NCBI GenBank assembly: GCA_947378425.1
Contig: CANCJV010000023.1
Span: 1-60,419 of the forward strand
Source: Synechococcaceae cyanobacterium
GTDB taxonomy: Bacteria > Cyanobacteriota > Cyanobacteriia > PCC-6307 > Cyanobiaceae
DNA: 60,419 bases
Direction: 5' to 3'
The translations under genes and the position numbers were made by a program. Positions 1-60,419 of this stretch are shown one piece after another. The notes under the pieces were generated by a model that did not search any database, was not told where the DNA came from, and saw nothing but the letters and a program-made list of their open reading frames with translations. How positions within the stretch are numbered: position 1 is the stretch's first letter; each line of letters opens with the position of its first letter.

Positions 1-567
1 GTTCTCGGACTGGGCTTCGGTCTGGTTGGTGAAGTGGATGCCGCCCAGCTTGGTGACCCCCTCCACCAGGGCCCGCACCTCGGGGCCGAAATGCAGCTCG
101 ATCTCTTCTGGCGTGACCTGGGTGTCCTCCACGACATCGTGCAGGAAGCCGGCAGCGATCACGGCGGCGCTGGCACCGATGTCGCGCAACAGGTCGGCCA
201 CCGCCACCGGATGGATGATGTAGGGCTCGCCGCTGGCCCTGAACTGGCCCTCGTGCAGCTGATAGGCGAAATCAAAGGCCGAGGCCAGCAGGGCCTCGGT
301 GTCGGTGGGGCAGCTCTGGCCGGCGCCGGGGGGGACGTGGCGCACGCAGTCCTGGAGCCAGGCGGGCAACGGCACGCCGTAGTCGGCTGGATCGTGGATC
401 GGCCGGCGCCGGGCCGCAGGGACGACCTCGTCAGGGCGGGTGGACTGGGCGGCAGAAGGCTTGGAGGATGACGCCTCCTTCGACCTGCGGCCCACTGGGC
501 TGCTGGCCAGGCTGGCGCTCGGATCGGGTCTGGCCTTCAGCATCCCTGCCCCCGAAGTCAAACCCAT
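1..567 (-). CDS. spoT: RelA/SpoT-type (p)ppGpp synthetase/hydrolase, N-terminal part (cut by window edge)
   Basis: The minus-strand frame is open to base 1, so only about the first 189 residues are present. After a low-complexity, Ser/Ala-rich leader of about 50 residues comes the HD hydrolase domain typical of Rel/Spo proteins. It shows EPYIIHPVAVADLL, then GFLHDVVEDT with the metal-binding His-Asp pair, and a downstream ALVEGVTKL helix. In the family this domain hydrolyses (p)ppGpp, and the synthetase, TGS and ACT domains would follow outside the window. Two in-frame ATGs are possible, at 567 and 543; neither has a strong ribosome site, so the start is uncertain by 8 residues. The gene is divergent from the ABC ATPase at 643. 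Cyanobacteria usually carry one bifunctional enzyme of this kind, so the name spoT (or rel) is a family-level call. Confidence 0.9.
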   Translation of the reverse strand, partial: MGLTSGAGMLKARPDPSASLASSPVGRRSKEASSSKPSAAQSTRPDEVVPAARRRPIHDPADYGVPLPAWLQDCVRHVPPGAGQSCPTDTEALLASAFDFAYQLHEGQFRASGEPYIIHPVAVADLLRDIGASAAVIAAGFLHDVVEDTQVTPEEIELHFGPEVRALVEGVTKLGGIHFTNQTEAQSEN

Positions 568-642
568 GGTATTCAGGCGCCGTCACATACCGGTGGATGT
601 GCGGGTCTGGCCATCCAAGCTGAGCTGATCTTGCCGCCAGCC

Positions 643-2271
643 ATGGCCACCGCAGCCTCCCTTTCTGCCCCTGGCGCTCCGGTGCTGCGAATCGATGGCC
701 TGATGGTCCGCTACCCGGGGGCCGAGCGGCCCACCCTTGATGGCCTCGACCTCCAGCTGGCCGCCGGCGATCGCCTGGCCCTGGTGGGCCCCTCCGGCTG
801 CGGCAAGAGCACCGTGGCCCGGGCGGTCCTGCAGCTGCTGCCCCCCGGCAGCGCCTGCAGCGGCGGCCTGGAGCTGGCTGGACAGGATCCTCGCCGCCTC
901 GATCGCGGTGCCCTGCGCCAGCTGCGCGGCGAGGCGGTGGGTCTGGTCTTCCAGGATCCGATGACGCGACTCAACCCGCTGATGACGATCGGCGAGCATC
1001 TGGGCGACACCCTGGCCGCCCACAGACCGGCCTGGAAACGCCGCCAGGTGCGCCAGCGGGCCCAGGAGCTGCTGGCTCGGGTGGGCATCGATCCGGCCCG
1101 CTATGGCAGCTACCCCCACGAGTTCAGCGGCGGCATGCGCCAGCGCCTCGCCATCGCCCTGGCCATGGCGCTCAACCCGGCCCTGGTGATCGCCGACGAA
1201 CCCACCACCAGCCTGGATGTGGCCGTCACCGTGCAGGTGATGGCGGAACTGCGGGATCTCTGCAATGAAGCCGGCAGCGCCCTGCTGTTGATCAGCCACG
1301 ACCTGGCCATGGCCGGCCGCTGGTGCGAGCGCATCGGCGTGCTCGATGCCGGCCGCCTGGTGGAGGAGGGCCCAGCCCAGCAGCTGCTCACCACCCCCCG
1401 ATCAGCCGTGGGCCGCAGGTTGGTGCAGGCCGCCCGCGAGCGGGAAGGCAGCCGCAGCCAGCCCTCGCCCGCCACCCCGCTGCTGCTGGACATCGACAAC
1501 CTGCGCAGCTGGCATTCCCTGCCCTCGGCCCCCTGGCGGCAGCGCTGGCTCAAGGCCGTGGACGGCATCAGCCTGCAACTGCACGAGGGCGAAACCGTCG
1601 GCCTGGTGGGGGCCTCCGGCTGCGGCAAGAGCAGCCTCTGCCGGGCCCTGATGGGCCTGGCGCCGGTCAGGGGTGGGGCCGTGCGGCTGGAAGGCCAGGA
1701 TCTGCGCCAGTTGCGGGGCCAGCAGCTGGAGCGGGCGCGCCGTCGCATCCAGATGGTCTTTCAGGATCCCCTGGCCTGCCTCAATCCCCAGATGAGCGTG
1801 GGTGAAGCGGTGGCCGACCCGCTGCTGATCCACGGCCTGGCCAACCGCAGCCAGGCGCGCCAGCAGGCCCGGGCCCAGCTGGCGGCCGTGGGTCTGGAAC
1901 CGCCCGAGAGCTTCGAGAACCGCCTGCCCCGCCAGCTCTCAGGCGGCCAGCAGCAGCGGGTGGCGATCGCCCGCGCCCTGATCCTGCGGCCGCGGGTGCT
2001 GCTCTGCGACGAGAGCGTCAGCATGCTTGATGCCGAGGTGCAGGCGGAGGTGCTGGCTCTGCTGCGGCGTCTGCAGCGGGAGCTGGGGCTGGGCCTGCTG
2101 TTCGTCACCCACGATCTGAGCGTGGCCAGCGGCTTCTGCCATCGGGTGCTGGTGCTCGAAGGGGGCCGGATCGTCGAGGAGGGCCCCGGCGCCGACCTGC
2201 TCGACCATCCCCGCGCCGCCATCACCCGCACCCTGGTGGAAGCCTGTCCGCGGCTGCCGGCAATGGTGTGA
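643..2271 (+). CDS. Duplicated ABC transporter ATP-binding protein, peptide/nickel (DppD-DppF) type
   Basis: This 542-residue protein holds two complete ABC ATPase domains in tandem. The first has Walker A GPSGCGKST, Q-loop FQDPMTRLNP, signature FSGGMRQR and Walker B LVIADEPTTSLD. The second has GASGCGKSS, FQDPLACLNP, LSGGQQQR and LLCDESVSMLD. The FQDP...LNP Q-loops are characteristic of the oligopeptide/dipeptide/nickel importer ATPases, here fused as in GsiA/DppDF-type proteins. It would energise import from the cytoplasmic face of the membrane. No permease or binding-protein gene is adjacent, so the partners must be encoded elsewhere. The reading frame also allows a TTG start at 631, but the ATG at 643 is preferred. 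The next gene follows after only 30 bases in the same direction. Confidence 0.9.
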   Translation: MATAASLSAPGAPVLRIDGLMVRYPGAERPTLDGLDLQLAAGDRLALVGPSGCGKSTVARAVLQLLPPGSACSGGLELAGQDPRRLDRGALRQLRGEAVGLVFQDPMTRLNPLMTIGEHLGDTLAAHRPAWKRRQVRQRAQELLARVGIDPARYGSYPHEFSGGMRQRLAIALAMALNPALVIADEPTTSLDVAVTVQVMAELRDLCNEAGSALLLISHDLAMAGRWCERIGVLDAGRLVEEGPAQQLLTTPRSAVGRRLVQAAREREGSRSQPSPATPLLLDIDNLRSWHSLPSAPWRQRWLKAVDGISLQLHEGETVGLVGASGCGKSSLCRALMGLAPVRGGAVRLEGQDLRQLRGQQLERARRRIQMVFQDPLACLNPQMSVGEAVADPLLIHGLANRSQARQQARAQLAAVGLEPPESFENRLPRQLSGGQQQRVAIARALILRPRVLLCDESVSMLDAEVQAEVLALLRRLQRELGLGLLFVTHDLSVASGFCHRVLVLEGGRIVEEGPGADLLDHPRAAITRTLVEACPRLPAMV

Positions 2272-2301
2272 ATCCCTGAACCGTTGACCCTTCGTCCACC
2301 C

Positions 2302-3024
2302 ATGGCCCGCGTCTTCACAACGGATCAATTGCATCGCATCCGCAAACGCCACCGGGGCTATGTCTATCTGCTGATCGTGATCTCCCTGGTGCTCCTGGTG
2401 CAGCCTCTGGCCGTTGACTGGCCCCTGCTCACCTCCCTGAACTCGATCGCCGTGGCGCTGGTGATGATGGTGTTCCTGACCCGCTTCTCACCGCTGCAGG
2501 TTCACAAACGCTGGTTATACGGACTCGGTATCAGCGCCATTGGCTTTGAGTTGTTCTGGCTGGCCTCCCTGGTCAAGTCTCCTGAACTCGCCAGGCATCT
2601 GACGTTTCCCCATCTGCTGATCTGGACCCTCTTCATCGCTTTCTTTCTGGTGCGCAAGGTGCGCGCCCTGATGATGGAACCCTATGTGACCCTGGCTGTG
2701 CTGCTGGGGGCGGCGGCCGGCTATCTGCTGATCGGCTATCTGGGCGGTTTCCTGTTGCACACCCTGCTGATCTGGCAGCCCCTCGCCTTCAATCTTGACT
2801 ACCTGCCGGCGCGGATCAATCCGATCAACGAACCGCTGAGGGCCTTTCCCAGCATGGTGACGGCCTCCTTCGAAGCTCTGACGACGGTGAACAATTCCGT
2901 CAGCAGCGCCGGTCATCTCCTCGGCCACATCGGCACCCTGATGATCACGATCCTGGGACAGCTCTACGTGGCGGTGCTGATTGGCCTGGTGCTGAGCCGC
3001 TTTCACCAGCGTCTGCCGAAATGA
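2302..3024 (+). CDS. K+-channel-like membrane protein lacking a recognisable selectivity filter
   Basis: The 240-residue product begins with a basic stretch and contains about six hydrophobic segments. Its last 60 residues have the layout of a two-helix ion-channel pore: a pore-helix-like stretch (FPSMVTASFEALTTV), a loop, then an inner helix ending GQLYVAVLIGLVLSRF. That ending closely resembles the inner helix of bacterial ion-channel-2 family proteins. In those channels the pore helix is followed by a T-x-G-Y-G-type filter; here the equivalent place reads TTVNNSVSS. It may therefore be a non-selective or inactive channel relative. The ATG at 2302 is chosen over an upstream TTG at 2284. It sits 30 bases after the ABC ATPase and converges on the DoxX gene. 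Confidence 0.7.
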   Translation: MARVFTTDQLHRIRKRHRGYVYLLIVISLVLLVQPLAVDWPLLTSLNSIAVALVMMVFLTRFSPLQVHKRWLYGLGISAIGFELFWLASLVKSPELARHLTFPHLLIWTLFIAFFLVRKVRALMMEPYVTLAVLLGAAAGYLLIGYLGGFLLHTLLIWQPLAFNLDYLPARINPINEPLRAFPSMVTASFEALTTVNNSVSSAGHLLGHIGTLMITILGQLYVAVLIGLVLSRFHQRLPK

Positions 3025-3079
3025 GACGGGCGAAGGAACCAACCGAACGGGACTGTATCCATGCACCCGGATCCCGGGC

Positions 3080-3098
3080 AGCACTTCAGAACAGTGCT
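3080..3098. terminator. Weak hairpin between convergent genes
   Basis: AGCACT and AGTGCT form a perfect 6-base inverted repeat around a 7-base loop, between the ends of the channel-like gene and the convergent DoxX gene. A short T run follows on the plus strand. It could serve as a terminator, but the stem is short. Confidence 0.3.
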
Positions 3099-3113
3099 TT
3101 GAGAGGCAGGACT

Positions 3114-3608
3114 TCAGAGCAGCGAACGAATCAGATCGGCGATCAGCAGGTTGTCCAGCGAGAGCAGACCACCACCGACGGTCATCAGCACCAGGCACAT
3201 CACCACATACATGGCCGCCTTCTCCCAGCTGGGAGGTTCACCGACTCCCATCGGGCCGGCGTAATCGCCCTCGGGGATCTGGAATGGATCCGGAGCGATG
3301 AACGGGAAACCGGAGCTGATCTCCAGCACCATGGCGTAGGCCATCGACACCAGAATCGCCAGGGCCGCCAGGGGGGTGAGCAGGCCGGGAATCAGGGCGA
3401 TGCCGCCGCCCCACATTGAGGCGGCGGACAGAAAACAGAGCCACTCCGGCGTCTTCATCGCCGTCGACCAGGTCTTGAGATTGCGCAGCTTGGGCCAGCC
3501 GTGGCGAATGAAGGCCACCCCCACGAACAGCCGCAGCACCAGCAGAGCAACGCCCCCTGCCAGGGAAGGCCCCGTGGGCACGAGCAAGGTGACGATCTCG
3601 AGATCCAT
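3114..3608 (-). CDS. DoxX family membrane protein
   Basis: The product is 164 residues with four predicted membrane helices. The first is a glycine/leucine-rich helix followed by LRLFVGVAFIRHGWPKL, the typical DoxX opening. Later helices are SMWGGGIALIPGLLTPLAALAILVS and AAMYVVMCLVLMTVGGG. The loop FPFIAPDPFQIPEGDY is seen in cyanobacterial members. DoxX proteins are small inner-membrane proteins of poorly defined, possibly redox-linked function. The frame stays open a further 89 codons upstream, but that part reads as low-quality sequence; the ATG at 3608 starts a normal DoxX N-terminus. The gene points away from glgX across about 380 bases. Confidence 0.85.
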   Translation of the reverse strand: MDLEIVTLLVPTGPSLAGGVALLVLRLFVGVAFIRHGWPKLRNLKTWSTAMKTPEWLCFLSAASMWGGGIALIPGLLTPLAALAILVSMAYAMVLEISSGFPFIAPDPFQIPEGDYAGPMGVGEPPSWEKAAMYVVMCLVLMTVGGGLLSLDNLLIADLIRSLL

Positions 3609-3987
3609 CGGTGCGCGGAACGGCAGTGGGAATGCCGGCTCAACGTAGATGGGGTTTCCGGGGGGCGCAGCCGGTTGTTCGCAAGTCCAGAGATGGCGGA
3701 CCAGACGCCTCCCGGCAACGGCGCATCGCCCCGGACGGCAGAGCGACGACCGATCAACCGACAGCGGCCCGTCCCTGGACAGGGCCTGGGTGCATCCGAC
3801 GACTCCAGCATCGCCGCTCCAGTCCCGCCGACAGCCCTGGCAACGGGCAAAACGCAATGCGGGCAAGGCGCACATCCGACCGGGCCACTCCAGCGGCCAA
3901 GCCAGGTTGAGCTGATACGCAGGCGAATCCTCGGCTGGTGGCCATCATTCGGGAAAGGGACCTGCCGCCCCCTCCCCTGCAAACGCC
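3609..3987. other. Intergenic region between divergent doxX and glgX
   Basis: About 380 bases without a convincing gene. It must hold the two divergent promoters. Open frames here have poor codon composition. I see no clear hairpin, repeat or recognisable operator. Confidence 0.5.
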
Positions 3988-6117
3988 ATGACCTCCAGCC
4001 CCGGCGCCCTGCCGTCCACGGGAAGCAGCGCGCCCCTTGGGGCCACGACCAGCGAGGGCGGTGTCAACTTCAGCCTCTACGCCCGCCGGGCCACGGCGGT
4101 GGAGCTCTGCCTGTTCGACAGCGTCGGCGATGCCGTGCCGAGCCACCGCGTCGTCATCGATCCCGACCGCCAGCACACCGGCGACTACTGGCATTGCTGG
4201 GTGGAGGGCATCGGTCCGGGACAGCACTACGGCTGGCGGGTGGAAGGCCCCCGGCAGCCCCAGCTGGGCCTGCGCTTCGATCCGGCCAACCTGCTGCTCG
4301 ATCCCCATGGCCTGGCCGTGGCGATGCCACCGGGCTACGGCCGCGCCCCGGGCCGTAGCAGCGCCGGCGACTGGGGCACGGCGATGAAGAGCGTGGTGGC
4401 CGATCCCCTGGCCTACGACTGGGAAGGCGATCGCCCCCTGCGCCGGCCCGCCCGCGAAACGGTGATCTACGAGCTGCATGTGCGCGGCTTCACCGCCCAC
4501 CCCAGCGCCGCTGTACCGCCGGAGCAGGCCGGCACCTATCGGGGCCTGATCAGCAAGATCCCTTACCTGCAGGATCTGGGCATCACGGCGGTGGAGCTGC
4601 TGCCGGTGTTCGCCTTCGATCCCCTGGCGGCCCCCAGCGGCCATCGCAACTACTGGGGCTATCAGCCAGTGTCGTTCTTTGCACCCCATCCGGGCTACGC
4701 CTGCAGCAGCGATCCGCTGGCGGTGATCGATGAGTTCCGGGATCTGGTCAAAGCCCTGCATCGCGCCGGCATCGAAGTGATCCTCGATGTGGTGTTCAAC
4801 CACACCGCCGAAGGGGATGCCGAAGGGCCGGCGTTCTGCTTCCGGGGGCTGGCGGACGGCGACTACTACCTGCAGGACGACGACGGCACCTACATCGACG
4901 ACACCGGCTGCGGCAACACGTTCAACGCCAACCATCCGGTGGTGCGGCGCCTGATCCGCGAGAGCCTGCGCCACTGGGTGCAGCACCTGCATGTCGATGG
5001 CTTCCGCTTCGACCTGGCCTCCGTGCTGGACCGGGATCAGACCGGCAAGCCCACGCCCCTCTCGCCGATCCTGTGGGACATCGACACCGATCCGGTGCTG
5101 GCCGGCACCAAGCTGATCGCCGAGGCCTGGGATGCCGCCGGGCTGTACCAGGTGGGCAGCTTCGTCGGCGACAAGTGGCAGGAGTGGAACGGCCGCTTCC
5201 GCGACGACGTGCGCCACTTCCTCAAAGGGGATGCGGGCCTGGCCCGCAGCGTCAGCCAGCGCCTGATCGGCAGCCCCGACATCTATGACCACAAGCAGCG
5301 CGAAGCCGAGGCCAGCGTCAACTTCATCACCTGCCACGACGGCTTCACCCTGGCGGATCTGGTCAGCTACGACACCAAGCACAACGAGGCCAACGGCGAG
5401 CAGAACCAAGACGGCAGCGACGACAACGCCAGCTGGAACTGCGGCGTTGAAGGGCCCACGGAGGATCCCGGGGTGCTGGCCCTGCGGGCCCGGCAGAGCC
5501 GCAATCTGCTGGCCGTCCTGCTGCTGGCGATCGGCACTCCGATGCTGGCCATGGGCGACGAGATCGGCCGCAGCCAACAGGGCAACAACAACGTCTATGC
5601 CCAGGACAATCCCCTCAGCTGGCTGGACTGGAGCCTGCTGGAACGCAACGCCGACCTGCACCGCTTCGTGCGGGAACTGATCGCCTACCGCCGCCGCCGC
5701 GACGTGGTGATCAACGAACGCAGCCTCAGCCTCTGCGATCTGGTGCAACGCCATCAGGTCAGCTGGCATGGTGTCGAGCCGAACCAACCCGACTGGAGCG
5801 AGAGCTCCCGCTCCTTCGCCATGACGATCACCAGCATCGACCACCAGTTCCGTTGGCACGCCATGGTCAACGCCTGGTGGGAACCGCTGACCTTCCGGTT
5901 GCCCGCCGCCGATGGTGGCCAGGAGTCGTGGCACCGCTGGATCGACACGTCTCTCGCCAGTCCCGAAGACATCGGGACCTGGGTGGACGCCCCGGCACTG
6001 GCGGGGGACACCTACACGGTGGCCCCCCGCTCGATCGTGGCGCTGATCGTCGGGCTCAAGCCTGCAGCAGCTGCAGCTGATGGCCGTCCGGATCCGCCAG
6101 CTGCAGGGCCCGCGTAG
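3988..6117 (+). CDS. glgX: Glycogen debranching enzyme (isoamylase type)
   Basis: This 709-residue enzyme hydrolyses alpha-1,6 branches of glycogen. The N-terminal 130 residues form the carbohydrate-binding module typical of GlgX/TreX (LGATTSEGGVNFSLYARRA). A GH13 barrel follows, with DVVFNHTAEG, the nucleophile motif DGFRFDLAS, the acid/base motif IAEAWD and the transition-state motif CHDGFTL. The length matches bacterial GlgX. The C-terminus (about 20 Ala/Pro-rich residues) overlaps the convergent VOC gene by 62 bases. It supplies linear maltodextrins from stored glycogen, which is relevant to the sugar-oxidation genes downstream in the window. The start is the first good ATG; no equally good alternative is visible. 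Confidence 0.93.
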   Translation: MTSSPGALPSTGSSAPLGATTSEGGVNFSLYARRATAVELCLFDSVGDAVPSHRVVIDPDRQHTGDYWHCWVEGIGPGQHYGWRVEGPRQPQLGLRFDPANLLLDPHGLAVAMPPGYGRAPGRSSAGDWGTAMKSVVADPLAYDWEGDRPLRRPARETVIYELHVRGFTAHPSAAVPPEQAGTYRGLISKIPYLQDLGITAVELLPVFAFDPLAAPSGHRNYWGYQPVSFFAPHPGYACSSDPLAVIDEFRDLVKALHRAGIEVILDVVFNHTAEGDAEGPAFCFRGLADGDYYLQDDDGTYIDDTGCGNTFNANHPVVRRLIRESLRHWVQHLHVDGFRFDLASVLDRDQTGKPTPLSPILWDIDTDPVLAGTKLIAEAWDAAGLYQVGSFVGDKWQEWNGRFRDDVRHFLKGDAGLARSVSQRLIGSPDIYDHKQREAEASVNFITCHDGFTLADLVSYDTKHNEANGEQNQDGSDDNASWNCGVEGPTEDPGVLALRARQSRNLLAVLLLAIGTPMLAMGDEIGRSQQGNNNVYAQDNPLSWLDWSLLERNADLHRFVRELIAYRRRRDVVINERSLSLCDLVQRHQVSWHGVEPNQPDWSESSRSFAMTITSIDHQFRWHAMVNAWWEPLTFRLPAADGGQESWHRWIDTSLASPEDIGTWVDAPALAGDTYTVAPRSIVALIVGLKPAAAAADGRPDPPAAGPA

Positions 6118-7030
6118 CCCCGATCAGCCCGGCCTGATGCCCCAGCTCGACGATCCCCGGCGAAATCAGACGGCCGCCGAAGGCCTCGATCTGCGTCGCG
6201 ATCGCCTCCAGATCCGCCACCCGCAGCCGCAGCTGCCAGTGGGCCAGATCCTGGATCCCCTGATCGGTGGGCATCGGCCGGCCGCCGGTGGGTTCGCGGT
6301 AGTCGAGACACTCGACACCGGCGCCCGTGGGGCAGCGATGGCCGGTGATATGCACCCGGGTGCCCGACAGTCCGTCGAGCCCGTCCTGTTCCGGCCCGCT
6401 GTTGACGCCGTCGCCACCGGCACTGAGGCCCAGCAGCTCGCGGTAAAAGCGGCAACTGGCGGCGGTGTCGGCGATGCCGATGGCGGTGTGGTCGATGCCC
6501 AGCAGCGGCCCAGGCGCTTCGACGTGCCAGCGGGCCTCCCCCTTGTCCGACGGGAACTGCAGAAGCTCCAGCGGATGGCCTTCGGGATCATGAAACTTGT
6601 AGGCAACGATGCCGGCGGCGGCGGTGTTCCATTCCGGCAGCCGCTGGGGCGCCGAGGAGATCGGTGTGATCCGGCCAGCGTCGAAGGCCGGCTGCAGACC
6701 CGCCAGGGCTGCCTCCATGGAGTTCACCACCAGGCAGCTGTGCTGGAACCAGCGGTCGTTGCTGAGGGAGTCGGCCGGAATCGGCCGTCCCAGCCGGGCG
6801 CCAGTACCGGGATCGAGCACCTCGGTGAGCTCCAGGACATCGGCGCCGATCGTCAGCCGCTGCAGCCGAAAACGGGCACCGGGCAGGCCCACCAGATCGG
6901 CGTAGGGGCCGCCCTCCACCAGCAGCGGCTCGCCGGAGCGCTGAAAGCCCAGGGAGTCCGAAAAGAAGCCGGCGGTGGCTTCGACGTCAGCGGTCGTGAA
7001 GCCGATGCTGTCGATGTGGGGTTGGGTCAT
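6056..7030 (-). CDS. VOC-family (glyoxalase/dioxygenase-fold) protein with two VOC domains
   Basis: The protein has about 324 residues with two vicinal-oxygen-chelate modules, roughly 1-150 and 160-324. Family signatures are IDSIGFTTADVEATAGFF, a KFHDPEGHPLELLQF strand, then LGIDHTAIGIADTAAS and ADPDGHQLQLLQA. Such proteins bind a divalent metal through His/Glu and include extradiol dioxygenases and glyoxalases. The substrate cannot be told from sequence. The likely start is the ATG at 7030; another in-frame ATG lies at 7045. Its 3' end overlaps that of glgX by 62 bases, tail to tail. The GlcG/HbpS gene lies just upstream in the same direction, 37 bases away, so the two are probably co-transcribed. 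Confidence 0.85.
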   Translation of the reverse strand: MTQPHIDSIGFTTADVEATAGFFSDSLGFQRSGEPLLVEGGPYADLVGLPGARFRLQRLTIGADVLELTEVLDPGTGARLGRPIPADSLSNDRWFQHSCLVVNSMEAALAGLQPAFDAGRITPISSAPQRLPEWNTAAAGIVAYKFHDPEGHPLELLQFPSDKGEARWHVEAPGPLLGIDHTAIGIADTAASCRFYRELLGLSAGGDGVNSGPEQDGLDGLSGTRVHITGHRCPTGAGVECLDYREPTGGRPMPTDQGIQDLAHWQLRLRVADLEAIATQIEAFGGRLISPGIVELGHQAGLIGATRALQLADPDGHQLQLLQA

Positions 7031-7067
7031 GGCTGATCGAGACATCAGAGGTTGGGAAAGACAGTCC

Positions 7068-7487
7068 TCACGGCAGGGCCGCGGCGCCAGCGGCGGCAAT
7101 GGCACCATCCACATCCGGCGTCATGCCGGAGACGCCGATGGCGCCCAGGCAGACGCCCTCGTACAGCAAGGGCAGGCCACCGGCCATGGCCAGGGTTGGC
7201 TCACCCATGGCTCCCGACAGCTGCATCAAGGCGGGACGCTGTCCATTGATCGCGGCCTCCATCGCCTCGGTGGGCTTGCCGTTGAGAGCGGCCATACGGG
7301 CCTTGGCCAGGGCGGCCTCAACGCTGGCGGGGCTGGCCCCGTCGCGTCGCTCCAGCAGCAGCGGATGGCCAACGGAATCCACGACCGCCAGGCTCACCAC
7401 GGCGCTGCGGCGATCGGCTTCGACCTGGGCGGCGTTGACAATCCCCCGACAGTCGTCGAGTTCAAGCAGAGAAATCAGTCGCATCAT
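7068..7487 (-). CDS. GlcG/HbpS family heme-binding-like protein
   Basis: The 139-residue product matches the GlcG/HbpS family over its full length. It shows AQVEADRRSAVVSLAVVDSVGHPLLL, a helix with ALAKARMAALNGKPTE, then MAGGLPLLYEGVCLGAIGVSGM near the end. Family members are small cytoplasmic or secreted proteins that bind heme or small ligands, often beside catabolic oxidoreductases. No signal peptide is visible. It is 37 bases upstream of the VOC gene on the same strand, so an operon is likely. Confidence 0.85.
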   Translation of the reverse strand: MMRLISLLELDDCRGIVNAAQVEADRRSAVVSLAVVDSVGHPLLLERRDGASPASVEAALAKARMAALNGKPTEAMEAAINGQRPALMQLSGAMGEPTLAMAGGLPLLYEGVCLGAIGVSGMTPDVDGAIAAAGAAALP

Positions 7488-7598
7488 GTGCTCCGTCGTC
7501 GGGCCAACCCTGGCTCAGGACCAGACAATGTGCATCAACCAGAGATGGCCCTGGAGTTCGACACCGGCGGCCGCAGCGGCCAGATCCTCCTCGCCCAG

Positions 7599-7771
7599 TC
7601 ACAACGTGGCCTCCGCCTGGTGGCGCACCAGATCGACACCGCTGAAGCTGTGGCCGAGTTCAGCGCCGAGGGCGGCGATCGCATCGAGGTTGGGGCAGGC
7701 CTGCAGCCGCTGCAGCAGAGCCGGGTCGGCTTTCGCCTGGGCCAGGAAGGATTCCAGTTGGGGTTGGCCAT
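7599..7771 (-). pseudogene. Nif11-family leader-like peptide, frameshifted
   Basis: On the minus strand an ATG at 7771 reads MANPN and then leaves the Nif11 frame. The neighbouring frame gives QLESFLAQAKADPALLQRL, then QACPNLDAIAALGAELGHSF, to a TGA at 7599. This has the Nif11 pattern: a hydrophobic/acidic helix, xADPALLxRL, then AxxLGHxFSxxDL. One extra base in the C run (G run on the plus strand, 7760-7763) would restore a 57-residue frame. Nif11 peptides are cyanobacterial leader or precursor peptides of NHLP-type ribosomal natural products. An intact relative is at 14758. No coding frame of good quality spans 7772-7877. Confidence 0.65.
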
Positions 7772-7877
7772 GGAGACGAGACGAGAGGGGAACGGGGTGC
7801 AGACAGGGAAGGCGGAACCAGTTGCTGACGGAAGAAGGCCGGCAGCGGGCTTGGAGAACGGGCCGAGGGGGCTCAGC

Positions 7878-8783
7878 TCAGGGCCGCTGGACGCCGCGGG
7901 TGTTGGTGAACAACGCGTAGATGGCCGTGGAGGCACACAGAAAAAGTCGACTGTGGAAGCGGTCACCGAAGCAGAGAGTCGAGACGCGCTTTGGCACCAG
8001 CACCTTGCCCAGCAGGGTGCCATCGGGGCCGACACAGTGCACGCCATCGGCGGCACCGCACCAGAGGTTGCCGTGTTCATCCACCCGGAAGCCATCGGCC
8101 CAGCCCGGGGTGATCTTGTGGAACACCTCGCCACCGGAAAGGGAGCGGCCGTCCTCACTGACATCGAACACCCGGATGTACTGGCGGGGATCGGCCGCTC
8201 CGGGGGCGCCGGACTCGACCACGTAGAGCTTGCTCTCATCCGGCGAAAAGGCCAGGCCATTAGGGCCGTCGAAGTCGGAGGCCATGCGCAGCAATTCGCC
8301 ACTGCCGGGGTCGTAGCGATAGAGCGCAACGGGCTGCTCGGAAACCTGGCGACCACCCTCGTAATCATTCATCAGTCCATACAGCGGATCGCTGAACCAG
8401 ACACTGTCGTCGCTCTTCACCACCACATCGTTGGGTGCGTTGAGCCGCTTGCCATCGGCATGGCTCACCAGGGTGGTGCTGGTGCCGTCGAGCTCGAGAC
8501 GGGTGAGGCAGCGGCTGCGGTGATGGCAGGTGATCAGGCGCCCCTGCCGATCGCGGGTCTGGCCGTTGCCGTAATCCGAAGATTCCCGAAAAACCGTGAC
8601 ACCATGACGTTCACTCCAACGCATGGTGCGGTTGTTAGGGATGTCGCTGAACAACAGACAATCATGGTCGCCGAACCAAACAGGCCCCTCCAGCCAGCGG
8701 AAGCCATCGGCCAGCAGCTCCAGCTCAGCGTTGTGCAGAATCAGCGCGTCAAAGCGGGAGTCATAGCTTTCGGTGAAAGACAT
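7878..8783 (-). CDS. SMP-30/gluconolactonase family protein (intact copy)
   Basis: The product is 301 residues with the six-bladed propeller pattern of SMP-30/gluconolactonase/LRE proteins. It shows the first-blade DGFRWLEGPVWFGDHDCLLFSD with the metal-ligand Glu, RLNAPNDVVVKSDDSVWFSDP with the ligand Asn, FDGPNGLAFSPDESKLYVVES, and DGFRVDEHGNLWCG with the ligand Asp. In the family a divalent metal activates hydrolysis of sugar lactones. The ATG at 8783 is preferred over an upstream in-frame ATG near 8819. No signal peptide is seen, so it is probably cytosolic. Two further relatives lie immediately upstream but are broken. Confidence 0.88.
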   Translation of the reverse strand: MSFTESYDSRFDALILHNAELELLADGFRWLEGPVWFGDHDCLLFSDIPNNRTMRWSERHGVTVFRESSDYGNGQTRDRQGRLITCHHRSRCLTRLELDGTSTTLVSHADGKRLNAPNDVVVKSDDSVWFSDPLYGLMNDYEGGRQVSEQPVALYRYDPGSGELLRMASDFDGPNGLAFSPDESKLYVVESGAPGAADPRQYIRVFDVSEDGRSLSGGEVFHKITPGWADGFRVDEHGNLWCGAADGVHCVGPDGTLLGKVLVPKRVSTLCFGDRFHSRLFLCASTAIYALFTNTRGVQRP

Positions 8784-8853
8784 TGCAAACAGGATACGAA
8801 CAACAATCGATGGATCCAATGCTAGAGCAACTCAGCGACTTGGCTTAGCGCCC

Positions 8854-10028
8854 CTAGCTCATGGCACGAATCAGAACAAGACCACGGGTGTTGAGCCGAA
8901 TCACCCAGACCGAATCGGTGGACATGATGAATAGAATGCTATTATCACGTCGACCGAACGTCAGCAGGCCGTTTTTGGGCATCAGAATCTTGCCAATCAG
9001 TTTGCCCGTAGGATTGAGCACATGCACCCCATCCAGGGCGCCCACATAGACATTGCCCCTGCCATCCAGCCGCATTCCGTCGGGGAACCCTGGCCCGATC
9101 ACCCCAAACGTCGTACATGCGACCAGGGTGTTGCCATCCTCAGCGACAGCATAGGAGTCAATTGCGCGAGGGAGACAAGGAAAGTAGGCACGATTCGCCT
9201 GAAAGGCACCACTTCCAATGACATAGCGGGTCTTTTCCGAAGGAGAAAAAGCAATGTCATTGGGCTGATTAAGGCCAAGAGCGACCGCCGAAAACTGCTT
9301 GGCTTTAGAGTCAGAACGATAAACATTATTCGGAAGCTTCGCCTTTTGACCTGGAAACTCCAAGGATCCATAAGACAGGTGCGGAAACCAGACGCTGCCA
9401 CCTCTCTTGACAACAAAGTCATCAGGACCATTGAGCCCGAACCCCTTGTAGTTGTCGACCAGAGTATTGACCTGACGGGAAACATCCGAGAAGTAAGATC
9501 GAAAGCCTCTAGTGATCGAGATCCGTTGACCCGTCTTCTCTGCCCCGAGCACTTGTCCCTGCAGATTGACCGTCTGACCATCCACCCCACCAGCGGGAAT
9601 GCGATAGAGACTGGGAGTCTCCTAGGAAGAAGCAATCATAGCGCCCGACCTATCCAAGCCGTTCCACTTCAAGGCATTGACACTGTTGTGAACGATGTCG
9701 CAAAAGAGAAGCAGACCACCACTGCCTTTAGCATCATTCAAAAAACAGGGTCCTCAGAAAAACCAAATCCCTTGGCAAAGTGGAGCAACTTGGGCGTCAG
9801 ACGGATGATCGCCTCAAAAGAAGGGTCATACGCCTGGACAGACAACTGCGGAGACGCAGACTCGGGAGTAAATGGATGACTGACAATCAGGAGATTGTGG
9901 CAATCCTTGGTCACCGGAGACTGGGGCGGACAATCGACACCCACCGAGGCATTGGCTTGCTTACCAGGCAGGCAGCCAAACAAAAGGCTGCTCAGAACTG
10001 AGAAGCCAGCAATGGTCTTCAGATTCAT
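8854..10028 (-). pseudogene. SMP-30/gluconolactonase-like lipoprotein, decayed copy 2
   Basis: Reading the minus strand, an ATG at 10028 opens a lipoprotein-like signal (SSLLFGC) followed by mature sequence. The frame ends early at a T run (A run 9739-9744 on the plus strand). One more T would continue as LNDAKGSGGLLLFCDIVHNS in the correct propeller frame. A second break is an in-frame TAG near 9622, after ASS. From about 9618 to 8854 the propeller is open, with LNGPDDFVVKRGGSVWF, LNQPNDIAFSP and PGFPDGMRLDGRGNVYVGAL. The sequence parallels the third copy at 11004. It is visibly more AT-rich than neighbouring genes. Two independent lesions support a real pseudogene. Confidence 0.75.
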
Positions 10029-10061
10029 GATTGAGGGCTGTCGAGCAAACAACTAAGATTG

Positions 10062-10095
10062 GCCTTGGATGCTTAGCCTTGGATGCTTAGCCTTG
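10062..10095. repeat. Short tandem repeat, 14-base unit
   Basis: GCCTTGGATGCTTA occurs twice in tandem, plus a partial third copy. It lies just upstream (in the minus-strand sense) of the decayed SMP-30 copy 2. Function unknown; possibly replication slippage in a non-selected leader. Confidence 0.8.
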
Positions 10096-10214
10096 CACCC
10101 CGATCCAGGCGACTAAAGCCAGGGAAGAGCAGCTATCAAGATAAATTCTGATTCAGCTATAGCCCATAAACCTACCAGGATTGGAGGGGAAGATTCACCA
10201 CCAGGCATCCTCCA

Positions 10215-10715
10215 TCAGACATAAGGACAAGCTTGCTTGGGAGCAATAACTTTTGGCATCTGGACAACCATCAAAACAAGCGGTTCATCACCCACCGTGC
10301 CCGAGAGGTGACCACGTTTGCCATCACTCATGACGCAACCTTGATCTTCGCCAAGTGAGAGATCGCCCGGCCCCATCTCAACCCGGGTGCCATCCATCGT
10401 CTCAACAAACCAACGCCCTGAAATCGGGATAAGCCATTGGGGTGCGGGATTCTCATGCCACGTCCCCACCCAGCCTACTGGTTGAATAAGGAAGATGATC
10501 TTCATATCATCTTCAATCTCCAGCCCTTGCCAGATACCCCTGAAGTCCCATTTCTTTTGGTCCGGCGTCCAGGCGTCAGCCCTAGGAATCTTGAATGAAG
10601 TCAGCATGCACTTTGCCTGGCGGCTGATTCCATCAGAGTCGGTCCAAACATGCCAATAAGGGACCTGGGGAGCATCTGCTGCTGCGTCGGCCGTCGGGCT
10701 GTGCTGATCCGTCAT
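10215..10715 (-). CDS. Cupin-domain protein
   Basis: The product has 166 residues. The central and C-terminal part shows a cupin barrel: WHENPAPQWLIPISGRWFVETMDG, then VEMGPGDLSLGEDQG, then GHLSGTVGDEPLVLMVVQMP. The usual metal-ligand His/Glu set is only partly visible. The substrate is unknown. There is no signal peptide. It lies between the two broken SMP-30 copies on the same strand, suggesting it belonged to the same catabolic block. Confidence 0.75.
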   Translation of the reverse strand: MTDQHSPTADAAADAPQVPYWHVWTDSDGISRQAKCMLTSFKIPRADAWTPDQKKWDFRGIWQGLEIEDDMKIIFLIQPVGWVGTWHENPAPQWLIPISGRWFVETMDGTRVEMGPGDLSLGEDQGCVMSDGKRGHLSGTVGDEPLVLMVVQMPKVIAPKQACPYV

Positions 10716-11003
10716 GAATACATTTGTTTTGCCACAGTCTAAGAGCCTTCAACGAAGCGTCAAGCATTTCCTGCAAAACAGCAGGCAAAAGCAGGGCAAC
10801 GCCTGCTTCGCTCAAATCCAGAGGAACGATCGATAAGGATGCGAGACATGCACCAATCGGCGAAACCCGCACAGACCTTCTACCACCAACCTCTGACAAC
10901 CAGCTCAAACGCACAATTCCTACTGAGCAAAAACCAAGCAGAGCAATCCCAAACAACAGATTCGCCAGAGATGCAACCCCGAATGTCAAAGGCAACCCAA
11001 CAG

Positions 11004-12065
11004 CTACCGATCACCCCGCAACCGCACCGGCACCAACTCCCTGGTGTTCAGCTTGATCGCCCAAAGAGTATTCGTCGACCCAATGAAAAGGATGTTGTTG
11101 TCCTTGCCACCAAAGCTGAGGTTGGCGGTCTCCTTCGCCATCAGAAGCTTGCCGATCAGGTTGCCCTGGGGATTGAAAACCTGGATCCCATCGAGGGCGC
11201 CCACATAAACATTTCCCTTCTCATCCAGGTGCATGCCATCGGGGAAGCCGGGAGTCACATCAGCAAACAAGCGCTTGTTACTGATCGTTGTGCCATCGGC
11301 GCTGACGTCATAGACATAGATGCGATGGGGCAGATAGGGGAAATACGTACGAGGCCCCTGAATGGCACCACTGTCAATGATGTAGAGCTTCTTCTCCCCA
11401 GGCCCGAAAGCCAGGCCATTCGGCATCATCAGCGACGATTCCACCGCCGAGAGTTTCCCCGTCGCAGGCTCATAGCGATACACATTGTTGGGCAGCTCGG
11501 CCGGCTGCGGCGGGAACTGCAGTGAGCCATAGCTGGGATCACTGCACCAAACCGTGCCGTCACTCTTGACCACCAGATCATTGGGGGAGTTGAGACGCTT
11601 GCCCTGGTAGCGATCCACCAGGGTGGGGGCCTAGGGATCGGGGCTGCGCAGATTCGCCTGCAGATCCCTGGTGATCGAAACCCGGCGCCCCGTGGTCTCC
11701 GCTGTCAGCAGATGGCCCTGCAGATCCACGGTCTGGCTATCGGCCACTCCAGATGGATTGCGATAGAGACGGGGCTTCTCCGACGAGGCCGCTGTGATCG
11801 CACCCTTGGCATCCAGTCCGTTCCAGCGCATCACGTAGATGCTGCTATGGATCTGGTCGGTGATAAACAACCATCCACCGCCCCATTGCCTGTCCTGCAG
11901 ATAGGCCGGCCCTTCGCTGAAACCGAAGCCTGTGGCCACAGGGGTATCAGGGCCGGCGTCCGTCCGACGATCTCCGTGAAGGCGGGATCGAAGGACTGAA
12001 CAGGCAGCTGGGGCGTCTGGGATTCTGGATAGGGCGGCTGGTTGGTGATCACCAGTTCCCGGCAC
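11004..12065 (-). pseudogene. SMP-30/gluconolactonase (LRE type), decayed copy 3
   Basis: The minus-strand frame codes for a propeller protein. It runs from GFGFSEGPAYLQDRQWGGG through SSEKPRLYRNPSGV and LRSPDP, then hits an in-frame TAG at 11631-11633. It continues in the same frame as APTLVDRYQGKRLNSPNDLVV to the natural end at 11004. Upstream, the matching N-terminal sequence (TPQLPVQSFDPAFTEIVGRT) lies in a different frame, so a one-base shift occurs near 11950. No clear signal peptide remains. The downstream half (11004-11618) would make a 204-residue fragment if internally initiated. Similar to copy 2, so the two are duplicates. Confidence 0.75.
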
Positions 12066-12395
12066 CGCGGCCGGGCTGAAGCAGCCCTCGGAGTGAACCG
12101 GTTCTGAATCCAGATCGCATGGAAGCAGGGAGAGGGGACGTTCTGGAGCAGAAGGAATCGGGATCGCGGCCGGTCCATGACCAGCGGAGCAACCCTTACC
12201 CAGGCTGGCGCCGTCCCGTTCAGGATTTCGTCGTCACCGTAGGCATGAACGACAGGATTGGCTCCGATCCAGGCATCGGTGTGAGCGAGTCCCATCGGGG
12301 CTTCCTGACAGCGTCCGCCGTGGTGGGCCACATCGGCTGACGTCACTAGGGTACGCAGGTTTGATTTCCATCGTTTCTCTCCTAACCCCAACCTG
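12066..12395. other. Region between SMP-30 copy 3 and the SDR gene
   Basis: About 330 bases. The last part near 12060-12115 may be the remains of the 5' end of the copy-3 pseudogene. The rest has open frames in several phases but no protein I recognise. It must include the promoter of the SDR gene. Confidence 0.4.
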
Positions 12396-13202
12396 ATGAC
12401 CAGCTCCAATCCCCTGGCCGGCAAGGCCCTCTCAACGCTGCTGCAAGGCAAAGTCGCCATCGTCACCGGTGGCAACAGCGGCATCGGTAAATCCATCGTC
12501 GAGTATCTGGCCGAGCTCGGCGCCAAGGTGGTGATCGACTACCGCTCCCACCCCGAGGCCACCGAAGAACTGGAGCAGGAGATCGGTGCCTACGGCGGCA
12601 GCAGCTACGGCGTGCAGGCCGATGTCGGCAAGCTCGACGATCTGCAGCGCCTGGTGGATGCCACCGTCGCGAAGTACGGCCGCCTTGACGTGATGGTCAA
12701 CAACGCCGGCATTGAAACGCGCACCTCGATCCTCACCACCACCCCGGATAACTTCGACAAGGTGCTCGACGTCAACCTGCGCGGCGTCTTCTTCGCCACC
12801 CAGTTCGCCGCCAAACAGATGATCTCCCAGGGCGGCGGCGGCCGCATCATCAACATCTCCTCAGTGCACGAGGACTGGCCCATGCCCGACAACACCCCCT
12901 ACTGCTGCGCCAAGGGCGGCGTGCGCATGCTCACCCGCACCGCAGCCCTGGAGCTGGCCCCCCACGGCATCACGATCGTCAACGTCGGCCCCGGTGCCGT
13001 GGCGACACCGATCAACGACTCCACCATGAACAACCCCGAGCTGCTGGCCAAGCTCAATGCCGCTATCCCCATGGGCCGCATGGCCCAGCCCGAGGAGATC
13101 GCCAAGGTGGTCGGATTCCTGGCCAGCGATGCCGCCAGCTACATCACCGCCGCCACGCTCTTCGTCGATGGTGGCCTGATGCACTGCAGCCCCGGCCTCT
13201 GA
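12396..13202 (+). CDS. Short-chain dehydrogenase, glucose 1-dehydrogenase-like
   Basis: The 268-residue SDR has the cofactor motif TGGNSGIG at residues 24-31, the NNAG motif, IINISS with the catalytic Ser, and the YxxxK pair Tyr169/Lys173 (YCCAK). The end ITAATLFVDGGL is typical of classical SDRs. Sequence features such as VVIDYRSHPEATEELEQEI resemble bacterial glucose 1-dehydrogenases, which oxidise glucose to gluconolactone with NAD(P)+. Substrate assignment at family level is uncertain. The neighbouring lactonase relatives fit a glucose-to-gluconate step. It converges on the NDH-2-like gene with a strong hairpin between. Confidence 0.85.
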   Translation: MTSSNPLAGKALSTLLQGKVAIVTGGNSGIGKSIVEYLAELGAKVVIDYRSHPEATEELEQEIGAYGGSSYGVQADVGKLDDLQRLVDATVAKYGRLDVMVNNAGIETRTSILTTTPDNFDKVLDVNLRGVFFATQFAAKQMISQGGGGRIINISSVHEDWPMPDNTPYCCAKGGVRMLTRTAALELAPHGITIVNVGPGAVATPINDSTMNNPELLAKLNAAIPMGRMAQPEEIAKVVGFLASDAASYITAATLFVDGGLMHCSPGL

Positions 13203-13214
13203 GCCGGGTTGGAT

Positions 13215-13241
13215 GCGGCAGCCTGGCCTTCAGGCTGCCGC
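13215..13241. terminator. Bidirectional hairpin terminator
   Basis: GCGGCAGCCTG and CAGGCTGCCGC form a perfect 11-base inverted repeat around a 5-base loop. It lies 12 bases after the SDR stop and overlaps the last codons of the convergent NDH-2-like gene. There is no T tract, but GC-rich stems like this between convergent genes commonly end transcription. Confidence 0.65.
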
Positions 13242-14612
13242 CGGTGTCTCCTGGGGCTCCGGAGCGGCAGGGTCTTGGGCCCGCTCAGCCCGCTCCAAGC
13301 CCACCTCCACGCCCATGTGCTGATCGGTGCGTCCCGTGATCAGCAGTCCAGCCCGCTGACGAGTGGCGATCATCCACAGCCATTTGGTCAGCAGGGTGAG
13401 GCGATTTTCATTGGCCGGCATGAAGGCCAGGTGTGCCAGCCCCCAGAGCAGCCAGCCAAAGGCCCCACTGACCTTGAATCCCCGCAGGTCCGCCACGGCG
13501 CAGAGGGGACCGATCACCGCCATGCTGCCAAAGTCGAACCAGCGGAAGGTGGTCTGACGATCTCCTGTCATCTGGGCGAGCAGGTCGAGGGCCACCCAGC
13601 CGCCCATCTGCACCGCCGGTCCGGCCATGCCCGGCAGAGGCTTGCCATCCAGCGTGTGCGAATAGGAGCAGAGGTCCCCCACCACCCGGATCTCGGGATG
13701 GCCGGCGATCGAGAAGTCGGGTTCGACCACAACGCGCCCGCCGCGATCGACCGTGCAACCGGTGCGTTGCGCCAGCAACTTGCCGAGATGGGAGGGGCGT
13801 ACGCCCGCACTCCAGCAGATCGTGGCGGCCTCCAGCACCCGCTCGGCCGGTGTTCCTGGCGCCGGATTCTTGAAGGCCACGGTGAGCCGGCCCGCCTCGA
13901 TGCTCTGCACCCGGCCGCCCAGCACCAGCTCCACGCCACGGGAGCTCAGATACTTGCCGGCCGCCTCCGACAGCTCCGGAGCCATCGCCCGCAACACCCG
14001 ATCACCGGGATCGACCAGGTAGACCCGGCAGAGCTGCGGATCCACCTGGCGGAAGTCACGCCGAGCCGCATGCAGCAGCAACTCGTTGATGGAACCGGCC
14101 AGCTCGCAGCCCGAAGGACCGCCGCCGACGACCACCACCGATTGTAGAAAACGACAGCGCTCTGGATCCGGAGTCTGCTCCGCTTCCTCCAGGGCCGAGA
14201 GCACGCGGCGGCGAATTTCATCGGCGTGCTCGAGGATCTTCATCGGCGGCGCCAATTCGCGCCACTCCTCGTGGCCGAAGTAGGTGCTGCCCGAGCCGGT
14301 GGCCAGGATCAGGCTGTCGTAGCGCAGGCGGCGATCGTTGAACACCACCTCCCGGTTGTCGGTGTCGAGATCGACCACCTCCCCGAGCAACACCTGCACA
14401 TTGGCCGCCTTGGCCAGCAACAGTCGCAGCGGCGTGGCGACGTCCGCCTCGGACACCAGGCCGGAAGCCACCTGATAGAGAAGGGGCTGGAAAAGATTGA
14501 AATTGCGCTTGTCCACCAGGGTGACCCGCACCGGTTTGCCCGCGAGGCGATGGGCCGCCTTGAGCCCGGCGAAACCTCCGCCCACGATCACCACGTGAGG
14601 CCAGCTCTTCAT
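13230..14612 (-). CDS. Type II NADH dehydrogenase-like FAD/NAD(P) oxidoreductase
   Basis: The product is about 460 residues, with an N-terminal FAD-binding motif (VVIVGGGFAGLKAA) and LVDKRNFNLFQPLLYQVASG, a hallmark of NDH-2 enzymes. A second Rossmann motif (VVVGGGPSGCELAG) binds NAD(P)H. The C-terminal segment WLLWGLAHLAFMP, followed by WLWMIATRQRAG, is the membrane-association region of this family. NDH-2 transfers electrons from NAD(P)H to quinone at the membrane without pumping protons. The likely start is the ATG at 14612, directly before the FAD motif; an in-frame ATG at 14660 would add 16 residues. A quinone-reducing role would feed the oxidase operon downstream. Confidence 0.88.
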   Translation of the reverse strand: MKSWPHVVIVGGGFAGLKAAHRLAGKPVRVTLVDKRNFNLFQPLLYQVASGLVSEADVATPLRLLLAKAANVQVLLGEVVDLDTDNREVVFNDRRLRYDSLILATGSGSTYFGHEEWRELAPPMKILEHADEIRRRVLSALEEAEQTPDPERCRFLQSVVVVGGGPSGCELAGSINELLLHAARRDFRQVDPQLCRVYLVDPGDRVLRAMAPELSEAAGKYLSSRGVELVLGGRVQSIEAGRLTVAFKNPAPGTPAERVLEAATICWSAGVRPSHLGKLLAQRTGCTVDRGGRVVVEPDFSIAGHPEIRVVGDLCSYSHTLDGKPLPGMAGPAVQMGGWVALDLLAQMTGDRQTTFRWFDFGSMAVIGPLCAVADLRGFKVSGAFGWLLWGLAHLAFMPANENRLTLLTKWLWMIATRQRAGLLITGRTDQHMGVEVGLERAERAQDPAAPEPQETPAAA

Positions 14613-14757
14613 CACGGCTTCGCTCGGCTCAAGCTCAAGGAAGAAGCGTTCCTTCGCCATCGATGCGGTCGGCACAATGCTTGCAAGGTAGTGGCAATCC
14701 CCCGCCAGGGGAGCTCTGCCCTGCCAGGATGCAGAGTCCCTCACTCGCCCTCTGCCC

Positions 14758-15012
14758 GTGTCGCTCCCCGCCCTGCAGGCCTTCGTCAGCAGCGCAGCCG
14801 CCGATGAGCAGCTGCGCCAGAAACTTCACGCTGCCACCGGTCTTGACGATGTCGTCGACCTGGCCAGTAGCCATGGTCACGACTTCAGCAAGGCCACCCT
14901 GCTGAAAGCCCATGCGGAGGCGATCAGCAAAGCACCGGACCACGCCCTTGAAGCGATCAACAGCTGGGGCGACGCCCTGATGTACGCCTTCGGCGCCAGC
15001 GACAAAGACTGA
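14758..15012 (+). CDS. Nif11-family peptide
   Basis: A GTG at 14758 starts an 84-residue peptide beginning SLPALQAFVSSAAADEQLRQ. It continues DVVDLASSHGHDFSKATLLKA, which matches the Nif11 domain (residues about 3-50). The Nif11 family includes leader peptides of cyanobacterial ribosomally made natural products, plus many stand-alone members of unknown role. After the domain, the C-terminal 35 residues lack the double-glycine site and Cys/Ser/Thr-rich core of a clear precursor. It may therefore be a non-precursor member. No modification enzyme is adjacent. It points away from the NDH-2-like gene. Confidence 0.75.
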   Translation: MSLPALQAFVSSAAADEQLRQKLHAATGLDDVVDLASSHGHDFSKATLLKAHAEAISKAPDHALEAINSWGDALMYAFGASDKD

Positions 15013-15129
15013 TGGTGGCTACGAGCCGCGTTCGGGAATGGCCATAGCCCCCTGTAGCAAAAGATCACAGATCCGGCGCGACGGTCCGAGCCTGGCCAAC
15101 CTCAAAGGGTTCATCGTGGCAAGGCCCCG

Positions 15130-15627
15130 ATGCAGCTGCTGCTGCCAGCGCTCAATGATCACAACCTGCCCTGGATGGACACCCTCCATCCGATCGTGGT
15201 CCACTTCGTCATCGCCATGGCGGTGATCAGCGTGGTGTTCGATCTGATCGGTGTGGTGCTGCGGCGTCCCAACCTGTTTGAGGTCAGCTTCTGGAACCTG
15301 CTGTTCGCCACGGCGGCCATCTTCGTGGCGATCATCTTCGGCCAGGTGGAAGCAGGTCTGGCGGATCCCTACGGCGCCTCCCGCTCAATCCTCAATCTGC
15401 ACAGCACCCTGGGCTGGTCCCTGGCCGGCATCCTCTCGCTGCTCACCGGCTGGCGTTACGTGCTGCGCAACCGTGATCCCGAAAGCCTGCCGCTGCCGTT
15501 CCTGGCGGCCGGGGGCGTGCTGGCCCTACTCGTCGCGGTGCAGGTCACCCTGGGCAATCAGCTGATCTGGGTCTATGGCCTGCACACGGTGCCAGTGGTG
15601 GCCGCCGGTCGCGCCGGGTTGATCTGA
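15130..15627 (+). CDS. DUF2231 membrane protein 1 of the oxidase operon
   Basis: The 165-residue protein carries the DUF2231 signature LHPIVVHFVIAMAVISVVFD, in which the HP..VHF motif sits in the first membrane helix. Three more hydrophobic helices follow, with conserved His residues (LNLHSTLGW, YGLHTVP) that could bind heme. Function is not established for the family. The stop overlaps the next start (TGATG at 15625-15629), so the two DUF2231 genes are translationally coupled. It is the first gene of the oxidase run. No recognisable promoter in the 117 bases upstream. Confidence 0.85.
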   Translation: MQLLLPALNDHNLPWMDTLHPIVVHFVIAMAVISVVFDLIGVVLRRPNLFEVSFWNLLFATAAIFVAIIFGQVEAGLADPYGASRSILNLHSTLGWSLAGILSLLTGWRYVLRNRDPESLPLPFLAAGGVLALLVAVQVTLGNQLIWVYGLHTVPVVAAGRAGLI

Positions 15628-16298
15628 TGGAGTTCCCCCTGCTCCTGTCCCCTGCGGGGCTGCCCCAGCTGCTGCTGCACATCACCACCCTGCCGGCCGG
15701 CTCGCCGATCAGTCAGTTGGCCAGCTGGCTGGGTCCCAACGATCTGCCCTACAGCCTGCCGATCCATCCGACCCTGGTCCATTTCACGATCGGCCTGTTC
15801 GTGATCGCCATCGCCTTCGACATCGCCGGCGCCCTCTATCCGATTGAAAAGCGGGTCTTCCGCTTCCTGGCCCTGCCGATCACCCGGGCCGGCTTCCACG
15901 ACGTGGGCTGGTACAACCTGCTGGCCTGCGCCGTCGTCAGCTTCTTCACCGTGGCGGCCGGCTTCTTCGAAATGCTGCTGGCGGTTCCGATCCCCGGTGT
16001 CACCAGCACCATCGGCCTGCAGAGCATGGAGACCATGCTCTGGCATGGGGTCGGCGGAGTGGCGATCCTGTTGGTCATCATCGCCATGACCGTCTGGCGC
16101 GGCTATCAGCGATTCCTGTGGCGGCGCGACATGGGGCGCCAGGTGCAGTGGCTCTACCTGCTGGTGGGTCTGGGTCTGTTCCTGGTGATCGGCTTGCACG
16201 GCACCCTCGGCGCTGAACTGGCGGGGGAGTTCGGTGTCCACATCACCGCCGACCAGCTGCTGTCCTCAGGGGCTGATCTGAACGTCGCCCTTCCTTAG
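15627..16298 (+). CDS. DUF2231 membrane protein 2 of the oxidase operon
   Basis: This 223-residue protein is a relative of the preceding gene, with IHPTLVHFTIGLFVIAIAFD as the DUF2231 signature and about five membrane segments. Histidines recur in equivalent places (FHDVGWYN, LWHGVGG, GLHGTLGAEL). The protein begins at an ATG that overlaps the upstream stop. The next gene, oxidase subunit II, starts 12 bases later. DUF2231 proteins adjacent to terminal oxidases suggest an accessory or electron-entry role at the membrane; this is inferred from gene context only. Confidence 0.85.
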   Translation: MEFPLLLSPAGLPQLLLHITTLPAGSPISQLASWLGPNDLPYSLPIHPTLVHFTIGLFVIAIAFDIAGALYPIEKRVFRFLALPITRAGFHDVGWYNLLACAVVSFFTVAAGFFEMLLAVPIPGVTSTIGLQSMETMLWHGVGGVAILLVIIAMTVWRGYQRFLWRRDMGRQVQWLYLLVGLGLFLVIGLHGTLGAELAGEFGVHITADQLLSSGADLNVALP

Positions 16299-16310
16299 GG
16301 ATCTCTCCCC

Positions 16311-17249
16311 ATGACATCCTCATCACCACGCCGCCTCGGCCCCATTGCCCTGGCAGCTCTGGCCCTCTGGATCGGCCTGCTGGCGCTGATCAGCTACTGG
16401 ATGGCAGCCCAGTCGTACCACTGGCTGCCGGTTCAGGCTTCGAACGCCGCCCCTCTGGTCGACGGTCTGTTCAGCTTTGAGACCGGTCTGGGCACTTTCG
16501 TCTTCCTCGGGGTGATCTCGGTGATCGCCTGGGTTGTCCTGAGGCATCGCGCCGAGAAATACGACCAAAGCGATGCCGAGCCGATTGAAGGGAATACCAA
16601 ACTTGAGGTGATCTGGACCGTGATTCCGCTGGTCATCGTCATGGGGATCGCGGTCTACGCGATGCGGATCAACCACCAACTCGGCGTCCTTGGTCCGATG
16701 GAGCACATCCATCCTCACAACGCCATTGAGGCCCAGGGCGGCTACCCGGGTGATCAACTGCCGCCTGAGTCGATTGAAGTGATCGCCCGTCAATGGTCGT
16801 GGGAATTTCGCTATCCCGGAGCCCATGTCTCCTCGACGGAGCTGCATCTGCCGGTCGATCAACCCGTCACCTTCCGCCTCACCTCCGAGGACGTCCTCCA
16901 TGGCTTCTACATCCCAGCTTTCCGCCTCAAGCAGGACGTGATCCCCGGCAAGGCCATCGACTTCAGCCTCACCCCCACCCGCGAGGGTCGCTATCGGCTG
17001 CGGGATTCCCAGTTCAGCGGCACCTGGTTCGCCGCCAACCAGGCCGATGTCGTGGTCGAGACAGCCGAGGACTATCAGGCCTGGTTGACTCAGGCTGCCT
17101 CCTTGCCTCTTCAGGACGGCCTCAGCGATGCCGTTGGTGAGTACCGCGAGCGCCAGACGCAGGTCCATCCCGGCTGGGCCACCGTGCGGCCTGCTCCTCC
17201 GCCTCAGGTGAACGTTCCCGGCTCCAACACGCTCCCCCACGACGCCTGA
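16311..17249 (+). CDS. ctaC: Heme-copper oxidase subunit II without CuA ligands (ARTO type)
   Basis: The 312-residue product has two N-terminal membrane helices and the conserved segment QWSWEFRYPGA, then VLHGFYIPAFRLKQDVIPG, a typical cupredoxin-domain core of subunit II. The CuA site of ordinary subunit II (C-x3-C-x3-H-x2-M) is absent: residues 232-240 read DSQFSGTWF, so both Cys and the His are replaced. Loss of CuA is known for quinol oxidases and for the cyanobacterial alternative respiratory terminal oxidase. The protein is therefore expected to take electrons from quinol rather than cytochrome c. It starts 12 bases after the second DUF2231 gene and ends 4 bases before subunit I. Confidence 0.92.
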   Translation: MTSSSPRRLGPIALAALALWIGLLALISYWMAAQSYHWLPVQASNAAPLVDGLFSFETGLGTFVFLGVISVIAWVVLRHRAEKYDQSDAEPIEGNTKLEVIWTVIPLVIVMGIAVYAMRINHQLGVLGPMEHIHPHNAIEAQGGYPGDQLPPESIEVIARQWSWEFRYPGAHVSSTELHLPVDQPVTFRLTSEDVLHGFYIPAFRLKQDVIPGKAIDFSLTPTREGRYRLRDSQFSGTWFAANQADVVVETAEDYQAWLTQAASLPLQDGLSDAVGEYRERQTQVHPGWATVRPAPPPQVNVPGSNTLPHDA

Positions 17250-17253
17250 GGCC

Positions 17254-18930
17254 ATGACCAGCACCATCCCACTTTCAGGCCCAGAAGAGAACCAAAGCTG
17301 GACCCGCTACTTCGGCTTCAACACCGATGCCAAGGTGATCGGGATCCAGTACATCGTGGTCGCTTTCTTCTTTTTTCTGATCGGTGGCTTCCTCGCCATG
17401 ATCATCCGAGGCGAACTGATCACACCGGCCTCCGATCTCGTCGATCGGACCGTCTACAACGGGCTTTACACGATGCACGGAACGATCATGTTGTTCCTGT
17501 TCATCTTTCCCGTACTCAATGGGCTCAACAACCTGCTGATCCCCACCATGATCGGCGCCCCTGACATGGCTTTCCCGCGACTCAATGCCGTCGCGTTCTG
17601 GCTGGTGCCGATCTTCGGCAGCCTGCTGATCGCCAGCTTCTTCGTGCCAGGCGGGCCCGCTTACTCCGGCTGGTGGTCCTATCCGCCGGTGAGCATCCAG
17701 AACCCGCTCGGCAATCTGATCAGCGGCCAGGGACTCTGGCTGGTGGCCGTGGCCCTCTCCGGTGTGTCCTCGATCATGGCGGCGGTCAATTTCGTCACCA
17801 CGATCCTGCGCATGCGGGCCCCTGGCATGCGCATCTTCCGCATGCCGGTGTTCTGTTGGACGGCCCTTGCCGCCCAGTCTCTGCAGCTGATCGGGCTGCC
17901 CGCCCTGACCGGCGGCGCCGTGATGCTGCTGCTGGACCTCACCGCCGGCACCTCGTTTTACCGGCCAGAGGGAGGTGGTGATCCGGTGCTGTATCAACAC
18001 TTCTTCTGGTTCTATTCACACCCGGCCGTCTATGTGATCATTCTGCCGGTTTTTGGCATCTTTTCAGAGCTGTTTCCCGTTTATTCACGCAAGCCGTTGT
18101 TTGGCTACGTCTATGTAGCCTTGGCCTCCTTCATCATCGTTGGTTTGGGCCTGGTTGTCTGGGTGCACCATTTCTTCCCCAGTGGCGTGCCGGAGTGGAT
18201 GCGCAACCTGTTCATGTTCACGACGATGTTGATCGCCGTTCCCACCGGTGTGAAGGTGTTCGCCTGGCTGGGCACCATCTGGCGCGGCAAGCTGCAGCTC
18301 ACCACGCCGATGCTGTTCTGCCTGGGCGGCCTGATCAACTTTGTGTTCGCGGGCATCACCGGCATCATGCTGGCCACGGTGCCGATCGATATTCACGTCA
18401 ATAACACCTATTTCGTCGTCGGACATTTCCACTACGTGATTTACGGCGCCGCCGTGATGGGCATCTTCGCTGCCATCTACCACTGGTTTCCCAAGTTCAC
18501 CGGCCGCATGCCCTACGAGGGCCTGGGCAAGCTGCACTGCCTGCTCACCTTCGTCGGCGCCAATCTCAACTTCCTGCCCATGCATCCCCTCGGTCTGATG
18601 GGCATGCCGCGTCGGGTGTCCTCCTATGACCCGGAGTTCGCCTTCTGGAACGTGCTCGCCAGTCTGGGGGCCTTTCTGTTGGGGGTTTCGATCATTCCCT
18701 TCCTGCTCAACATGATCAGCTCCTGGGCCCGTGGTCCCCGCGCCACCCACAACCCCTGGAACGCCATCGGCCTGGAATGGCTGCTGCCCTCGCCACCGCC
18801 GGAGGACAACTTCGGCGACCATGTACCCACCGTGATCAGCCGCCCCTACGGCTACGGCCTGGGTGAACCCCTGGTGGAGCACCAGGCCGAGATCGAGAAA
18901 GCGCTCACCCTTGCGGAGGCGACCCGATGA
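17254..18930 (+). CDS. ctaD: Heme-copper oxidase subunit I (ARTO type)
   Basis: This 558-residue polytopic protein carries all the redox-centre ligands: His75 (TMHGTIM) for the low-spin heme, His256 in YSHPAVY, His305/His306 (VHHFF) for CuB, and His391/His393 (GHFHYV) for the two hemes. The cross-link Tyr of the catalytic site is at 260. The proton-channel Glu of the usual HPEVY motif is absent; YSHPAVY at 254-260 is the pattern of A2-type oxidases. It catalyses reduction of O2 to water in the membrane. It is 4 bases after subunit II and its stop overlaps the start of subunit III (ATGA at 18927). Confidence 0.95.
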   Translation: MTSTIPLSGPEENQSWTRYFGFNTDAKVIGIQYIVVAFFFFLIGGFLAMIIRGELITPASDLVDRTVYNGLYTMHGTIMLFLFIFPVLNGLNNLLIPTMIGAPDMAFPRLNAVAFWLVPIFGSLLIASFFVPGGPAYSGWWSYPPVSIQNPLGNLISGQGLWLVAVALSGVSSIMAAVNFVTTILRMRAPGMRIFRMPVFCWTALAAQSLQLIGLPALTGGAVMLLLDLTAGTSFYRPEGGGDPVLYQHFFWFYSHPAVYVIILPVFGIFSELFPVYSRKPLFGYVYVALASFIIVGLGLVVWVHHFFPSGVPEWMRNLFMFTTMLIAVPTGVKVFAWLGTIWRGKLQLTTPMLFCLGGLINFVFAGITGIMLATVPIDIHVNNTYFVVGHFHYVIYGAAVMGIFAAIYHWFPKFTGRMPYEGLGKLHCLLTFVGANLNFLPMHPLGLMGMPRRVSSYDPEFAFWNVLASLGAFLLGVSIIPFLLNMISSWARGPRATHNPWNAIGLEWLLPSPPPEDNFGDHVPTVISRPYGYGLGEPLVEHQAEIEKALTLAEATR

Positions 18931-19529
18931 CCAGCACCCCCATCCCAACCCCCGACCAGGCCGCCAGCCCCGGCGAAGGCCAGCACGCCAGTCACAATCT
19001 CACCGGCTTCATCATTTTTCTCTGCTCCGAGAGCGTCATCTTCCTGGCGTTCTTCAGTGGCTACGCCATCCTGCGCCTCTCCGCCCTCGACTGGCTGCCG
19101 GCCGGCGTGGATGGCCTGGAGTGGCGCACGCCGTTGGTCAACACCGTGGTGCTGGTCTCCAGCTCGATGACGATGGTGGTGGCCGAACACTTCAAAGCCA
19201 AGGAGAAGATCTGGCTCTTCCGCACGTTCTGGTTGCTGACCATGGCGATGGGGGCCTACTTCCTCTATGGCCAGGCCGTGGAATGGAGCGGCCTCAAGTT
19301 CGGCTTCACCTCCGGCACCTTCGGAGGCACCTTCTACCTGCTCACCGGCTTCCACGGGCTGCATGTGGCCACCGGCATTCTGCTGATGGGCCTGATGCTG
19401 ATCAAATCCTTCATCCCCGGCAACTACAACGGCGGCGAAGAAGGTGTGAAAGCCACCTCCCTGTTCTGGCACTTCGTGGATGTGATCTGGATCATCCTGT
19501 TCGTGCTGCTCTATGTCTGGAGAGCCTGA
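18927..19529 (+). CDS. ctaE: Heme-copper oxidase subunit III
   Basis: The 200-residue protein has five membrane helices and the motif TGFHGLHVATGILLMGLML, typical of oxidase subunit III, with the late helix TSLFWHFVDVIWIILFVLLYV. It lacks the first two helices found in larger subunit III proteins, as is usual in bacterial short forms. It stabilises the oxidase core. Its ATG overlaps the stop of subunit I. GMC oxidoreductase 1 follows after only 3 bases, so the oxidase and the flavoproteins are almost certainly in one transcript. Confidence 0.93.
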   Translation: MTSTPIPTPDQAASPGEGQHASHNLTGFIIFLCSESVIFLAFFSGYAILRLSALDWLPAGVDGLEWRTPLVNTVVLVSSSMTMVVAEHFKAKEKIWLFRTFWLLTMAMGAYFLYGQAVEWSGLKFGFTSGTFGGTFYLLTGFHGLHVATGILLMGLMLIKSFIPGNYNGGEEGVKATSLFWHFVDVIWIILFVLLYVWRA

Positions 19530-19532
19530 ACC

Positions 19533-21047
19533 ATGATCATTGACGACAACCACTACGACGTCATCCTGATCGGCAGTGGTGCCGCCGGCGGCACCCTGGT
19601 GAGTGCGCTGGCAGCTGCCGGACATTCGGTCCTGCTGCTGGAACGCGGAGGCGTTCTGCCCCAGGAGGATCAGAACCTTTCCGAGGTGGATCTGTTCCGC
19701 AAGGAGCGCTACCACCCCGACGACAAATGGTTCGGTACCGACGGCGATCCCTTCTCTCCGCAGATGGTGCATGCCATCGGCGGCAACACCAAGATCTGGG
19801 GCGGCGTGCTTGAGCGCATGCGCGAACAGGAGTTCAGCGGCGTCAAGCTGCAGGAAGGCCCCATACCGGACTGGGAACTGCGTTATCAGGATCTGGAGCC
19901 CTGGTATGACCAGGCGGAGCGCCTTTACCACGTTCATGGCGTGGCCGGAGCCGATCCCACCGCCCCCGCCCGTGAAAGCGCCTATCCCGCCGTCCCAAGA
20001 CCCGTGGAGCCGTTCCTGGTGGAACTGCGCGCCGCCCTGGAGCGCCAGGGCCTCCATCCCTACGACCTGCCCCTGAGCTGGTCCGATTCGGCCGTCGATC
20101 CCACCGGCGATGCCGAGCTGTTCGGCGTCAATGCAGTGCGATCCAGCGCCAACGTGGTGGTGAAGGAGAACGCCCGCGTGGTGCAGCTGCACGTCAACCC
20201 CTCCGGCCAGGAAGTGCGAGGCGTTGAGGTGGATATCGCTGGCCAGCGCTGGCTGTTTCAGGGCCATCAGGTGGTGCTCGCCGCCGGCGCGATCGGCACC
20301 CCGGAGATTCTGCTGCGCTCCGCCACCGAGCACCACGCCCGGGGCCTGGCCAACGGCTCCGACCAGGTGGGCCGCAACCTGATGAAACCCCAGCTCACCA
20401 CGATCCTGCAGCTGGCGGCAACCCCCAACTCAGGCCGCTACAGCCGTGGTCACGGCATCACCGACTTCTACTGGGGCGACAAGAACGTCGACTTTCCGCT
20501 CGGTTCGATCCACAACGGCGGCGGCGTCCTGCAGGACGCCCTGTTCGCCGAATCGCCGCCGGTGCTCTCGCTGGTCACACGGCTGCTGCCGGATTTCGGC
20601 ATCGAGCAGCTCGCCTCCCGCTCGATCACCTGGTGGGCGATGAGCGCCGTGCGGCCCGATCCCCACAACCGCGTGCTGCTGCGGGGAAGCCAACTGCAGA
20701 TCCACTACACGCCGAACAACCGCGAAGCCCACGATCGGCTCGTCTACCGCTGGATCGACAGCCTCAAGGCGGTGGAGGCCGATCCCCTCACCCTGGTGGC
20801 CAGAGCGGCCCCCACCCATCCCCGCGGCGAAGCACCTCTGTCGGTGATCGGCGGCGCCTGCGGAACCTGCCGCATGGGTTCGGATCCGGCCACCTCGGTG
20901 GTCAACCTGGAGGGCCGCAGCCATGAAGTACACAACCTCTGGATCGTCGACGCCAGCGTGTTGCCGTCCTGTCCATCGGTGGGCATCGGTCTGACGGTGA
21001 TCGCCAACGCCCTGCGCATCGGCGAAGCGCTGAAGGCATCCCTGTGA
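19533..21047 (+). CDS. GMC-family flavoprotein 1, catalytic residues missing
   Basis: The 504-residue protein begins with the FAD-binding ILIGSGAAGGTLVSALAAAG and ends with a GMC C-terminal domain (GTCRMGSDPATSVVN, then LWIVDASVLPSCPSVG). GMC enzymes oxidise alcohols or sugars using a His and a His/Asn in the C-terminal part. Here the position of the first His (before GTC) is Gly441 and that of the second residue is Gly484. By alignment with GMC 2, both catalytic residues are lost. The five-Cys motif of GMC 2 is also absent. It may be a non-catalytic partner. Its stop overlaps the next start (GTGA). Confidence 0.88.
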   Translation: MIIDDNHYDVILIGSGAAGGTLVSALAAAGHSVLLLERGGVLPQEDQNLSEVDLFRKERYHPDDKWFGTDGDPFSPQMVHAIGGNTKIWGGVLERMREQEFSGVKLQEGPIPDWELRYQDLEPWYDQAERLYHVHGVAGADPTAPARESAYPAVPRPVEPFLVELRAALERQGLHPYDLPLSWSDSAVDPTGDAELFGVNAVRSSANVVVKENARVVQLHVNPSGQEVRGVEVDIAGQRWLFQGHQVVLAAGAIGTPEILLRSATEHHARGLANGSDQVGRNLMKPQLTTILQLAATPNSGRYSRGHGITDFYWGDKNVDFPLGSIHNGGGVLQDALFAESPPVLSLVTRLLPDFGIEQLASRSITWWAMSAVRPDPHNRVLLRGSQLQIHYTPNNREAHDRLVYRWIDSLKAVEADPLTLVARAAPTHPRGEAPLSVIGGACGTCRMGSDPATSVVNLEGRSHEVHNLWIVDASVLPSCPSVGIGLTVIANALRIGEALKASL

Positions 21048-23776
21048 CATTCACCTCTATCTCTGCCGACGTGGTCGACGCCCTCAGTCCCTCCGAAACC
21101 CGGCGCATCGCCGAGCGCGACCACGACGTCGTGCCCTGGAGCCTCTGGGGCAGCTACCTGAGCGAGCGCCAGTGGGGCACCGTGCGGGAGGACTACTCCG
21201 CCGACGGCGACGCCTGGACCTCCTTCCCCCACGACCATGCCCGCTCCCGCGTCTATCGCTGGGGTGAAGACGGCCTGCTGGGCCTCTGCGACGAACAGTG
21301 CCGCCTCTGTTTCTCACTGGCCCTCTGGAATGGCGCCGATCCGATCCTCAAGGAGCGGCCCTTCGGCCTGGGCAATCCGGAAGGCAACCACGGCGAAGAC
21401 CTCAAGGACTATTTCTTCCATCTCGCCAACACGCCCACCCACAGCTTCATGCGGGCGCTCTACAAGTACCCGCAGCGAGCGTTCCCCTATGAGGATCTGC
21501 TGGCGGAGAACGGCCGTCGCGGACGTGATCAGGCCGAATACGAACTGATCGACACCGGCATCTTCAACGAGAACCGCTACTTCGATGTCGTCATCGAGTA
21601 CGCCAAGGCCGGACCGGAAGATCTGCTGATCCGGATCAGGGCCACCAACCGCGGCCCCGACCCCGCACCCCTGACCCTCTTGCCCAGCCTGTGGCTACGC
21701 AACACCTGGCGCTGGGGCTATCCCGATGAAGTCGAGCACCAGATCACCCTGGCAGCCCCAGCTGACAACGATCCCGGCAGCGATGCCGTCGTCACCGATC
21801 TCATCCCTCATCTGGGGATCTATCAGCTCGACTGCCGGGAGCCCGGCACCTGGATCTTCACCGACAACGAAACCAACAGCGAGCGACTCTGGGGCCAACC
21901 CAACCCCACGCCTTTCCAGAAGGACGGCTTCCATCGCCACGTGATCAACGGCGAAGCCGGTGCGGTGAACCCAGACCTGCACGGCAGCAAGGCCGCCCGG
22001 CTGGTGCAGCACACCCTGGCCGCCGGCGAGGAGTGGGTGCTGGAGCTGCGCCTGCGCCGTGTCGATGCTCCCGCCCAGAACACCGACCAGCCGGCTTCGG
22101 ATCCGTTCGCGGATTTCACCGCGATCTTCGCCGAGCGCGAGCAGGAGTGGCTGGAGTACTTCGAGCAACACGTGCCGGGCCTGTCCGAGGACGACCGCCG
22201 CATCCATCTGGCCGGCACTGCCGGCCTGCTCTGGTGCAAGAAGTACTACGGCTGGAGTGTGCTGCGCTGGCTCGAAGGGGACCCCACCGGCACCCCTCCC
22301 CCCAGCGAACGCCAGCACACCCAGAACGCCTACTGGAAACGGCTGCACGCCCACGACGTGATCTCGATGCCGGACTGCTGGGAGTACCCCTACTTCTGCC
22401 AGTGGGATCTGATGTTCCACTCGGTGGCCTTCGCCGTCTTCGATCCGGCCACGGCCAAGGAGCAGTGCATGCTGCTGCGCAAACCCCACTACACCGCCCC
22501 CAACGCCCAGACGCCGGCCTACGAGTGGGCCCTCTCCGATCCCAATCCGCCGATCGGCGCCTGGGCGGCGATGCGCATCTATCAGATCGATCGCAAGCAA
22601 ACCGACGCCCCCGACCTGGGCTTTCTGCGCGCGGCTCTGCGCAAGCTGATCCTGGAATACGGCTGGTGGGCCAACCGCAACGACCGCTCCGGTGACAACG
22701 TCTTCGAGGGGGGGTTCCTGGGCCTCGACAACATCGCCGTCTTCGATCGGCGCTTCCCCCTCGCCGATGGCAGCATCATCGAGCAGTGCGACGGCACCGC
22801 CTGGATGGCCTCCCTCAGCCTCAACCTGCTGCAGATCGCCGTGGAACTGAGCCGTGAGGAGCCGGAGTATGCCGACATCTGCGAGCGCTTCGTCGTCGAT
22901 TTCGTGCAGCTGGCGATCGGCCTCAACAACCCCTCCGGCCGCAACTATCTCAACTGGGACGAAGAGGACGGCTTCTATTACGACGTGATCAAACGGCCTG
23001 ACGGCAGTGTTGACTACCTGCGCACCCGCTCGCTCTCGGGCCTGGTGCCCCTGCTGGCGGTGCAGAGCTTCGACATCGACACCGTGCAACGGCTACCGAT
23101 GCTCGACGTCACCCACACCCTGGCCTGGTTCACCCACGAACGCACCACTCCCTCCTGGATGGTGCACAACCTGGGGATCTGGAACAACGACCGGGTGCTG
23201 TTCACCCTCGTGCCCAGAGAGCGCCTGCAACGCATCTGCGAACGCCTCTTCGATGAGGAGGAGTTTCTCTCTCCCTACGGCATCCGCTCCCTCTCCAAGG
23301 TGTATGAGAAGCACCCCTACACCTACACCGAAGGCAGCCAGAGCCAGACCCTCACCTACAGCCCCGCCGACAGCCCGGTGGCGATGTTCGGTGGCAACTC
23401 CAACTGGCGCGGTCCGGTGTGGATGCCGATGAACTTCCTGTTGATCGAATCGCTGCAGAAGTTCGCCCATTTCTACGGCGACAGCTTCAAGGTGGAGTTC
23501 CCCAGCCGCTCCGGCAACTGGATCACGCTCTGGCAGGCCTCCCTCGAGCTGGAGAAGCGACTGGTGGGCCTCTTCCGCCGCGACAGCCAGGGACGCCGCC
23601 CCTTCAACGGAAATGTGGAGACGTTCCAGAACGATCCCCACTGGCGCGATCTGATCCTGTTCAACGAGTACTTCCACGGCGACAATGGCAGCGGCGTCGG
23701 CGCCTCCCACCAGACCGGCTGGAGCGCCATGGTCTGCAAGATGCTCAACCAGCTCTCCCGCTACCCCGACGGCTGA
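21044..23776 (+). CDS. GH63/MGH1-like alpha-glucosidase
   Basis: A GTG overlapping the GMC 1 stop begins a 910-residue protein. It resembles the bacterial MGH1-like/GH63 glycoside hydrolases, which share an (alpha/alpha)6 barrel with mannosyl-oligosaccharide glucosidase. Visible features are GTVREDYSADGDAWTSFPHD near the N-terminus, SMPDCWEYPYFCQWDLMFHS in the barrel, and NSNWRGPVWMPMNFLLIES near the C-terminal acid. It contains no signal peptide, so it probably acts in the cytosol on an alpha-glucoside or glucosyl-glycerol-like compound; substrate unknown. It lies between the two GMC genes, 104 bases before GMC 2. Confidence 0.88.
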   Translation: MTFTSISADVVDALSPSETRRIAERDHDVVPWSLWGSYLSERQWGTVREDYSADGDAWTSFPHDHARSRVYRWGEDGLLGLCDEQCRLCFSLALWNGADPILKERPFGLGNPEGNHGEDLKDYFFHLANTPTHSFMRALYKYPQRAFPYEDLLAENGRRGRDQAEYELIDTGIFNENRYFDVVIEYAKAGPEDLLIRIRATNRGPDPAPLTLLPSLWLRNTWRWGYPDEVEHQITLAAPADNDPGSDAVVTDLIPHLGIYQLDCREPGTWIFTDNETNSERLWGQPNPTPFQKDGFHRHVINGEAGAVNPDLHGSKAARLVQHTLAAGEEWVLELRLRRVDAPAQNTDQPASDPFADFTAIFAEREQEWLEYFEQHVPGLSEDDRRIHLAGTAGLLWCKKYYGWSVLRWLEGDPTGTPPPSERQHTQNAYWKRLHAHDVISMPDCWEYPYFCQWDLMFHSVAFAVFDPATAKEQCMLLRKPHYTAPNAQTPAYEWALSDPNPPIGAWAAMRIYQIDRKQTDAPDLGFLRAALRKLILEYGWWANRNDRSGDNVFEGGFLGLDNIAVFDRRFPLADGSIIEQCDGTAWMASLSLNLLQIAVELSREEPEYADICERFVVDFVQLAIGLNNPSGRNYLNWDEEDGFYYDVIKRPDGSVDYLRTRSLSGLVPLLAVQSFDIDTVQRLPMLDVTHTLAWFTHERTTPSWMVHNLGIWNNDRVLFTLVPRERLQRICERLFDEEEFLSPYGIRSLSKVYEKHPYTYTEGSQSQTLTYSPADSPVAMFGGNSNWRGPVWMPMNFLLIESLQKFAHFYGDSFKVEFPSRSGNWITLWQASLELEKRLVGLFRRDSQGRRPFNGNVETFQNDPHWRDLILFNEYFHGDNGSGVGASHQTGWSAMVCKMLNQLSRYPDG

Positions 23777-23880
23777 GTCCTCCCGGTAACGGTCCGGTGT
23801 GGCATCGGGCTGCTGCACGCCCAAACGGACGCCTTGCTTCGTTGCTCTCCGCCCAGCTCACACCCGCTGCCATCACCACC

Positions 23881-25536
23881 ATGAGCTCCCCGTCCCCCAG
23901 CGCCGCTTCCGTCTCCGCCGCGATCGCAGGTCCGAGCTTCCACTCCTCGCCCCTGCCTGAAGCGGCCCAGCTACAGGTCGCAAACGGCGCTCACTTCGAC
24001 GTGGTGATCATCGGCAGCGGTGCCGGTGGCGGCACCCTGGCCCGCCATCTGGCCGCCACCGGCCTGAAGGTGCTGGTGCTGGAGCGGGGCGACTGGCTGC
24101 CTCAGGAACCGCAGAACTGGGATGCCGACGCGGTGTTCCAGCAGAACCGCTACGTCTCGAAGGATCCCTGGCTCGACAAGCACGGCAAGGCCTTCCAGCC
24201 CGGCAGCCATTACTTCGTCGGTGGCGCCACCAAGATGTACGGCGCCGCCCACTTCCGCCTGCGCCAGCAGGATTTCGAGGAACTCGCCCACTTCGACGGC
24301 AGCTCGCCGGCCTGGCCGCTGCGCTATTCGGACTTCGAGCCCTGGTATCAGAAGGCCGAAGAGATGTATCACGTGCACGGCCAGCGCGGTGAGGATCCCA
24401 CCGAGCCGCCCTGCAGCGGCCCCTATCCCCATCCGCCGGTGGCCCACGAGCCTCGCATGCAGAAGCTGGTCGACGACCTGCGCTCCGCTGGGCTCCATCC
24501 CTTCCATGCCCCCAGCGGCGTGATGCTCGATGAGGCCAACCTGGCCTTCAGCCGCTGCCGCAAGTGCAACTGCTGCGATGGTTTCCCCTGCCTGGTGCAC
24601 GCCAAGTCAGATGCGGAGGTGCTGGGGATGCGGCCGGCCCTGGCGTCGACCAATGTGTCGCTGCTGACCCGGGCCCAGGTGAAACGCCTGGTCACCGATG
24701 AATCCGGCCGCACCGTCAAAGCCGTGGAGCTGGAGCGTGACGGCGAACCGCTGACCGTCAGTGGCGATGTGGTGGTGGTGAGCTGTGGCGCCGCCAACAG
24801 CGCCCGGCTGCTGCTGATGTCGGCCAACGACAGCCATCCCCGCGGCCTGGCCAACGGCTCCGACCAGGTGGGCCGCCACTACATGTTCCACAACAGCAAG
24901 GCGATGGTGGCCCTGGCCCACGAGCCGAACCACACCGTCTTCCAGAAAACGGTGTCGATCAACGACTGGTATCTCGGGGATGCCGACTTCGACTACCCGA
25001 TGGGCAACATCCAGATGACGGGCAAGACCAGCGGCACGATCATGAAGGGCTATGCCCCGCTGGAGACCTTCCTGATGCCGGGCTGGAGCATGGACAAGAT
25101 CGCCGAGCACGCGATCGACTTCTGGATCTCGAGTGAAGATCTCCCCGATCCCGACAACCGGGTGACGGTGACCAGCACAGGACAGATCCAGCTCAGCTAC
25201 ACCCCCAACAACCTCACCGCCTCAGCGCGTCTGGTGAGCCGCCTGGAGGGCATGCTCGATCGCCTCTATCTGCGCAACCATCTGGTGGAGCGCCAGATCT
25301 ACATCGCCAACAGCATGGGGATCGCCGCCGTGGGTCACCAGGCCGGCACCTGTCGCTTCGGCAGCGATCCGGCCAGCTCGGTGCTGGATCTCAACTGCAA
25401 AGCCCACGAACTCGACAACCTCTATGTCGTCGACACCAGCTTCATGCCGACGATCGGCGCCGTGAACCCCTCGCTCACCGCCATCGCCAACGCCCTGCGG
25501 GTGGGCACCCATCTGGTGGAGCGGCTGAAGGGTTGA
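23881..25536 (+). CDS. GMC-family oxidoreductase 2 with five-cysteine motif
   Basis: The 551-residue protein has the FAD motif VVIIGSGAGGGTLARHLAATG at about residues 40-60, ALERG-like VLERGDWLP, and a GMC C-terminal domain. The catalytic His486 (GHQAGTC) and Asn529 (AVNPSLT) are present. A CxxCxCCxxxxC motif (Cys226, 229, 231, 232, 237) sits between the FAD and substrate domains. In some bacterial FAD-dependent sugar dehydrogenases cysteines in this region hold an Fe-S cluster that passes electrons to a respiratory carrier; equivalence here is inferred. The frame is open far upstream, but the ATG at 23881 gives the right N-terminus. No signal peptide is evident, only an Ala/Ser-rich leader. 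Confidence 0.88.
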   Translation: MSSPSPSAASVSAAIAGPSFHSSPLPEAAQLQVANGAHFDVVIIGSGAGGGTLARHLAATGLKVLVLERGDWLPQEPQNWDADAVFQQNRYVSKDPWLDKHGKAFQPGSHYFVGGATKMYGAAHFRLRQQDFEELAHFDGSSPAWPLRYSDFEPWYQKAEEMYHVHGQRGEDPTEPPCSGPYPHPPVAHEPRMQKLVDDLRSAGLHPFHAPSGVMLDEANLAFSRCRKCNCCDGFPCLVHAKSDAEVLGMRPALASTNVSLLTRAQVKRLVTDESGRTVKAVELERDGEPLTVSGDVVVVSCGAANSARLLLMSANDSHPRGLANGSDQVGRHYMFHNSKAMVALAHEPNHTVFQKTVSINDWYLGDADFDYPMGNIQMTGKTSGTIMKGYAPLETFLMPGWSMDKIAEHAIDFWISSEDLPDPDNRVTVTSTGQIQLSYTPNNLTASARLVSRLEGMLDRLYLRNHLVERQIYIANSMGIAAVGHQAGTCRFGSDPASSVLDLNCKAHELDNLYVVDTSFMPTIGAVNPSLTAIANALRVGTHLVERLKG

Positions 25537-25541
25537 GCCAG

Positions 25542-25560
25542 CCGCCCCGGGTGGGGGCGG
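25542..25560 (+). terminator. Hairpin at the end of the oxidase operon
   Basis: CCGCCCC and GGGGCGG pair over 7 bases around a 5-base loop, six bases after the GMC 2 stop codon. There is no T tract, but position and strength fit termination of the oxidase-GMC transcript. Confidence 0.55.
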
Positions 25561-25727
25561 ACTGAGGGCCAGATGGGATCGAAGCTGGCACCCTGGAGCC
25601 GCAGCGAAGGCGGCCGGATGTTCCAGCGGCTTCGACGGGAAGGCCCTGCCCTGATCGTGGGGCAGGCTGGTTAAGGGGTGCTGCGCCGCCCTGCTCGCTC
25701 CGGACCTGGGCTCTGGATCTGCGTTCC

Positions 25728-26590
25728 TTGAACCTGCACTCTCCCCATCGGCGCGCCGTCAAGTCCGCAGGCGCCGGGCTGCTGCACCACCCTGAGCAGC
25801 GGGTGCTGGTGGCTCTGAGCGCCGCCTGGGCCCTGACGGCTGGCTGGTTTCTGTTCTGGCCCGTGCCCACCGAGGTGATCGGCCGGGGCGTGGTGATCGT
25901 GCCCGGCGGCGCCACCGTGATCGATGCGCGGCCGAGGGCCAGATTCTCGACCTGCCGGTGCGGGTGGGAGAAGAGGTGAAGCGGGGCCAACCCCTGATCC
26001 GCCTCTACCTGCCAACCCTGGAGCAGGAGCTGCGCCGTCAGGAGAAGGATCTGGCCGAACTGATCCACATCAACGCCGATCTCGACCGGCGTGATCGCGA
26101 ACGACTGGCCTCGGCCGGGCGCCTGCGCGATACGGCCCTGGCCAAACTCGAAGTCGACCGCCAGCGCTTGGAAGCCCTGCGTGGCATCTATGACCAGAAG
26201 GTGGCCGATTTCCGCCATCTGGCCCACCGCGAAGTGGTGGCCCCCCTGGCCCAGGAGGTGGTGGCCAGCGAAGACCGAGCCATCCAGCTGGGCAACAGCG
26301 TCGCCGACGTCGGCATCCGCGAACGGGAGGCGATCGACGTCTGGGAGAAGGTGAAGCTGGACGTCGACACCGAAGCCCAGAGGCGGCGCTACGCCATCGA
26401 CGATGCCCGGCGCTCCGTCAAGGTCACAGTTCCCGCCTGAGTGATGACGGCACGCTGCTCGCTGATCGCGAGGGGCGCATTCTCGATCTGCAGGTGGTGC
26501 GCGGCCAGACCGTCAAACCGGGTGAACGGCTTGGCACCCTCGGCAACCGCAACGGCGAAGCCTTGCAGGCCGTGGCCTTCCATCGCCCCG
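25728..26590 (+). pseudogene. HlyD-type export adaptor (NHLP/bacteriocin-system like), broken and truncated
   Basis: A TTG at 25728 opens a membrane-fusion protein: LLHHPEQRVLVALSAAW, a membrane helix, then PTEVIGRGVVIVPGGATVI. A one-base loss near 25930 shifts the frame; the next frame reads AEGQILDLPVRVGEEVKRG, a long coiled coil, to about 26420. A second shift there leads to LLADREGRILDLQVVRGQTV, then GEALQAVAFHRP, at which point the gene stops abruptly near 26585 and becomes antisense TolC sequence. The lipoyl-like halves and coiled coil identify the family. The PTEVIGRG/QTVKPGERLGTLG style is that of adaptors of NHLP leader-peptide export systems (inference). The missing 3' part and the expected ABC exporter are absent. 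Confidence 0.75.
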
Positions 26591-28202
26591 GTCAGGGTGG
26601 TCACGGTGATGGCCACATCGCTGTAATCGGCCAGGCCCAGCTGGTAGCGGGCGCGCACATCGCCGAAGGCCTCGCGGGAGGCGCTGTAGGAGGCGCGGGC
26701 GGCCACGATCTGGCCCAGGGCGGCCCGATGATCGAAGAAGGCAGCCTCCAGCCGCTGGCGAATCGCATTGCGCTCCCGAGCCAGGTTCTGATCGGTGCGG
26801 GCAGCAGCGGCGCGGCTGGCGGCGACGGCGCCGGCGGTGACGCCACCATCAAAGAAGCGCCAGTGCAACTGCAGTCCGGCCGCCCAGTCGGCGCTCTGAT
26901 TGAGCAGCTTGGGGATATGGGCCGAGCCGCAGCAGCCCTCCAGCTGGATCAGGGGCTGGGTGATCACCCCCTGGCTGTACCCTCCGGAGGCCACCAGGCG
27001 CTGGCTGGGCAGCAGCTCGGCGGCACGGCGATCGGCCTGACGCAGCAGGGCATCGCGGGCGGCCTGCAGGGCCTGGAGCTGGGGGTTGTCACTCCAGCCG
27101 CGCAGGATCGTCGGCTCCAGTTCGAGGGGCCAGGGGGGCTGGAGCCGCACCGCATCGCTGGCCCGCAGGCTGACATCGAAGGGCACGTTGATCAGGTTGC
27201 TGAGCTGGCGCTGGCGGCTCAGCCGCAGGGCCTCGGCCTGCTCAAGGCGATAGCGGCCCTGTTGCAGGGTGGCCTCGGCCCGTAGCAGATCCAGCCGCGG
27301 CACCAGGCCCACCTGTTTGAGCGCCGCCACCTGGTCTCGCACCACCGTGTCGCTGTCGACGACGGCCTGGCGAATGCGCTGCAGCTGGTCGGCGAGCTGC
27401 AGGCCGTAGTAGGCGACGCTCACATCGAGCTGTAGCTGGCGCAGCCGATCCCCGTAGTGCTGACGGGAGGCCTTCAGGCTGTCGTCGGCCTCGGCAATGG
27501 CGGCGGCGCGGCCGGGGCTGATCAGCTCCCAGGCCAGCTCCAGCCAGGCGGCCGCCGCGCCGACATTGGTCTGCACCACGTTCCAGCCCTGGGGCTTGAC
27601 CAGAAAAGGGCGAACCTGCCGGATAAAAGCCGACGTTGTCGGTCCAGACCGTGCTGTACGAGCGCTCCTGGCGGTAGCCCCCCGCCAGATTCAGGCCCAA
27701 CTCGGGCCACCAGCGCCCCCGGGCCGAACCGGCCAGGTCCTGCTGCTCCCGCACACTCAGCACGGCGGCGGCCAGGTCGGGATCGTTGCGCACGGCCACC
27801 GCCAGGGCCTGGGCCAGAGTGAGGCTCCGGCGCCGCTCGATGCGCACCGCCTCAGACGTGGTGGGCAGGGCCGTGGCCGCCGGAGCCACCAGGCCGGGAA
27901 CCGGCAGAAGCGGAGACGCCAGACCCGGAGACAGCAGAGTTGGGCTTGAACCGCCATCCTCAAAGGGTGCTCCCGGGAGCTCAGGCTCCGACGCCCCGGG
28001 CAGCAAACTGCGATCAAGCCGTTCGAGATCGTGCTGAAAGCCCTCCAGGCTGCACAACAGGGCCGACGAGGGGGGCGGCAGCCGGCGCGGTTGCGGCGCT
28101 GAAATCAGCGGCTGGGCCAAAACCGGCCACCATGGGCGCCACCATCGCCAACAGCGCAAAGGCCCGCCCAGGGGCGAAGCCGTGCCAACGACGCCGGCTC
28201 AT
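26576..28202 (-). pseudogene. TolC-like outer-membrane efflux protein, two frameshifts and a foreign tail
   Basis: An ATG at 28202 starts a signal-peptide-like N-terminus (ALLAMVAPMVAGFG). A shift in a C run near 28072 moves to the frame LEGFQHDLERLDRSLLPG. A second at a T run near 27612 moves to the frame LVKPQGWNVVQTNVGAAAAW. From there the TolC pattern continues (YYGLQLADQLQRIRQAVVDS, and RARYQLGLADYSDV) to about 26578. There it runs into reversed HlyD sequence, so the open frame only stops at 26389 after about 62 foreign residues. It resembles the intact TolC at 37831. Start overlaps the stop of the small protein upstream (TGATG). Confidence 0.75.
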
Positions 28203-28516
28203 CACTGCTGGGTCCCCGGGAGAGAGGGCGGTGGCGCCGGTGGTGAGGCGTCTCCAGGCGGCCGGGGCGGGGAAGCCGTGGCATGGGAAGCCGTGGCGTG
28301 GGAGGCAGTGGCGTGGGAGGCCTGCATCAGATCGTGGAGTCCCAGGCTGGTGCGGGCCAGGCAGCCGATCGAGAAACAGATGGCAGCGCTGCCGAACAGA
28401 CCCAGCTTCGCCTCCTGGGTCTCGCCATCGATGCGGGTCATGGCCAGCAGCAGCACCCCGGCGGCCAACCAGGGCAGGGTCACCACCATGGCGATCTGGG
28501 AGCGGGTCATCGCCAT
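28202..28516 (-). CDS. Small membrane protein B with GLFGxAAICFSIGC motif and HATAS repeats
   Basis: The protein has 104 residues with two hydrophobic segments (residues about 9-27 and 38-55). The motif GLFGSAAICFSIGC at 39-52 is shared with the gene upstream, so the two are duplicates. The tail contains three HATAS units (68-82), then Pro-rich sequence. The start ATG overlaps the upstream stop and its own stop overlaps the ATG of the TolC-like gene, so translation of the three is coupled. Family unknown to me; context suggests a part of the export locus. Localisation: inner membrane probably. Confidence 0.6.
   Translation of the reverse strand: MAMTRSQIAMVVTLPWLAAGVLLLAMTRIDGETQEAKLGLFGSAAICFSIGCLARTSLGLHDLMQASHATASHATASHATASPPRPPGDASPPAPPPSLPGTQQ
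28268..28321. repeat. Tandem 15-base repeats inside small protein B
   Basis: Near-identical 15-base units (of the kind GGGAAGCCGTGGCAT, later GGGAGGCAGTGGCGT) are repeated about three times. They encode the HATAS repeats of small protein B on the minus strand. Confidence 0.65.
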
Positions 28517-28788
28517 CAGCGCAATCCCAGCTCCTGGCGCAACTGCAATTCCAACTGGCGCACCGCATTGAAGCGGGCCATCGCCCAGGAGAGCTTGCTG
28601 ACGCAACCGATCGAGAAGCAGATCGCCGCGTTGCCGAACAGCCCCCAGGCATGGCTGTGCAGGGCGAGATCTTCCTCGATCAACAGCCGCAGCGCCAGGA
28701 TCACGAGCAGGCTGGCCACCACCGAGGGGCCGTAGACCCAGCCGACAAAGAACTGAACCACAAGCAGCCGACGCGGCGGCGTGGCCAT
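28516..28788 (-). CDS. Small membrane protein A with GLFGxAAICFSIGC motif
   Basis: The 90-residue product has one strong N-terminal membrane helix (about residues 8-36) and a second hydrophobic segment carrying GLFGNAAICFSIGC at 49-62. The basic C-terminus FNAVRQLELQLRQELGLR is amphipathic. It is similar to the next gene downstream. It is the first gene of a coupled set: A, then B, then TolC-like, with one-base TGATG overlaps. I do not recognise a named family. It may be an accessory membrane component of the decayed exporter or a peptide in its own right. Confidence 0.6.
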   Translation of the reverse strand: MATPPRRLLVVQFFVGWVYGPSVVASLLVILALRLLIEEDLALHSHAWGLFGNAAICFSIGCVSKLSWAMARFNAVRQLELQLRQELGLR

Positions 28789-29272
28789 GACATCGCTGCT
28801 CCAGGGGCTTCGCGTCTGCCGGCTGCCTGGGGCCAACCCGACCGGGCGCGGCCGCCGGCCGAGCTGGCCAACTGACTCCACCCGAGCTGGGGGGCAAGAC
28901 AGCGGGAGCTGCGAGGGCGAACGACGATCTGCCGGTTGCCGGCTGGAGTTCGATCAGCGACCGCGGACCGCCATCCTTGATGGGAATTGAAAAAGGCGGC
29001 GCCTGCGCCGCGATCACCGCCCAGGAATCGGGGGCGTCGCCGTCACCACGGCCATGTCAGCCGAGCCATTCAGGCCGGAATCAAGCAGTGGGGGCAATGG
29101 ATCCCGGCGTACCGGTTCGCACCGATCGTTGCTGCCACTGGCAGGCTTGACGCCAGGCCCTGGCTGCAGTGGTGACGGGCTGGGGATTTGCACTCACAAC
29201 GGCCCCTGGGCAACAGATTCCAAAGTGAGCCTCACCCATGGTTATTGTCCCAAGTGCAGCTCATCCCCACAC
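28789..29272. other. Intergenic region, no gene seen
   Basis: About 480 bases upstream of the small membrane proteins and downstream of the NmrA-like gene (both on the minus strand). Open frames in this stretch have biased composition and no recognisable similarity. It should contain the promoter for the coupled small-protein operon. Confidence 0.4.
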
Positions 29273-30181
29273 TCAGGATGGAGGGGATGTAACCGGCTCC
29301 GGGATGACGATCGGCTCGCCGTTGCCATAGCGATTGTGGAAGCGGAACCACCCCTCCGCGGTGAGAGCGTCGGGGACGATCTGCCGAAACGCCTCCGCCT
29401 CCCCCTTGGGCCCCTTGTCCCGCTCGAAGTACAGAAACATGTGATGGAGATCATTGAGCACCAAGCGCCTCAGCCAGATCGGCATGATCAGGGCATGACG
29501 CACCGGCTCGCCGCTGACCGCCTCCAGGGCCTGGGCCATTGCCGCCAGGTCGCCCTGCCAACTGATCACATCCAGGCTTCGCCCGGCCCAGGTTTCTGGG
29601 TGGCCGAACAGAATGGCAGCGGCACGGCCGATGTCATAAGTAGAGCAATATTTGATCGGCTGATCACTGAGGAACTTGACAATGCCCCGCTTCAAAGGAT
29701 TCCAATTGTTGGCATCATCCAGGTTTTCAAAAAAAGCGCAGGGGCGAAGAATCGAATAGGTGAGACCTGAAGCGCGGAGCTCAGCCTCCAACTGCACCTT
29801 GGCCTTGATGTGCTCCGTCCTGTCATCGAAACATTCGGCATCGGCCACACTCATGAAGATCAGATGCTCCACTTGCGCCCGCTTGGCGGCCTCAAAAGCC
29901 CGTCGGCCCTGCTCCAGCTCCCGGGTGACACTGTGGCCGGCGGCCCCGAAGTAGTCAGTGATCACGAACAGTTTTCTGGCTCCGGATTCGGCCAAAGCCC
30001 GATCCAGATCGTCAGCCTTGGTGTAATCACAGACGATCGGCGTCACACCCTGCTGGCGCAGCTTCTCAGGGGATGTTCGCGTGGTTCCGTTGACAGCAAA
30101 TCCCCCCTCCACCAGCGCCCTGCAGACATTCCGGCCCACCTTGCCCGTGGCACACAGCACCAGCACCTTCTCAACAGCCAT
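29273..30181 (-). CDS. NmrA-like NAD(P)-binding protein
   Basis: The product has 302 residues with an N-terminal Rossmann motif VLVLCATGKVGRNVCRALVE and a typical NmrA/atypical SDR pattern: GTTRTSPEKLRQQGVTPIVCD, then HLIFMSVADAECFDDRT, then YSILRPCAFFENLDD. Catalytic Tyr/Lys of classical SDRs are not evident, as expected for redox-sensing or isoflavone-reductase-like members. Substrate unknown. The ATG at 30181 gives the correct N-terminus even though the frame is open to 30526. No gene is closely coupled to it. Confidence 0.85.
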   Translation of the reverse strand: MAVEKVLVLCATGKVGRNVCRALVEGGFAVNGTTRTSPEKLRQQGVTPIVCDYTKADDLDRALAESGARKLFVITDYFGAAGHSVTRELEQGRRAFEAAKRAQVEHLIFMSVADAECFDDRTEHIKAKVQLEAELRASGLTYSILRPCAFFENLDDANNWNPLKRGIVKFLSDQPIKYCSTYDIGRAAAILFGHPETWAGRSLDVISWQGDLAAMAQALEAVSGEPVRHALIMPIWLRRLVLNDLHHMFLYFERDKGPKGEAEAFRQIVPDALTAEGWFRFHNRYGNGEPIVIPEPVTSPPS

Positions 30182-30658
30182 GATCCAGCCATCTACCGAT
30201 CGCACCCTGCTTGCTTGAGCCGCAGCCGTCAAGAAGGCACAGCATCCACACCTGGTCACCTGGACGAAACCATGGTCTTCAGTCCCCATGGCCGTCGCTG
30301 ACGCCCTCACGGAGCTGGGTGCCAGTTTGCTGCAGCAGATTCTGGCCCTGAGTGGCTGGGTCCAGGCCAGACTGACCAGCCTGGAAGCCAGCCGCAGCGC
30401 CCTTGATGCCAGGCAGGTTTCCCCCGATCGAAGCCCGTGAGCAACACCAGGGCGAATCGGAGCTGCCAAACTGAACAAGCGACTCTGAGCCGACGCAGCC
30501 AACGGCTCAGACAACCCCGAGAGCAATGCTCGGGGGAGCCATCAATCAGCACCGGCAGACCATCACTCTGCCTGACTTGCAGCCATTGAACAGCCGCGAA
30601 CCGGGCCTGCCACGCGTGCCAGCAGATCCAGCGAGGCCGCAGCGGGGCCCAAGGGGTC
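30182..30658. other. Intergenic stretch between NmrA-like and MOSC genes
   Basis: About 480 bases. It contains one short plus-strand frame (30288-30440, listed separately). Nothing else is convincing. Confidence 0.4.
30288..30440 (+). CDS. Possible 50-residue peptide
   Basis: An ATG opens MAVADALTELGASLLQQILA, continuing to a TGA at 30438. It forms an amphipathic helix and could be a small protein. The only support is the frame and composition; there is no family match I recognise and no clear ribosome site. Confidence 0.2.
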   Translation: MAVADALTELGASLLQQILALSGWVQARLTSLEASRSALDARQVSPDRSP

Positions 30659-31513
30659 TCAATCCAGCAGCCACACCGGATCCCCAAGAACCAGCGGGCC
30701 GGGCCTGAGCACGCTCAGGCGGATGCCGGCCACCACCTTGTTGTGACGAGCCGTGGCGCGCAGGATCTCCAGATCTTCCGGCAATCCCCCCTGGGCCAGG
30801 GTCGTGATCACACAGCGGGGGCAACCGCTGTCCACCTGAAGGTGCAGCTGGGCGCCGATGCGCAGGCTGGCCCCCACCCAGGCCTCCTCCACAAACCCCT
30901 CGGCAGCGCCACAGGGCTCGATCAACAGATTCGGCCGGAAGCGCTCCACAGCGAAATCGGCCTCAGGCGCCAGCTGGCGCAGGCGCTCCAGGGTGGCGGT
31001 GCTGATCGCATGGATCGGGCAGGCATCGAAAAAACCGCCCGCCGGCAAGGTCATCGCCTGGGTCACATTCTGAAAGTCCCGGCCCTCCACCTCGGGCCAG
31101 TACTGATCGAGGCTGGCTCCCTCGGGCGGGCGATCGAGCAGGCTCACGCGCCGCCCCAGCCGCCGTGACAGGAGCTCCTCCAGATCGCCATCGTCGCTGC
31201 GGAGACAGACGTCGCCATCGCTGCTGCCCGGCTGGGGCGGACAGCGGATCGTCAGCGGCGGCAACGGCGCCCCTGCCCCTGGCTCGCTCGTGTAGCTGGC
31301 GCGGTAATCGAGCAGGCTGCTCCAGAGGAGGGGATTCTTGGCACTGGCCACCCGGCCGCTGGCGTGATCCCAGAGGGCATAACCGCGGTCGCCGCAGACA
31401 CCGCCTGCTCCCACCTCGAGCACGGGCAAGGCCTCACCCAGCATCGACTTCACCGGATAGCGCCAGAGCCCACCGACGTGGCCCACCAACTCCCCCGCTG
31501 GCTCCCGTCCCAT
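30659..31513 (-). CDS. MOSC-domain protein
   Basis: The 284-residue protein begins with a beta-barrel N-terminal domain (GLWRYPVKSMLGEALPVLEV, then GDRGYALWD) and continues into a MOSC domain containing the conserved ERFRPNLLIEP and the Cys motif SGCPRCVIT. MOSC proteins (YcbX-like) are molybdenum-cofactor or sulfur-carrier related enzymes that reduce N-hydroxylated compounds. The start is most likely the ATG at 31513; GTG and TTG codons at 31516 and 31519 are alternatives. It is 69 bases downstream of the pseudouridine synthase on the same strand. Confidence 0.87.
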   Translation of the reverse strand: MGREPAGELVGHVGGLWRYPVKSMLGEALPVLEVGAGGVCGDRGYALWDHASGRVASAKNPLLWSSLLDYRASYTSEPGAGAPLPPLTIRCPPQPGSSDGDVCLRSDDGDLEELLSRRLGRRVSLLDRPPEGASLDQYWPEVEGRDFQNVTQAMTLPAGGFFDACPIHAISTATLERLRQLAPEADFAVERFRPNLLIEPCGAAEGFVEEAWVGASLRIGAQLHLQVDSGCPRCVITTLAQGGLPEDLEILRATARHNKVVAGIRLSVLRPGPLVLGDPVWLLD

Positions 31514-31582
31514 CACCAAGAAACCGTGCCACAGGCGTTGAAGCTGGCACAGGCGCTCAGAGCGGCGCTGATGCAGGCGCCA

Positions 31583-32527
31583 CTAAGTCAGGCGCCGCCG
31601 CAGGGCCAGCACCAGCCTCTCGAACACCGGCGGCGGCGGCGCTTCAAACACCATCCGCTCCCCCGTGATCGGATGGTTGAGCCCGAGTGCCAGAGCGTGC
31701 AGGGCCTGTCCGGGCAGCTCGATCGGCAGCTTGCGGCAGCGGCTATAGAGCGGATCGCCCACGATCGGATGGCCCATGTGGGCGCAGTGCACCCGGATCT
31801 GATGGGTGCGGCCGGTATCCAGCTTGAAACGCAGCAAGGCGTAATCCGCCAGCCGCTCCTGCAGGCTCCAGTGGGTGCGGGCCTGGCGCCCGGAGCCGTC
31901 ATCGACGACGGCGTACTTCTTGCGATCCACCGGATGGCGACCGATCGGGCCCAGCAGGGTGCCCGAATCGTCGGTGGGCTGGCCATGGACCACCGCCACA
32001 TACTCGCGTGAGGCGATCCGCGTCTGGATCTGCACCTGTAACTTCACCAGCGCCTCCTGACTCTTGGCCACGACGATGCAGCCCGTCGTGTCCTTGTCGA
32101 GCCGGTGCACGATGCCGGGGCGCATCTCACCGCCGATGCCGGGCAGATCAGGGCAATGGTGCAGCAGGCCATTGACCAGGGTGCCGTCCTTGTTGCCGGG
32201 AGCAGGGTGCACCGTCAGTCCGGCTGGCTTGTTGAGCACGATGATGTGATCGTCCTCGTAGAGCACATCCAAGGGAATCGCCTGGGCCAGCAGATAGGGC
32301 AGGGGCTCCGGTGGCGGCATCCAGAGCTGCACCGAGTCGTTCAGGCGCAGAGGTGTCTTGGCACGGCCCGTGACGCCGTTCACCCGCACATAGCCAGCTT
32401 CAATGAACTTCTGGATACGGGCCCGGCTCTGCTCCGGCCGCTGAGCCACCAGCCAGCGATCGAGTCGCATCGGCAGGGGTTTGGGGTAGTGCAGCGTCAG
32501 CAGTTCGCCTTCACCCTCACCGAACAT
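31583..32527 (-). CDS. rluD: RluD-family 23S rRNA pseudouridine synthase
   Basis: The product has about 314 residues: an S4 RNA-binding domain (MRLDRWLVAQRPEQSRARIQ, with YVRVNG), then the synthase domain with VLYEDDHIIVLNKPAGLTVHP, the catalytic Asp motif HRLDKDTTG, and GRTHQIRVHCAHMGHPIVGD. The family converts uridines of 23S rRNA to pseudouridine. The starts at 32527 and 32533 (MNM) are both possible; a leader of about 20 residues before the S4 domain (FGEGEGELLTL) favours these. Gene symbol is a family-level assignment. It has no closely coupled neighbour upstream. Confidence 0.9.
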   Translation of the reverse strand: MFGEGEGELLTLHYPKPLPMRLDRWLVAQRPEQSRARIQKFIEAGYVRVNGVTGRAKTPLRLNDSVQLWMPPPEPLPYLLAQAIPLDVLYEDDHIIVLNKPAGLTVHPAPGNKDGTLVNGLLHHCPDLPGIGGEMRPGIVHRLDKDTTGCIVVAKSQEALVKLQVQIQTRIASREYVAVVHGQPTDDSGTLLGPIGRHPVDRKKYAVVDDGSGRQARTHWSLQERLADYALLRFKLDTGRTHQIRVHCAHMGHPIVGDPLYSRCRKLPIELPGQALHALALGLNHPITGERMVFEAPPPPVFERLVLALRRRLT

Positions 32528-32533
32528 GTTCAT

Positions 32534-33597
32534 CGGCAGGCCACAGAACTGGAAGAACCACAGGGAAGCGGCAAAGCCGGCTCTCAATCACTTGGACCGA
32601 TCCTAAGGAGCCACTTGAATCGCCAGGACGGGAATCCGGCCCTGAGCGATCGAGCAGGCCTTGAGACACCGCCGATGCCGCCGCGGGCCAACGGCAGGAC
32701 CAGCAGCGCGGACCTCCAGCCATGCAGGTGAATCCACGGCAAACCTGGCTCCAGAGCAACAGTGCTGCATCCAGAACGATCGAACAACGACTCCTGACCA
32801 GCGCGATCGAGCCGCAGACGAGGTGAGCACCGAGCGCCGGACCTCAGCGATCGAAGGGCAGGAGAAGCCAGTCCTAGCCCCCGGGACAGCAAGCCAGCAG
32901 CACAACCAGCACCAACCAGGGTTGCAAGTCTTGAAGTGAATTGTCGAGGACTATCCATGACAAACCGTCACAGGCAACGCCATGCGCAAGGAGCATGTTG
33001 CCTATGGGATTTACGGGTTCTGTTATAGACATACTCAGGCCAAGTCGAAACTGATCCGTGCCATTGCATCACAGATCCTGCTGGCCCGAATGAAGAACAA
33101 AATCGAATTCAATCAGTTCTCGGCAGTCAGAATCAAGGGCTTCAACCCCCCTGAGACGTTCTGGAGCTCTCAACCTTGCTGCACCCGAGGGCTTCGGAGC
33201 TGGATGGTGATTGGCAGATCGCCAGCTGCCATGAACGACAGGCTCCTGGCCAGGGCCCGACGCCTTCATGGAGAAGAAGCAAACGGTAAGGGCAGAGACG
33301 GAAGGACCCACGCTGCCGCCCGTGGAGAGATCACCTGTGAACGGCGACTGAGCGACCAGCACAACCAGCCAGAATGCTGACGTGTTCACCCCGATACAGC
33401 ATCAAGATCTGGCAAAAAGCAGCAGAAGCGACAGCAGCCAAATCCAGCACCTTCAGGCCAACGGAAGCACCGCAACGGGAAACCATGAGAACAGCTCCAT
33501 CCGACACGAGAAGCCCAGCAGCAGCAACGTACGATCAATCAAAAGACCCTGGCCAGAGTTGAAGCCGCTCCACCCTGATCGACAACCTGGAAGGGCC
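32534..33597. other. Long region without a convincing gene
   Basis: About 1.06 kb between rluD and the RND adaptor. Frames such as 32982-33380 (plus) and 33069-33389 (minus) are open but have odd composition and no family signal. Two minus-strand frames begin with hydrophobic, signal-like stretches (near 32950 and 33389), which may be remnants of small secreted proteins. It includes the untranslated leader and promoter of the adaptor gene. Confidence 0.4.
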
Positions 33598-34626
33598 ATG
33601 CTGATGCCCCTGCTGCTGATCGCCTGCTGGGTCACTGCTTGTCAGCCCTCACCCAGAGCCAGACCCCAGCTCAAACGGGTCAATCTGGTACGCGTCGAAC
33701 ATCGCCGGCTGCAACACGAAGCCAGCTATCAATCCACCCTGATCGCGATTCATGAAATCCCCATGAGTCCAGAAATTGATGGACGAATCGTGGCGATGCC
33801 GATGACCGAGGGCCAACAGGTCAAAGCAGGCACACTTCTCTACAGCCTGGACCAGATGCCCCTGGAATCTCAGACGAAAGCCGATCAGGCCGTCGCCGAA
33901 AATGCCCGGCTGAATGCGCTTCGCTATGTCGGAGCCAACTTTTCTGGAGCCGTTTCAAACAAGGAGAGCGGCGATTATCTCGCCACAGCAAAGCAAACAC
34001 ACGAGATTTTACGATCCCGCAAGGCCTTACTCGCCTACAAGCAAGTGCGAGCACCAATTGACGGACAACTTGGGGCCATCAACAACAAACTCGGCGATTA
34101 CGTCACTGCTGGTACTGCCGTCAGCACCCTGGTGGACAACAGACGACTCTGGGTTTCCATCGATGTACCCGCCAACCTCGCCTACCGAATCCGCCTGGGC
34201 CAAAGGGTGAGAGTGAAAGCTCCTGGCCTGCCAGCCAATCTGAACAGCGGAACCGTCACCTTCATCTCACCCGAACTGGATGAGCAGCGCCAGACCCTGC
34301 TGGTACGGGCCACCATCGACAATCCCAGTGGGGTACTGCGCCACAAACAACGAGTGGAAGCCACCCTGGAACTGGCTGAGGCTGAACAAACCACGATTCC
34401 GGCAGCCGCCACAGTGGTCCAGGCTGGCCAGAGCTTCGTCTATGTCGCTCAGCCCCTCCGCAGCGGTCAGTACAGGATTGAGACCAGACCAGTGAAGCTT
34501 GGTATGCCACAAAACAGCCAATATCCTGTGTTCTCTGGAGTCAATATCGGTGAAGTCGTCGTCAACGGAAACCTGAGCGAACTCAGTAATGGGGCCACAG
34601 TTGAAGCCAGGAGGGCAGGCCCTTGA
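33598..34626 (+). CDS. RND efflux adaptor (membrane fusion lipoprotein)
   Basis: A ribosome site (AAGGG) precedes the ATG at 33598. The 342-residue product starts with a lipoprotein signal ending VTAC, so it should be lipid-anchored facing the periplasm. It shows the lipoyl-domain pattern SPEIDGRIVAMPMTEGQQVKAG, then APIDGQLGAINNKLGDYVTAG, and beta-barrel/membrane-proximal segments. It links the RND pump to TolC. The frame is open to 33382, but that leader is not protein-like. Its stop overlaps the TTG start of the pump gene, so the two are coupled. Composition is less GC-rich than the core genes, which may indicate acquisition. Confidence 0.9.
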   Translation: MLMPLLLIACWVTACQPSPRARPQLKRVNLVRVEHRRLQHEASYQSTLIAIHEIPMSPEIDGRIVAMPMTEGQQVKAGTLLYSLDQMPLESQTKADQAVAENARLNALRYVGANFSGAVSNKESGDYLATAKQTHEILRSRKALLAYKQVRAPIDGQLGAINNKLGDYVTAGTAVSTLVDNRRLWVSIDVPANLAYRIRLGQRVRVKAPGLPANLNSGTVTFISPELDEQRQTLLVRATIDNPSGVLRHKQRVEATLELAEAEQTTIPAAATVVQAGQSFVYVAQPLRSGQYRIETRPVKLGMPQNSQYPVFSGVNIGEVVVNGNLSELSNGATVEARRAGP

Positions 34627-37600
34627 GCATCGCCGATATCTTCATTCGCCGCCCGGTGCTGAGCTCGGTCTGCAGCATTCTGATTCTGCTGATGGGCGCG
34701 ATCTCAATTGTAGGACTGCCGATCGAGGCGCTTCCCAACATTGGCCCACCCACCGTCCTGGTCACCACCGTCTTCCCAGGAGCCGATGCGATCACGATCG
34801 AAAAGACAGTGACGGCGCCACTTGAGGAGCAGATCAATGGCGCACCGGGCATGGACTACATCACATCCAATAGTGACAATGATGGCAACTGTGTCATCAG
34901 TGTCTTCTTCAAACCGGGCACCGACATCGTAGGGGCCGAAACGAATGTGCTGAACCGAGTCCAGACAGCTCTCGCCCAGCTTCCGGAATCCGTGAACAAA
35001 CAGGGCGTTACCGTCCAGGCCACGTCAAGTACCTATCTATTGATCTACGCCATCACATCTGCTGACGGCAGCTATTCAACCAGCTATCTCAATGGCCTGG
35101 CCCAGGATCAGCTGGTCTATCCCCTCAGCCGAGCCGATGGTGTTGGCCAGGTGGTTGTCCTGGGTAGTGCGCCGCCTGCCTATCGACTGTGGCTGAACCC
35201 ATTCAAGCTGGCCCGATACAACCTTTCAGCCCAGACAGTCATCAGCGCCTTAAAAGACAACAACACTGTCCAGACCGGCGGCGCCCTGGGCAATCTGCCC
35301 GCACTGCATCCGGCTGATACGGGTTATCCCATTGTGATCCAAGGAAACCTGGAAAGTGTCGAGCAGCTCAATCAGCTACCGATCGCCAAGTCTGCCAACG
35401 GCTCATTGATTCATCTGAGCGACATAGGCCATGCCGAATATGGCATGCAGAATTACAATACCTACGCCTTAAACGTCACCAATGGCATGCCATCGGTTGC
35501 CTTTGGCGTGGTACCCCTGCCCTCGGCCAATGCCCTGACGACATCAGCAGCATCCATTGCTGTAATCGAAGCGTTTGAAAAAACACTGCCCAAGGGAATT
35601 GAGCTGAGAAAAGTTTACAACACCGCCGATTATGTCAATGCCTCAGTCAATAACACCAAGGTCGCCCTCGCCGATGCCCTCGTGCTGGTGTTGCTGATCA
35701 TTTTCCTGTTCTTACAAGATTGGCGCGCCACCCTGGTGCCGACCCTGGCCATGCCGATTTCCCTGCTTGGAGCCATGACCTTTCTTGGGATTGCAGGCTT
35801 CTCGCTGAACGAACTGACCCTGCTCGGCATCATTCTGGCCACCGGCCTTGTGGTGGATGACGCCATTGTGGTGGTGGAAGCCGTCGCCGAACGGATCGAG
35901 GCGGGACAACCAGCCCTGGCCGCAGCATCGCAGGCGATGCAGGGTCTGACAGGGCCGATCATCGCCACCGCCCTGGTGTTGCTGGCGATCTTTCTGCCCG
36001 TGTCGTTCTTTCCAGGGCCCACGGGCGTGATCTACAGACAGTTTGCCCTGACCATCGTCTTTGCCCTGCTGATCTCGACATTCAACGCCATCACCGGCAA
36101 GCCCTTGCAGTCGGCCATGCTGCTCAGCGGCAAGCCTCCCAGGGTATCGGCTCGCACCTACAGCCTGGTGCTACCCGTGCTGTTGGGGGGCTACGGCCTC
36201 TGGCGTGGCGGATGGATCACCGGCCTGATCTTTGCCACTGTGGCCTGGCTGATTGGCTCCAGACTTCCCAGCATCTTTGCTCACTTCAATCGACTGCTGA
36301 TGCAACTGACCAGGAGCCATCAGGTCCTGCTGAAGCAACTTCTGCGTCGCCACCAACTGATCTCCGCTGGGCTGGTGCTTGCCACAGTCGTGACGGGTGC
36401 CGTCTTCACCATGGTGCCGTCGGGATTTGTTCCAGACGAAGACCAGGACTACATCATGGGCATCATTCAACTACCGGCTCAGGCCTCGCTACAAGCCACA
36501 AGAGAGGTGAGCAACCAGGTCCAGAAAATTCTGAGCAAGTATCCCATCATCACCTCAGGTCAGCTGATCTCAGGAGTTGGGTTCAATGGATCCACCCCCT
36601 ATCAAGCCACCTTCCATGCTGGCCTGCTGCCCATTGACCAACGCCCGGGTGAACAACGTTCAGCCCAGCACCTGGTCAAAGCGCTGAACAAGGATTTTGA
36701 ACAGATCCAGACGGCGAATGTCAAAGCTCAGATGCCACCGGCTGTCGTTGGCTACAGCGCCCAGGGTGGCCTTCAATATCAATTCAATGATCTCAGCGGT
36801 GGCCAGATTTCGGCAACCAACTTGCTGGCCATGGCCAGACAGCTGATTGCCCGAGCAACATCCTCAGGCCTGTACTCCAGTCTCTACAGCCAGTTCATCA
36901 GTGATGCTCCGATCTGGCGGCTGGAAATGGATCGCGAAAGGCTGGCATCTCTGGACATTGACTACAGCAAAGCTGCCGAGACTGTTGGCACATTGCTTGG
37001 CGGAGTTTTTGTCAATCCCACCTATGAAGGCATCCAATATCGACAGGTTTACATTCAAGCCGAAGGCGATACCCGCACCCAACCGAGCGACCTCGGTGAC
37101 TACTACGTGACCAATCGCTCCGGCCAGCAGATACCACTTGCCAATATCGCCACCCTGAAGCTGGATAGCGCCCCACCAGTAATCAATCACTTCAACCTCA
37201 ATCGTTCGATACTAATTCAGGGCGCTGCAGCTGCCGGGAAAAGCACCAACGCCGGATTGCAAGAGCTGACTTCCTCATTCAAGCACCTCAACTTTCCCCA
37301 GGTTGGCATGGCTTTTTCGGGCCTTTCCCGGGCCCAGGTCGCAATTGGTTCCCAGACGTTATTCGTCTTTCTACTCGGTATTGTGGTGGCCTATCTGGTA
37401 CTTGCAGCCCAGTACGGCAGCTATTTCGATCCCTTGATCACCATGGCCACGGTGCCACTCGGCATTCTTGGCGCCCTCCTCTTCCTGCTGGTCAGGGGAC
37501 TGGATAACAACATCTTCGCCCAGGTGGGCCTCTTGACCCTGATTGGCCTGGCGGCGAAGAACGGCATCCTGATCGTGAGCATGGCCAACAATCGTTTGCA

Positions 37601-37865
37601 AGAGGGGATGGAACCCATGCAGGCGGCCATGGCTGCAACTGCGTCACGATTCCGGCCAATTCTGATGACCAGCACAGCGGCGATGTCGGGCTTTTTCCCG
37701 TTGGTGATTGCCACAGGAGCGAGCCAGATCAGCCAGAGATCGCTGGGGGCGGTCATCTTTGGAGGGTTGCTGGTCTCAACCCTCACCAGCCTATTTCTGG
37801 TTCCAGCCGTCTACACCACCGTCAAAACATTCATGGCGAAGCAACAGGCATCTTTGGCAGACTGA
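34623..37865 (+). CDS. RND multidrug efflux pump, HAE1 type (AcrB-like)
   Basis: The 1080-residue pump begins at a TTG overlapping the adaptor stop, reading SIADIFIRRPVLSSVCSILI. It has the RND pattern: first periplasmic domain with FPGADAITIEKTVTAPLEEQ, the membrane helix motif GLVVDDAIVVVEAVAE with the proton-relay Asp pair, a second periplasmic domain after PSGFVPDEDQDYIMG, and the second relay region GLAAKNGILIVSMANNR with the Lys. It would export drugs, dyes or lipids with proton uptake. Between residues about 500 and 560 it has a longer connecting stretch than E. coli AcrB, as is common in cyanobacterial members. Its 3' end overlaps the convergent TolC gene by 35 bases. Confidence 0.93.
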   Translation: MSIADIFIRRPVLSSVCSILILLMGAISIVGLPIEALPNIGPPTVLVTTVFPGADAITIEKTVTAPLEEQINGAPGMDYITSNSDNDGNCVISVFFKPGTDIVGAETNVLNRVQTALAQLPESVNKQGVTVQATSSTYLLIYAITSADGSYSTSYLNGLAQDQLVYPLSRADGVGQVVVLGSAPPAYRLWLNPFKLARYNLSAQTVISALKDNNTVQTGGALGNLPALHPADTGYPIVIQGNLESVEQLNQLPIAKSANGSLIHLSDIGHAEYGMQNYNTYALNVTNGMPSVAFGVVPLPSANALTTSAASIAVIEAFEKTLPKGIELRKVYNTADYVNASVNNTKVALADALVLVLLIIFLFLQDWRATLVPTLAMPISLLGAMTFLGIAGFSLNELTLLGIILATGLVVDDAIVVVEAVAERIEAGQPALAAASQAMQGLTGPIIATALVLLAIFLPVSFFPGPTGVIYRQFALTIVFALLISTFNAITGKPLQSAMLLSGKPPRVSARTYSLVLPVLLGGYGLWRGGWITGLIFATVAWLIGSRLPSIFAHFNRLLMQLTRSHQVLLKQLLRRHQLISAGLVLATVVTGAVFTMVPSGFVPDEDQDYIMGIIQLPAQASLQATREVSNQVQKILSKYPIITSGQLISGVGFNGSTPYQATFHAGLLPIDQRPGEQRSAQHLVKALNKDFEQIQTANVKAQMPPAVVGYSAQGGLQYQFNDLSGGQISATNLLAMARQLIARATSSGLYSSLYSQFISDAPIWRLEMDRERLASLDIDYSKAAETVGTLLGGVFVNPTYEGIQYRQVYIQAEGDTRTQPSDLGDYYVTNRSGQQIPLANIATLKLDSAPPVINHFNLNRSILIQGAAAAGKSTNAGLQELTSSFKHLNFPQVGMAFSGLSRAQVAIGSQTLFVFLLGIVVAYLVLAAQYGSYFDPLITMATVPLGILGALLFLLVRGLDNNIFAQVGLLTLIGLAAKNGILIVSMANNRLQEGMEPMQAAMAATASRFRPILMTSTAAMSGFFPLVIATGASQISQRSLGAVIFGGLLVSTLTSLFLVPAVYTTVKTFMAKQQASLAD

Positions 37866-39501
37866 TCGGCAGCAGCACGGGCTGATCGGGACTGGTCGGC
37901 ACCGGCAGCAGTTCTCTGAGCATCCTGGCGTAGCTGATATTTGAAGTTGTAATCGCCACCGCCTTGTCTTCCATCGCCCGAGTCAAGCTGCTGATGGTGT
38001 CACTGACATCAGTATAATTAGCAAGGCCAAGTTGATAACGAGCCCGCATATCGCGAAAAGCCTCCCGCGCGGCTTTTAATGATGCCCTGGCTGCGATCAC
38101 CTGACTCAGAGACGCCTGATGCTGAAAGAAGGCCTGCTCCAGGCGCTGACGGATGCCGTTGCGTTCGATCGCTTGCTGTTGAGCATAACGTTGAGCCGCC
38201 GCCAGGCTCGCATCAGCCTGGCCACGACTGACACCCCCATCCATCAAGTTCCAGTTCAGCCGCAGTCCGGCGGCCCAGCCATAGTTACGGTTGTAAGTCT
38301 CGGGGATGACCGCCACACCACAGCAACCGGTATTGCGCCGATTGGTATCGGATGCCGTGGTCTGTCCCAAGCCGGCTGAGACGAAAATGCTGAGGGTTGG
38401 CAACAGGGCAGCGGCCTGTTCATCCGCCTGGCTCAGAAGTGCGGAGCGAGCCGCTTCAATCGCCTTCAGCTGAGGATTCTGCTGAAAACCTGCCGTAATC
38501 GTACGGGCCAGATCCAGTGGCCAGGGAGATTGCAATTGAACGGCATCAACGGCCAGCAACGTGACATCAAACGGCACGTTCACCTGATTACTGAGCTTGC
38601 GTTCTTCACTCAACAAATCAGCCTCAATCTGCGCCAGCGCAAAGCGGCCTTGCTGCAAGGAGGCTTCGGCTCGCAACAGGTCAACGCGCGGCACAAGACC
38701 GGAGTTGAAGAGCGCCTGAGCCTGATCCCGGACGGCTTGATCATTGAACACCTCCGCTTCGCGAATGCGTCGTTGCTGCTGATTGAGCTGTATTGCGTAG
38801 TAGATCTCACTGATATCAAGCTGCAGCTGCCTCAATTGGTTGCCATAGGCCTGCTGACTTTCCTTGAGTCTTGCCTTGGCCTTGTCAAGAGCAGCTGCCC
38901 GCGAAAAATCGAGAACTACATAGCTTTCAGTGAGATTGATCAAGCCGCCAAAATTCGAAATCAGATCCGATTTCCAACTGCCACTTTGAACAAAAAACGG
39001 GGAGGTGGAAGCATAGAGTGATTGATTGCCAACCAGAGCCTTCTCATAGAATTCGCTCTGGCTGCCAAAAGCCGCCAGGCCAAGATTCAGAGTCGGCGCA
39101 AAGCGACCCCAGGTCGATCGCAACAAGGCCTGTTTTTCTTCAACATCGGCAACTTTCTGAACCAGGGAGGGGTCATTGGTCACGGCCAGACTCAATGCTT
39201 CAGCAAGACTGAGCCGCACCCTCTGACGCACAGTCACATCCCCATAGCGGGATGGAATGGCCTGAGCCGGTGGTGCGGGCAACGGCGGAAGAGATGCAAC
39301 CGACTCAGCGCCACTGCTGGGCTGAATGATGCCATCAAAGCGTTCAAGATCCTTGAGAATAGTCTCAAGATTTGAAAGCATCTTCGTATAGACCGATGCC
39401 TGGCGCCCCGATGGCGGAGCCGCAGCCAACCCAGGCAGCTGAATCGCGAAGGACAGGCCAACAGGCAGAAGGAGCAGGAGTGGCTTCAAGCGCTGATCCA
39501 T
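37831..39501 (-). CDS. TolC-family outer-membrane efflux protein
   Basis: The protein is about 556 residues. A signal peptide (LKPLLLLLPVGLSFAIQLPG, cut near Ala-Ala) precedes a coiled-coil trunk with TolC repeats: RVRLSLAEALSLAVTNDPSL, then LAEASLQQGRF-type sequence, then FRDMRARYQLGLANYTDV. It forms the outer-membrane channel for the adjacent adaptor and pump, although it is transcribed toward them. The start is at 39501; ATGs at 39510 and 39549 are alternatives that would add 3 or 16 residues. The C-terminal end overlaps the RND 3' end. Confidence 0.9.
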   Translation of the reverse strand: MDQRLKPLLLLLPVGLSFAIQLPGLAAAPPSGRQASVYTKMLSNLETILKDLERFDGIIQPSSGAESVASLPPLPAPPAQAIPSRYGDVTVRQRVRLSLAEALSLAVTNDPSLVQKVADVEEKQALLRSTWGRFAPTLNLGLAAFGSQSEFYEKALVGNQSLYASTSPFFVQSGSWKSDLISNFGGLINLTESYVVLDFSRAAALDKAKARLKESQQAYGNQLRQLQLDISEIYYAIQLNQQQRRIREAEVFNDQAVRDQAQALFNSGLVPRVDLLRAEASLQQGRFALAQIEADLLSEERKLSNQVNVPFDVTLLAVDAVQLQSPWPLDLARTITAGFQQNPQLKAIEAARSALLSQADEQAAALLPTLSIFVSAGLGQTTASDTNRRNTGCCGVAVIPETYNRNYGWAAGLRLNWNLMDGGVSRGQADASLAAAQRYAQQQAIERNGIRQRLEQAFFQHQASLSQVIAARASLKAAREAFRDMRARYQLGLANYTDVSDTISSLTRAMEDKAVAITTSNISYARMLRELLPVPTSPDQPVLLPISLPKMPVASP

Positions 39502-40174
39502 CCAGCCCATGGCGACAAGGCGATCCAGATATTGGACCACATTCCCCATCCCTATTCTGTCGGCTTCATGACAGATTGTCGATCGGCAAAACTTCGCTCT
39601 CTTGATTGCGATAATTGCGGCAATACAAAGCAAACCGACAGCCAAATCAACCAGCACTCAAACCCCTGGATGAACCATGCGCAACTGGCAGAAGGTGATC
39701 GGAACCTGCTGGCATAGGCAGCGTTCTCTGGAGAGCCACCGTCAATTGCACTCTGTGAATTGTGCTCCAGGAAATGTGCTCCTTGACTTATGCCCCCTGC
39801 TTCGCTCCTTCTCACAGATCGGTGCGGCGCATGGCAGGAATCCTGAGTGAGCCCCAGTCCGTCATCAAGCGATCAGGCCACCAGCCAGCCGGATCCAGGC
39901 TGAATCAATACGGCTCCTTCACTCACATTGGCACTCTCCAATCCCAGAGGCACTCACCCGACACGATGGGAGCGGTTACTGTGGATCCAGACTGAGAAGT
40001 GAACCTTATGTGGAATGACTGGCATCAGGGCCAAAGCCAAGTTCAGAGTAGAACGAGGCTTCCATGGAACAGAAACTGCGGCTCACGATGTCAATTCAAA
40101 GCCGCAACAACCACTGACAAGATCTGATCCAGGCGCCACAGCGTGTCGATGGCCCCACCATGCCCCTGAGGGCT
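39502..40174. other. Intergenic region, no gene seen
   Basis: About 670 bases between the TolC gene and the next minus-strand gene. Both strands have only short frames with poor composition. It holds the TolC promoter. I found no repeat or RNA gene. Confidence 0.4.
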
Positions 40175-40678
40175 TCAGTCCGAGCCTCCCCAGCTCCACA
40201 TCGGCAGGCCTTGCCGCAGGCCAGCGCTCAGGATCGCCGGGGTGTAACCGTTGGGATCGCGCCGGCCGGTCATGTCGAGGATCAGCTGCGCCTGGCCGTC
40301 GCTGAAGCGCAGCCGCAGGTAGGAGCGGTCCTGGTCGGGGGCGCCGTCCGCCCGCACGATCCCCGCCGAGGCCGTGCAGCGTTGGTAGGGGGCTCGCAGC
40401 TGGCCCACCCAGGTGACGCTGAAGGCATCGCGGTTGGCCAGGTGCCAGCCGCTGGCGATTGAGCCCAGTGCGGCCTGGCCATTCACCCCGTAGCTGCCTT
40501 CCCGGTAAGGCTGCAGGGTTTCGCTGAGGCTGAGCGTCGCGGGGCAGCGGCCGCTGGGGGTGCGGCTGAGCAGTGGCGCCACCTTCAGCTCCAGCGATTC
40601 CGCCAAGCCGGTCTGGGGCCAGCCGCTGGCTACAGCTGCGAGGGCCACCAGAACGGCGCAGGGGCCTGGCCTGGTCAC
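40175..40678 (-). CDS. Secreted protein of unknown function
   Basis: The 167-residue product has a signal peptide (CAVLVALAAVASGWPQTGLA, cleavage near Ala-Glu). The mature part contains LELKVAPLLSRTPSGRCPAT, a Cys pair (Cys in SGRC and in YQRC), and SYLRLRFSDGQAQLILDMTG. I do not recognise the family. It would be located in the periplasm or outside the cell. It is 88 bases downstream of chlD on the same strand, so the two may share a transcript. Confidence 0.7.
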   Translation of the reverse strand: MTRPGPCAVLVALAAVASGWPQTGLAESLELKVAPLLSRTPSGRCPATLSLSETLQPYREGSYGVNGQAALGSIASGWHLANRDAFSVTWVGQLRAPYQRCTASAGIVRADGAPDQDRSYLRLRFSDGQAQLILDMTGRRDPNGYTPAILSAGLRQGLPMWSWGGSD

Positions 40679-40766
40679 GCTGGCTCAGCGATGGCTCCCT
40701 CACCCTATCGAGCGCGACTCATGGCGACGGGGCCCGGCACCCTGGGGCTTCGATCCCAGGACGCGA

Positions 40767-42908
40767 TCAGAAGCTGCCGATGGCCTCCAGAGCGATGGCG
40801 GCGATCGCCTGGTCGCTGGCCTTGGGCAGCTGCACATAGCGGCCGCCGGCGGCCTCGGCCAGGTCCTTGCCCATGCCGCTGCCGATGAACTTGCGCTCGG
40901 TGTCGATCACCAGCAGCTTGATGCCCAGGGCCCGGTAGCGGCTGGCCACCTGCTTCACCTCCTCCTTGAGGTCCACCGCTTCTTCCCCCTCCAGCAGCGG
41001 CTGACCGAGGGAGCGGGAGAGGGGCACATTGCCGCGGCCATCGGTGATCGCCACCACCACCACCTGGCCCAGATCACCCGTGGCCAGGGCGTTGGCCCCG
41101 ACGCGGGCGGCCTGGGTGAGGCCATGGGCCAAGGGCGAGCCGCCGCCGCAGGGCATCGCTTCCAGCCGGCGGCGGGCGGCGGTGATCGAGCGGGTGGGGG
41201 GCAGCAGCACCTCGGCCTGCTCGCCGCGGAAGGGGATCAGGGCCACCTCATCGCGGTTCTCGTACGCCTCGGTCAGCAGCCGGATCACGGCCCCCTTGGC
41301 GCTCTGCATGCGGTTGAGGGCCATCGAGCCGCTGGCATCCACCAGGAAGATCACCAGGGCACCGGCCTTGCGCTGCAGCTGTTTGGCCCGCAGATCGCCA
41401 TCCTCGACGATCACCTTGCGCTGGGGTTCACGGGCCCGGCGGGCCTTCTGATATGGCGCCGCGGCCCGCAGGGTGGCATCGACGGCGATGCGCTTGACCG
41501 GGCCGCGGGGCAGCATCGGCTTGACATAGCGGCCGCGGGAATCGCTGAGCACCACGGCGCGGCTGCCGCTGCCGCCGGATTTCGCTTTGGCAGCCGAGAA
41601 CAGCAGCAGGTCGGGATCGATAGCGGTGGCCTCCGGATCCAGCAGGAACTCCTCCGGAATTGACGGTGGCGCCTGATCCTCCGGACTGTCGTCCTCCTCG
41701 TCTTCGGGCTCGTCCGGCTCGTTGTCGTCCTGGCTCTGCTCGTCCGGGGCTTCAGGTTCCTCGGGCGGCTGTTCCCCCTGGGGCGGTGGCGGCGGTGGGT
41801 CCAGGGGCTGGTCCGGATCCGGGGGCGGCAGCTGCAGCGCCCGCGGCGCGATCACCAGCCGCACCGCCACCTGCAGATCCTCGGCCTCCACCTGGTCGCG
41901 GCCGCTGAGGGCCGCATGGGCGCGGGCCACCCGCACCGCATACAGCTCGGAGCGATGGCCCTCGACGCCGCCGCGCAGGGCTTCTTGGACCAGATAGGTA
42001 ATCTGCTCGCGGCTGATGCGCACATCCGGCAGCCACTGGCGGGCCAGAAGCAGCTGGGTGGCCAGGGCGTCGGTGTCCTCCTGGAAGCGATCGCGGAAGC
42101 GGTCGCTGGATTCGCCGTGATCGAGGGCCGAGCGGGTGATCGCCACCCGCTGCTCGACGTTGAGCAGCTGGTTGGCCGAGAGGGCGATGGCAAAGCGATC
42201 GAGCAGGTGATCGCGCACCGCCCCCTCCTCGGGGTTGTAGGTGGCGATCAGCAGGCAGCGACAGGGATGGGACAGGCTCAGCCCCTCGCGTTCGATCCGG
42301 TTTTCACCGCTGCCGATGGCGGCCAACAGCAGGTTGGTGATGCCGTCGTCGAGCAGATTGAGTTCGTCGACATACAGCACACCGCGATGGGCCTCGGCCA
42401 GCAGGCCGGGCTGGAACACCGGCGCTCCGGCGGCCAGGGAGGCAGTGACATCGACCGAGCCGAGCAGCCGGTCTTCGGTGACGCCCAGGGGCACCTGCAC
42501 GAACGGCGCCGCCACCACCTTGGTCGGCAGCAGGACGCTGGGATCCTGGCCTTCGGCGTCGCCTCCCAGGGCCGTGATGCGGCTGCGGGTGGGGTCGTCC
42601 CACTCATCGGGGCGGCGGGGATCGAGGTTGAGCTGGCTGGCGCCGTCGCCGAGATCGAGGACATCAATCGGCGGCAGCAGGGCATGGAGGCCCCGGGCCA
42701 GCACCGATTTGCCGGTGCCGCGGCCGCCGGCGATCACGACGCCGCCCAGTCCCGGATCCACCGCCGCCAGCAGCAACGCCAGCTTCAGGGTGCCGTGACC
42801 GGTGATCGCCGCCAGGGGAAAGGCTCGGGCGGCGGCGGCACTGGCCGCTGCGGAACTGGCCGCTGCGGCACTGGCGTCGCGGAGGGTGCCTGGGGCGCTG
42901 GCGACCAT
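40767..42908 (-). CDS. chlD: Magnesium chelatase ATPase subunit D
   Basis: The 713-residue subunit has an AAA+ domain with Walker A GGRGTGKS (residues 61-68), [15 protein letters not shown] and [16 protein letters not shown] motifs, a long acidic/Pro-rich linker (about residues 360-430, [15 protein letters not shown]), and a C-terminal von Willebrand A/integrin-I domain with the MIDAS motif DASGSMA near residue 525. Together with ChlI and ChlH it inserts Mg2+ into protoporphyrin IX, the first step of chlorophyll synthesis. Its size and linker are typical of cyanobacterial ChlD. The N-terminus has an Ala-rich low-complexity stretch (residues 12-28) arising from repeated codons. Confidence 0.95.
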
Positions 42909-43181
42909 GGGTGGAGAGGGAGAGCCCCGGATGCGGGCCTGGACTCAGGCCAGTCTCGCTGATCAGGTCGGCCGCTTCAGCAGCCCCGGGCAGCGGGGCG
43001 CTGGACCATGCAACCTGCACTCCAACGGCGGAACGATTGGCAATTAGGCGCTCAGGTTAGGTTCACCTTCATCCAGACGGGTCAAGGATGAAAGAAGCAT
43101 GGATTCAATCGGCTGCAATAGGCCACTTAACCAGGATGGATTGTGCAGCTGGGACGAGTGACTCCTTCGGGAGGTCCTGAA

Positions 43182-45425
43182 ATGGGCCAGGCCGTGGTGC
43201 AACAGCGTGCCCAGGGTTCCACGATCAATGCCGTGGTCTCAGGAGTGATCAATGGGGCGATGGCGATCCCCGTTTGTATCGCCCTGGCTTCTGTCATTTT
43301 TTCGGGCGATCTCAGGCCCTATTTCCCCATGGGGATCGGCCTTTTTCTGGCTGGCAATGCGATGGTGGGTGCCGTTGCGTCCCTGCATTCCAGCAGCCGC
43401 TTCGGCATGGCTGGGGTTCAAGATTCAACGCCGGCGATTGTCGCCCTGATGGTCATCAGCATTGCCGCCAGTACCCACAACAATGCCAGTACACTGCCAA
43501 CGGTGGTGGCGGCGATTGCCATCTCAACGCTTGTGATGGGCCTGACGCTCTATGGCCTGGGCCAGTTTCGGCTTGGCATTGGGGCACGCTTCTTTCCGCC
43601 GTCGGTGGTGAGTGGCTTCCTGGCGGGGACGGGGGTGATCCTGCTTCTGGCCGGGCTGGGCTTCTTGATGAACATCAACCTGACCATGTTCAATCTGGAT
43701 CAGTTGTTCAGGCCTGGGGCTCCCGGGCGATGGCTGCCCGGCGTGTTGTTTGGCATCGCTTTGGTGTGGATCCATCTTCGTTTTCCCAAGGCCTGGGTCT
43801 TACCGACGGTGCTGTTTGCCTCGGCCCTGATCTTTTCCCTGTCATTACATTTGCTTCATATCAGTACCCAGGTAGCGATCGCGCGCGGCTGGATTGAGGG
43901 CGGCTTTCCTGCGGGAAGGCTCTGGCCTCCCTTGAGCCTGGCACAGCTGGGTCAGATTGACTGGAGCATTCTTGGCCAGCACCTGATTCACTATCTGATC
44001 ATTGCCTTTGTGGGCTCCCTGGCCCTGCTTCTCAACGCGTCCGGGCTCGAGCAGACAACGGAGGAAGAGATCGATCTGGACAGGGAGCTGAGGGGGAATG
44101 GTCTGGCCAACCTGGTGGCCGGATTGTTCGGCGGTGCCAATGGCTATCTTTCGATCAGTGGCTCAGCCCTGTCCCATGAGCTGAATGCGCCGGGTCGCCT
44201 GCCGAGCCTGATCAACTCAGCGATGTCGGTGGCGGCCCTGGGATTCGGGATGTCGCTGCTGCAGGTCTTCCCAAACTTCTTGCTGGGTGGGCTGACGATA
44301 TTCCTTGGCATCTGCATGCTGAAAGAGCCTTGTTTCGACAACCTTAGACGCCTCTCCGGACTGGAGTACGGATCGACCATCTTGATCATGGTCGTGATTG
44401 CCTACTTAGGCTTCATCAATGGTGTACTGGTTGGGCTGCTGGCGGCATTCTGCTTCTTTGTGATCAGCTCTTCCAGGGTGAACCTGGTTCAGTTTGCCGG
44501 CACTTGCCGGACGATCCAGAGCCAGGTGATTCGTACCAGGTCCGCCGCCTCTCTACTGCAGCGTCGGGGCGATGACGTCCGGATCTTCGCCTTGCAGGGA
44601 TCAGTCTTTTTTGGATCTTCGTTCAATCTTTACCGTCGCATGCAGGCGTTATTTGATACTGAGGCAAGCCGGGCTCCCCGCTTCCTGCTGCTGGATTTTC
44701 GCGATGTTGTTGGCATTGATTCCGGCGGCATGACCTGGATCAGTCGCCTTGCCAAGCTGGCCAGCACCCGGCAGGCGACCCTGGTCCTCAGTGATCTTTC
44801 GCCGGTGGCCAGGAGCCAGTTCCTGCGCTTCATGGGCACGGCGGATGCGACAGGTCCGGATCAGACAGCCTCCATACATCTGGCCTCTGTCATGGACGAG
44901 GCCCTGCAATGGTGTGAAGATCAACTGCTGGCAGGGGGCGATCTTCAGGGCGATTCACCTGCACTGCCGGCTGAGGCTGAGGCTCAGACACTGGCAAGCC
45001 TGGATGCGGAAGCTGTCGAATGGACGGCTCAGTTCATCGCCAAGGCAAGAGCCTATCTGCAGCGCGAGAGCCATCAGGCTGGAGCCATCCTCTGGCGCGA
45101 TGGCGATGAAGCCTTGCACTTCTATCTCATTGAATCAGGGGAAATTGAGGTGGCTTCGCTTGCTGCCAATGGTGAACGGAAGCGCCACTTGGGCATCGGT
45201 GCGGGTTCAGTCTTTGGCGAGGTCTCGTTTTTCCTGAAATCACCTCGCATCGGCACGGCATCATGCATCCGCGACGCCGTGCTCTATTCCATCACCAGAG
45301 CACAACTGGCCGCCATGGCTGAACAGCAGCCTCAACTGGCCTTGGAGCTGCAGCACCGGGTGCTGACCATGGAGGCGATGCTGTTGGCCAGAGATTTTCA
45401 CTCCGTCGACTTCATGATGCGTTGA
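43182..45425 (+). CDS. SulP-type anion transporter with STAS and cyclic-nucleotide-binding domains
   Basis: The protein has 747 residues: about 11 membrane helices (residues 1-430, with QGSTINAVVSGVINGAMAI and SSRFGMAGVQDSTPAIVAL), a STAS domain (FALQGSVFFGSSFN, FLLLDFRDVVGIDSGGM) at about 460-590, and a C-terminal cAMP-binding-like domain with DEALHFYLIESGEIEV and GSVFGEVSFFLKSPR. A clear ribosome site (GGGAGG, 43169-43174) supports the ATG at 43182 over the GTG at 43143. SulP proteins import sulfate or bicarbonate. The fused CNB domain suggests direct regulation by a nucleotide; this is inferred. Anion unknown. Confidence 0.88.
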   Translation: MGQAVVQQRAQGSTINAVVSGVINGAMAIPVCIALASVIFSGDLRPYFPMGIGLFLAGNAMVGAVASLHSSSRFGMAGVQDSTPAIVALMVISIAASTHNNASTLPTVVAAIAISTLVMGLTLYGLGQFRLGIGARFFPPSVVSGFLAGTGVILLLAGLGFLMNINLTMFNLDQLFRPGAPGRWLPGVLFGIALVWIHLRFPKAWVLPTVLFASALIFSLSLHLLHISTQVAIARGWIEGGFPAGRLWPPLSLAQLGQIDWSILGQHLIHYLIIAFVGSLALLLNASGLEQTTEEEIDLDRELRGNGLANLVAGLFGGANGYLSISGSALSHELNAPGRLPSLINSAMSVAALGFGMSLLQVFPNFLLGGLTIFLGICMLKEPCFDNLRRLSGLEYGSTILIMVVIAYLGFINGVLVGLLAAFCFFVISSSRVNLVQFAGTCRTIQSQVIRTRSAASLLQRRGDDVRIFALQGSVFFGSSFNLYRRMQALFDTEASRAPRFLLLDFRDVVGIDSGGMTWISRLAKLASTRQATLVLSDLSPVARSQFLRFMGTADATGPDQTASIHLASVMDEALQWCEDQLLAGGDLQGDSPALPAEAEAQTLASLDAEAVEWTAQFIAKARAYLQRESHQAGAILWRDGDEALHFYLIESGEIEVASLAANGERKRHLGIGAGSVFGEVSFFLKSPRIGTASCIRDAVLYSITRAQLAAMAEQQPQLALELQHRVLTMEAMLLARDFHSVDFMMR

Positions 45426-45459
45426 GCCCTCATGGCGCTCCCGACGGGCCAGACGCCGA

Positions 45460-47010
45460 TCAGGCCGGCACGAAGCTGCCATGCAGGCCGTAGGGAATCG
45501 CCAGCGGCAGCTCCAGCACCGCCACTTCGGCCATCGAGGCGGCATCGAGAATCACCAGGTCGGAGGCGCAGCGGGCGCCGTTCCAGACGACACACAGCAC
45601 CCAGCCGTGGTCCTCGGCGGGGGGCTGGGCACCGGCGGCGGCAGGCCGCGGCACCATCACCGGTTCGCTGACGAAGCCACGTGGCGCAGCGCTCCACACC
45701 CGCCGTTCCCCCGTGAGCAGATCCAGCTTCTTGAGCGCCTGCAGGGGGTCATTGCCCGTCTCCCGTTCCGCCACCGCCATCCAGCCATAGCGGCTTTCCA
45801 GCCCTTCGCGGCTGGGATTGACCATGGCGAACTCGCAGCAGCGCTCACTGAGGCGCTCCGTGCGCACCGTGCCGCTGGTCAGATCGATCGTGCAGCGCTC
45901 GAGCAGCCCCTCGGGGATCAGGTCGAAGTCGATCGCGCGGAAGTCGGTGTCGGGGCCGATCGAGGGGAAATCGGCGTAGAAGATGCTGGTGAGCACCAGT
46001 TCATCGCGCTCCTCCCAGGCGTTGAGATGGTGGAAGACGAACCCCTCGGGAGCCGGAATGATCCGGGGCTCCTGGCCGGCGAAGGCACCTGAATCGCGCG
46101 GAATCAGCCAGAACTGGGCCTGACCGCCGGGTTTCGAGGCCAGGCACTGGGCCGCTCCCTTGCGGCCGAGCAGGTAGGGCAGGGGATTGAAGGCGATGGC
46201 GTTCTGCAGGAACACCGCCCAGTTCGGGGTGATGGCGAAGTCGTGCAGGAAGGCGAAGCCCTTGAAGCTGTCGGAGCGCTCGCTCAGCAACTGGCCGGCC
46301 TTGACACCGGCGGCCGGGTCGTCCTTCACCGCGAACTCCAGCAGCCGCACCGTGCTGCGCGGTCCCGTCTTGACGCCGAAGGTCACCATCCGCTCCTGAC
46401 CGTGATGGCCGGGATCGAAGCGCGGGTGGGCACTGAAGGCCTCTCCCGGCTTGAGCACACCATCGAGCAGGGTGACGCCCCGCGTCTCGAGGCTGTCGGG
46501 GTCGAGGGCGTGGGGGGAACTGGCCTCCCAGAGAGCCAGCAGGTCATCGCCGAGGCGCACCACATGGGTGTTGGCGATGTTCTTGAGGCGAAGATCAAAG
46601 GCGTTGGCCAGGGGACCGCCGGGCTTCTGGGTACCGAAGACACCGCGGTAGGTGAAGCGGCCGGCCTGCTCTTCCGCCAGCCAGCCCTCGGTGCGGATGA
46701 AGCGGTTGCTGAGCCGCACAGCGCCGTCCTCGAAGCGCAGGGCGGTGATCATGCCGTCGCCATCGAAGGGATGGTGCACCCACTGGCCGCCGCGCTCCAG
46801 CCGGCCGGGCCCGTTGCGATAAAGGGTGCCCTGCAACTCGGCCGGAATCGTGCCGCGGCTGGCCTCGACCGTCACATCACTGAGTTCCACGCCGACATTG
46901 CGGAAGCCACTGGCCCAGTCGGCGCGGTCATAGTCACCGGCCTGGGGGGAAACGGGGCTGGGGGCAACGGTCATGAGCGGGGAGTGAGACATGGACAGTT
47001 CTGCCATCAT
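45460..47010 (-). CDS. Carotenoid oxygenase (RPE65/CCD family)
   Basis: The product is about 516 residues with a seven-bladed beta-propeller pattern. The four iron-binding histidines are visible: SAHPRFDPG, FLHDFAIT, FVFHHLNAWE and IPYGLHGSF. The N-terminus GTLYRNGPGRLERGG is typical. Such enzymes cleave carotenoids or apocarotenoids; exact bond unknown. ATGs at 47010, 47007 and 46992 are all possible starts, so N-terminal length is uncertain by 6 residues. The gene is transcribed away from the small secreted peptide and hisB (all minus strand) in a conserved picocyanobacterial neighbourhood. Confidence 0.93.
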   Translation of the reverse strand: MMAELSMSHSPLMTVAPSPVSPQAGDYDRADWASGFRNVGVELSDVTVEASRGTIPAELQGTLYRNGPGRLERGGQWVHHPFDGDGMITALRFEDGAVRLSNRFIRTEGWLAEEQAGRFTYRGVFGTQKPGGPLANAFDLRLKNIANTHVVRLGDDLLALWEASSPHALDPDSLETRGVTLLDGVLKPGEAFSAHPRFDPGHHGQERMVTFGVKTGPRSTVRLLEFAVKDDPAAGVKAGQLLSERSDSFKGFAFLHDFAITPNWAVFLQNAIAFNPLPYLLGRKGAAQCLASKPGGQAQFWLIPRDSGAFAGQEPRIIPAPEGFVFHHLNAWEERDELVLTSIFYADFPSIGPDTDFRAIDFDLIPEGLLERCTIDLTSGTVRTERLSERCCEFAMVNPSREGLESRYGWMAVAERETGNDPLQALKKLDLLTGERRVWSAAPRGFVSEPVMVPRPAAAGAQPPAEDHGWVLCVVWNGARCASDLVILDAASMAEVAVLELPLAIPYGLHGSFVPA

Positions 47011-47063
47011 CCCGTAACGAAGTGTGAATCCGCGAGCCTGGGGCTCGGCATCGGGCCGGCCGT

Positions 47064-47234
47064 TCAGCGGCTGCAGGGGACCGGAGCCGTCGAGCAGGGA
47101 GTGCTCAGCACGGGCTCGCCTGGGCAGGAGCTGGGGGCCGCCGGCAAGCAGCCGGCTGGGGAGCCGGCGAAACATGGGGCGGCCCAGCTCAGCAGAACAG
47201 CACTGCCGGCGGCGATGGCGGCGAGAGGATTCAT
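47064..47234 (-). CDS. Possible small secreted cysteine-rich peptide
   Basis: An ATG at 47234 begins a 56-residue frame with a signal-peptide pattern (MNPLAAIAAGSAVLLSWAAP, cut after CFA). The mature peptide would have five cysteines in about 30 residues with Pro/Ser spacers (CLPAAPSSCPGEP, CSTAPVPCSR). I do not recognise it. It lies between hisB and the carotenoid oxygenase gene, on the same strand. Evidence is the signal peptide and the Cys pattern only; an upstream ATG would add 6 residues. Confidence 0.4.
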   Translation of the reverse strand: MNPLAAIAAGSAVLLSWAAPCFAGSPAGCLPAAPSSCPGEPVLSTPCSTAPVPCSR

Positions 47235-47332
47235 GGGGACCGTGTACCACATTGCAAATTGACCCTAGCCACGCTGGCGTCTTTGCTGGCCGGGCCAGCT
47301 GCGGAGGTTGGCTGGCCTGGCAGCTGTGGTGG

Positions 47333-47935
47333 CTACTGCCCGGCCCGCTCCAGCACCCCCTTGCTGCTGGGCACGGCGCCGGCGCGGCGGGGATCGATCT
47401 CCACAGCCAGCCGCAGGGCGCGGGCGAAGGCCTTGAAGCAGGCCTCGACGATGTGGTGGGAGTTGACACCGTCGAGCTGGCGGATGTGCAGGGTGAGGCC
47501 GCTGTTGTTGACCACGGCCACGAAGAACTCCTTCACCAGCTCGGTGTCGTAGCTGCCGATCTTCTGGGCCGGAATCGTCAGGCCGTAGGAGAGGTGAGGC
47601 CGGCCGGAGCAATCGAGCGCCACCTGCACCAGCGCCTCATCCAGGGGGGCCACGAAGTGACCGAAGCGCTGGATGCCACGCCGCTCGCCCAGGGCCTTCG
47701 CCAGGGCCTGGCCCACGGCGATGCCCACATCCTCATTGGTGTGGTGATCATCGATATGGGTGTCGCCCGTGGCCGCGATCTCCAGGTCGATCAGCCCATG
47801 GCTGCTGATCTGGTGGAGCATGTGATCGAGGAAGGGCACGCCCGTGGCCACCTGGCAGCTGCCGCTGCCATCCAGTCCCAGGGTGACGCGGACGTCGGTT
47901 TCGCCGGTGACGCGGTGGATGCTGCCGGTGCGCAT
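47333..47935 (-). CDS. hisB: Imidazoleglycerol-phosphate dehydratase
   Basis: The 200-residue enzyme has the full HisB pattern: [18 protein letters not shown], the Mn2+-binding [14 protein letters not shown] and [17 protein letters not shown], then [20 protein letters not shown] and the second metal site [17 protein letters not shown]. It catalyses dehydration of imidazoleglycerol phosphate in histidine biosynthesis. Single-domain and monofunctional, as in cyanobacteria. A plus-strand VapBC-like pair lies upstream, separating it from fabI. Confidence 0.96.
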
Positions 47936-48052
47936 GGGAGAGCCGCGCCCGCCGGCGCCTGATCAGGGTGCTCCGATCATGGCGAAGCCCCGGGCGGTCG
48001 CCTGAACCGGCTGTTGATGCCATGATGCCTCTGGCATAAGCATCTTGATGCC

Positions 48053-48319
48053 ATGCGCACCACGCTCACCATCGACGATGCCCTGCTGCGCCAGCTGCGC
48101 CAGAAGGCCCTCGACAGCGGCAAGCCCTTCAAACAGGTGGTGAATGAGGCCCTGCGGGCTGGTCTGAACCCGACTGCCGTCGCCAGGCGCGAGCCCTATC
48201 GCTGCCCCAGCTTTTCGATGGGTCAACCCCGCTGGCCTGTGAACCTCGACAAGGCCTTGGCCCTGGCCGAGGGACTGGACGACGAGATCCTGGTCGAAAA
48301 ATTGAGACAGGGCAAGTGA
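48053..48319 (+). CDS. VapB-like antitoxin (ribbon-helix-helix)
   Basis: The 88-residue protein starts MRTTLTIDDALLRQLRQKAL, continuing GKPFKQVVNEALRAGL, a ribbon-helix-helix DNA-binding domain of VapB-type antitoxins. The C-terminal half (WPVNLDKALALAEGLDDEIL) is the toxin-binding tail. The stop overlaps the GTG start of the PIN gene (GTGA), the normal VapBC arrangement. It would repress its own operon and neutralise the toxin. Confidence 0.85.
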   Translation: MRTTLTIDDALLRQLRQKALDSGKPFKQVVNEALRAGLNPTAVARREPYRCPSFSMGQPRWPVNLDKALALAEGLDDEILVEKLRQGK

Positions 48320-48744
48320 TTCTGATTGATGCCAATCTTCTGATCTACGCCCTGCATTCCGACATGCCGAAGCATGGGCCTGCTCGGGTCTGGCTGGAGA
48401 CTCAACTGAACGGCGATGAGCCCCTGGCGCTGTGCTGGATCGTGATCCTGGCCGTGGTGCGGCTGACCACCAACAAGCGCCTCTTCCCTGCTGCGCTTTC
48501 CGTCGAGCAGGCGCTGACCGCGGTCGCGGGCTGGTTGAGCCATCCCCTGGTGGTGGTGATCCAACCGGGCCCCGACCATTGGGCGATTCTGGCTCGACTG
48601 CTCCGGGAGGTCGGCAGAGCCGGTGACCTCACCCCCGATGCTCATCTAGCCGCTCTGGCGATCGAACACAGTTGTGAGCTGCATAGCTGTGACAGCGACT
48701 TCCGCCGCTTCCCGGGACTGCGTTTCCGCGATCCGCTGCGCTGA
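48316..48744 (+). CDS. VapC-like PIN-domain toxin with an altered acidic residue
   Basis: A GTG starts a 142-residue PIN protein: ILIDANLLIYAL with catalytic Asp5, and later the acidic residues in DLTPDAHLAALAIE and CDSDFRRFPGL. VapC toxins cleave tRNA or rRNA using four acidic residues that bind Mg2+. The second is usually Glu in a motif like xxEFLRVVT; here the matching stretch IVILAVVRLTT has Ala46. This could weaken or abolish nuclease activity. The pair is inserted on the opposite strand between hisB and fabI. Confidence 0.82.
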   Translation: MILIDANLLIYALHSDMPKHGPARVWLETQLNGDEPLALCWIVILAVVRLTTNKRLFPAALSVEQALTAVAGWLSHPLVVVIQPGPDHWAILARLLREVGRAGDLTPDAHLAALAIEHSCELHSCDSDFRRFPGLRFRDPLR

Positions 48745-48755
48745 GGCGCCAGGCC

Positions 48756-49538
48756 TCACATGCCGGTGATGCAGTAGCCCGCATCCACATAGATCACCTG
48801 GCCGGTGATGCCGCTGGCCAGGGGGCTGGCCAGGAAGGCGGCGGTGGCACCCACCTCCTCCTGGGTGACAGTGCGGCGCAGGGGCGCCTTCGCCTCGACG
48901 TTGTGGATCATGTCGAGGATGCCGCCGATGGCGGAGCTGGCCAGGGTGCGGATCGGGCCGGCGCTGATGGCGTTGACCCGCACCTGCTTCTCCGGGCCCA
49001 GCTCGGCCGACAGATAGCGCACCGAGGCCTCCAGGGCCGCCTTGGCCACGCCCATGACGTTGTAGTTGGGGATGGCGCGCTCAGCGCCCAGATAGCTGAG
49101 GGTGATGACGCTGCCGCCGGGGTTGAACAGGGGCTTGGCGTAGCGGCACAGGGGCGCCAGGGAGTAGGCGCTCACCTCCAGGGCCCGACCGAAGCCCTCG
49201 GGGCTGATGGCGGAATAGTCGCCGATCAGCTCCTCCTTGCCGGCGAAGGCCAGGCAGTGCACCAGTACGTCGATCGAGCCCCACTGCTCAGCCACCCGGG
49301 CGAACACCGCCTCGATCTGGGCCGGATCCTGCACGTTGAGCGGCTCGAACAGGCTCGGGGCCAGCGGCGCGGTGAGATCGCGCACTTTGCCCTCGAAGCG
49401 CCCCTTCTCATCAGGCAGGTAGGTGACCCCCAGCTCGCAACCGGCCGCATGCAGCTGCTGGGCGATGCCCCAGGCGATCGACTTGTTGTTGGCGATGCCG
49501 GTGACGAGGGCCTTCTTGCCGCGCAGATCGAGAAGCAT
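48756..49538 (-). CDS. fabI: Enoyl-[acyl-carrier-protein] reductase (NADH)
   Basis: The 260-residue FabI has the N-terminal cofactor pattern ALVTGIANNKSIAWGIAQQL, LVHCLAFAG, and the catalytic Tyr/Lys with FabI spacing (YNVMGVAK, Tyr-x6-Lys). The C-terminus ASGITGQVIYVDAGYCITGM is typical. It makes the final reduction of the fatty-acid elongation cycle. The ATG at 49538 is chosen; an upstream ATG at 49562 would add 8 residues without family support. Confidence 0.96.
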   Translation of the reverse strand: MLLDLRGKKALVTGIANNKSIAWGIAQQLHAAGCELGVTYLPDEKGRFEGKVRDLTAPLAPSLFEPLNVQDPAQIEAVFARVAEQWGSIDVLVHCLAFAGKEELIGDYSAISPEGFGRALEVSAYSLAPLCRYAKPLFNPGGSVITLSYLGAERAIPNYNVMGVAKAALEASVRYLSAELGPEKQVRVNAISAGPIRTLASSAIGGILDMIHNVEAKAPLRRTVTQEEVGATAAFLASPLASGITGQVIYVDAGYCITGM

Positions 49539-49639
49539 GGGTGAGGGCCGGAGACCGGCCATGGCGTTGTGGCGATTCTCCCGCAGCGGCGGCGGCGGCG
49601 GTCATCAGGAAGGCTTCTGCCTTCAGGAAGGCCTCTGCC

Positions 49640-50239
49640 TCAAGGGCCCGGCGGCGCCTGCTCCGGCTCCTCGTTCTGAAAATCCTCCGGCTGCAGCGGC
49701 TGACCCAGCAACCGCTTCTCGGCCCGCAATTCCGCCTTGGGATTGCTGAGCAGGTTGTGCTCTTCAACCATCGGATAGGCCCTGGGCCGGAAATCCTCGG
49801 CCCGGCGCGGCGGCTCCCGCCAGAGGAAGCGGCTCTGCGGCGCCCGCTGCCGGCAGAGGGCAGCGAACTGGCGCCGCAGCTGCCAGCGCACCGGCCCGCG
49901 GGCCATGGCCGCATAGAACTCCTGCCGCGGCGCCCGGCCGCCGCTGCTGGGCGATGCGCCTCGGCCGTGCTGCAGGCGGGCCCCATCCGGATTCCAGCGG
50001 GGACTGCACTGGCCCGGAAGGCTGGTGTCGGTGTCGAGCCAGAGGTGCAGGCCCTCGCCGCCGGGCCGGGTGCCCACCGCCAGGCCGTCGTTGGGCTGGT
50101 GGCGGGGCAGCGGATACACCCAGCCGCTGGCCCGCTCGACCGCCGGCACGCAGCCAGCCAGGCAGCTCAGGGCGGCGGCCAGGGTCAGGGCGCCCAGGGG
50201 GGAAGGGCGGCGCAGCCGGAGAGACGGGAGGCGGGGCAA
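49640..50239 (-). CDS. Lipoprotein of unknown function
   Basis: The most likely start is a TTG at 50239, giving 199 residues. The signal peptide ALTLAAALSCLAGC ends in a canonical lipobox (LAGC). The mature protein includes GWVYPLPRHQPNDGLAVGTR, GEGLHLWLDTDTSLPGQCSP and a long basic/aromatic C-terminal region (EFYAAMARGPVRWQLRRQF). Family unknown. The frame is open beyond 50239, but upstream residues overlap the oppositely directed thioredoxin-like leader and do not look like protein. Envelope localisation is expected. Confidence 0.65.
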   Translation of the reverse strand: MPRLPSLRLRRPSPLGALTLAAALSCLAGCVPAVERASGWVYPLPRHQPNDGLAVGTRPGGEGLHLWLDTDTSLPGQCSPRWNPDGARLQHGRGASPSSGGRAPRQEFYAAMARGPVRWQLRRQFAALCRQRAPQSRFLWREPPRRAEDFRPRAYPMVEEHNLLSNPKAELRAEKRLLGQPLQPEDFQNEEPEQAPPGP

Positions 50240-50317
50240 GGCGCAGCGGGCCGGGACGTCGGCGCCATGATCGGACTCTGCCGCCTGAGGACGCTGCCGC
50301 CGGCAGCGCTGAACACC

Positions 50318-50902
50318 ATGGTGCTGACCGCCTCGACGATGCTTCCCCTCGGCACGGAGCTGCCGCTGGAGCTGATCGATCGCCAGCGGGGTGAGGGGGT
50401 GGGCGAGCCTTTTGATCCCGCGGCGCTCGCTGGACGCCCCGTGCTGGTGCTGTTTCTCTGCCCCCATTGCCCGTTCGTCAAACATGTCGAAGCGGAGCTG
50501 AGCCGGTTGCAGGCCGATCTCGCCGGCCGGGTGGCCCTGCTGGGCCTCTGCAGCAACAGCCCCCTCACCCATCCCCAGGACGGCCTCCAGGGCATGGCGA
50601 CCCAGGCCGGGGCCCGGGGCTGGACCTTTGCCTATCTGCTCGATCCCGACCAGGCGATCGCCAGGGCTTTCCGGGCCGCCTGCACCCCTGATCCCTTCCT
50701 GTTCGACGCCGCCCACCGACTCGTGTACAGGGGCCAACTCGATGACAGCCGCCCCGGCAATTCGGTGGCGAGCGACGGCCGGGATCTGCGGGCCGCCGTG
50801 GCCGCCGTGCTGGCCGGGGATCCGGTGCCCGCCGAGCAGAAGCCCTCGATCGGCTGCAACATCAAGTGGCATCCGGGCCAGGAGCCGCCATGGATGGGCT
50901 GA
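50318..50902 (+). CDS. Thioredoxin-fold peroxiredoxin-like protein
   Basis: The 194-residue protein has the redoxin pattern: LPLGTELPLELIDRQRGEGV, PVLVLFLCPHCPFVKHVEAE with a CxxC active site (CPHC), and a C-terminal part TPDPFLFDAAHRLVYRGQLD. It resembles AhpC/TSA-related TlpA-like cytosolic proteins common in cyanobacteria. It likely takes part in thiol redox or peroxide removal. The ATG at 50318 is preferred; the long upstream open frame is not protein-like. A 13-base direct repeat (50892-50917 area) duplicates the end of the gene. Confidence 0.85.
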   Translation: MVLTASTMLPLGTELPLELIDRQRGEGVGEPFDPAALAGRPVLVLFLCPHCPFVKHVEAELSRLQADLAGRVALLGLCSNSPLTHPQDGLQGMATQAGARGWTFAYLLDPDQAIARAFRAACTPDPFLFDAAHRLVYRGQLDDSRPGNSVASDGRDLRAAVAAVLAGDPVPAEQKPSIGCNIKWHPGQEPPWMG

Positions 50903-50997
50903 ACGGATGGGCTGAACGGTGCTGGCGGGGGACCCTGGCCAGAGCAGGGTTCAGGCTGCGCGTTCTCGAATCCTGACCCCGGATTAAGGTGGCCGCC

Positions 50998-52203
50998 ATG
51001 CAAGTGCCTCCCTTCAGCCTCGGTGAGCAGCTGCGGCAGCTCGGTGATGCCCTCGACAGCGCCGTCCTCGAGGTGTTGCGGAGCGGCCAGTACGTCGGTG
51101 GCGCCACCATCGGCCGTTTCGAGCGGGACTTCGCCGCCAGCTGCGCCGTGCCCCATGCGATCGGCTGCAACAGCGGCACCGATGCCTTGATCCTGGCCCT
51201 GCGTGGCCTGGGCATCGGCCCTGGCGATGAGGTGATCACCTCCTCCTTCAGCTTCTTCGCCACCGCCGAAGCGATCAGCGCCGTGGGCGCCACACCGGTG
51301 TTCGTCGATGTGGAGGACGACTCCTATCTGATGGCGCTGGAGGCCATCGAAGCGGCCATCACCCCGGCCACCCGGGCGCTGCTGCCGGTGCATCTGTTCG
51401 GCCGACCGGTGGACATGGAGCGACTCTGTGCCATCGCCGCCGCCCATGAGCTGCTGGTGATCGAAGACTGCGCCCAGGCCACCGGCGCCCACTGGGCCGG
51501 ACGGCCGGTGGGCAGCTGGGGCGATGCCGGCTGCTTCAGCTTTTTCCCCACCAAGAACCTCGGTGCCGCCGGCGATGGGGGCGCCGTCACCTGCCGCGAT
51601 CCCGAGCTGGCCCAGCGGATCAGGGAGCTGGCGGTTCATGGCATGCCCCGCCGCTATCTGCACACCGAGCTCGGCTACAACAGCCGCCTCGACGCCATGC
51701 AGGCGGCCGTGCTGAATGTCAAGTTGCCCCATCTGCCGGCCTGGGTGGAGCGGCGCCGGGCGATCGCCGAGCGCTATCAGCGCGAACTCGTCGATCTGGC
51801 CGGCGTGCAGTTGCCGGCCAGGGGCGACACCGGCCACAGCTGGAATCAATTCGTGGTGCGGGTGCCCCTCTGCCCCACGCGCTCAGCCGCCTGCGGCGGC
51901 AGCTGCACCCCCTCCGCCGACAGCGCCGGTTTCGGGCTGCCGGAGGCCTGCTGTCGCGACTGGCTCAAGCAACAGCTCCAGGACCTGGGGGTCAGCACGA
52001 TCATCTATTACCCGATTCCGATCCATCGCCAGCCGGCCTACGACCAGCTGGGCTACGGCCCCGGCAGCCTGCCGGTCACCGAGCGACTCTGCAGTGAAGT
52101 GCTCAGCCTGCCGATCTTCCCCGAGCTCAGCGGCGAGCAGCAGGAGCAGGTGATCCGGGTGCTGCGGCAGTTGGTCAACAGCCCGGCCGGCGTGGCCGCC
52201 TGA
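50998..52203 (+). CDS. DegT/DnrJ/EryC1 family PLP aminotransferase
   Basis: The 401-residue protein shows SGQYVGGATIGRFERDFAAS, the cofactor-contact IEDCAQATGAHWAGRPVGSW, and the Schiff-base lysine motif FFPTKNLGAAGDGGAVTC. Members transfer amino groups to keto-sugars for surface polysaccharides or lipid A. A Cys-rich insertion (SAACGGSC...EACCRD, about residues 297-322) interrupts the C-terminal domain and is unusual. Starts at ATG 50998 or GTG 50989 are both possible. Substrate unknown. Confidence 0.9.
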   Translation: MQVPPFSLGEQLRQLGDALDSAVLEVLRSGQYVGGATIGRFERDFAASCAVPHAIGCNSGTDALILALRGLGIGPGDEVITSSFSFFATAEAISAVGATPVFVDVEDDSYLMALEAIEAAITPATRALLPVHLFGRPVDMERLCAIAAAHELLVIEDCAQATGAHWAGRPVGSWGDAGCFSFFPTKNLGAAGDGGAVTCRDPELAQRIRELAVHGMPRRYLHTELGYNSRLDAMQAAVLNVKLPHLPAWVERRRAIAERYQRELVDLAGVQLPARGDTGHSWNQFVVRVPLCPTRSAACGGSCTPSADSAGFGLPEACCRDWLKQQLQDLGVSTIIYYPIPIHRQPAYDQLGYGPGSLPVTERLCSEVLSLPIFPELSGEQQEQVIRVLRQLVNSPAGVAA

Positions 52204-52230
52204 ACGCCGGGCCATCCGGCTCAGCTCAGG

Positions 52231-53829
52231 TCAACTGCGAGGCAGGGAGGCGTACAACGCCTTGAAGCGAGCCTGCTGCTCCTTGTGCAGCACGATCGGC
52301 TCGGGATATCCGCGCCGTTCCAGGGGGGCGATCTCGCCGCTGATCAGATCCCGGGTGCCGACGTGGCGCAGCTCCGGCAGCCAGGTGCGGATGTAGCTGG
52401 CCTCGGGATCGAACTTGCCGGCCTGGGTGGCGGGGTTGAAGATGCGCAGCGGCTTGGGATCCATGCCGCTGCTGGCGCTCCACTGCCAGCCGCCGTTATT
52501 GGCGGCCAGATCGCCATCCACCAGGTGCGCCATGAAGTGGCTTTCGCCGAGGCGCCAGTCGCAGATCAGATCCTTGACCAGATAGGAGGCGACGATCATG
52601 CGGCAGCGGTTGTGCATCCAGCCGCTGGCGCTCAGCTGGCGCATGGCGGCATCGATGATCGGCATGCCGGTGAGGCCGTCGCGCCAGGCCTCCAGCCGCT
52701 GCGGGTCGTTCTGCCAGGGGAAGTGGCGCCACTGGGGCCGGTAGGGACCGTCGGCGAGTTCGGGGAAGTGCAGCAGGGCCTGCTGGTAGAACTCGCGCCA
52801 GGCCAGCTCCTGCTCCCACACGGTGATCGAGGTCAGGGCCTCGTCGCTGCGGGCCTGCTCCCGGGCCTGCTGGGCGGCGGCCCAGGCCTGGCGCGGGCTG
52901 AGCGTGCCCAGGGCCAGGGCGGCCGAGAGGGCTGAGGTGCCGGCTTCACTCGGGATGTTGCGGCCTGGTTCGTAGGCATGGATCGGGCTGCGGTCGCCGT
53001 CGCAGAAGGCCTCCAGCTGGGCCAGGGCCGCCGCCTCACCGGGCCGGCAAGGGCAGAGATCGGCGCCTTCGAAGGGATGCTGGAGGGCGGCGAGGACAGC
53101 CTCACTGGATTCCGAGGGCGCTCCGGCAGCGGCAAAGCGCACCGGGGCTGGGACCTGGTCCGTGGCCCCGACGCCGCGGCCTCCGGCGGCTGGAACGAGC
53201 CCTCCCCGTTGGGCCTCCGGGGGCAGCGCCTCCAGCCGCGGCAGGCTCTGCCACAGCTCCGCTCGGGGCAGGGCGGCCGGATCCAGGTCCAGCAGATGCC
53301 TGGGTGCCGGCCGCAGATCCAGCTCGGCGGCGGCGGAGCGGCGCTCCACCTGGCCGCGCCAGTTGCGCAGGAAGGGGCCGTAGACCCGGTAGGGATCGCC
53401 GCCGCCGGTGCGCAGCAGCTCGGGGGGCACCAGCAGCTGATCCCAGTCCACCAGAACCTTGACGCCATCGCCCTGGAGGGCGGCCGCCACCAGTCGGTCG
53501 CGCTGCCGCTCAGCGGGCTCGACACCGCGGTTCCAGGCCACCACCGCCGCGCCCGTGGCGATCGCCAGGAGAGGCAGCAACACCACCGGATCACCCTGCA
53601 GCAGCACCAGCCGGCTGCCGGCTGCCCGCCAGCGCTCGCCCAGTTCCCACAGGCTCTCGCGCAGAAACCAGCGCCGGGCCGGCGCCATGGTGGCCGCCTG
53701 CAGCTCCGCCGGATCCAGCACCACCACCCCCGTCAGCGCCGGGGTGGCGGCCGCCGCTGCGGCCAGACCGAGGTTGTCGGCCAGGCGCAGATCACGGCGA
53801 TGCCAGAACAACCAGCGCTCAGGACTCAT
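52231..53829 (-). CDS. phrA: Deoxyribodipyrimidine photolyase (class I CPD type)
   Basis: The 532-residue photolyase has the N-terminal antenna domain (LFWHRRDLRLADNLGL), and the FAD domain with TWVQEL-like TVWEQELAWREFYQQALLHF, TGMPIIDAAMRQLSASGWMHNR and NNGGWQWSASSGMDPKPLRIF. It uses blue light to repair cyclobutane pyrimidine dimers. The family type is clear; the antenna chromophore (deazaflavin or folate) is not. It converges on the DegT gene with 27 bases between. Confidence 0.94.
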   Translation of the reverse strand: MSPERWLFWHRRDLRLADNLGLAAAAAATPALTGVVVLDPAELQAATMAPARRWFLRESLWELGERWRAAGSRLVLLQGDPVVLLPLLAIATGAAVVAWNRGVEPAERQRDRLVAAALQGDGVKVLVDWDQLLVPPELLRTGGGDPYRVYGPFLRNWRGQVERRSAAAELDLRPAPRHLLDLDPAALPRAELWQSLPRLEALPPEAQRGGLVPAAGGRGVGATDQVPAPVRFAAAGAPSESSEAVLAALQHPFEGADLCPCRPGEAAALAQLEAFCDGDRSPIHAYEPGRNIPSEAGTSALSAALALGTLSPRQAWAAAQQAREQARSDEALTSITVWEQELAWREFYQQALLHFPELADGPYRPQWRHFPWQNDPQRLEAWRDGLTGMPIIDAAMRQLSASGWMHNRCRMIVASYLVKDLICDWRLGESHFMAHLVDGDLAANNGGWQWSASSGMDPKPLRIFNPATQAGKFDPEASYIRTWLPELRHVGTRDLISGEIAPLERRGYPEPIVLHKEQQARFKALYASLPRS

Positions 53830-54135
53830 GGGGGCAGGGGGCTCAGGGAAGGGTGAGGGAGAGCGGCGACGGAGCCGGGGCTGCTGGAGTCCCCCGGCTG
53901 CCCGGGATACCGGGTATCAGGTGCTGGCTGGCGGGGCCATCGCGCCGGGGTGCGTCAGGGGCGATGCAGAAGTCATTGTCAGCTGGACTCATCGGAAGGC
54001 TCCTGAACAACGCCCCTGGCGCCTCGCGATCGCAGGCTTGAGCCTTGCGACCGCATCGCTGCCACTGGATCGACCTGATGGATCCAGCGGATTCAGCAGC
54101 AACAGAGTCCGAGAGGTGGGGGGTGTTCCAAACGC
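53830..54135. other. Intergenic region between NUDIX and photolyase genes
   Basis: About 300 bases upstream of the photolyase start and downstream of the NUDIX gene. It has no credible gene. A weak palindrome (GATAC...GTATC, near 53910) is present. Confidence 0.4.
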
Positions 54136-54696
54136 TCAGAGCCCCAGCAGCTGCTTGGCCCGGAACCAGGCCGCCAGGCTCTTGCCGTCGAGGTATTCGT
54201 CGCCGCTGGCCAGGGCGGCATCGAGCTCGCCTGGCTGTAGCAACAGCACCTCCAGATCCTCGTCGTCGTCGCCGGCCGGTTGCTCCGCCAGGGCCGTGAG
54301 CTCGCGGGCCAGGAACAGGTGGATCACCTCATCGGAATAGCCGGGGCAGGGCAGCATCACCCCGAGGGGATCCCAGCGGCTGGCGCTGTAGCCCGCCTCC
54401 TCCTGCAGCTCCCGTTGCATCGTGGCGAGCGGATCCTCGCCCTCGTCGAGGGTGCCGGCCGGGAACTCGAGGATGCGCGCCTCCACCGCGAAGCGGTACT
54501 GGCGCAGCAGCACCACCCGGCCGTCATCGAGCAGGGGCACCGCCAGGGAGGCGCCTGGATGGCGAATGATGCCGAACTGGCCCTCCACGCCCATCGGCAA
54601 CCGCACCCGGTTGATCTCGAAGCGGATCTTGCGGGCGTCGAGGCTGGCGATGGTGTCCAGGTGCAGGCTGGGTTCCGGGGCAGGCAGGGGCGCCAT
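54136..54696 (-). CDS. NUDIX hydrolase, ADP-ribose pyrophosphatase type
   Basis: The 186-residue protein has a complete Nudix box (GTLDEGEDPLATMQRELQEE, then AGY), with the catalytic REL-x-EE core. The preceding FPAGTLDEGEDP and following LMPCPGYSDEV-type LPCPGYSDEVIHLFLA are typical of ADP-ribose pyrophosphatases. It hydrolyses nucleoside diphosphate-linked compounds. Located next to the photolyase in the same direction. Confidence 0.9.
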   Translation of the reverse strand: MAPLPAPEPSLHLDTIASLDARKIRFEINRVRLPMGVEGQFGIIRHPGASLAVPLLDDGRVVLLRQYRFAVEARILEFPAGTLDEGEDPLATMQRELQEEAGYSASRWDPLGVMLPCPGYSDEVIHLFLARELTALAEQPAGDDDEDLEVLLLQPGELDAALASGDEYLDGKSLAAWFRAKQLLGL

Positions 54697-54762
54697 CGCG
54701 AGGGCAGATCGAAAAGCTGGAGCCAGCTTGGCGCACGGGCCCTGAACAGGTTGGAGCCCGGC

Positions 54763-55587
54763 TCAGGGCGCAGGTTCGGCGATCACCGGATTGCTGAGCC
54801 GGCCGATGCCCTCGATCTCGACCTCCACCCGATCACCCGGCTGCAGCCAGCGGGGTGGATCGGCCGCCATGCCGACGCCGCTGGGGGTGCCGGTGAGGAT
54901 CACGGTGCCCGGTAGCAGGGTGGTGCTGCCGCTGAGGAAGGCGATCAGGGCGGGCACATCGAAAATCATGTCGTCGGTATTGGCGTCCTGCACCAGCACC
55001 CCGTTGTGCCAGCCGCGCAGGCGCAGGGCATTGGGATCGGGGATCGCCGAGGCCAGGGTCAGGCAGGGACCCAGGGGGGCGAAGGTGTCGAAGCTCTTGC
55101 CGCGGCACCACTGGCCGCCGCCCAGTTCGGGGCGCTTCTGCCAGTCGCGGGCGCTGACGTCATTGGCGCAGGTGTAACCCAGCACGTAGGCGAGGGCCTC
55201 CTGGCGCGACACATTGCGGCAGCGCCGGCCGATCACCACCGCCAGCTCGGCTTCGGCATCCACCTGGTGACTGGCCAGGCTGGTGGGCAGCTCGATCGGG
55301 GCATCGGGATGCTGCAGGGCCGAAGGCGGCTTGAGGAACAAAACCGGATGCTGGGGAATCGGCGAGCCGAACTCGGCGGCGTGGCGGCGGTAGTTGACGC
55401 CGATACCCAGGATCGCCACCGGCTCCAGCGGCGCCAGCAGACGGGCGATCCGGGCCTCCTCGCCCGTGGGGCGCACGGCGCCGGCCTCGGCCAGGGGATT
55501 GCCGATGAGCCGCTCATGGCGACCGTCGTCATGAACCAGGGCGTGGTGCACGGCGCCATCACGGTCGCTGTAGCGGGCGATCTTCAT
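54763..55587 (-). CDS. Fumarylacetoacetate hydrolase family protein
   Basis: The 274-residue protein carries the FAH fold signatures: ILGIGVNYRRHAAEFG, the metal-binding VDAEAELAVVIGRRC, YVLGYTCANDVSARDWQ and TGTPSGVGMAADPP. Members hydrolyse or decarboxylate 2-oxo acids such as oxaloacetate or acylpyruvates. A ribosome site (GGAG) sits 6 bases upstream of ATG 55587; an alternative ATG at 55599 adds 4 residues. Substrate unknown. Confidence 0.9.
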   Translation of the reverse strand: MKIARYSDRDGAVHHALVHDDGRHERLIGNPLAEAGAVRPTGEEARIARLLAPLEPVAILGIGVNYRRHAAEFGSPIPQHPVLFLKPPSALQHPDAPIELPTSLASHQVDAEAELAVVIGRRCRNVSRQEALAYVLGYTCANDVSARDWQKRPELGGGQWCRGKSFDTFAPLGPCLTLASAIPDPNALRLRGWHNGVLVQDANTDDMIFDVPALIAFLSGSTTLLPGTVILTGTPSGVGMAADPPRWLQPGDRVEVEIEGIGRLSNPVIAEPAP

Positions 55588-55756
55588 CGGCTTCTCCATG
55601 CACCTGGATTCTCCACGCAGCCTGCTCGGCCATTCGCGGCCACCGGATCCCTGGCTCCAGATCGTCTGATTCAGGCACTCCTGGTGCCGCTCCCCTGTCC
55701 CCAGGCTCCCTGGCTGCAGGCACCTGCACTCGGCGCCCGGTGGCCCGTGCACCGTG

Positions 55757-56518
55757 TCAACGCACCTTGAAGGTCACCGCCATCACCGCCGTGATGTCCT
55801 TGTCAACGGTGGTGGTGTCGTAGGAGCCGCTGTTGCCGACCTCGGTGGAGTTGGGAGCGGTGAGCTGGAAGGTGCCGGTGTCTGCGCTGGTGATCGGACC
55901 GATCGAGCTGCCGGCTTCGCGGGCGATGGCCCGGGCCCGCTCGGCGGCGTCACGGGTGGCCTTGGCCAGCATGTCGACCCGTTTTTCGGCCAGCTTGGTG
56001 TAGGTGAAGGCGGGCGGATTGATCGTCAGCGGCACCCCCTGCCCGATCAGCTCACCGGCGGCGGCGGCCACGGCGCGCACCTTGTCGACATCGCCGCTGC
56101 CGACCCGGATCTCCTGGCGACTGGTCCAGGTGGTGGAGCGCAGTTCGTTGGTGCGGGGATCGCGCTGATCCTCCCGATCCGAGCGCACCGCATCGCGCTG
56201 GATCTGATCGACGGGGATGCCCCGGGCCTCCAGGAAGGCCACGGTCTGCGTCGCCACAGGCTGCAGGGCCTGATAGGAGGCCTGCTGGCTGGGGCCGCTC
56301 GCGGCCACCACGACGCTCCAGTCGACGTGGTCGCTGCGGATGCGTTCGGTGCTGGCGCCGGTGACCGTGATCGTGTCGTTGGCGCGGCGGATGCCCTTCA
56401 CCAGGATGGCGCTGGAGATCACCATCCCCACCCCCAGCACCGCCATCGCCGCCACCAGCGGCGGGATGCGGCGCAGCTCGCTGGAGAGGCGCGTTCCAAG
56501 GTCTGCAGGGATGGTCAT
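55757..56518 (-). CDS. SIMPL-domain (DUF541) protein
   Basis: The 253-residue product has one N-terminal membrane helix (PLVAAMAVLGVGMVISSAIL) and an extracytoplasmic SIMPL domain with TITVTGASTERIRSDHVDWS, then TKLAEKRVDMLAKATRDAAE. Function is unclear; such proteins are found in the periplasm or on the cell surface. The ATG at 56518 gives a normal N-terminus. Convergent-free: it is divergent from the YciI gene. Confidence 0.87.
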   Translation of the reverse strand: MTIPADLGTRLSSELRRIPPLVAAMAVLGVGMVISSAILVKGIRRANDTITVTGASTERIRSDHVDWSVVVAASGPSQQASYQALQPVATQTVAFLEARGIPVDQIQRDAVRSDREDQRDPRTNELRSTTWTSRQEIRVGSGDVDKVRAVAAAAGELIGQGVPLTINPPAFTYTKLAEKRVDMLAKATRDAAERARAIAREAGSSIGPITSADTGTFQLTAPNSTEVGNSGSYDTTTVDKDITAVMAVTFKVR

Positions 56519-56790
56519 AGCCGTGGCCTGGAGAGATCTCCATGGTGGTGTCGTTGGTGGGCGGCGGTCAGCTGTCGGGGCAATTCGCTGCGTTCAATGG
56601 CGACGGCTTGGTCCGCAGTGAGTGGCGATGCCGATACTCCTCGGCAGGTCTCAGCGGATTCCTTCGTCGCCGCGCCCAGGAGGCAGGAACAGGTCCGCCG
56701 CCATCGGGCCCGATACAGCCTCCAAGCGCCCTGCCGCCGCCGCGCCCAGTCGGACCCGTGCCTGCTTGCAAAGCCCGCCAGAATCCGCCC

Positions 56791-57087
56791 ATGCCCTGGT
56801 TCATCAAGACCGAAACCTTCCGCCTGCCCCACAGCGAAATGCTCCCCCATCTGGCGGCCCATCGCGCCTGGGTGGAGCAGCTGCGTCAACAGGGGGTGCG
56901 GATCAGCAGCGGCTATCTGGTCGATGGGGACGGGCGACCCGGCGGCGGCGGCCTGCTGCTGCTGGAGGCCGCCGATCATGCAGCCGCCGAGGCCTTGATC
57001 CGCCAGGATCCGATGCTGATCAGCGGCGATGTGGAGTGGAAGCTCCAAGGCTGGATTGGCGCCGTGGGGGATCTGGGGGTGATCTGA
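56791..57087 (+). CDS. YciI-family protein
   Basis: The 98-residue protein has a YciI/ferredoxin-like fold: MPWFIKTETFRLPHSEMLPH, then the conserved HRAWVEQL, LLLLEAADHAAAEALIRQDP and a final GDVEWKLQGWI. The family includes small enzymes and binding proteins of unknown substrate. The frame is open upstream from 56542, but only the ATG at 56791 gives a family-like N-terminus. Confidence 0.85.
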   Translation: MPWFIKTETFRLPHSEMLPHLAAHRAWVEQLRQQGVRISSGYLVDGDGRPGGGGLLLLEAADHAAAEALIRQDPMLISGDVEWKLQGWIGAVGDLGVI

Positions 57088-57514
57088 GCCCCGGGCCTCC
57101 GATGACAAGCCAGGTTGAGTCCCCCGAGCGGCCCTTGGCCTGCCGTCTCGGCGGCGGCCCATCGGCGTCACCCAGGCCTCCGTCTCCCCACCTTCCTGGC
57201 AAGAGGGCAAACCGAAACGAGTAGCCCGATCGGCTTCTCCTTTGATCCTCGCGGGGAGCCTGGCCACCTCGATCGGCTCAAGCGCAACATCGGCATCGAG
57301 CTGAGGAAGTCTCAGCCACTTCGGGTAGCTGAATGTTTCGGCCGTTGTCATGCAGGCAGGATTGGGATCTAGGACATCACGGCGGTGGCGTTCAAGGATG
57401 GCGATCTAGGCGCTGTATCTATGAAAAACCTGAATTGATTGCCCGGTGTCAACCACGCAGGCGGGCGCACCTACCTAGTCCTCGTCGAACAAGTTGACTG
57501 CATTGCCGGCATTC
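57088..57514. other. Accessory junction with a decayed fragment and a short repeat
   Basis: About 430 bases. The minus-strand frame starting MTTAETFSYPKWLRLPQLDA at 57351 is unassigned and may be a fragment of a lost gene. The segment 57441-57493 resembles 60231-60283 (see repeat). Nothing else is recognisable. Confidence 0.4.
57441..57493 (+). repeat. Copy 1 of a diverged 53-base repeat
   Basis: Begins GCCCGGTGTCAAC and ends near CGAACAA. The same elements recur at 60231-60283 in the same orientation, with about three quarters of positions matching by eye. Both can be translated to a similar peptide (GVN..G.R.YL.V.EQ), so they look like copies of a small coding fragment. Confidence 0.55.
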
Positions 57515-57805
57515 ATGGCAGATTGCTGCAATCGGCTGGAAGTCATCCTCCAAGCAGCGACCCCGCACTGGCCTGGCGATGACAACCTACAGGCGGAAGC
57601 CTACGTCAAAGCGTTACAACATACCTACCCAGAAGTGCCACCCAATGACATGGCGAGCTTCGTGGTCGTAGCGCACATTGGCTCACCCAAGATCGTCGAA
57701 CTCGGCCGCCAGAGAGTAACTCAGGCGGAGAACCAGTTCGGCGCCTGGCTCAGCCAGTTCCACGCCCAGCTCCGAGCAGCAGCCGAGGGCGATCTGCTGG
57801 CCTGA
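57515..57805 (+). CDS. Hypothetical protein, 96 residues
   Basis: Starting at the ATG 57515 (a TTG at 57494 is an alternative), the product is MADCCNRLEVILQAATPHWP, then a helical acidic protein with QAEAYVKALQHTYPEVPPND and QFGAWLSQFHAQLRAAAEG. I do not recognise the family. It lies in the AT-richer accessory end of the window beside copy 1 of the repeat, facing the minus-strand three-gene operon. Confidence 0.55.
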   Translation: MADCCNRLEVILQAATPHWPGDDNLQAEAYVKALQHTYPEVPPNDMASFVVVAHIGSPKIVELGRQRVTQAENQFGAWLSQFHAQLRAAAEGDLLA

Positions 57806-58110
57806 GGCTGCCTCATCAGGACGCCACCCCCGGACGACGCCTGAATGCAACCCAGGGCTGGGGAGCTTGAATACGAGCCATCACCGCAATCCGCCCTGAG
57901 GCCACCCCTCAGCCATTTCCGACGCCCCATCATGCCGATCGGCCCACCAAGGTTTGCCTGGGCTGTGGGCGACCCTGCCAGTGGCGCAAAAATGGAAGGC
58001 CGTGGGGGATGACGTGCGCCATTCTCTGATCGGTATCGCAACAATCGCAATCCGAAGAGCCCTCAGGAGCCTTTAAAAAATGCGCGCGCAGCATGGAGGA
58101 AGGCCTTGCT
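57806..58110. other. Intergenic region between convergent genes
   Basis: About 300 bases between two gene ends. It contains a small inverted repeat just after 57805 (CCTGAGG...CCTCATCAGG), possibly a terminator. No gene is evident. Confidence 0.35.
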
Positions 58111-59547
58111 CTAGTGTAGAGATTGGGCTGCAAACAAGTATGCCTGGGTTTCGCTGATCGAGGCAAAAGATGTCAATGAGCCATTGAAAAGTGCCCCGAC
58201 GCTACCTGCACCGGCCACGGAATCATTGCTTACAAGCCCTCCGGCAGTCGGCGCTTCGAAAGTCTGCCAAAGGGCCTTGCCTGAAAAGGCTCCATTGTCT
58301 TGGCGCTTGACGTAGGCTATGCCCACACTTAACTCACCCGCCGAGGTGAGAGCATCAAAAGGCACTTCATATACTCCATAGCCGGCATAATAAATGCCCT
58401 GGAAACGGGTAAAAACCTGATTACTTGGATCGTTCTGGAAGTTATAATACTTTTCGTTTTTGACTATTCCCGTCAATGGGTCTATGTCAGCAAGCATTCC
58501 CCTTCCGAATACGGCATCCTGCGGCAAGCCCCCTTGCGAGAGGCTGGGAAGCTTCTGGAAAGCCGCGGAGAAGCCTTCCAGAAGCGCTTCATTACTGCCT
58601 CCACCGGAAACGGTGTAGCTGTTGTTCTTGTTGAGCCAGATTCCAAAGAGGGAGTGATATGTGTATTCGTCTTTGCAGACGGCATCAATTTGTGAATTAG
58701 TTTTTGGATCATAGACATAAGAGCCGCTTCCTGGGCCCGAGCTGAGAAAGAGATCTACATAATAGCCAGCCGCAGTTGTGAAGCTGCCTACGGCATACCC
58801 CCCATCGACACTATACAAATACGTGTAGCCTGCAGGTGCATCATTGCCGGTAACGGCTTGAAATGATTAAAATTGACTTGGAGCAGCGGAAGCATTCTTG
58901 AGCTGATTGAGGCTTCCTTTGTAGTAAAAGCCAAGCAGGTTGTCGCTGCTGTTGGTCCAAGTACCTACCAAAGCTACATTTCCAATCCCTCCAGGTCCTT
59001 TGCCTGGGGAGAGAATATCTGCTCCATAGCAAGATGTGCCCGTGGCCCCGTCGAAGGGAACGTTGCAATTGATCCATTGACCACTGCCACTACCCGCAAT
59101 TGTGCTTTTGCCGTCAATGGCACCCACGTACACCGCGCCAACACCACCAGCGGCGAAGGCACTACCTGTGGCTCCAGTCATTATATAGCTGGCTTGAATG
59201 CCTCGGCACCCGTAGGGATTGATCTTGATCCCTTGCAGCTCGTAAAGAGTGGCAGATGGTGAGTAATTGGAAGTGAAGGGAGCATAGATTGTGGTGCTTG
59301 ATTTGACTTGATGACCCATCAAGCCCGGCCACGAACCTGGAACGCTGAAGAGCTTATTCAGCGCAGCCTGTTCAGGGCAACGCACTTCCACGAGATTGCC
59401 ATCCCCCTCCCCTGCAGAGTCACCTGGGCTATCAAGTGGTTTTATGGATTTTTTGATTAAACTCAGCAGATTTAGGCTGAAGTCTGAATCGGTAATTTTT
59501 AAATAATTTTTCTCTTTACCTGAAGTGACCAGAGGGCTGAGATTCAT
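58111..59547 (-). pseudogene. Large unknown protein with an in-frame TAA
   Basis: The minus strand reads one long frame of 479 codons: from MNLSPLVTSGKEKNYLKITD at 59547 to a natural stop at 58111. It is interrupted at 58867-58869 by TAA (after NASAAPSQF), with the frame continuing unbroken as SFQAVTGNDAPAGYTYLYSV. The protein is rich in Gly/Ser/Tyr/Asn with repeats of the type NVALVGTWTNSSDNLLGFYY and YTYHSLFGIWLNKNNSYTV, like a beta-helical or propeller surface protein. There is no signal peptide. A good ribosome site (GAGGAG) precedes the ATG. It is clearly more AT-rich than the rest of the window, suggesting acquisition. Unknown function. Confidence 0.65.
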
Positions 59548-59691
59548 TTAAATACTCCTCGTTTTTAACTGACACACCACGAGCAGGCCGCCAAGGCCAG
59601 CAGCTCCCACCAGCTCACAGCCCAGGGCCAGCAGCGCCAGGCCCAGCCAGCTCGAGTAACTGCTGCTGTAGCCAACGAGGGCGGTACTCAT
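59548..59691 (-). CDS. 47-residue membrane peptide, coupled between two genes
   Basis: The frame opens with MSTALVGYSSSYSSWLGLAL and ends with VVCQLKTRSI; the middle is one hydrophobic segment of about 30 residues. Its ATG overlaps the stop of the upstream gene (ATGA, 59691-59688) and its TAA directly abuts the ATG of the next gene (TAA-ATG, 59550-59545). Such exact coupling on both sides argues that it is translated. Family unknown; single-span membrane protein or small peptide. Confidence 0.6.
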   Translation of the reverse strand: MSTALVGYSSSYSSWLGLALLALGCELVGAAGLGGLLVVCQLKTRSI

Positions 59692-60350
59692 GCCCAAGCC
59701 CCCTTGATCAACAGCGTGTCCCTTAAGCCGCCCACTACCCCAGGCTTCAGGCGACCCTCCACCAACACCATCCCCACTGACCCAGCCTCCTGGCGGCTGA
59801 ACTCCTGCGAGCTCTCCCAGGACAGCAGCTGCTCCTCACTCACTCCCAACCGCTCGGCCAAGGCCTTCGGCAAAGCCGCTGCCTTCACCCCAGCCAGTAA
59901 CAGCCGGCCCAACTCCATCACATACGGCCGCAGCAGCGGCACACCCTCCGCAGGAGCAAACACCTCCCGTACCCAGGGCGCTTGCCTCGATAAGGCCTGC
60001 AACGGCGATACCCCCGCGAACAACAACGCCAGATCCAGACCCAACTTCTCCCTCGCTCGCCGCTGCTCTGGCGTCTCGGCAGCAACCGCCAGGAACGGCT
60101 TCAACGGCTCCTCTCCTAAAGCCGCAGCACCAATCCCAACGTCCTCCGCCCTCAACACAGCCCGCTCCCTACTCTCCGCCGTCTTCTGGTCCTCCTTGGC
60201 CTTCGCCTGTAGCCCCTCCTGCCTTCGCCTGCCCGGTGTCAACGACGTCGGCGACCGCCTACCTGATCGTCGCCGAACAATGGATACCGCTTCTAAAGTG
60301 CTGCTATCGAACCAAAAGATCGGTCTGAGCCGCAGATCAATTTCGCCCAT
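59688..60350 (-). CDS. Unknown protein, first gene of the three-gene operon
   Basis: The frame of 220 codons is Ala/Leu/Glu-rich with a charged coiled-coil region (LQAKAKEDQKTAESRERAVL) near residues 46-70, then mostly helical sequence (EKLGLDLALLFAGVSPLQAL, AALPKALAERLGVSEEQLLS). I do not recognise the family. Its N-terminal 40 residues overlap repeat copy 2 and are Arg/Ser-rich, so the true N-terminus could be altered or a different gene joined here. It ends at a stop that overlaps the start of the 47-residue peptide. Confidence 0.5.
   Translation of the reverse strand: MGEIDLRLRPIFWFDSSTLEAVSIVRRRSGRRSPTSLTPGRRRQEGLQAKAKEDQKTAESRERAVLRAEDVGIGAAALGEEPLKPFLAVAAETPEQRRAREKLGLDLALLFAGVSPLQALSRQAPWVREVFAPAEGVPLLRPYVMELGRLLLAGVKAAALPKALAERLGVSEEQLLSWESSQEFSRQEAGSVGMVLVEGRLKPGVVGGLRDTLLIKGAWA
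60231..60283 (+). repeat. Copy 2 of the diverged 53-base repeat
   Basis: Begins GCCCGGTGTCAAC, identical over 13 bases to copy 1 at 57441, and ends near CGAACAA. It lies inside the 5' part of the unknown gene at 59688-60350. Confidence 0.55.
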
Positions 60351-60419
60351 GTTTCTGCGATCGCCAATGCATGGGACAGCAGGTGGCTGAGGGCCGGCAG
60401 GAGATGGAAATTCGTGGCC

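Follow-up and report, generated by a model that had tools for sequence, protein, structure and literature searches.

The window analysed here, the whole 60,419-nucleotide stretch of DNA from a Synechococcaceae cyanobacterium, contains a run of eight genes, all of which (8/8) gave Pfam matches above the cut-off. They include a putative alternative respiratory terminal oxidase (ARTO), and are arranged as follows:

15130–15627, + strand: DUF2231 membrane protein a, module A (PF09990, E 7.9e-36)
15627–16298, + strand: DUF2231 membrane protein b, module A (PF09990, E 1.4e-37); shares 1 base with the protein a gene
16311–17249, + strand: CtaC, oxidase subunit II without CuA, module A (PF00116/PF02790); preceded by a gap of 12 bases
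17254–18930, + strand: CtaD, oxidase subunit I, module A (PF00115, E 2.1e-151); gap of 4 bases before it
18927–19529, + strand: CtaE, oxidase subunit III, module A (PF00510); overlaps CtaD by 4 bases
19533–21047, + strand: GMC1, predicted ARTO-linked flavoprotein, module A (PF05199, PF00732); gap of 3 bases before it
21044–23776, + strand: GH63 glucosidase-like protein, module B (PF22422, PF03200); GTG start, overlaps GMC1 by 4 bases
23881–25536, + strand: GMC2, putative flavin dehydrogenase with an intact His/Asn pair and a Cys-rich insertion, module B (Pfam match); gap of 104 bases before it

The coordinates confirm the eight genes, their order, and the overlaps and gaps given in an earlier, sequence-only reading of this DNA. 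The run consists of two modules, A (DUF2231-DUF2231-CtaC-CtaD-CtaE-GMC1) and B (GH63-GMC2); the genes of the run may be co-transcribed. The hairpin previously placed after the last gene is present as a GC-rich element at approximately 25539–25564. It has no T-run and was not reported by a terminator scan, and its fold is unexceptional against shuffled sequences (z −1.67, with 12 of 200 shuffles folding equally well). An intrinsic terminator 3' of GMC2 was therefore rejected. A scan for sigma-70 promoters was uninformative, with none found and 1.2 expected by chance.

Comparison of 56 ARTO subunit II proteins reveals replacement of the CuA Cys pair by D and S in every one, the reference being the cox1 subunit II of the same genome (L069), which carries CAELCGPYHGGM; the Met position of the site is kept in 22 of the 56. 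The solved relatives of CtaC include quinol oxidase subunit 2 (6kob), and the earlier description of a quinol-type oxidase whose subunit II lacks CuA thus holds. In CtaD the heme and CuB ligands are kept, with HPAVY and HH in 58/58 ARTO rows and the HG and HFH motifs in at least 57/58 (six commonest forms counted). These residue patterns identify the predicted oxidase as the known cyanobacterial CuA-less ARTO. Oxidation of plastoquinol by this enzyme is suggested by the absence of CuA and by the available part of PMC6616624.

In DUF2231 protein a, His 20, 25, 91 and 152 are each conserved in 95% or more of the 55 proteins compared. An AlphaFold2 model of protein b (mean pLDDT 74, moderate confidence) gave nothing better than E 0.39 in a Foldseek search against the PDB; on this model a known heme or oxidase fold was rejected, the matches to oxidase subunit III and cytochrome b561 being weak and no evidence for one. 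The available parts of PMC10119275, PMC6616624, PMC6719666 and PMC7393227 yielded no role for DUF2231 in an oxidase.

GMC1 has the GMC fold (PF00732 and PF05199 above cut-off), with the FAD-binding GxGxxG motif present as GSGAAGG. The catalytic His/Asn pair is intact in none of 45 orthologues (His in 4/45, Asn in 0/45), the second catalytic position being occupied by G, S or P, and the Cys-rich insertion is absent. The proposal that GMC1 is a sugar dehydrogenase is not supported, as the pair is missing in 45/45. In a 292-genome sample of the phylum, a GMC1 orthologue adjoins ARTO (no more than 4 kb from CtaD) in all 32 GMC1-bearing genomes, which represent 12 families, and GMC1 also follows ARTO at loci that lack GH63. 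GMC1 is best regarded as a predicted ARTO-linked flavoprotein, not a canonical alcohol or sugar dehydrogenase, and may assist the oxidase in electron transfer or in regulation. As a flavoprotein whose gene keeps to ARTO in the 12 families in which it was found, it provides a concrete candidate electron donor; well conserved yet devoid of the catalytic pair of GMC proteins, it is also a good target in which to seek a new use of the fold. No description of a flavin-coupled quinol oxidase of the ARTO and GMC1 kind was found in the full-text literature searched.

In module B, a model of the GH63 protein matches GH63 alpha-glucosidase I (E 1.1e-19), and its candidate catalytic acids are invariant among the aligned sequences (D455 in 52/52, E875 in 51/51). 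We take D455 to be the acid and E875 the base, from motifs of YgjK and MgH and not from a residue alignment. Fold and invariant residues support the glucosidase assignment made previously; identity to solved GH63 structures is only 12–15%, and phmmer gave no match in the PDB at E 0.001. GMC2 retains the His/Asn pair in 38/38 sequences (35/35 aligned rows and three rows read separately), corresponding to His476/Asn519 of the Burkholderia FAD-glucose dehydrogenase. Its insertion holds four Cys, three of them in 35/35 rows and one in 33/35, with the exact motif unmatched in L099; their spacing is unlike that of the 3Fe-4S Cys212/218/222 given alongside His476/Asn519 in the available part of PMC6719666. 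GMC2 may carry FAD and perhaps an Fe-S cluster. By sequence, glucose and fructose dehydrogenases are the best-scoring solved relatives of both GMC1 and GMC2. GMC2 shows no recognisable membrane anchor or quinone site.

A simple Kyte–Doolittle scan found no N-terminal hydrophobic signal in GH63, GMC1 or GMC2, the sole hydrophobic stretch of GMC1 being its GxGxxG motif. Secretion or periplasmic action of these proteins was rejected on this basis, and their substrates are probably intracellular, since no signal peptides were seen. Glucosylglycerol was rejected as an obligate substrate, since neither this genome nor 30 of 42 genomes with GH63, some of which are incomplete, gave a match to the GgpS family TIGR02398. 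It is also unlikely to be the general substrate.

Upstream of the run lie a putative NADH dehydrogenase gene, divergent from module A, and a group of genes that accompany module B:

13230–14744, − strand: NDH-2-like NADH dehydrogenase (PF07992)
12396–13202, + strand: SDR, module B partner (PF13561)
10215–10715, − strand: cupin, module B partner; 49% identical to a protein of locus L043 with a Cupin_2 match below cut-off
7878–8819, − strand: SMP-30/gluconolactonase-like protein, module B partner; 77% to an L043 protein matching PF08450 (E 1.3e-44)
7068–7487, − strand: GlcG/HbpS-like protein, module B partner; 64% to an L043 protein matching PF03928
6056–7114, − strand: VOC (glyoxalase/dioxygenase superfamily) protein, module B partner; 61% to an L043 protein matching PF00903
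3126–3608, − strand: DoxX membrane protein, module B partner (tblastn match, not an ORF); 78% to an L043 protein matching PF07681

The NDH-2-like protein matches PF07992 strongly, and NDH2_C (PF22366) at 25.1 bits, below the cut-off of 27.7. Homologues assigned by identity alone (28–43%) adjoin ARTO in several other families. The SDR, which is presumably glucose 1-dehydrogenase-like, has an orthologue (at least 60% identity) at 19 of 30 module B loci. Module B usually lies near an SDR, gluconolactonase-like, VOC, cupin or DoxX gene: accessory genes are present near GH63-GMC2 at 28/30 loci, as against two weak SDR matches only at 32 control loci. The SDR and gluconolactonase-like genes and the NDH-2-like gene just upstream were not listed in the earlier reading, and lend further support to its theme of sugar oxidation.

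The gene order had been proposed as something to be sought in other cyanobacterial genomes, and all eight genes occur in the same order at 47 of the 80 named loci returned, far beyond chance. They are also present together at 25 of 30 GH63-GMC2 loci, a set that overlaps partly with the genomes of the 80 named loci. ARTO is found in 39 of 42 Cyanobiaceae genomes with this GH63, compared with 64 of 151 overall (counts that ignore relatedness); a lack of phylogenetic co-occurrence, which the sequence-only reading had named as counting against it, is thus not what was found. The six-gene order of module A is kept at 10/10 further ARTO loci, and where the six-gene unit occurs outside Cyanobiaceae the accessory genes are present at 0/13 loci (L084–L096). 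Module B joined module A in Cyanobiaceae.

ARTO of this type lacks an adjacent GMC1 at 33 of 65 loci (32 of them in family f7, which seems to be Nostocaceae-like), and GH63-GMC2 is found with no oxidase in the stretch at 5/30 loci, so neither module depends strictly on the other. At three named loci (L147, L149 and L181) GH63 follows GMC1 and no GMC2 lies in the 10 kb downstream, and at 13 named loci the 10 kb downstream contain no GH63. The notion of one dedicated eight-gene system has to give way to one of two modules, which are found apart as well as together. A single inherited operon was likewise rejected. Trees of the oxidase block, the DUF2231 pair, GMC1 and GH63 plus GMC2 reject each other in a comparison of 25 loci (approximate, with 2000 replicates, which the program warns are too few), and parts have therefore been exchanged in place.

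In another ARTO clade (support 0.82), at least two of the same accessory genes lie nearby at 5 of 10 loci examined. The other five lack the set, and those that have it represent no more than three groups (f11, f15 and genus g79). Two of these five have GH63, from a different GH63 clade (support 0.999). The set in this second clade is apparently a separate assembly, and nothing else argues as strongly for a functional link. Together, the conserved arrangement and the similar one that seems to have arisen separately point to a putative sugar-fuelled role for ARTO.

The reading that we favour, whose chances we judge to be evenly balanced, is a two-module respiratory island in which intracellular glucoside oxidation would feed plastoquinone, with ARTO as the sink. 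Module A would supply the plastoquinol oxidase, a heme-copper enzyme without CuA, together with the two DUF2231 membrane proteins and the GMC-fold flavoprotein GMC1. GH63 may free sugar from a cytoplasmic alpha-glucoside, to be oxidized by GMC2 (with FAD and perhaps Fe-S), the SDR or both, and the SMP-30-type lactonase could open the resulting lactone. Electrons from NADH would reach plastoquinone via NDH-2, perhaps also directly from GMC2, and ARTO would pass electrons of the plastoquinone pool to O2. A bolder version is that ARTO ends such a chain in these lineages and that GMC1 is an oxidase partner or subunit serving electron transfer or regulation, not alcohol oxidation; this we consider speculative and unlikely as a whole.

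The role of ARTO is debated, with O2 removal in heterocysts, Fe(III) reduction and a minimal cytoplasmic-membrane chain all put forward in the available parts of PMC6616624 and PMC10119275. It is possible, if somewhat unlikely, that ARTO and GMC1 serve in the cytoplasmic membrane to dispose of electrons or to reduce Fe(III), and that the carbohydrate module gives them no electrons and simply lies next to them, being called on in the same circumstances (dark, stress or iron limitation). ARTO is indeed widespread without module B beside it, and published proposals connect it with low-iron niches and the reduction of Fe(III) (PMC10119275, available part). Shared regulation fits less well with the apparently independent gathering of the set around ARTO of another clade, with NDH-2-like genes adjoining ARTO in several families, and with the near absence of accessory genes from the 32 control loci.

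The linear chain originally proposed, in which GH63 releases sugar, both GMC flavoproteins oxidize it and reduce quinone, and ARTO reduces O2, is improbable. Gene order, the flavoprotein folds and the top solved relatives of both GMCs agree with it, and its GH63, its CuA-less oxidase and their co-occurrence have survived. GMC1 does not fit: the catalytic Asn is lacking in 45/45 and His in 41/45, there is no Cys-rich insertion, and GMC1 follows ARTO at loci without GH63. More improbable still is a biosynthetic or tailoring role for module B, trimming and oxidizing a glycosylated product with the VOC and cupin proteins as tailoring enzymes, while the oxidase only keeps redox poise. The VOC, cupin and GlcG-like genes, superfluous for simple glucose oxidation, would be explained in this way, but the gluconolactonase-like protein and SDR suit catabolism.

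If the two-module island is correct, a glucoside-oxidation set gathered beside ARTO apparently at least twice offers concrete candidate electron donors for an oxidase that, according to the sources available in part, is widespread in cyanobacteria and of debated role. These donors are open to trial in cultured strains such as Synechococcus RCC307, which has all eight genes, and WH7803, which has the six-gene unit. GMC or GH63 genes with ARTO were not described in the literature searched, including the available parts of PMC10119275, PMC6616624, PMC6719666 and PMC7393227.

Several known systems resemble parts of this locus. With the GH63 family (eukaryotic processing alpha-glucosidase I, E. coli YgjK) the locus GH63 has in common the fold, the candidate acid D455 and the candidate base E875, but with the low identity to solved members given above. 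Like the Burkholderia FAD-glucose dehydrogenase alpha subunit and FdhL, GMC2 has the His/Asn pair and a Cys-rich insertion in the same place, although its Cys spacing is Cx2Cx2Cx4C rather than CCx4Cx3C; GMC1 has neither pair nor insertion. Genes for the hitchhiker gamma and cytochrome c beta subunits are absent within the eight-gene run, and there is no recognisable signal peptide. Anabaena ARTO (type-1), encoded by the operon alr2729-alr2730-coxB3-coxA3-coxC3 (PMC6616624, available part), likewise has a CuA-less subunit II, three oxidase subunits and two genes ahead of them; from loci L110 and L112, alr2729 and alr2730 are probably DUF2231 genes. It differs in that the GMC1, GH63 and GMC2 genes which follow the oxidase here were not found at these two f7 loci. 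Finally, an NDH-2-like gene adjoining a quinol-type oxidase recalls the minimal chains of NDH-2 and quinol oxidase, but here the pair is joined to a carbohydrate-oxidation set.

The sequence-only reading had described eight co-directional genes in one operon and suggested that they serve as a sugar respiration module. Their coordinates, overlaps and gaps all matched on re-check.

Genes of the eight-gene run (each with a Pfam match over the cut-off)
15130–15627, first DUF2231 protein
15627–16298, second DUF2231 protein
16311–17249, CtaC (oxidase subunit II)
17254–18930, CtaD (subunit I)
18927–19529, CtaE (subunit III)
19533–21047, GMC1 (GMC-family flavoprotein)
21044–23776, GH63 (glucosidase-like protein), GTG start
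23881–25536, GMC2 (second GMC-family flavoprotein), 104 bases after GH63

The hairpin reported 3′ of the last gene is present, but it lacks a T-run and is ordinary for DNA this GC-rich. The draft genome (3.6 Mb) is split into 84 contigs, of which the window is C23, and the nearest named GMC1 loci, amongst the best 80 of 380, are from Cyanobium/Synechococcus-like organisms. A gene for a small Nif11-domain protein (84 aa; 14758–15012) lies between an NDH-2-like gene and the first DUF2231 gene, with 82–95% identity at ten close-relative loci (two pairs of which each share a contig). Membrane histidines are conserved in both DUF2231 proteins (15130–16298), in HPxxVH and elsewhere, and could serve as heme ligands. 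The predicted structure of the second DUF2231 protein (b) matched no known fold.

The window's genome has two COX1 genes. For the gene on contig C30, subunit II is canonical and carries the CuA motif CAELCGPYHGGM, while in window-type subunit II both CuA cysteines are replaced by D and S in all 56 proteins compared. Window-type subunit I retains HPAVY and HH in 58/58 rows and HFH in at least 57. On these residues the window oxidase is of the ARTO/Qox type (passages of PMC6616624), for which quinol would be the substrate. The same passages give the Anabaena ARTO operon as alr2729-alr2730-coxB3-coxA3-coxC3. The tree of the CtaC-CtaD-CtaE block (16311–19529) differs from those of the flanking DUF2231, GMC1 and GH63-GMC2 genes in placing loci L036, L044, L045 and L047 relative to L037 and L040; the topologies reject each other (AU p < 0.003, few replicates). 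The oxidase cassette has apparently been exchanged in place within a conserved operon.

The first six genes recur as a unit. A full-length GMC1 orthologue (≥475 bits) is present in 32 of the 292 genomes of a phylum sample, in 12 families, and by coordinates an ARTO CtaD gene lies within 4 kb on the same contig in all 32. The order DUF2231-DUF2231-CtaC-CtaD-CtaE-GMC1 is found in 18 of 19 fetched loci, including L090, where 2.7 kb separates CtaE from GMC1; the nineteenth (L094) is truncated by a contig end that falls within the cluster. A twentieth stretch, L097, with a GMC2-like 43% relative, was left out of this count. Ten further Cyanobiaceae ARTO loci have the same six-gene order. The converse fails: by the GMC1 hit list, GMC1 is absent beside 33 of 65 window-type CtaD loci (≥840 bits), 32 of them from a single family, f7. 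Three of these 33 loci were fetched (L110–L112).

Amongst the best 80 of 380 GMC1 loci in named genomes, CtaE lies directly 5′ of GMC1 in 79 (the other, L182, is cut), GH63 directly 3′ in 63, and all eight genes occur in the same order in 47, including RCC307 (L157); several of the remaining loci are cut by contig ends. Thirteen of the 80 have 10 kb of downstream sequence and no GH63 in it, and three (L147, L149, L181) have GH63 with no GMC2 within 10 kb. Synechococcus WH7803 (L191) has the six-gene unit; there and at L189, SGL (SMP-30/gluconolactonase-like) and cupin genes lie upstream of it, with GH63 and GMC2 not in the stretch. A locus titled Bifidobacterium breve MAG (L137) carries the cyanobacterial cluster, with GMC1 93% identical, and is probably from a mislabelled or contaminated assembly.

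A structure comparison with the GH63 model (mean pLDDT 77) found GH63 alpha-glucosidase I (E 1.1e-19) and also YgjK; by predicted fold the protein is a GH63 member, and D455 and E875 are invariant. Amongst 30 loci with window-type GH63 and GMC2 (≥60% identity), 28 have at least one of six partner genes in the same stretch (SDR 19, VOC 19, DoxX 19, SGL 12, cupin 8, GlcG 8; L055 and L072 have none). These tallies are lower bounds, the stretches being at most 18 kb except for the 60-kb window, where DoxX, VOC, GlcG, SGL, cupin, SDR and the NDH-2-like gene lie upstream (3126–14744). Apart from two weak SDR matches, neither the partner genes nor GMC2 were found at 32 control loci (nine GH63-paralogue, canonical cox1, 19 six-gene-unit loci without GH63 in the stretch and three other ARTO loci; NDH-2 was left out). 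Two additional SGL-like copies on the minus strand of the window (8854–9798 and 11004–12065; 34–35% identity to the reference locus L043) appear disrupted or divided between frames. The window's genome has a second GH63 gene (44% identity; G000:C77:4451-6934), on a 7-kb contig that carries no other gene of those searched for.

An oxidase is within the stretch at 25 of the 30 loci. At the other five (L048, L049, L051, L056, L057) the stretch contains GH63-GMC2 but neither oxidase nor GMC1, and their genomes carry the six-gene unit elsewhere, within about 15 kb at L056 and L057. In 151 Cyanobiaceae genomes, window-type GH63 (≥60% identity, excluding three genomes whose matches are all more distant) occurs in 42, ARTO in 64 and both in 39 (hypergeometric p ~1e-15, uncorrected for relatedness). 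The three genomes with GH63 and no ARTO found (G103, G105, G138) are 74–88% complete.

A second clade comprises CtaD proteins of 60–65% identity (support 0.82, against 0.92 for the window clade). Ten of its 13 loci were examined, and five (L099, L100, L103, L104, L107) have at least two of GH63, GMC2, SDR, SGL, VOC, cupin and DoxX nearby; they represent three groups (f11 twice, f15, genus g79 twice) rather than five events. The others (L101, L105, L106, L109 and L108, the last cut by a contig end) have fewer than two, and the genome of L101 has an SDR-GH63 pair 16 kb away. At L099 the order is SDR-GH63-DUF2231-DUF2231-CtaC-CtaD-CtaE, followed by GMC2 on the opposite strand. Amongst the five, only L099 and L100 have GH63; these proteins group with each other (0.999) and do not belong to the Cyanobiaceae GH63 clade (0.997). 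The oxidase genes and the carbohydrate genes have thus apparently been brought together in differing combinations, a pattern not accounted for by simple inheritance of a single operon. NDH-2-like genes (28–43% identity) adjoin ARTO in several families.

A simple scan recognized no signal peptide in the soluble enzymes, which makes an intracellular glucoside probable. GH63 would release a sugar, to be oxidized by SDR and GMC2, and the SGL protein would open the lactone. Electrons would pass to plastoquinone from NADH via NDH-2 and from GMC2 perhaps directly, and ARTO would transfer them to O2, with GMC1 as a putative functional part of the oxidase. Because the six-gene unit and the GH63-GMC2 set also exist apart, co-regulation with no electron coupling between them is a serious rival to this coupled pathway. 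A full-text literature search (listings and opened passages) found no account of ARTO accompanied by GMC or GH63 genes. The main text of PMC10119275, which covers ctaC2D2E2 and iron, does not contain the word GMC, and neither does PMC6616624.

In the proposed pathway the two flavoproteins have separate roles, and their residues differ. GMC1 is well conserved, at 69% mean column identity across 11 diverse sequences, and keeps the FAD motif; the catalytic Asn position is G, S or P in 45/45 sequences and the catalytic His is present in just four of the 45. In GMC2 both are present in 38/38 (35 aligned rows plus three re-read separately), and the pair aligns with His476/Asn519 of Burkholderia FAD-glucose dehydrogenase (passages of PMC6719666). 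A Cys-rich insertion, Cx2Cx2Cx4C (three Cys in 35/35 rows, one in 33/35), is found in GMC2 at the place of the 3Fe-4S cluster of the Burkholderia enzyme. Since the Cys spacing differs from that of the latter, and GMC2 of L099 lacks the exact motif, an Fe-S cluster in GMC2 is plausible rather than established.
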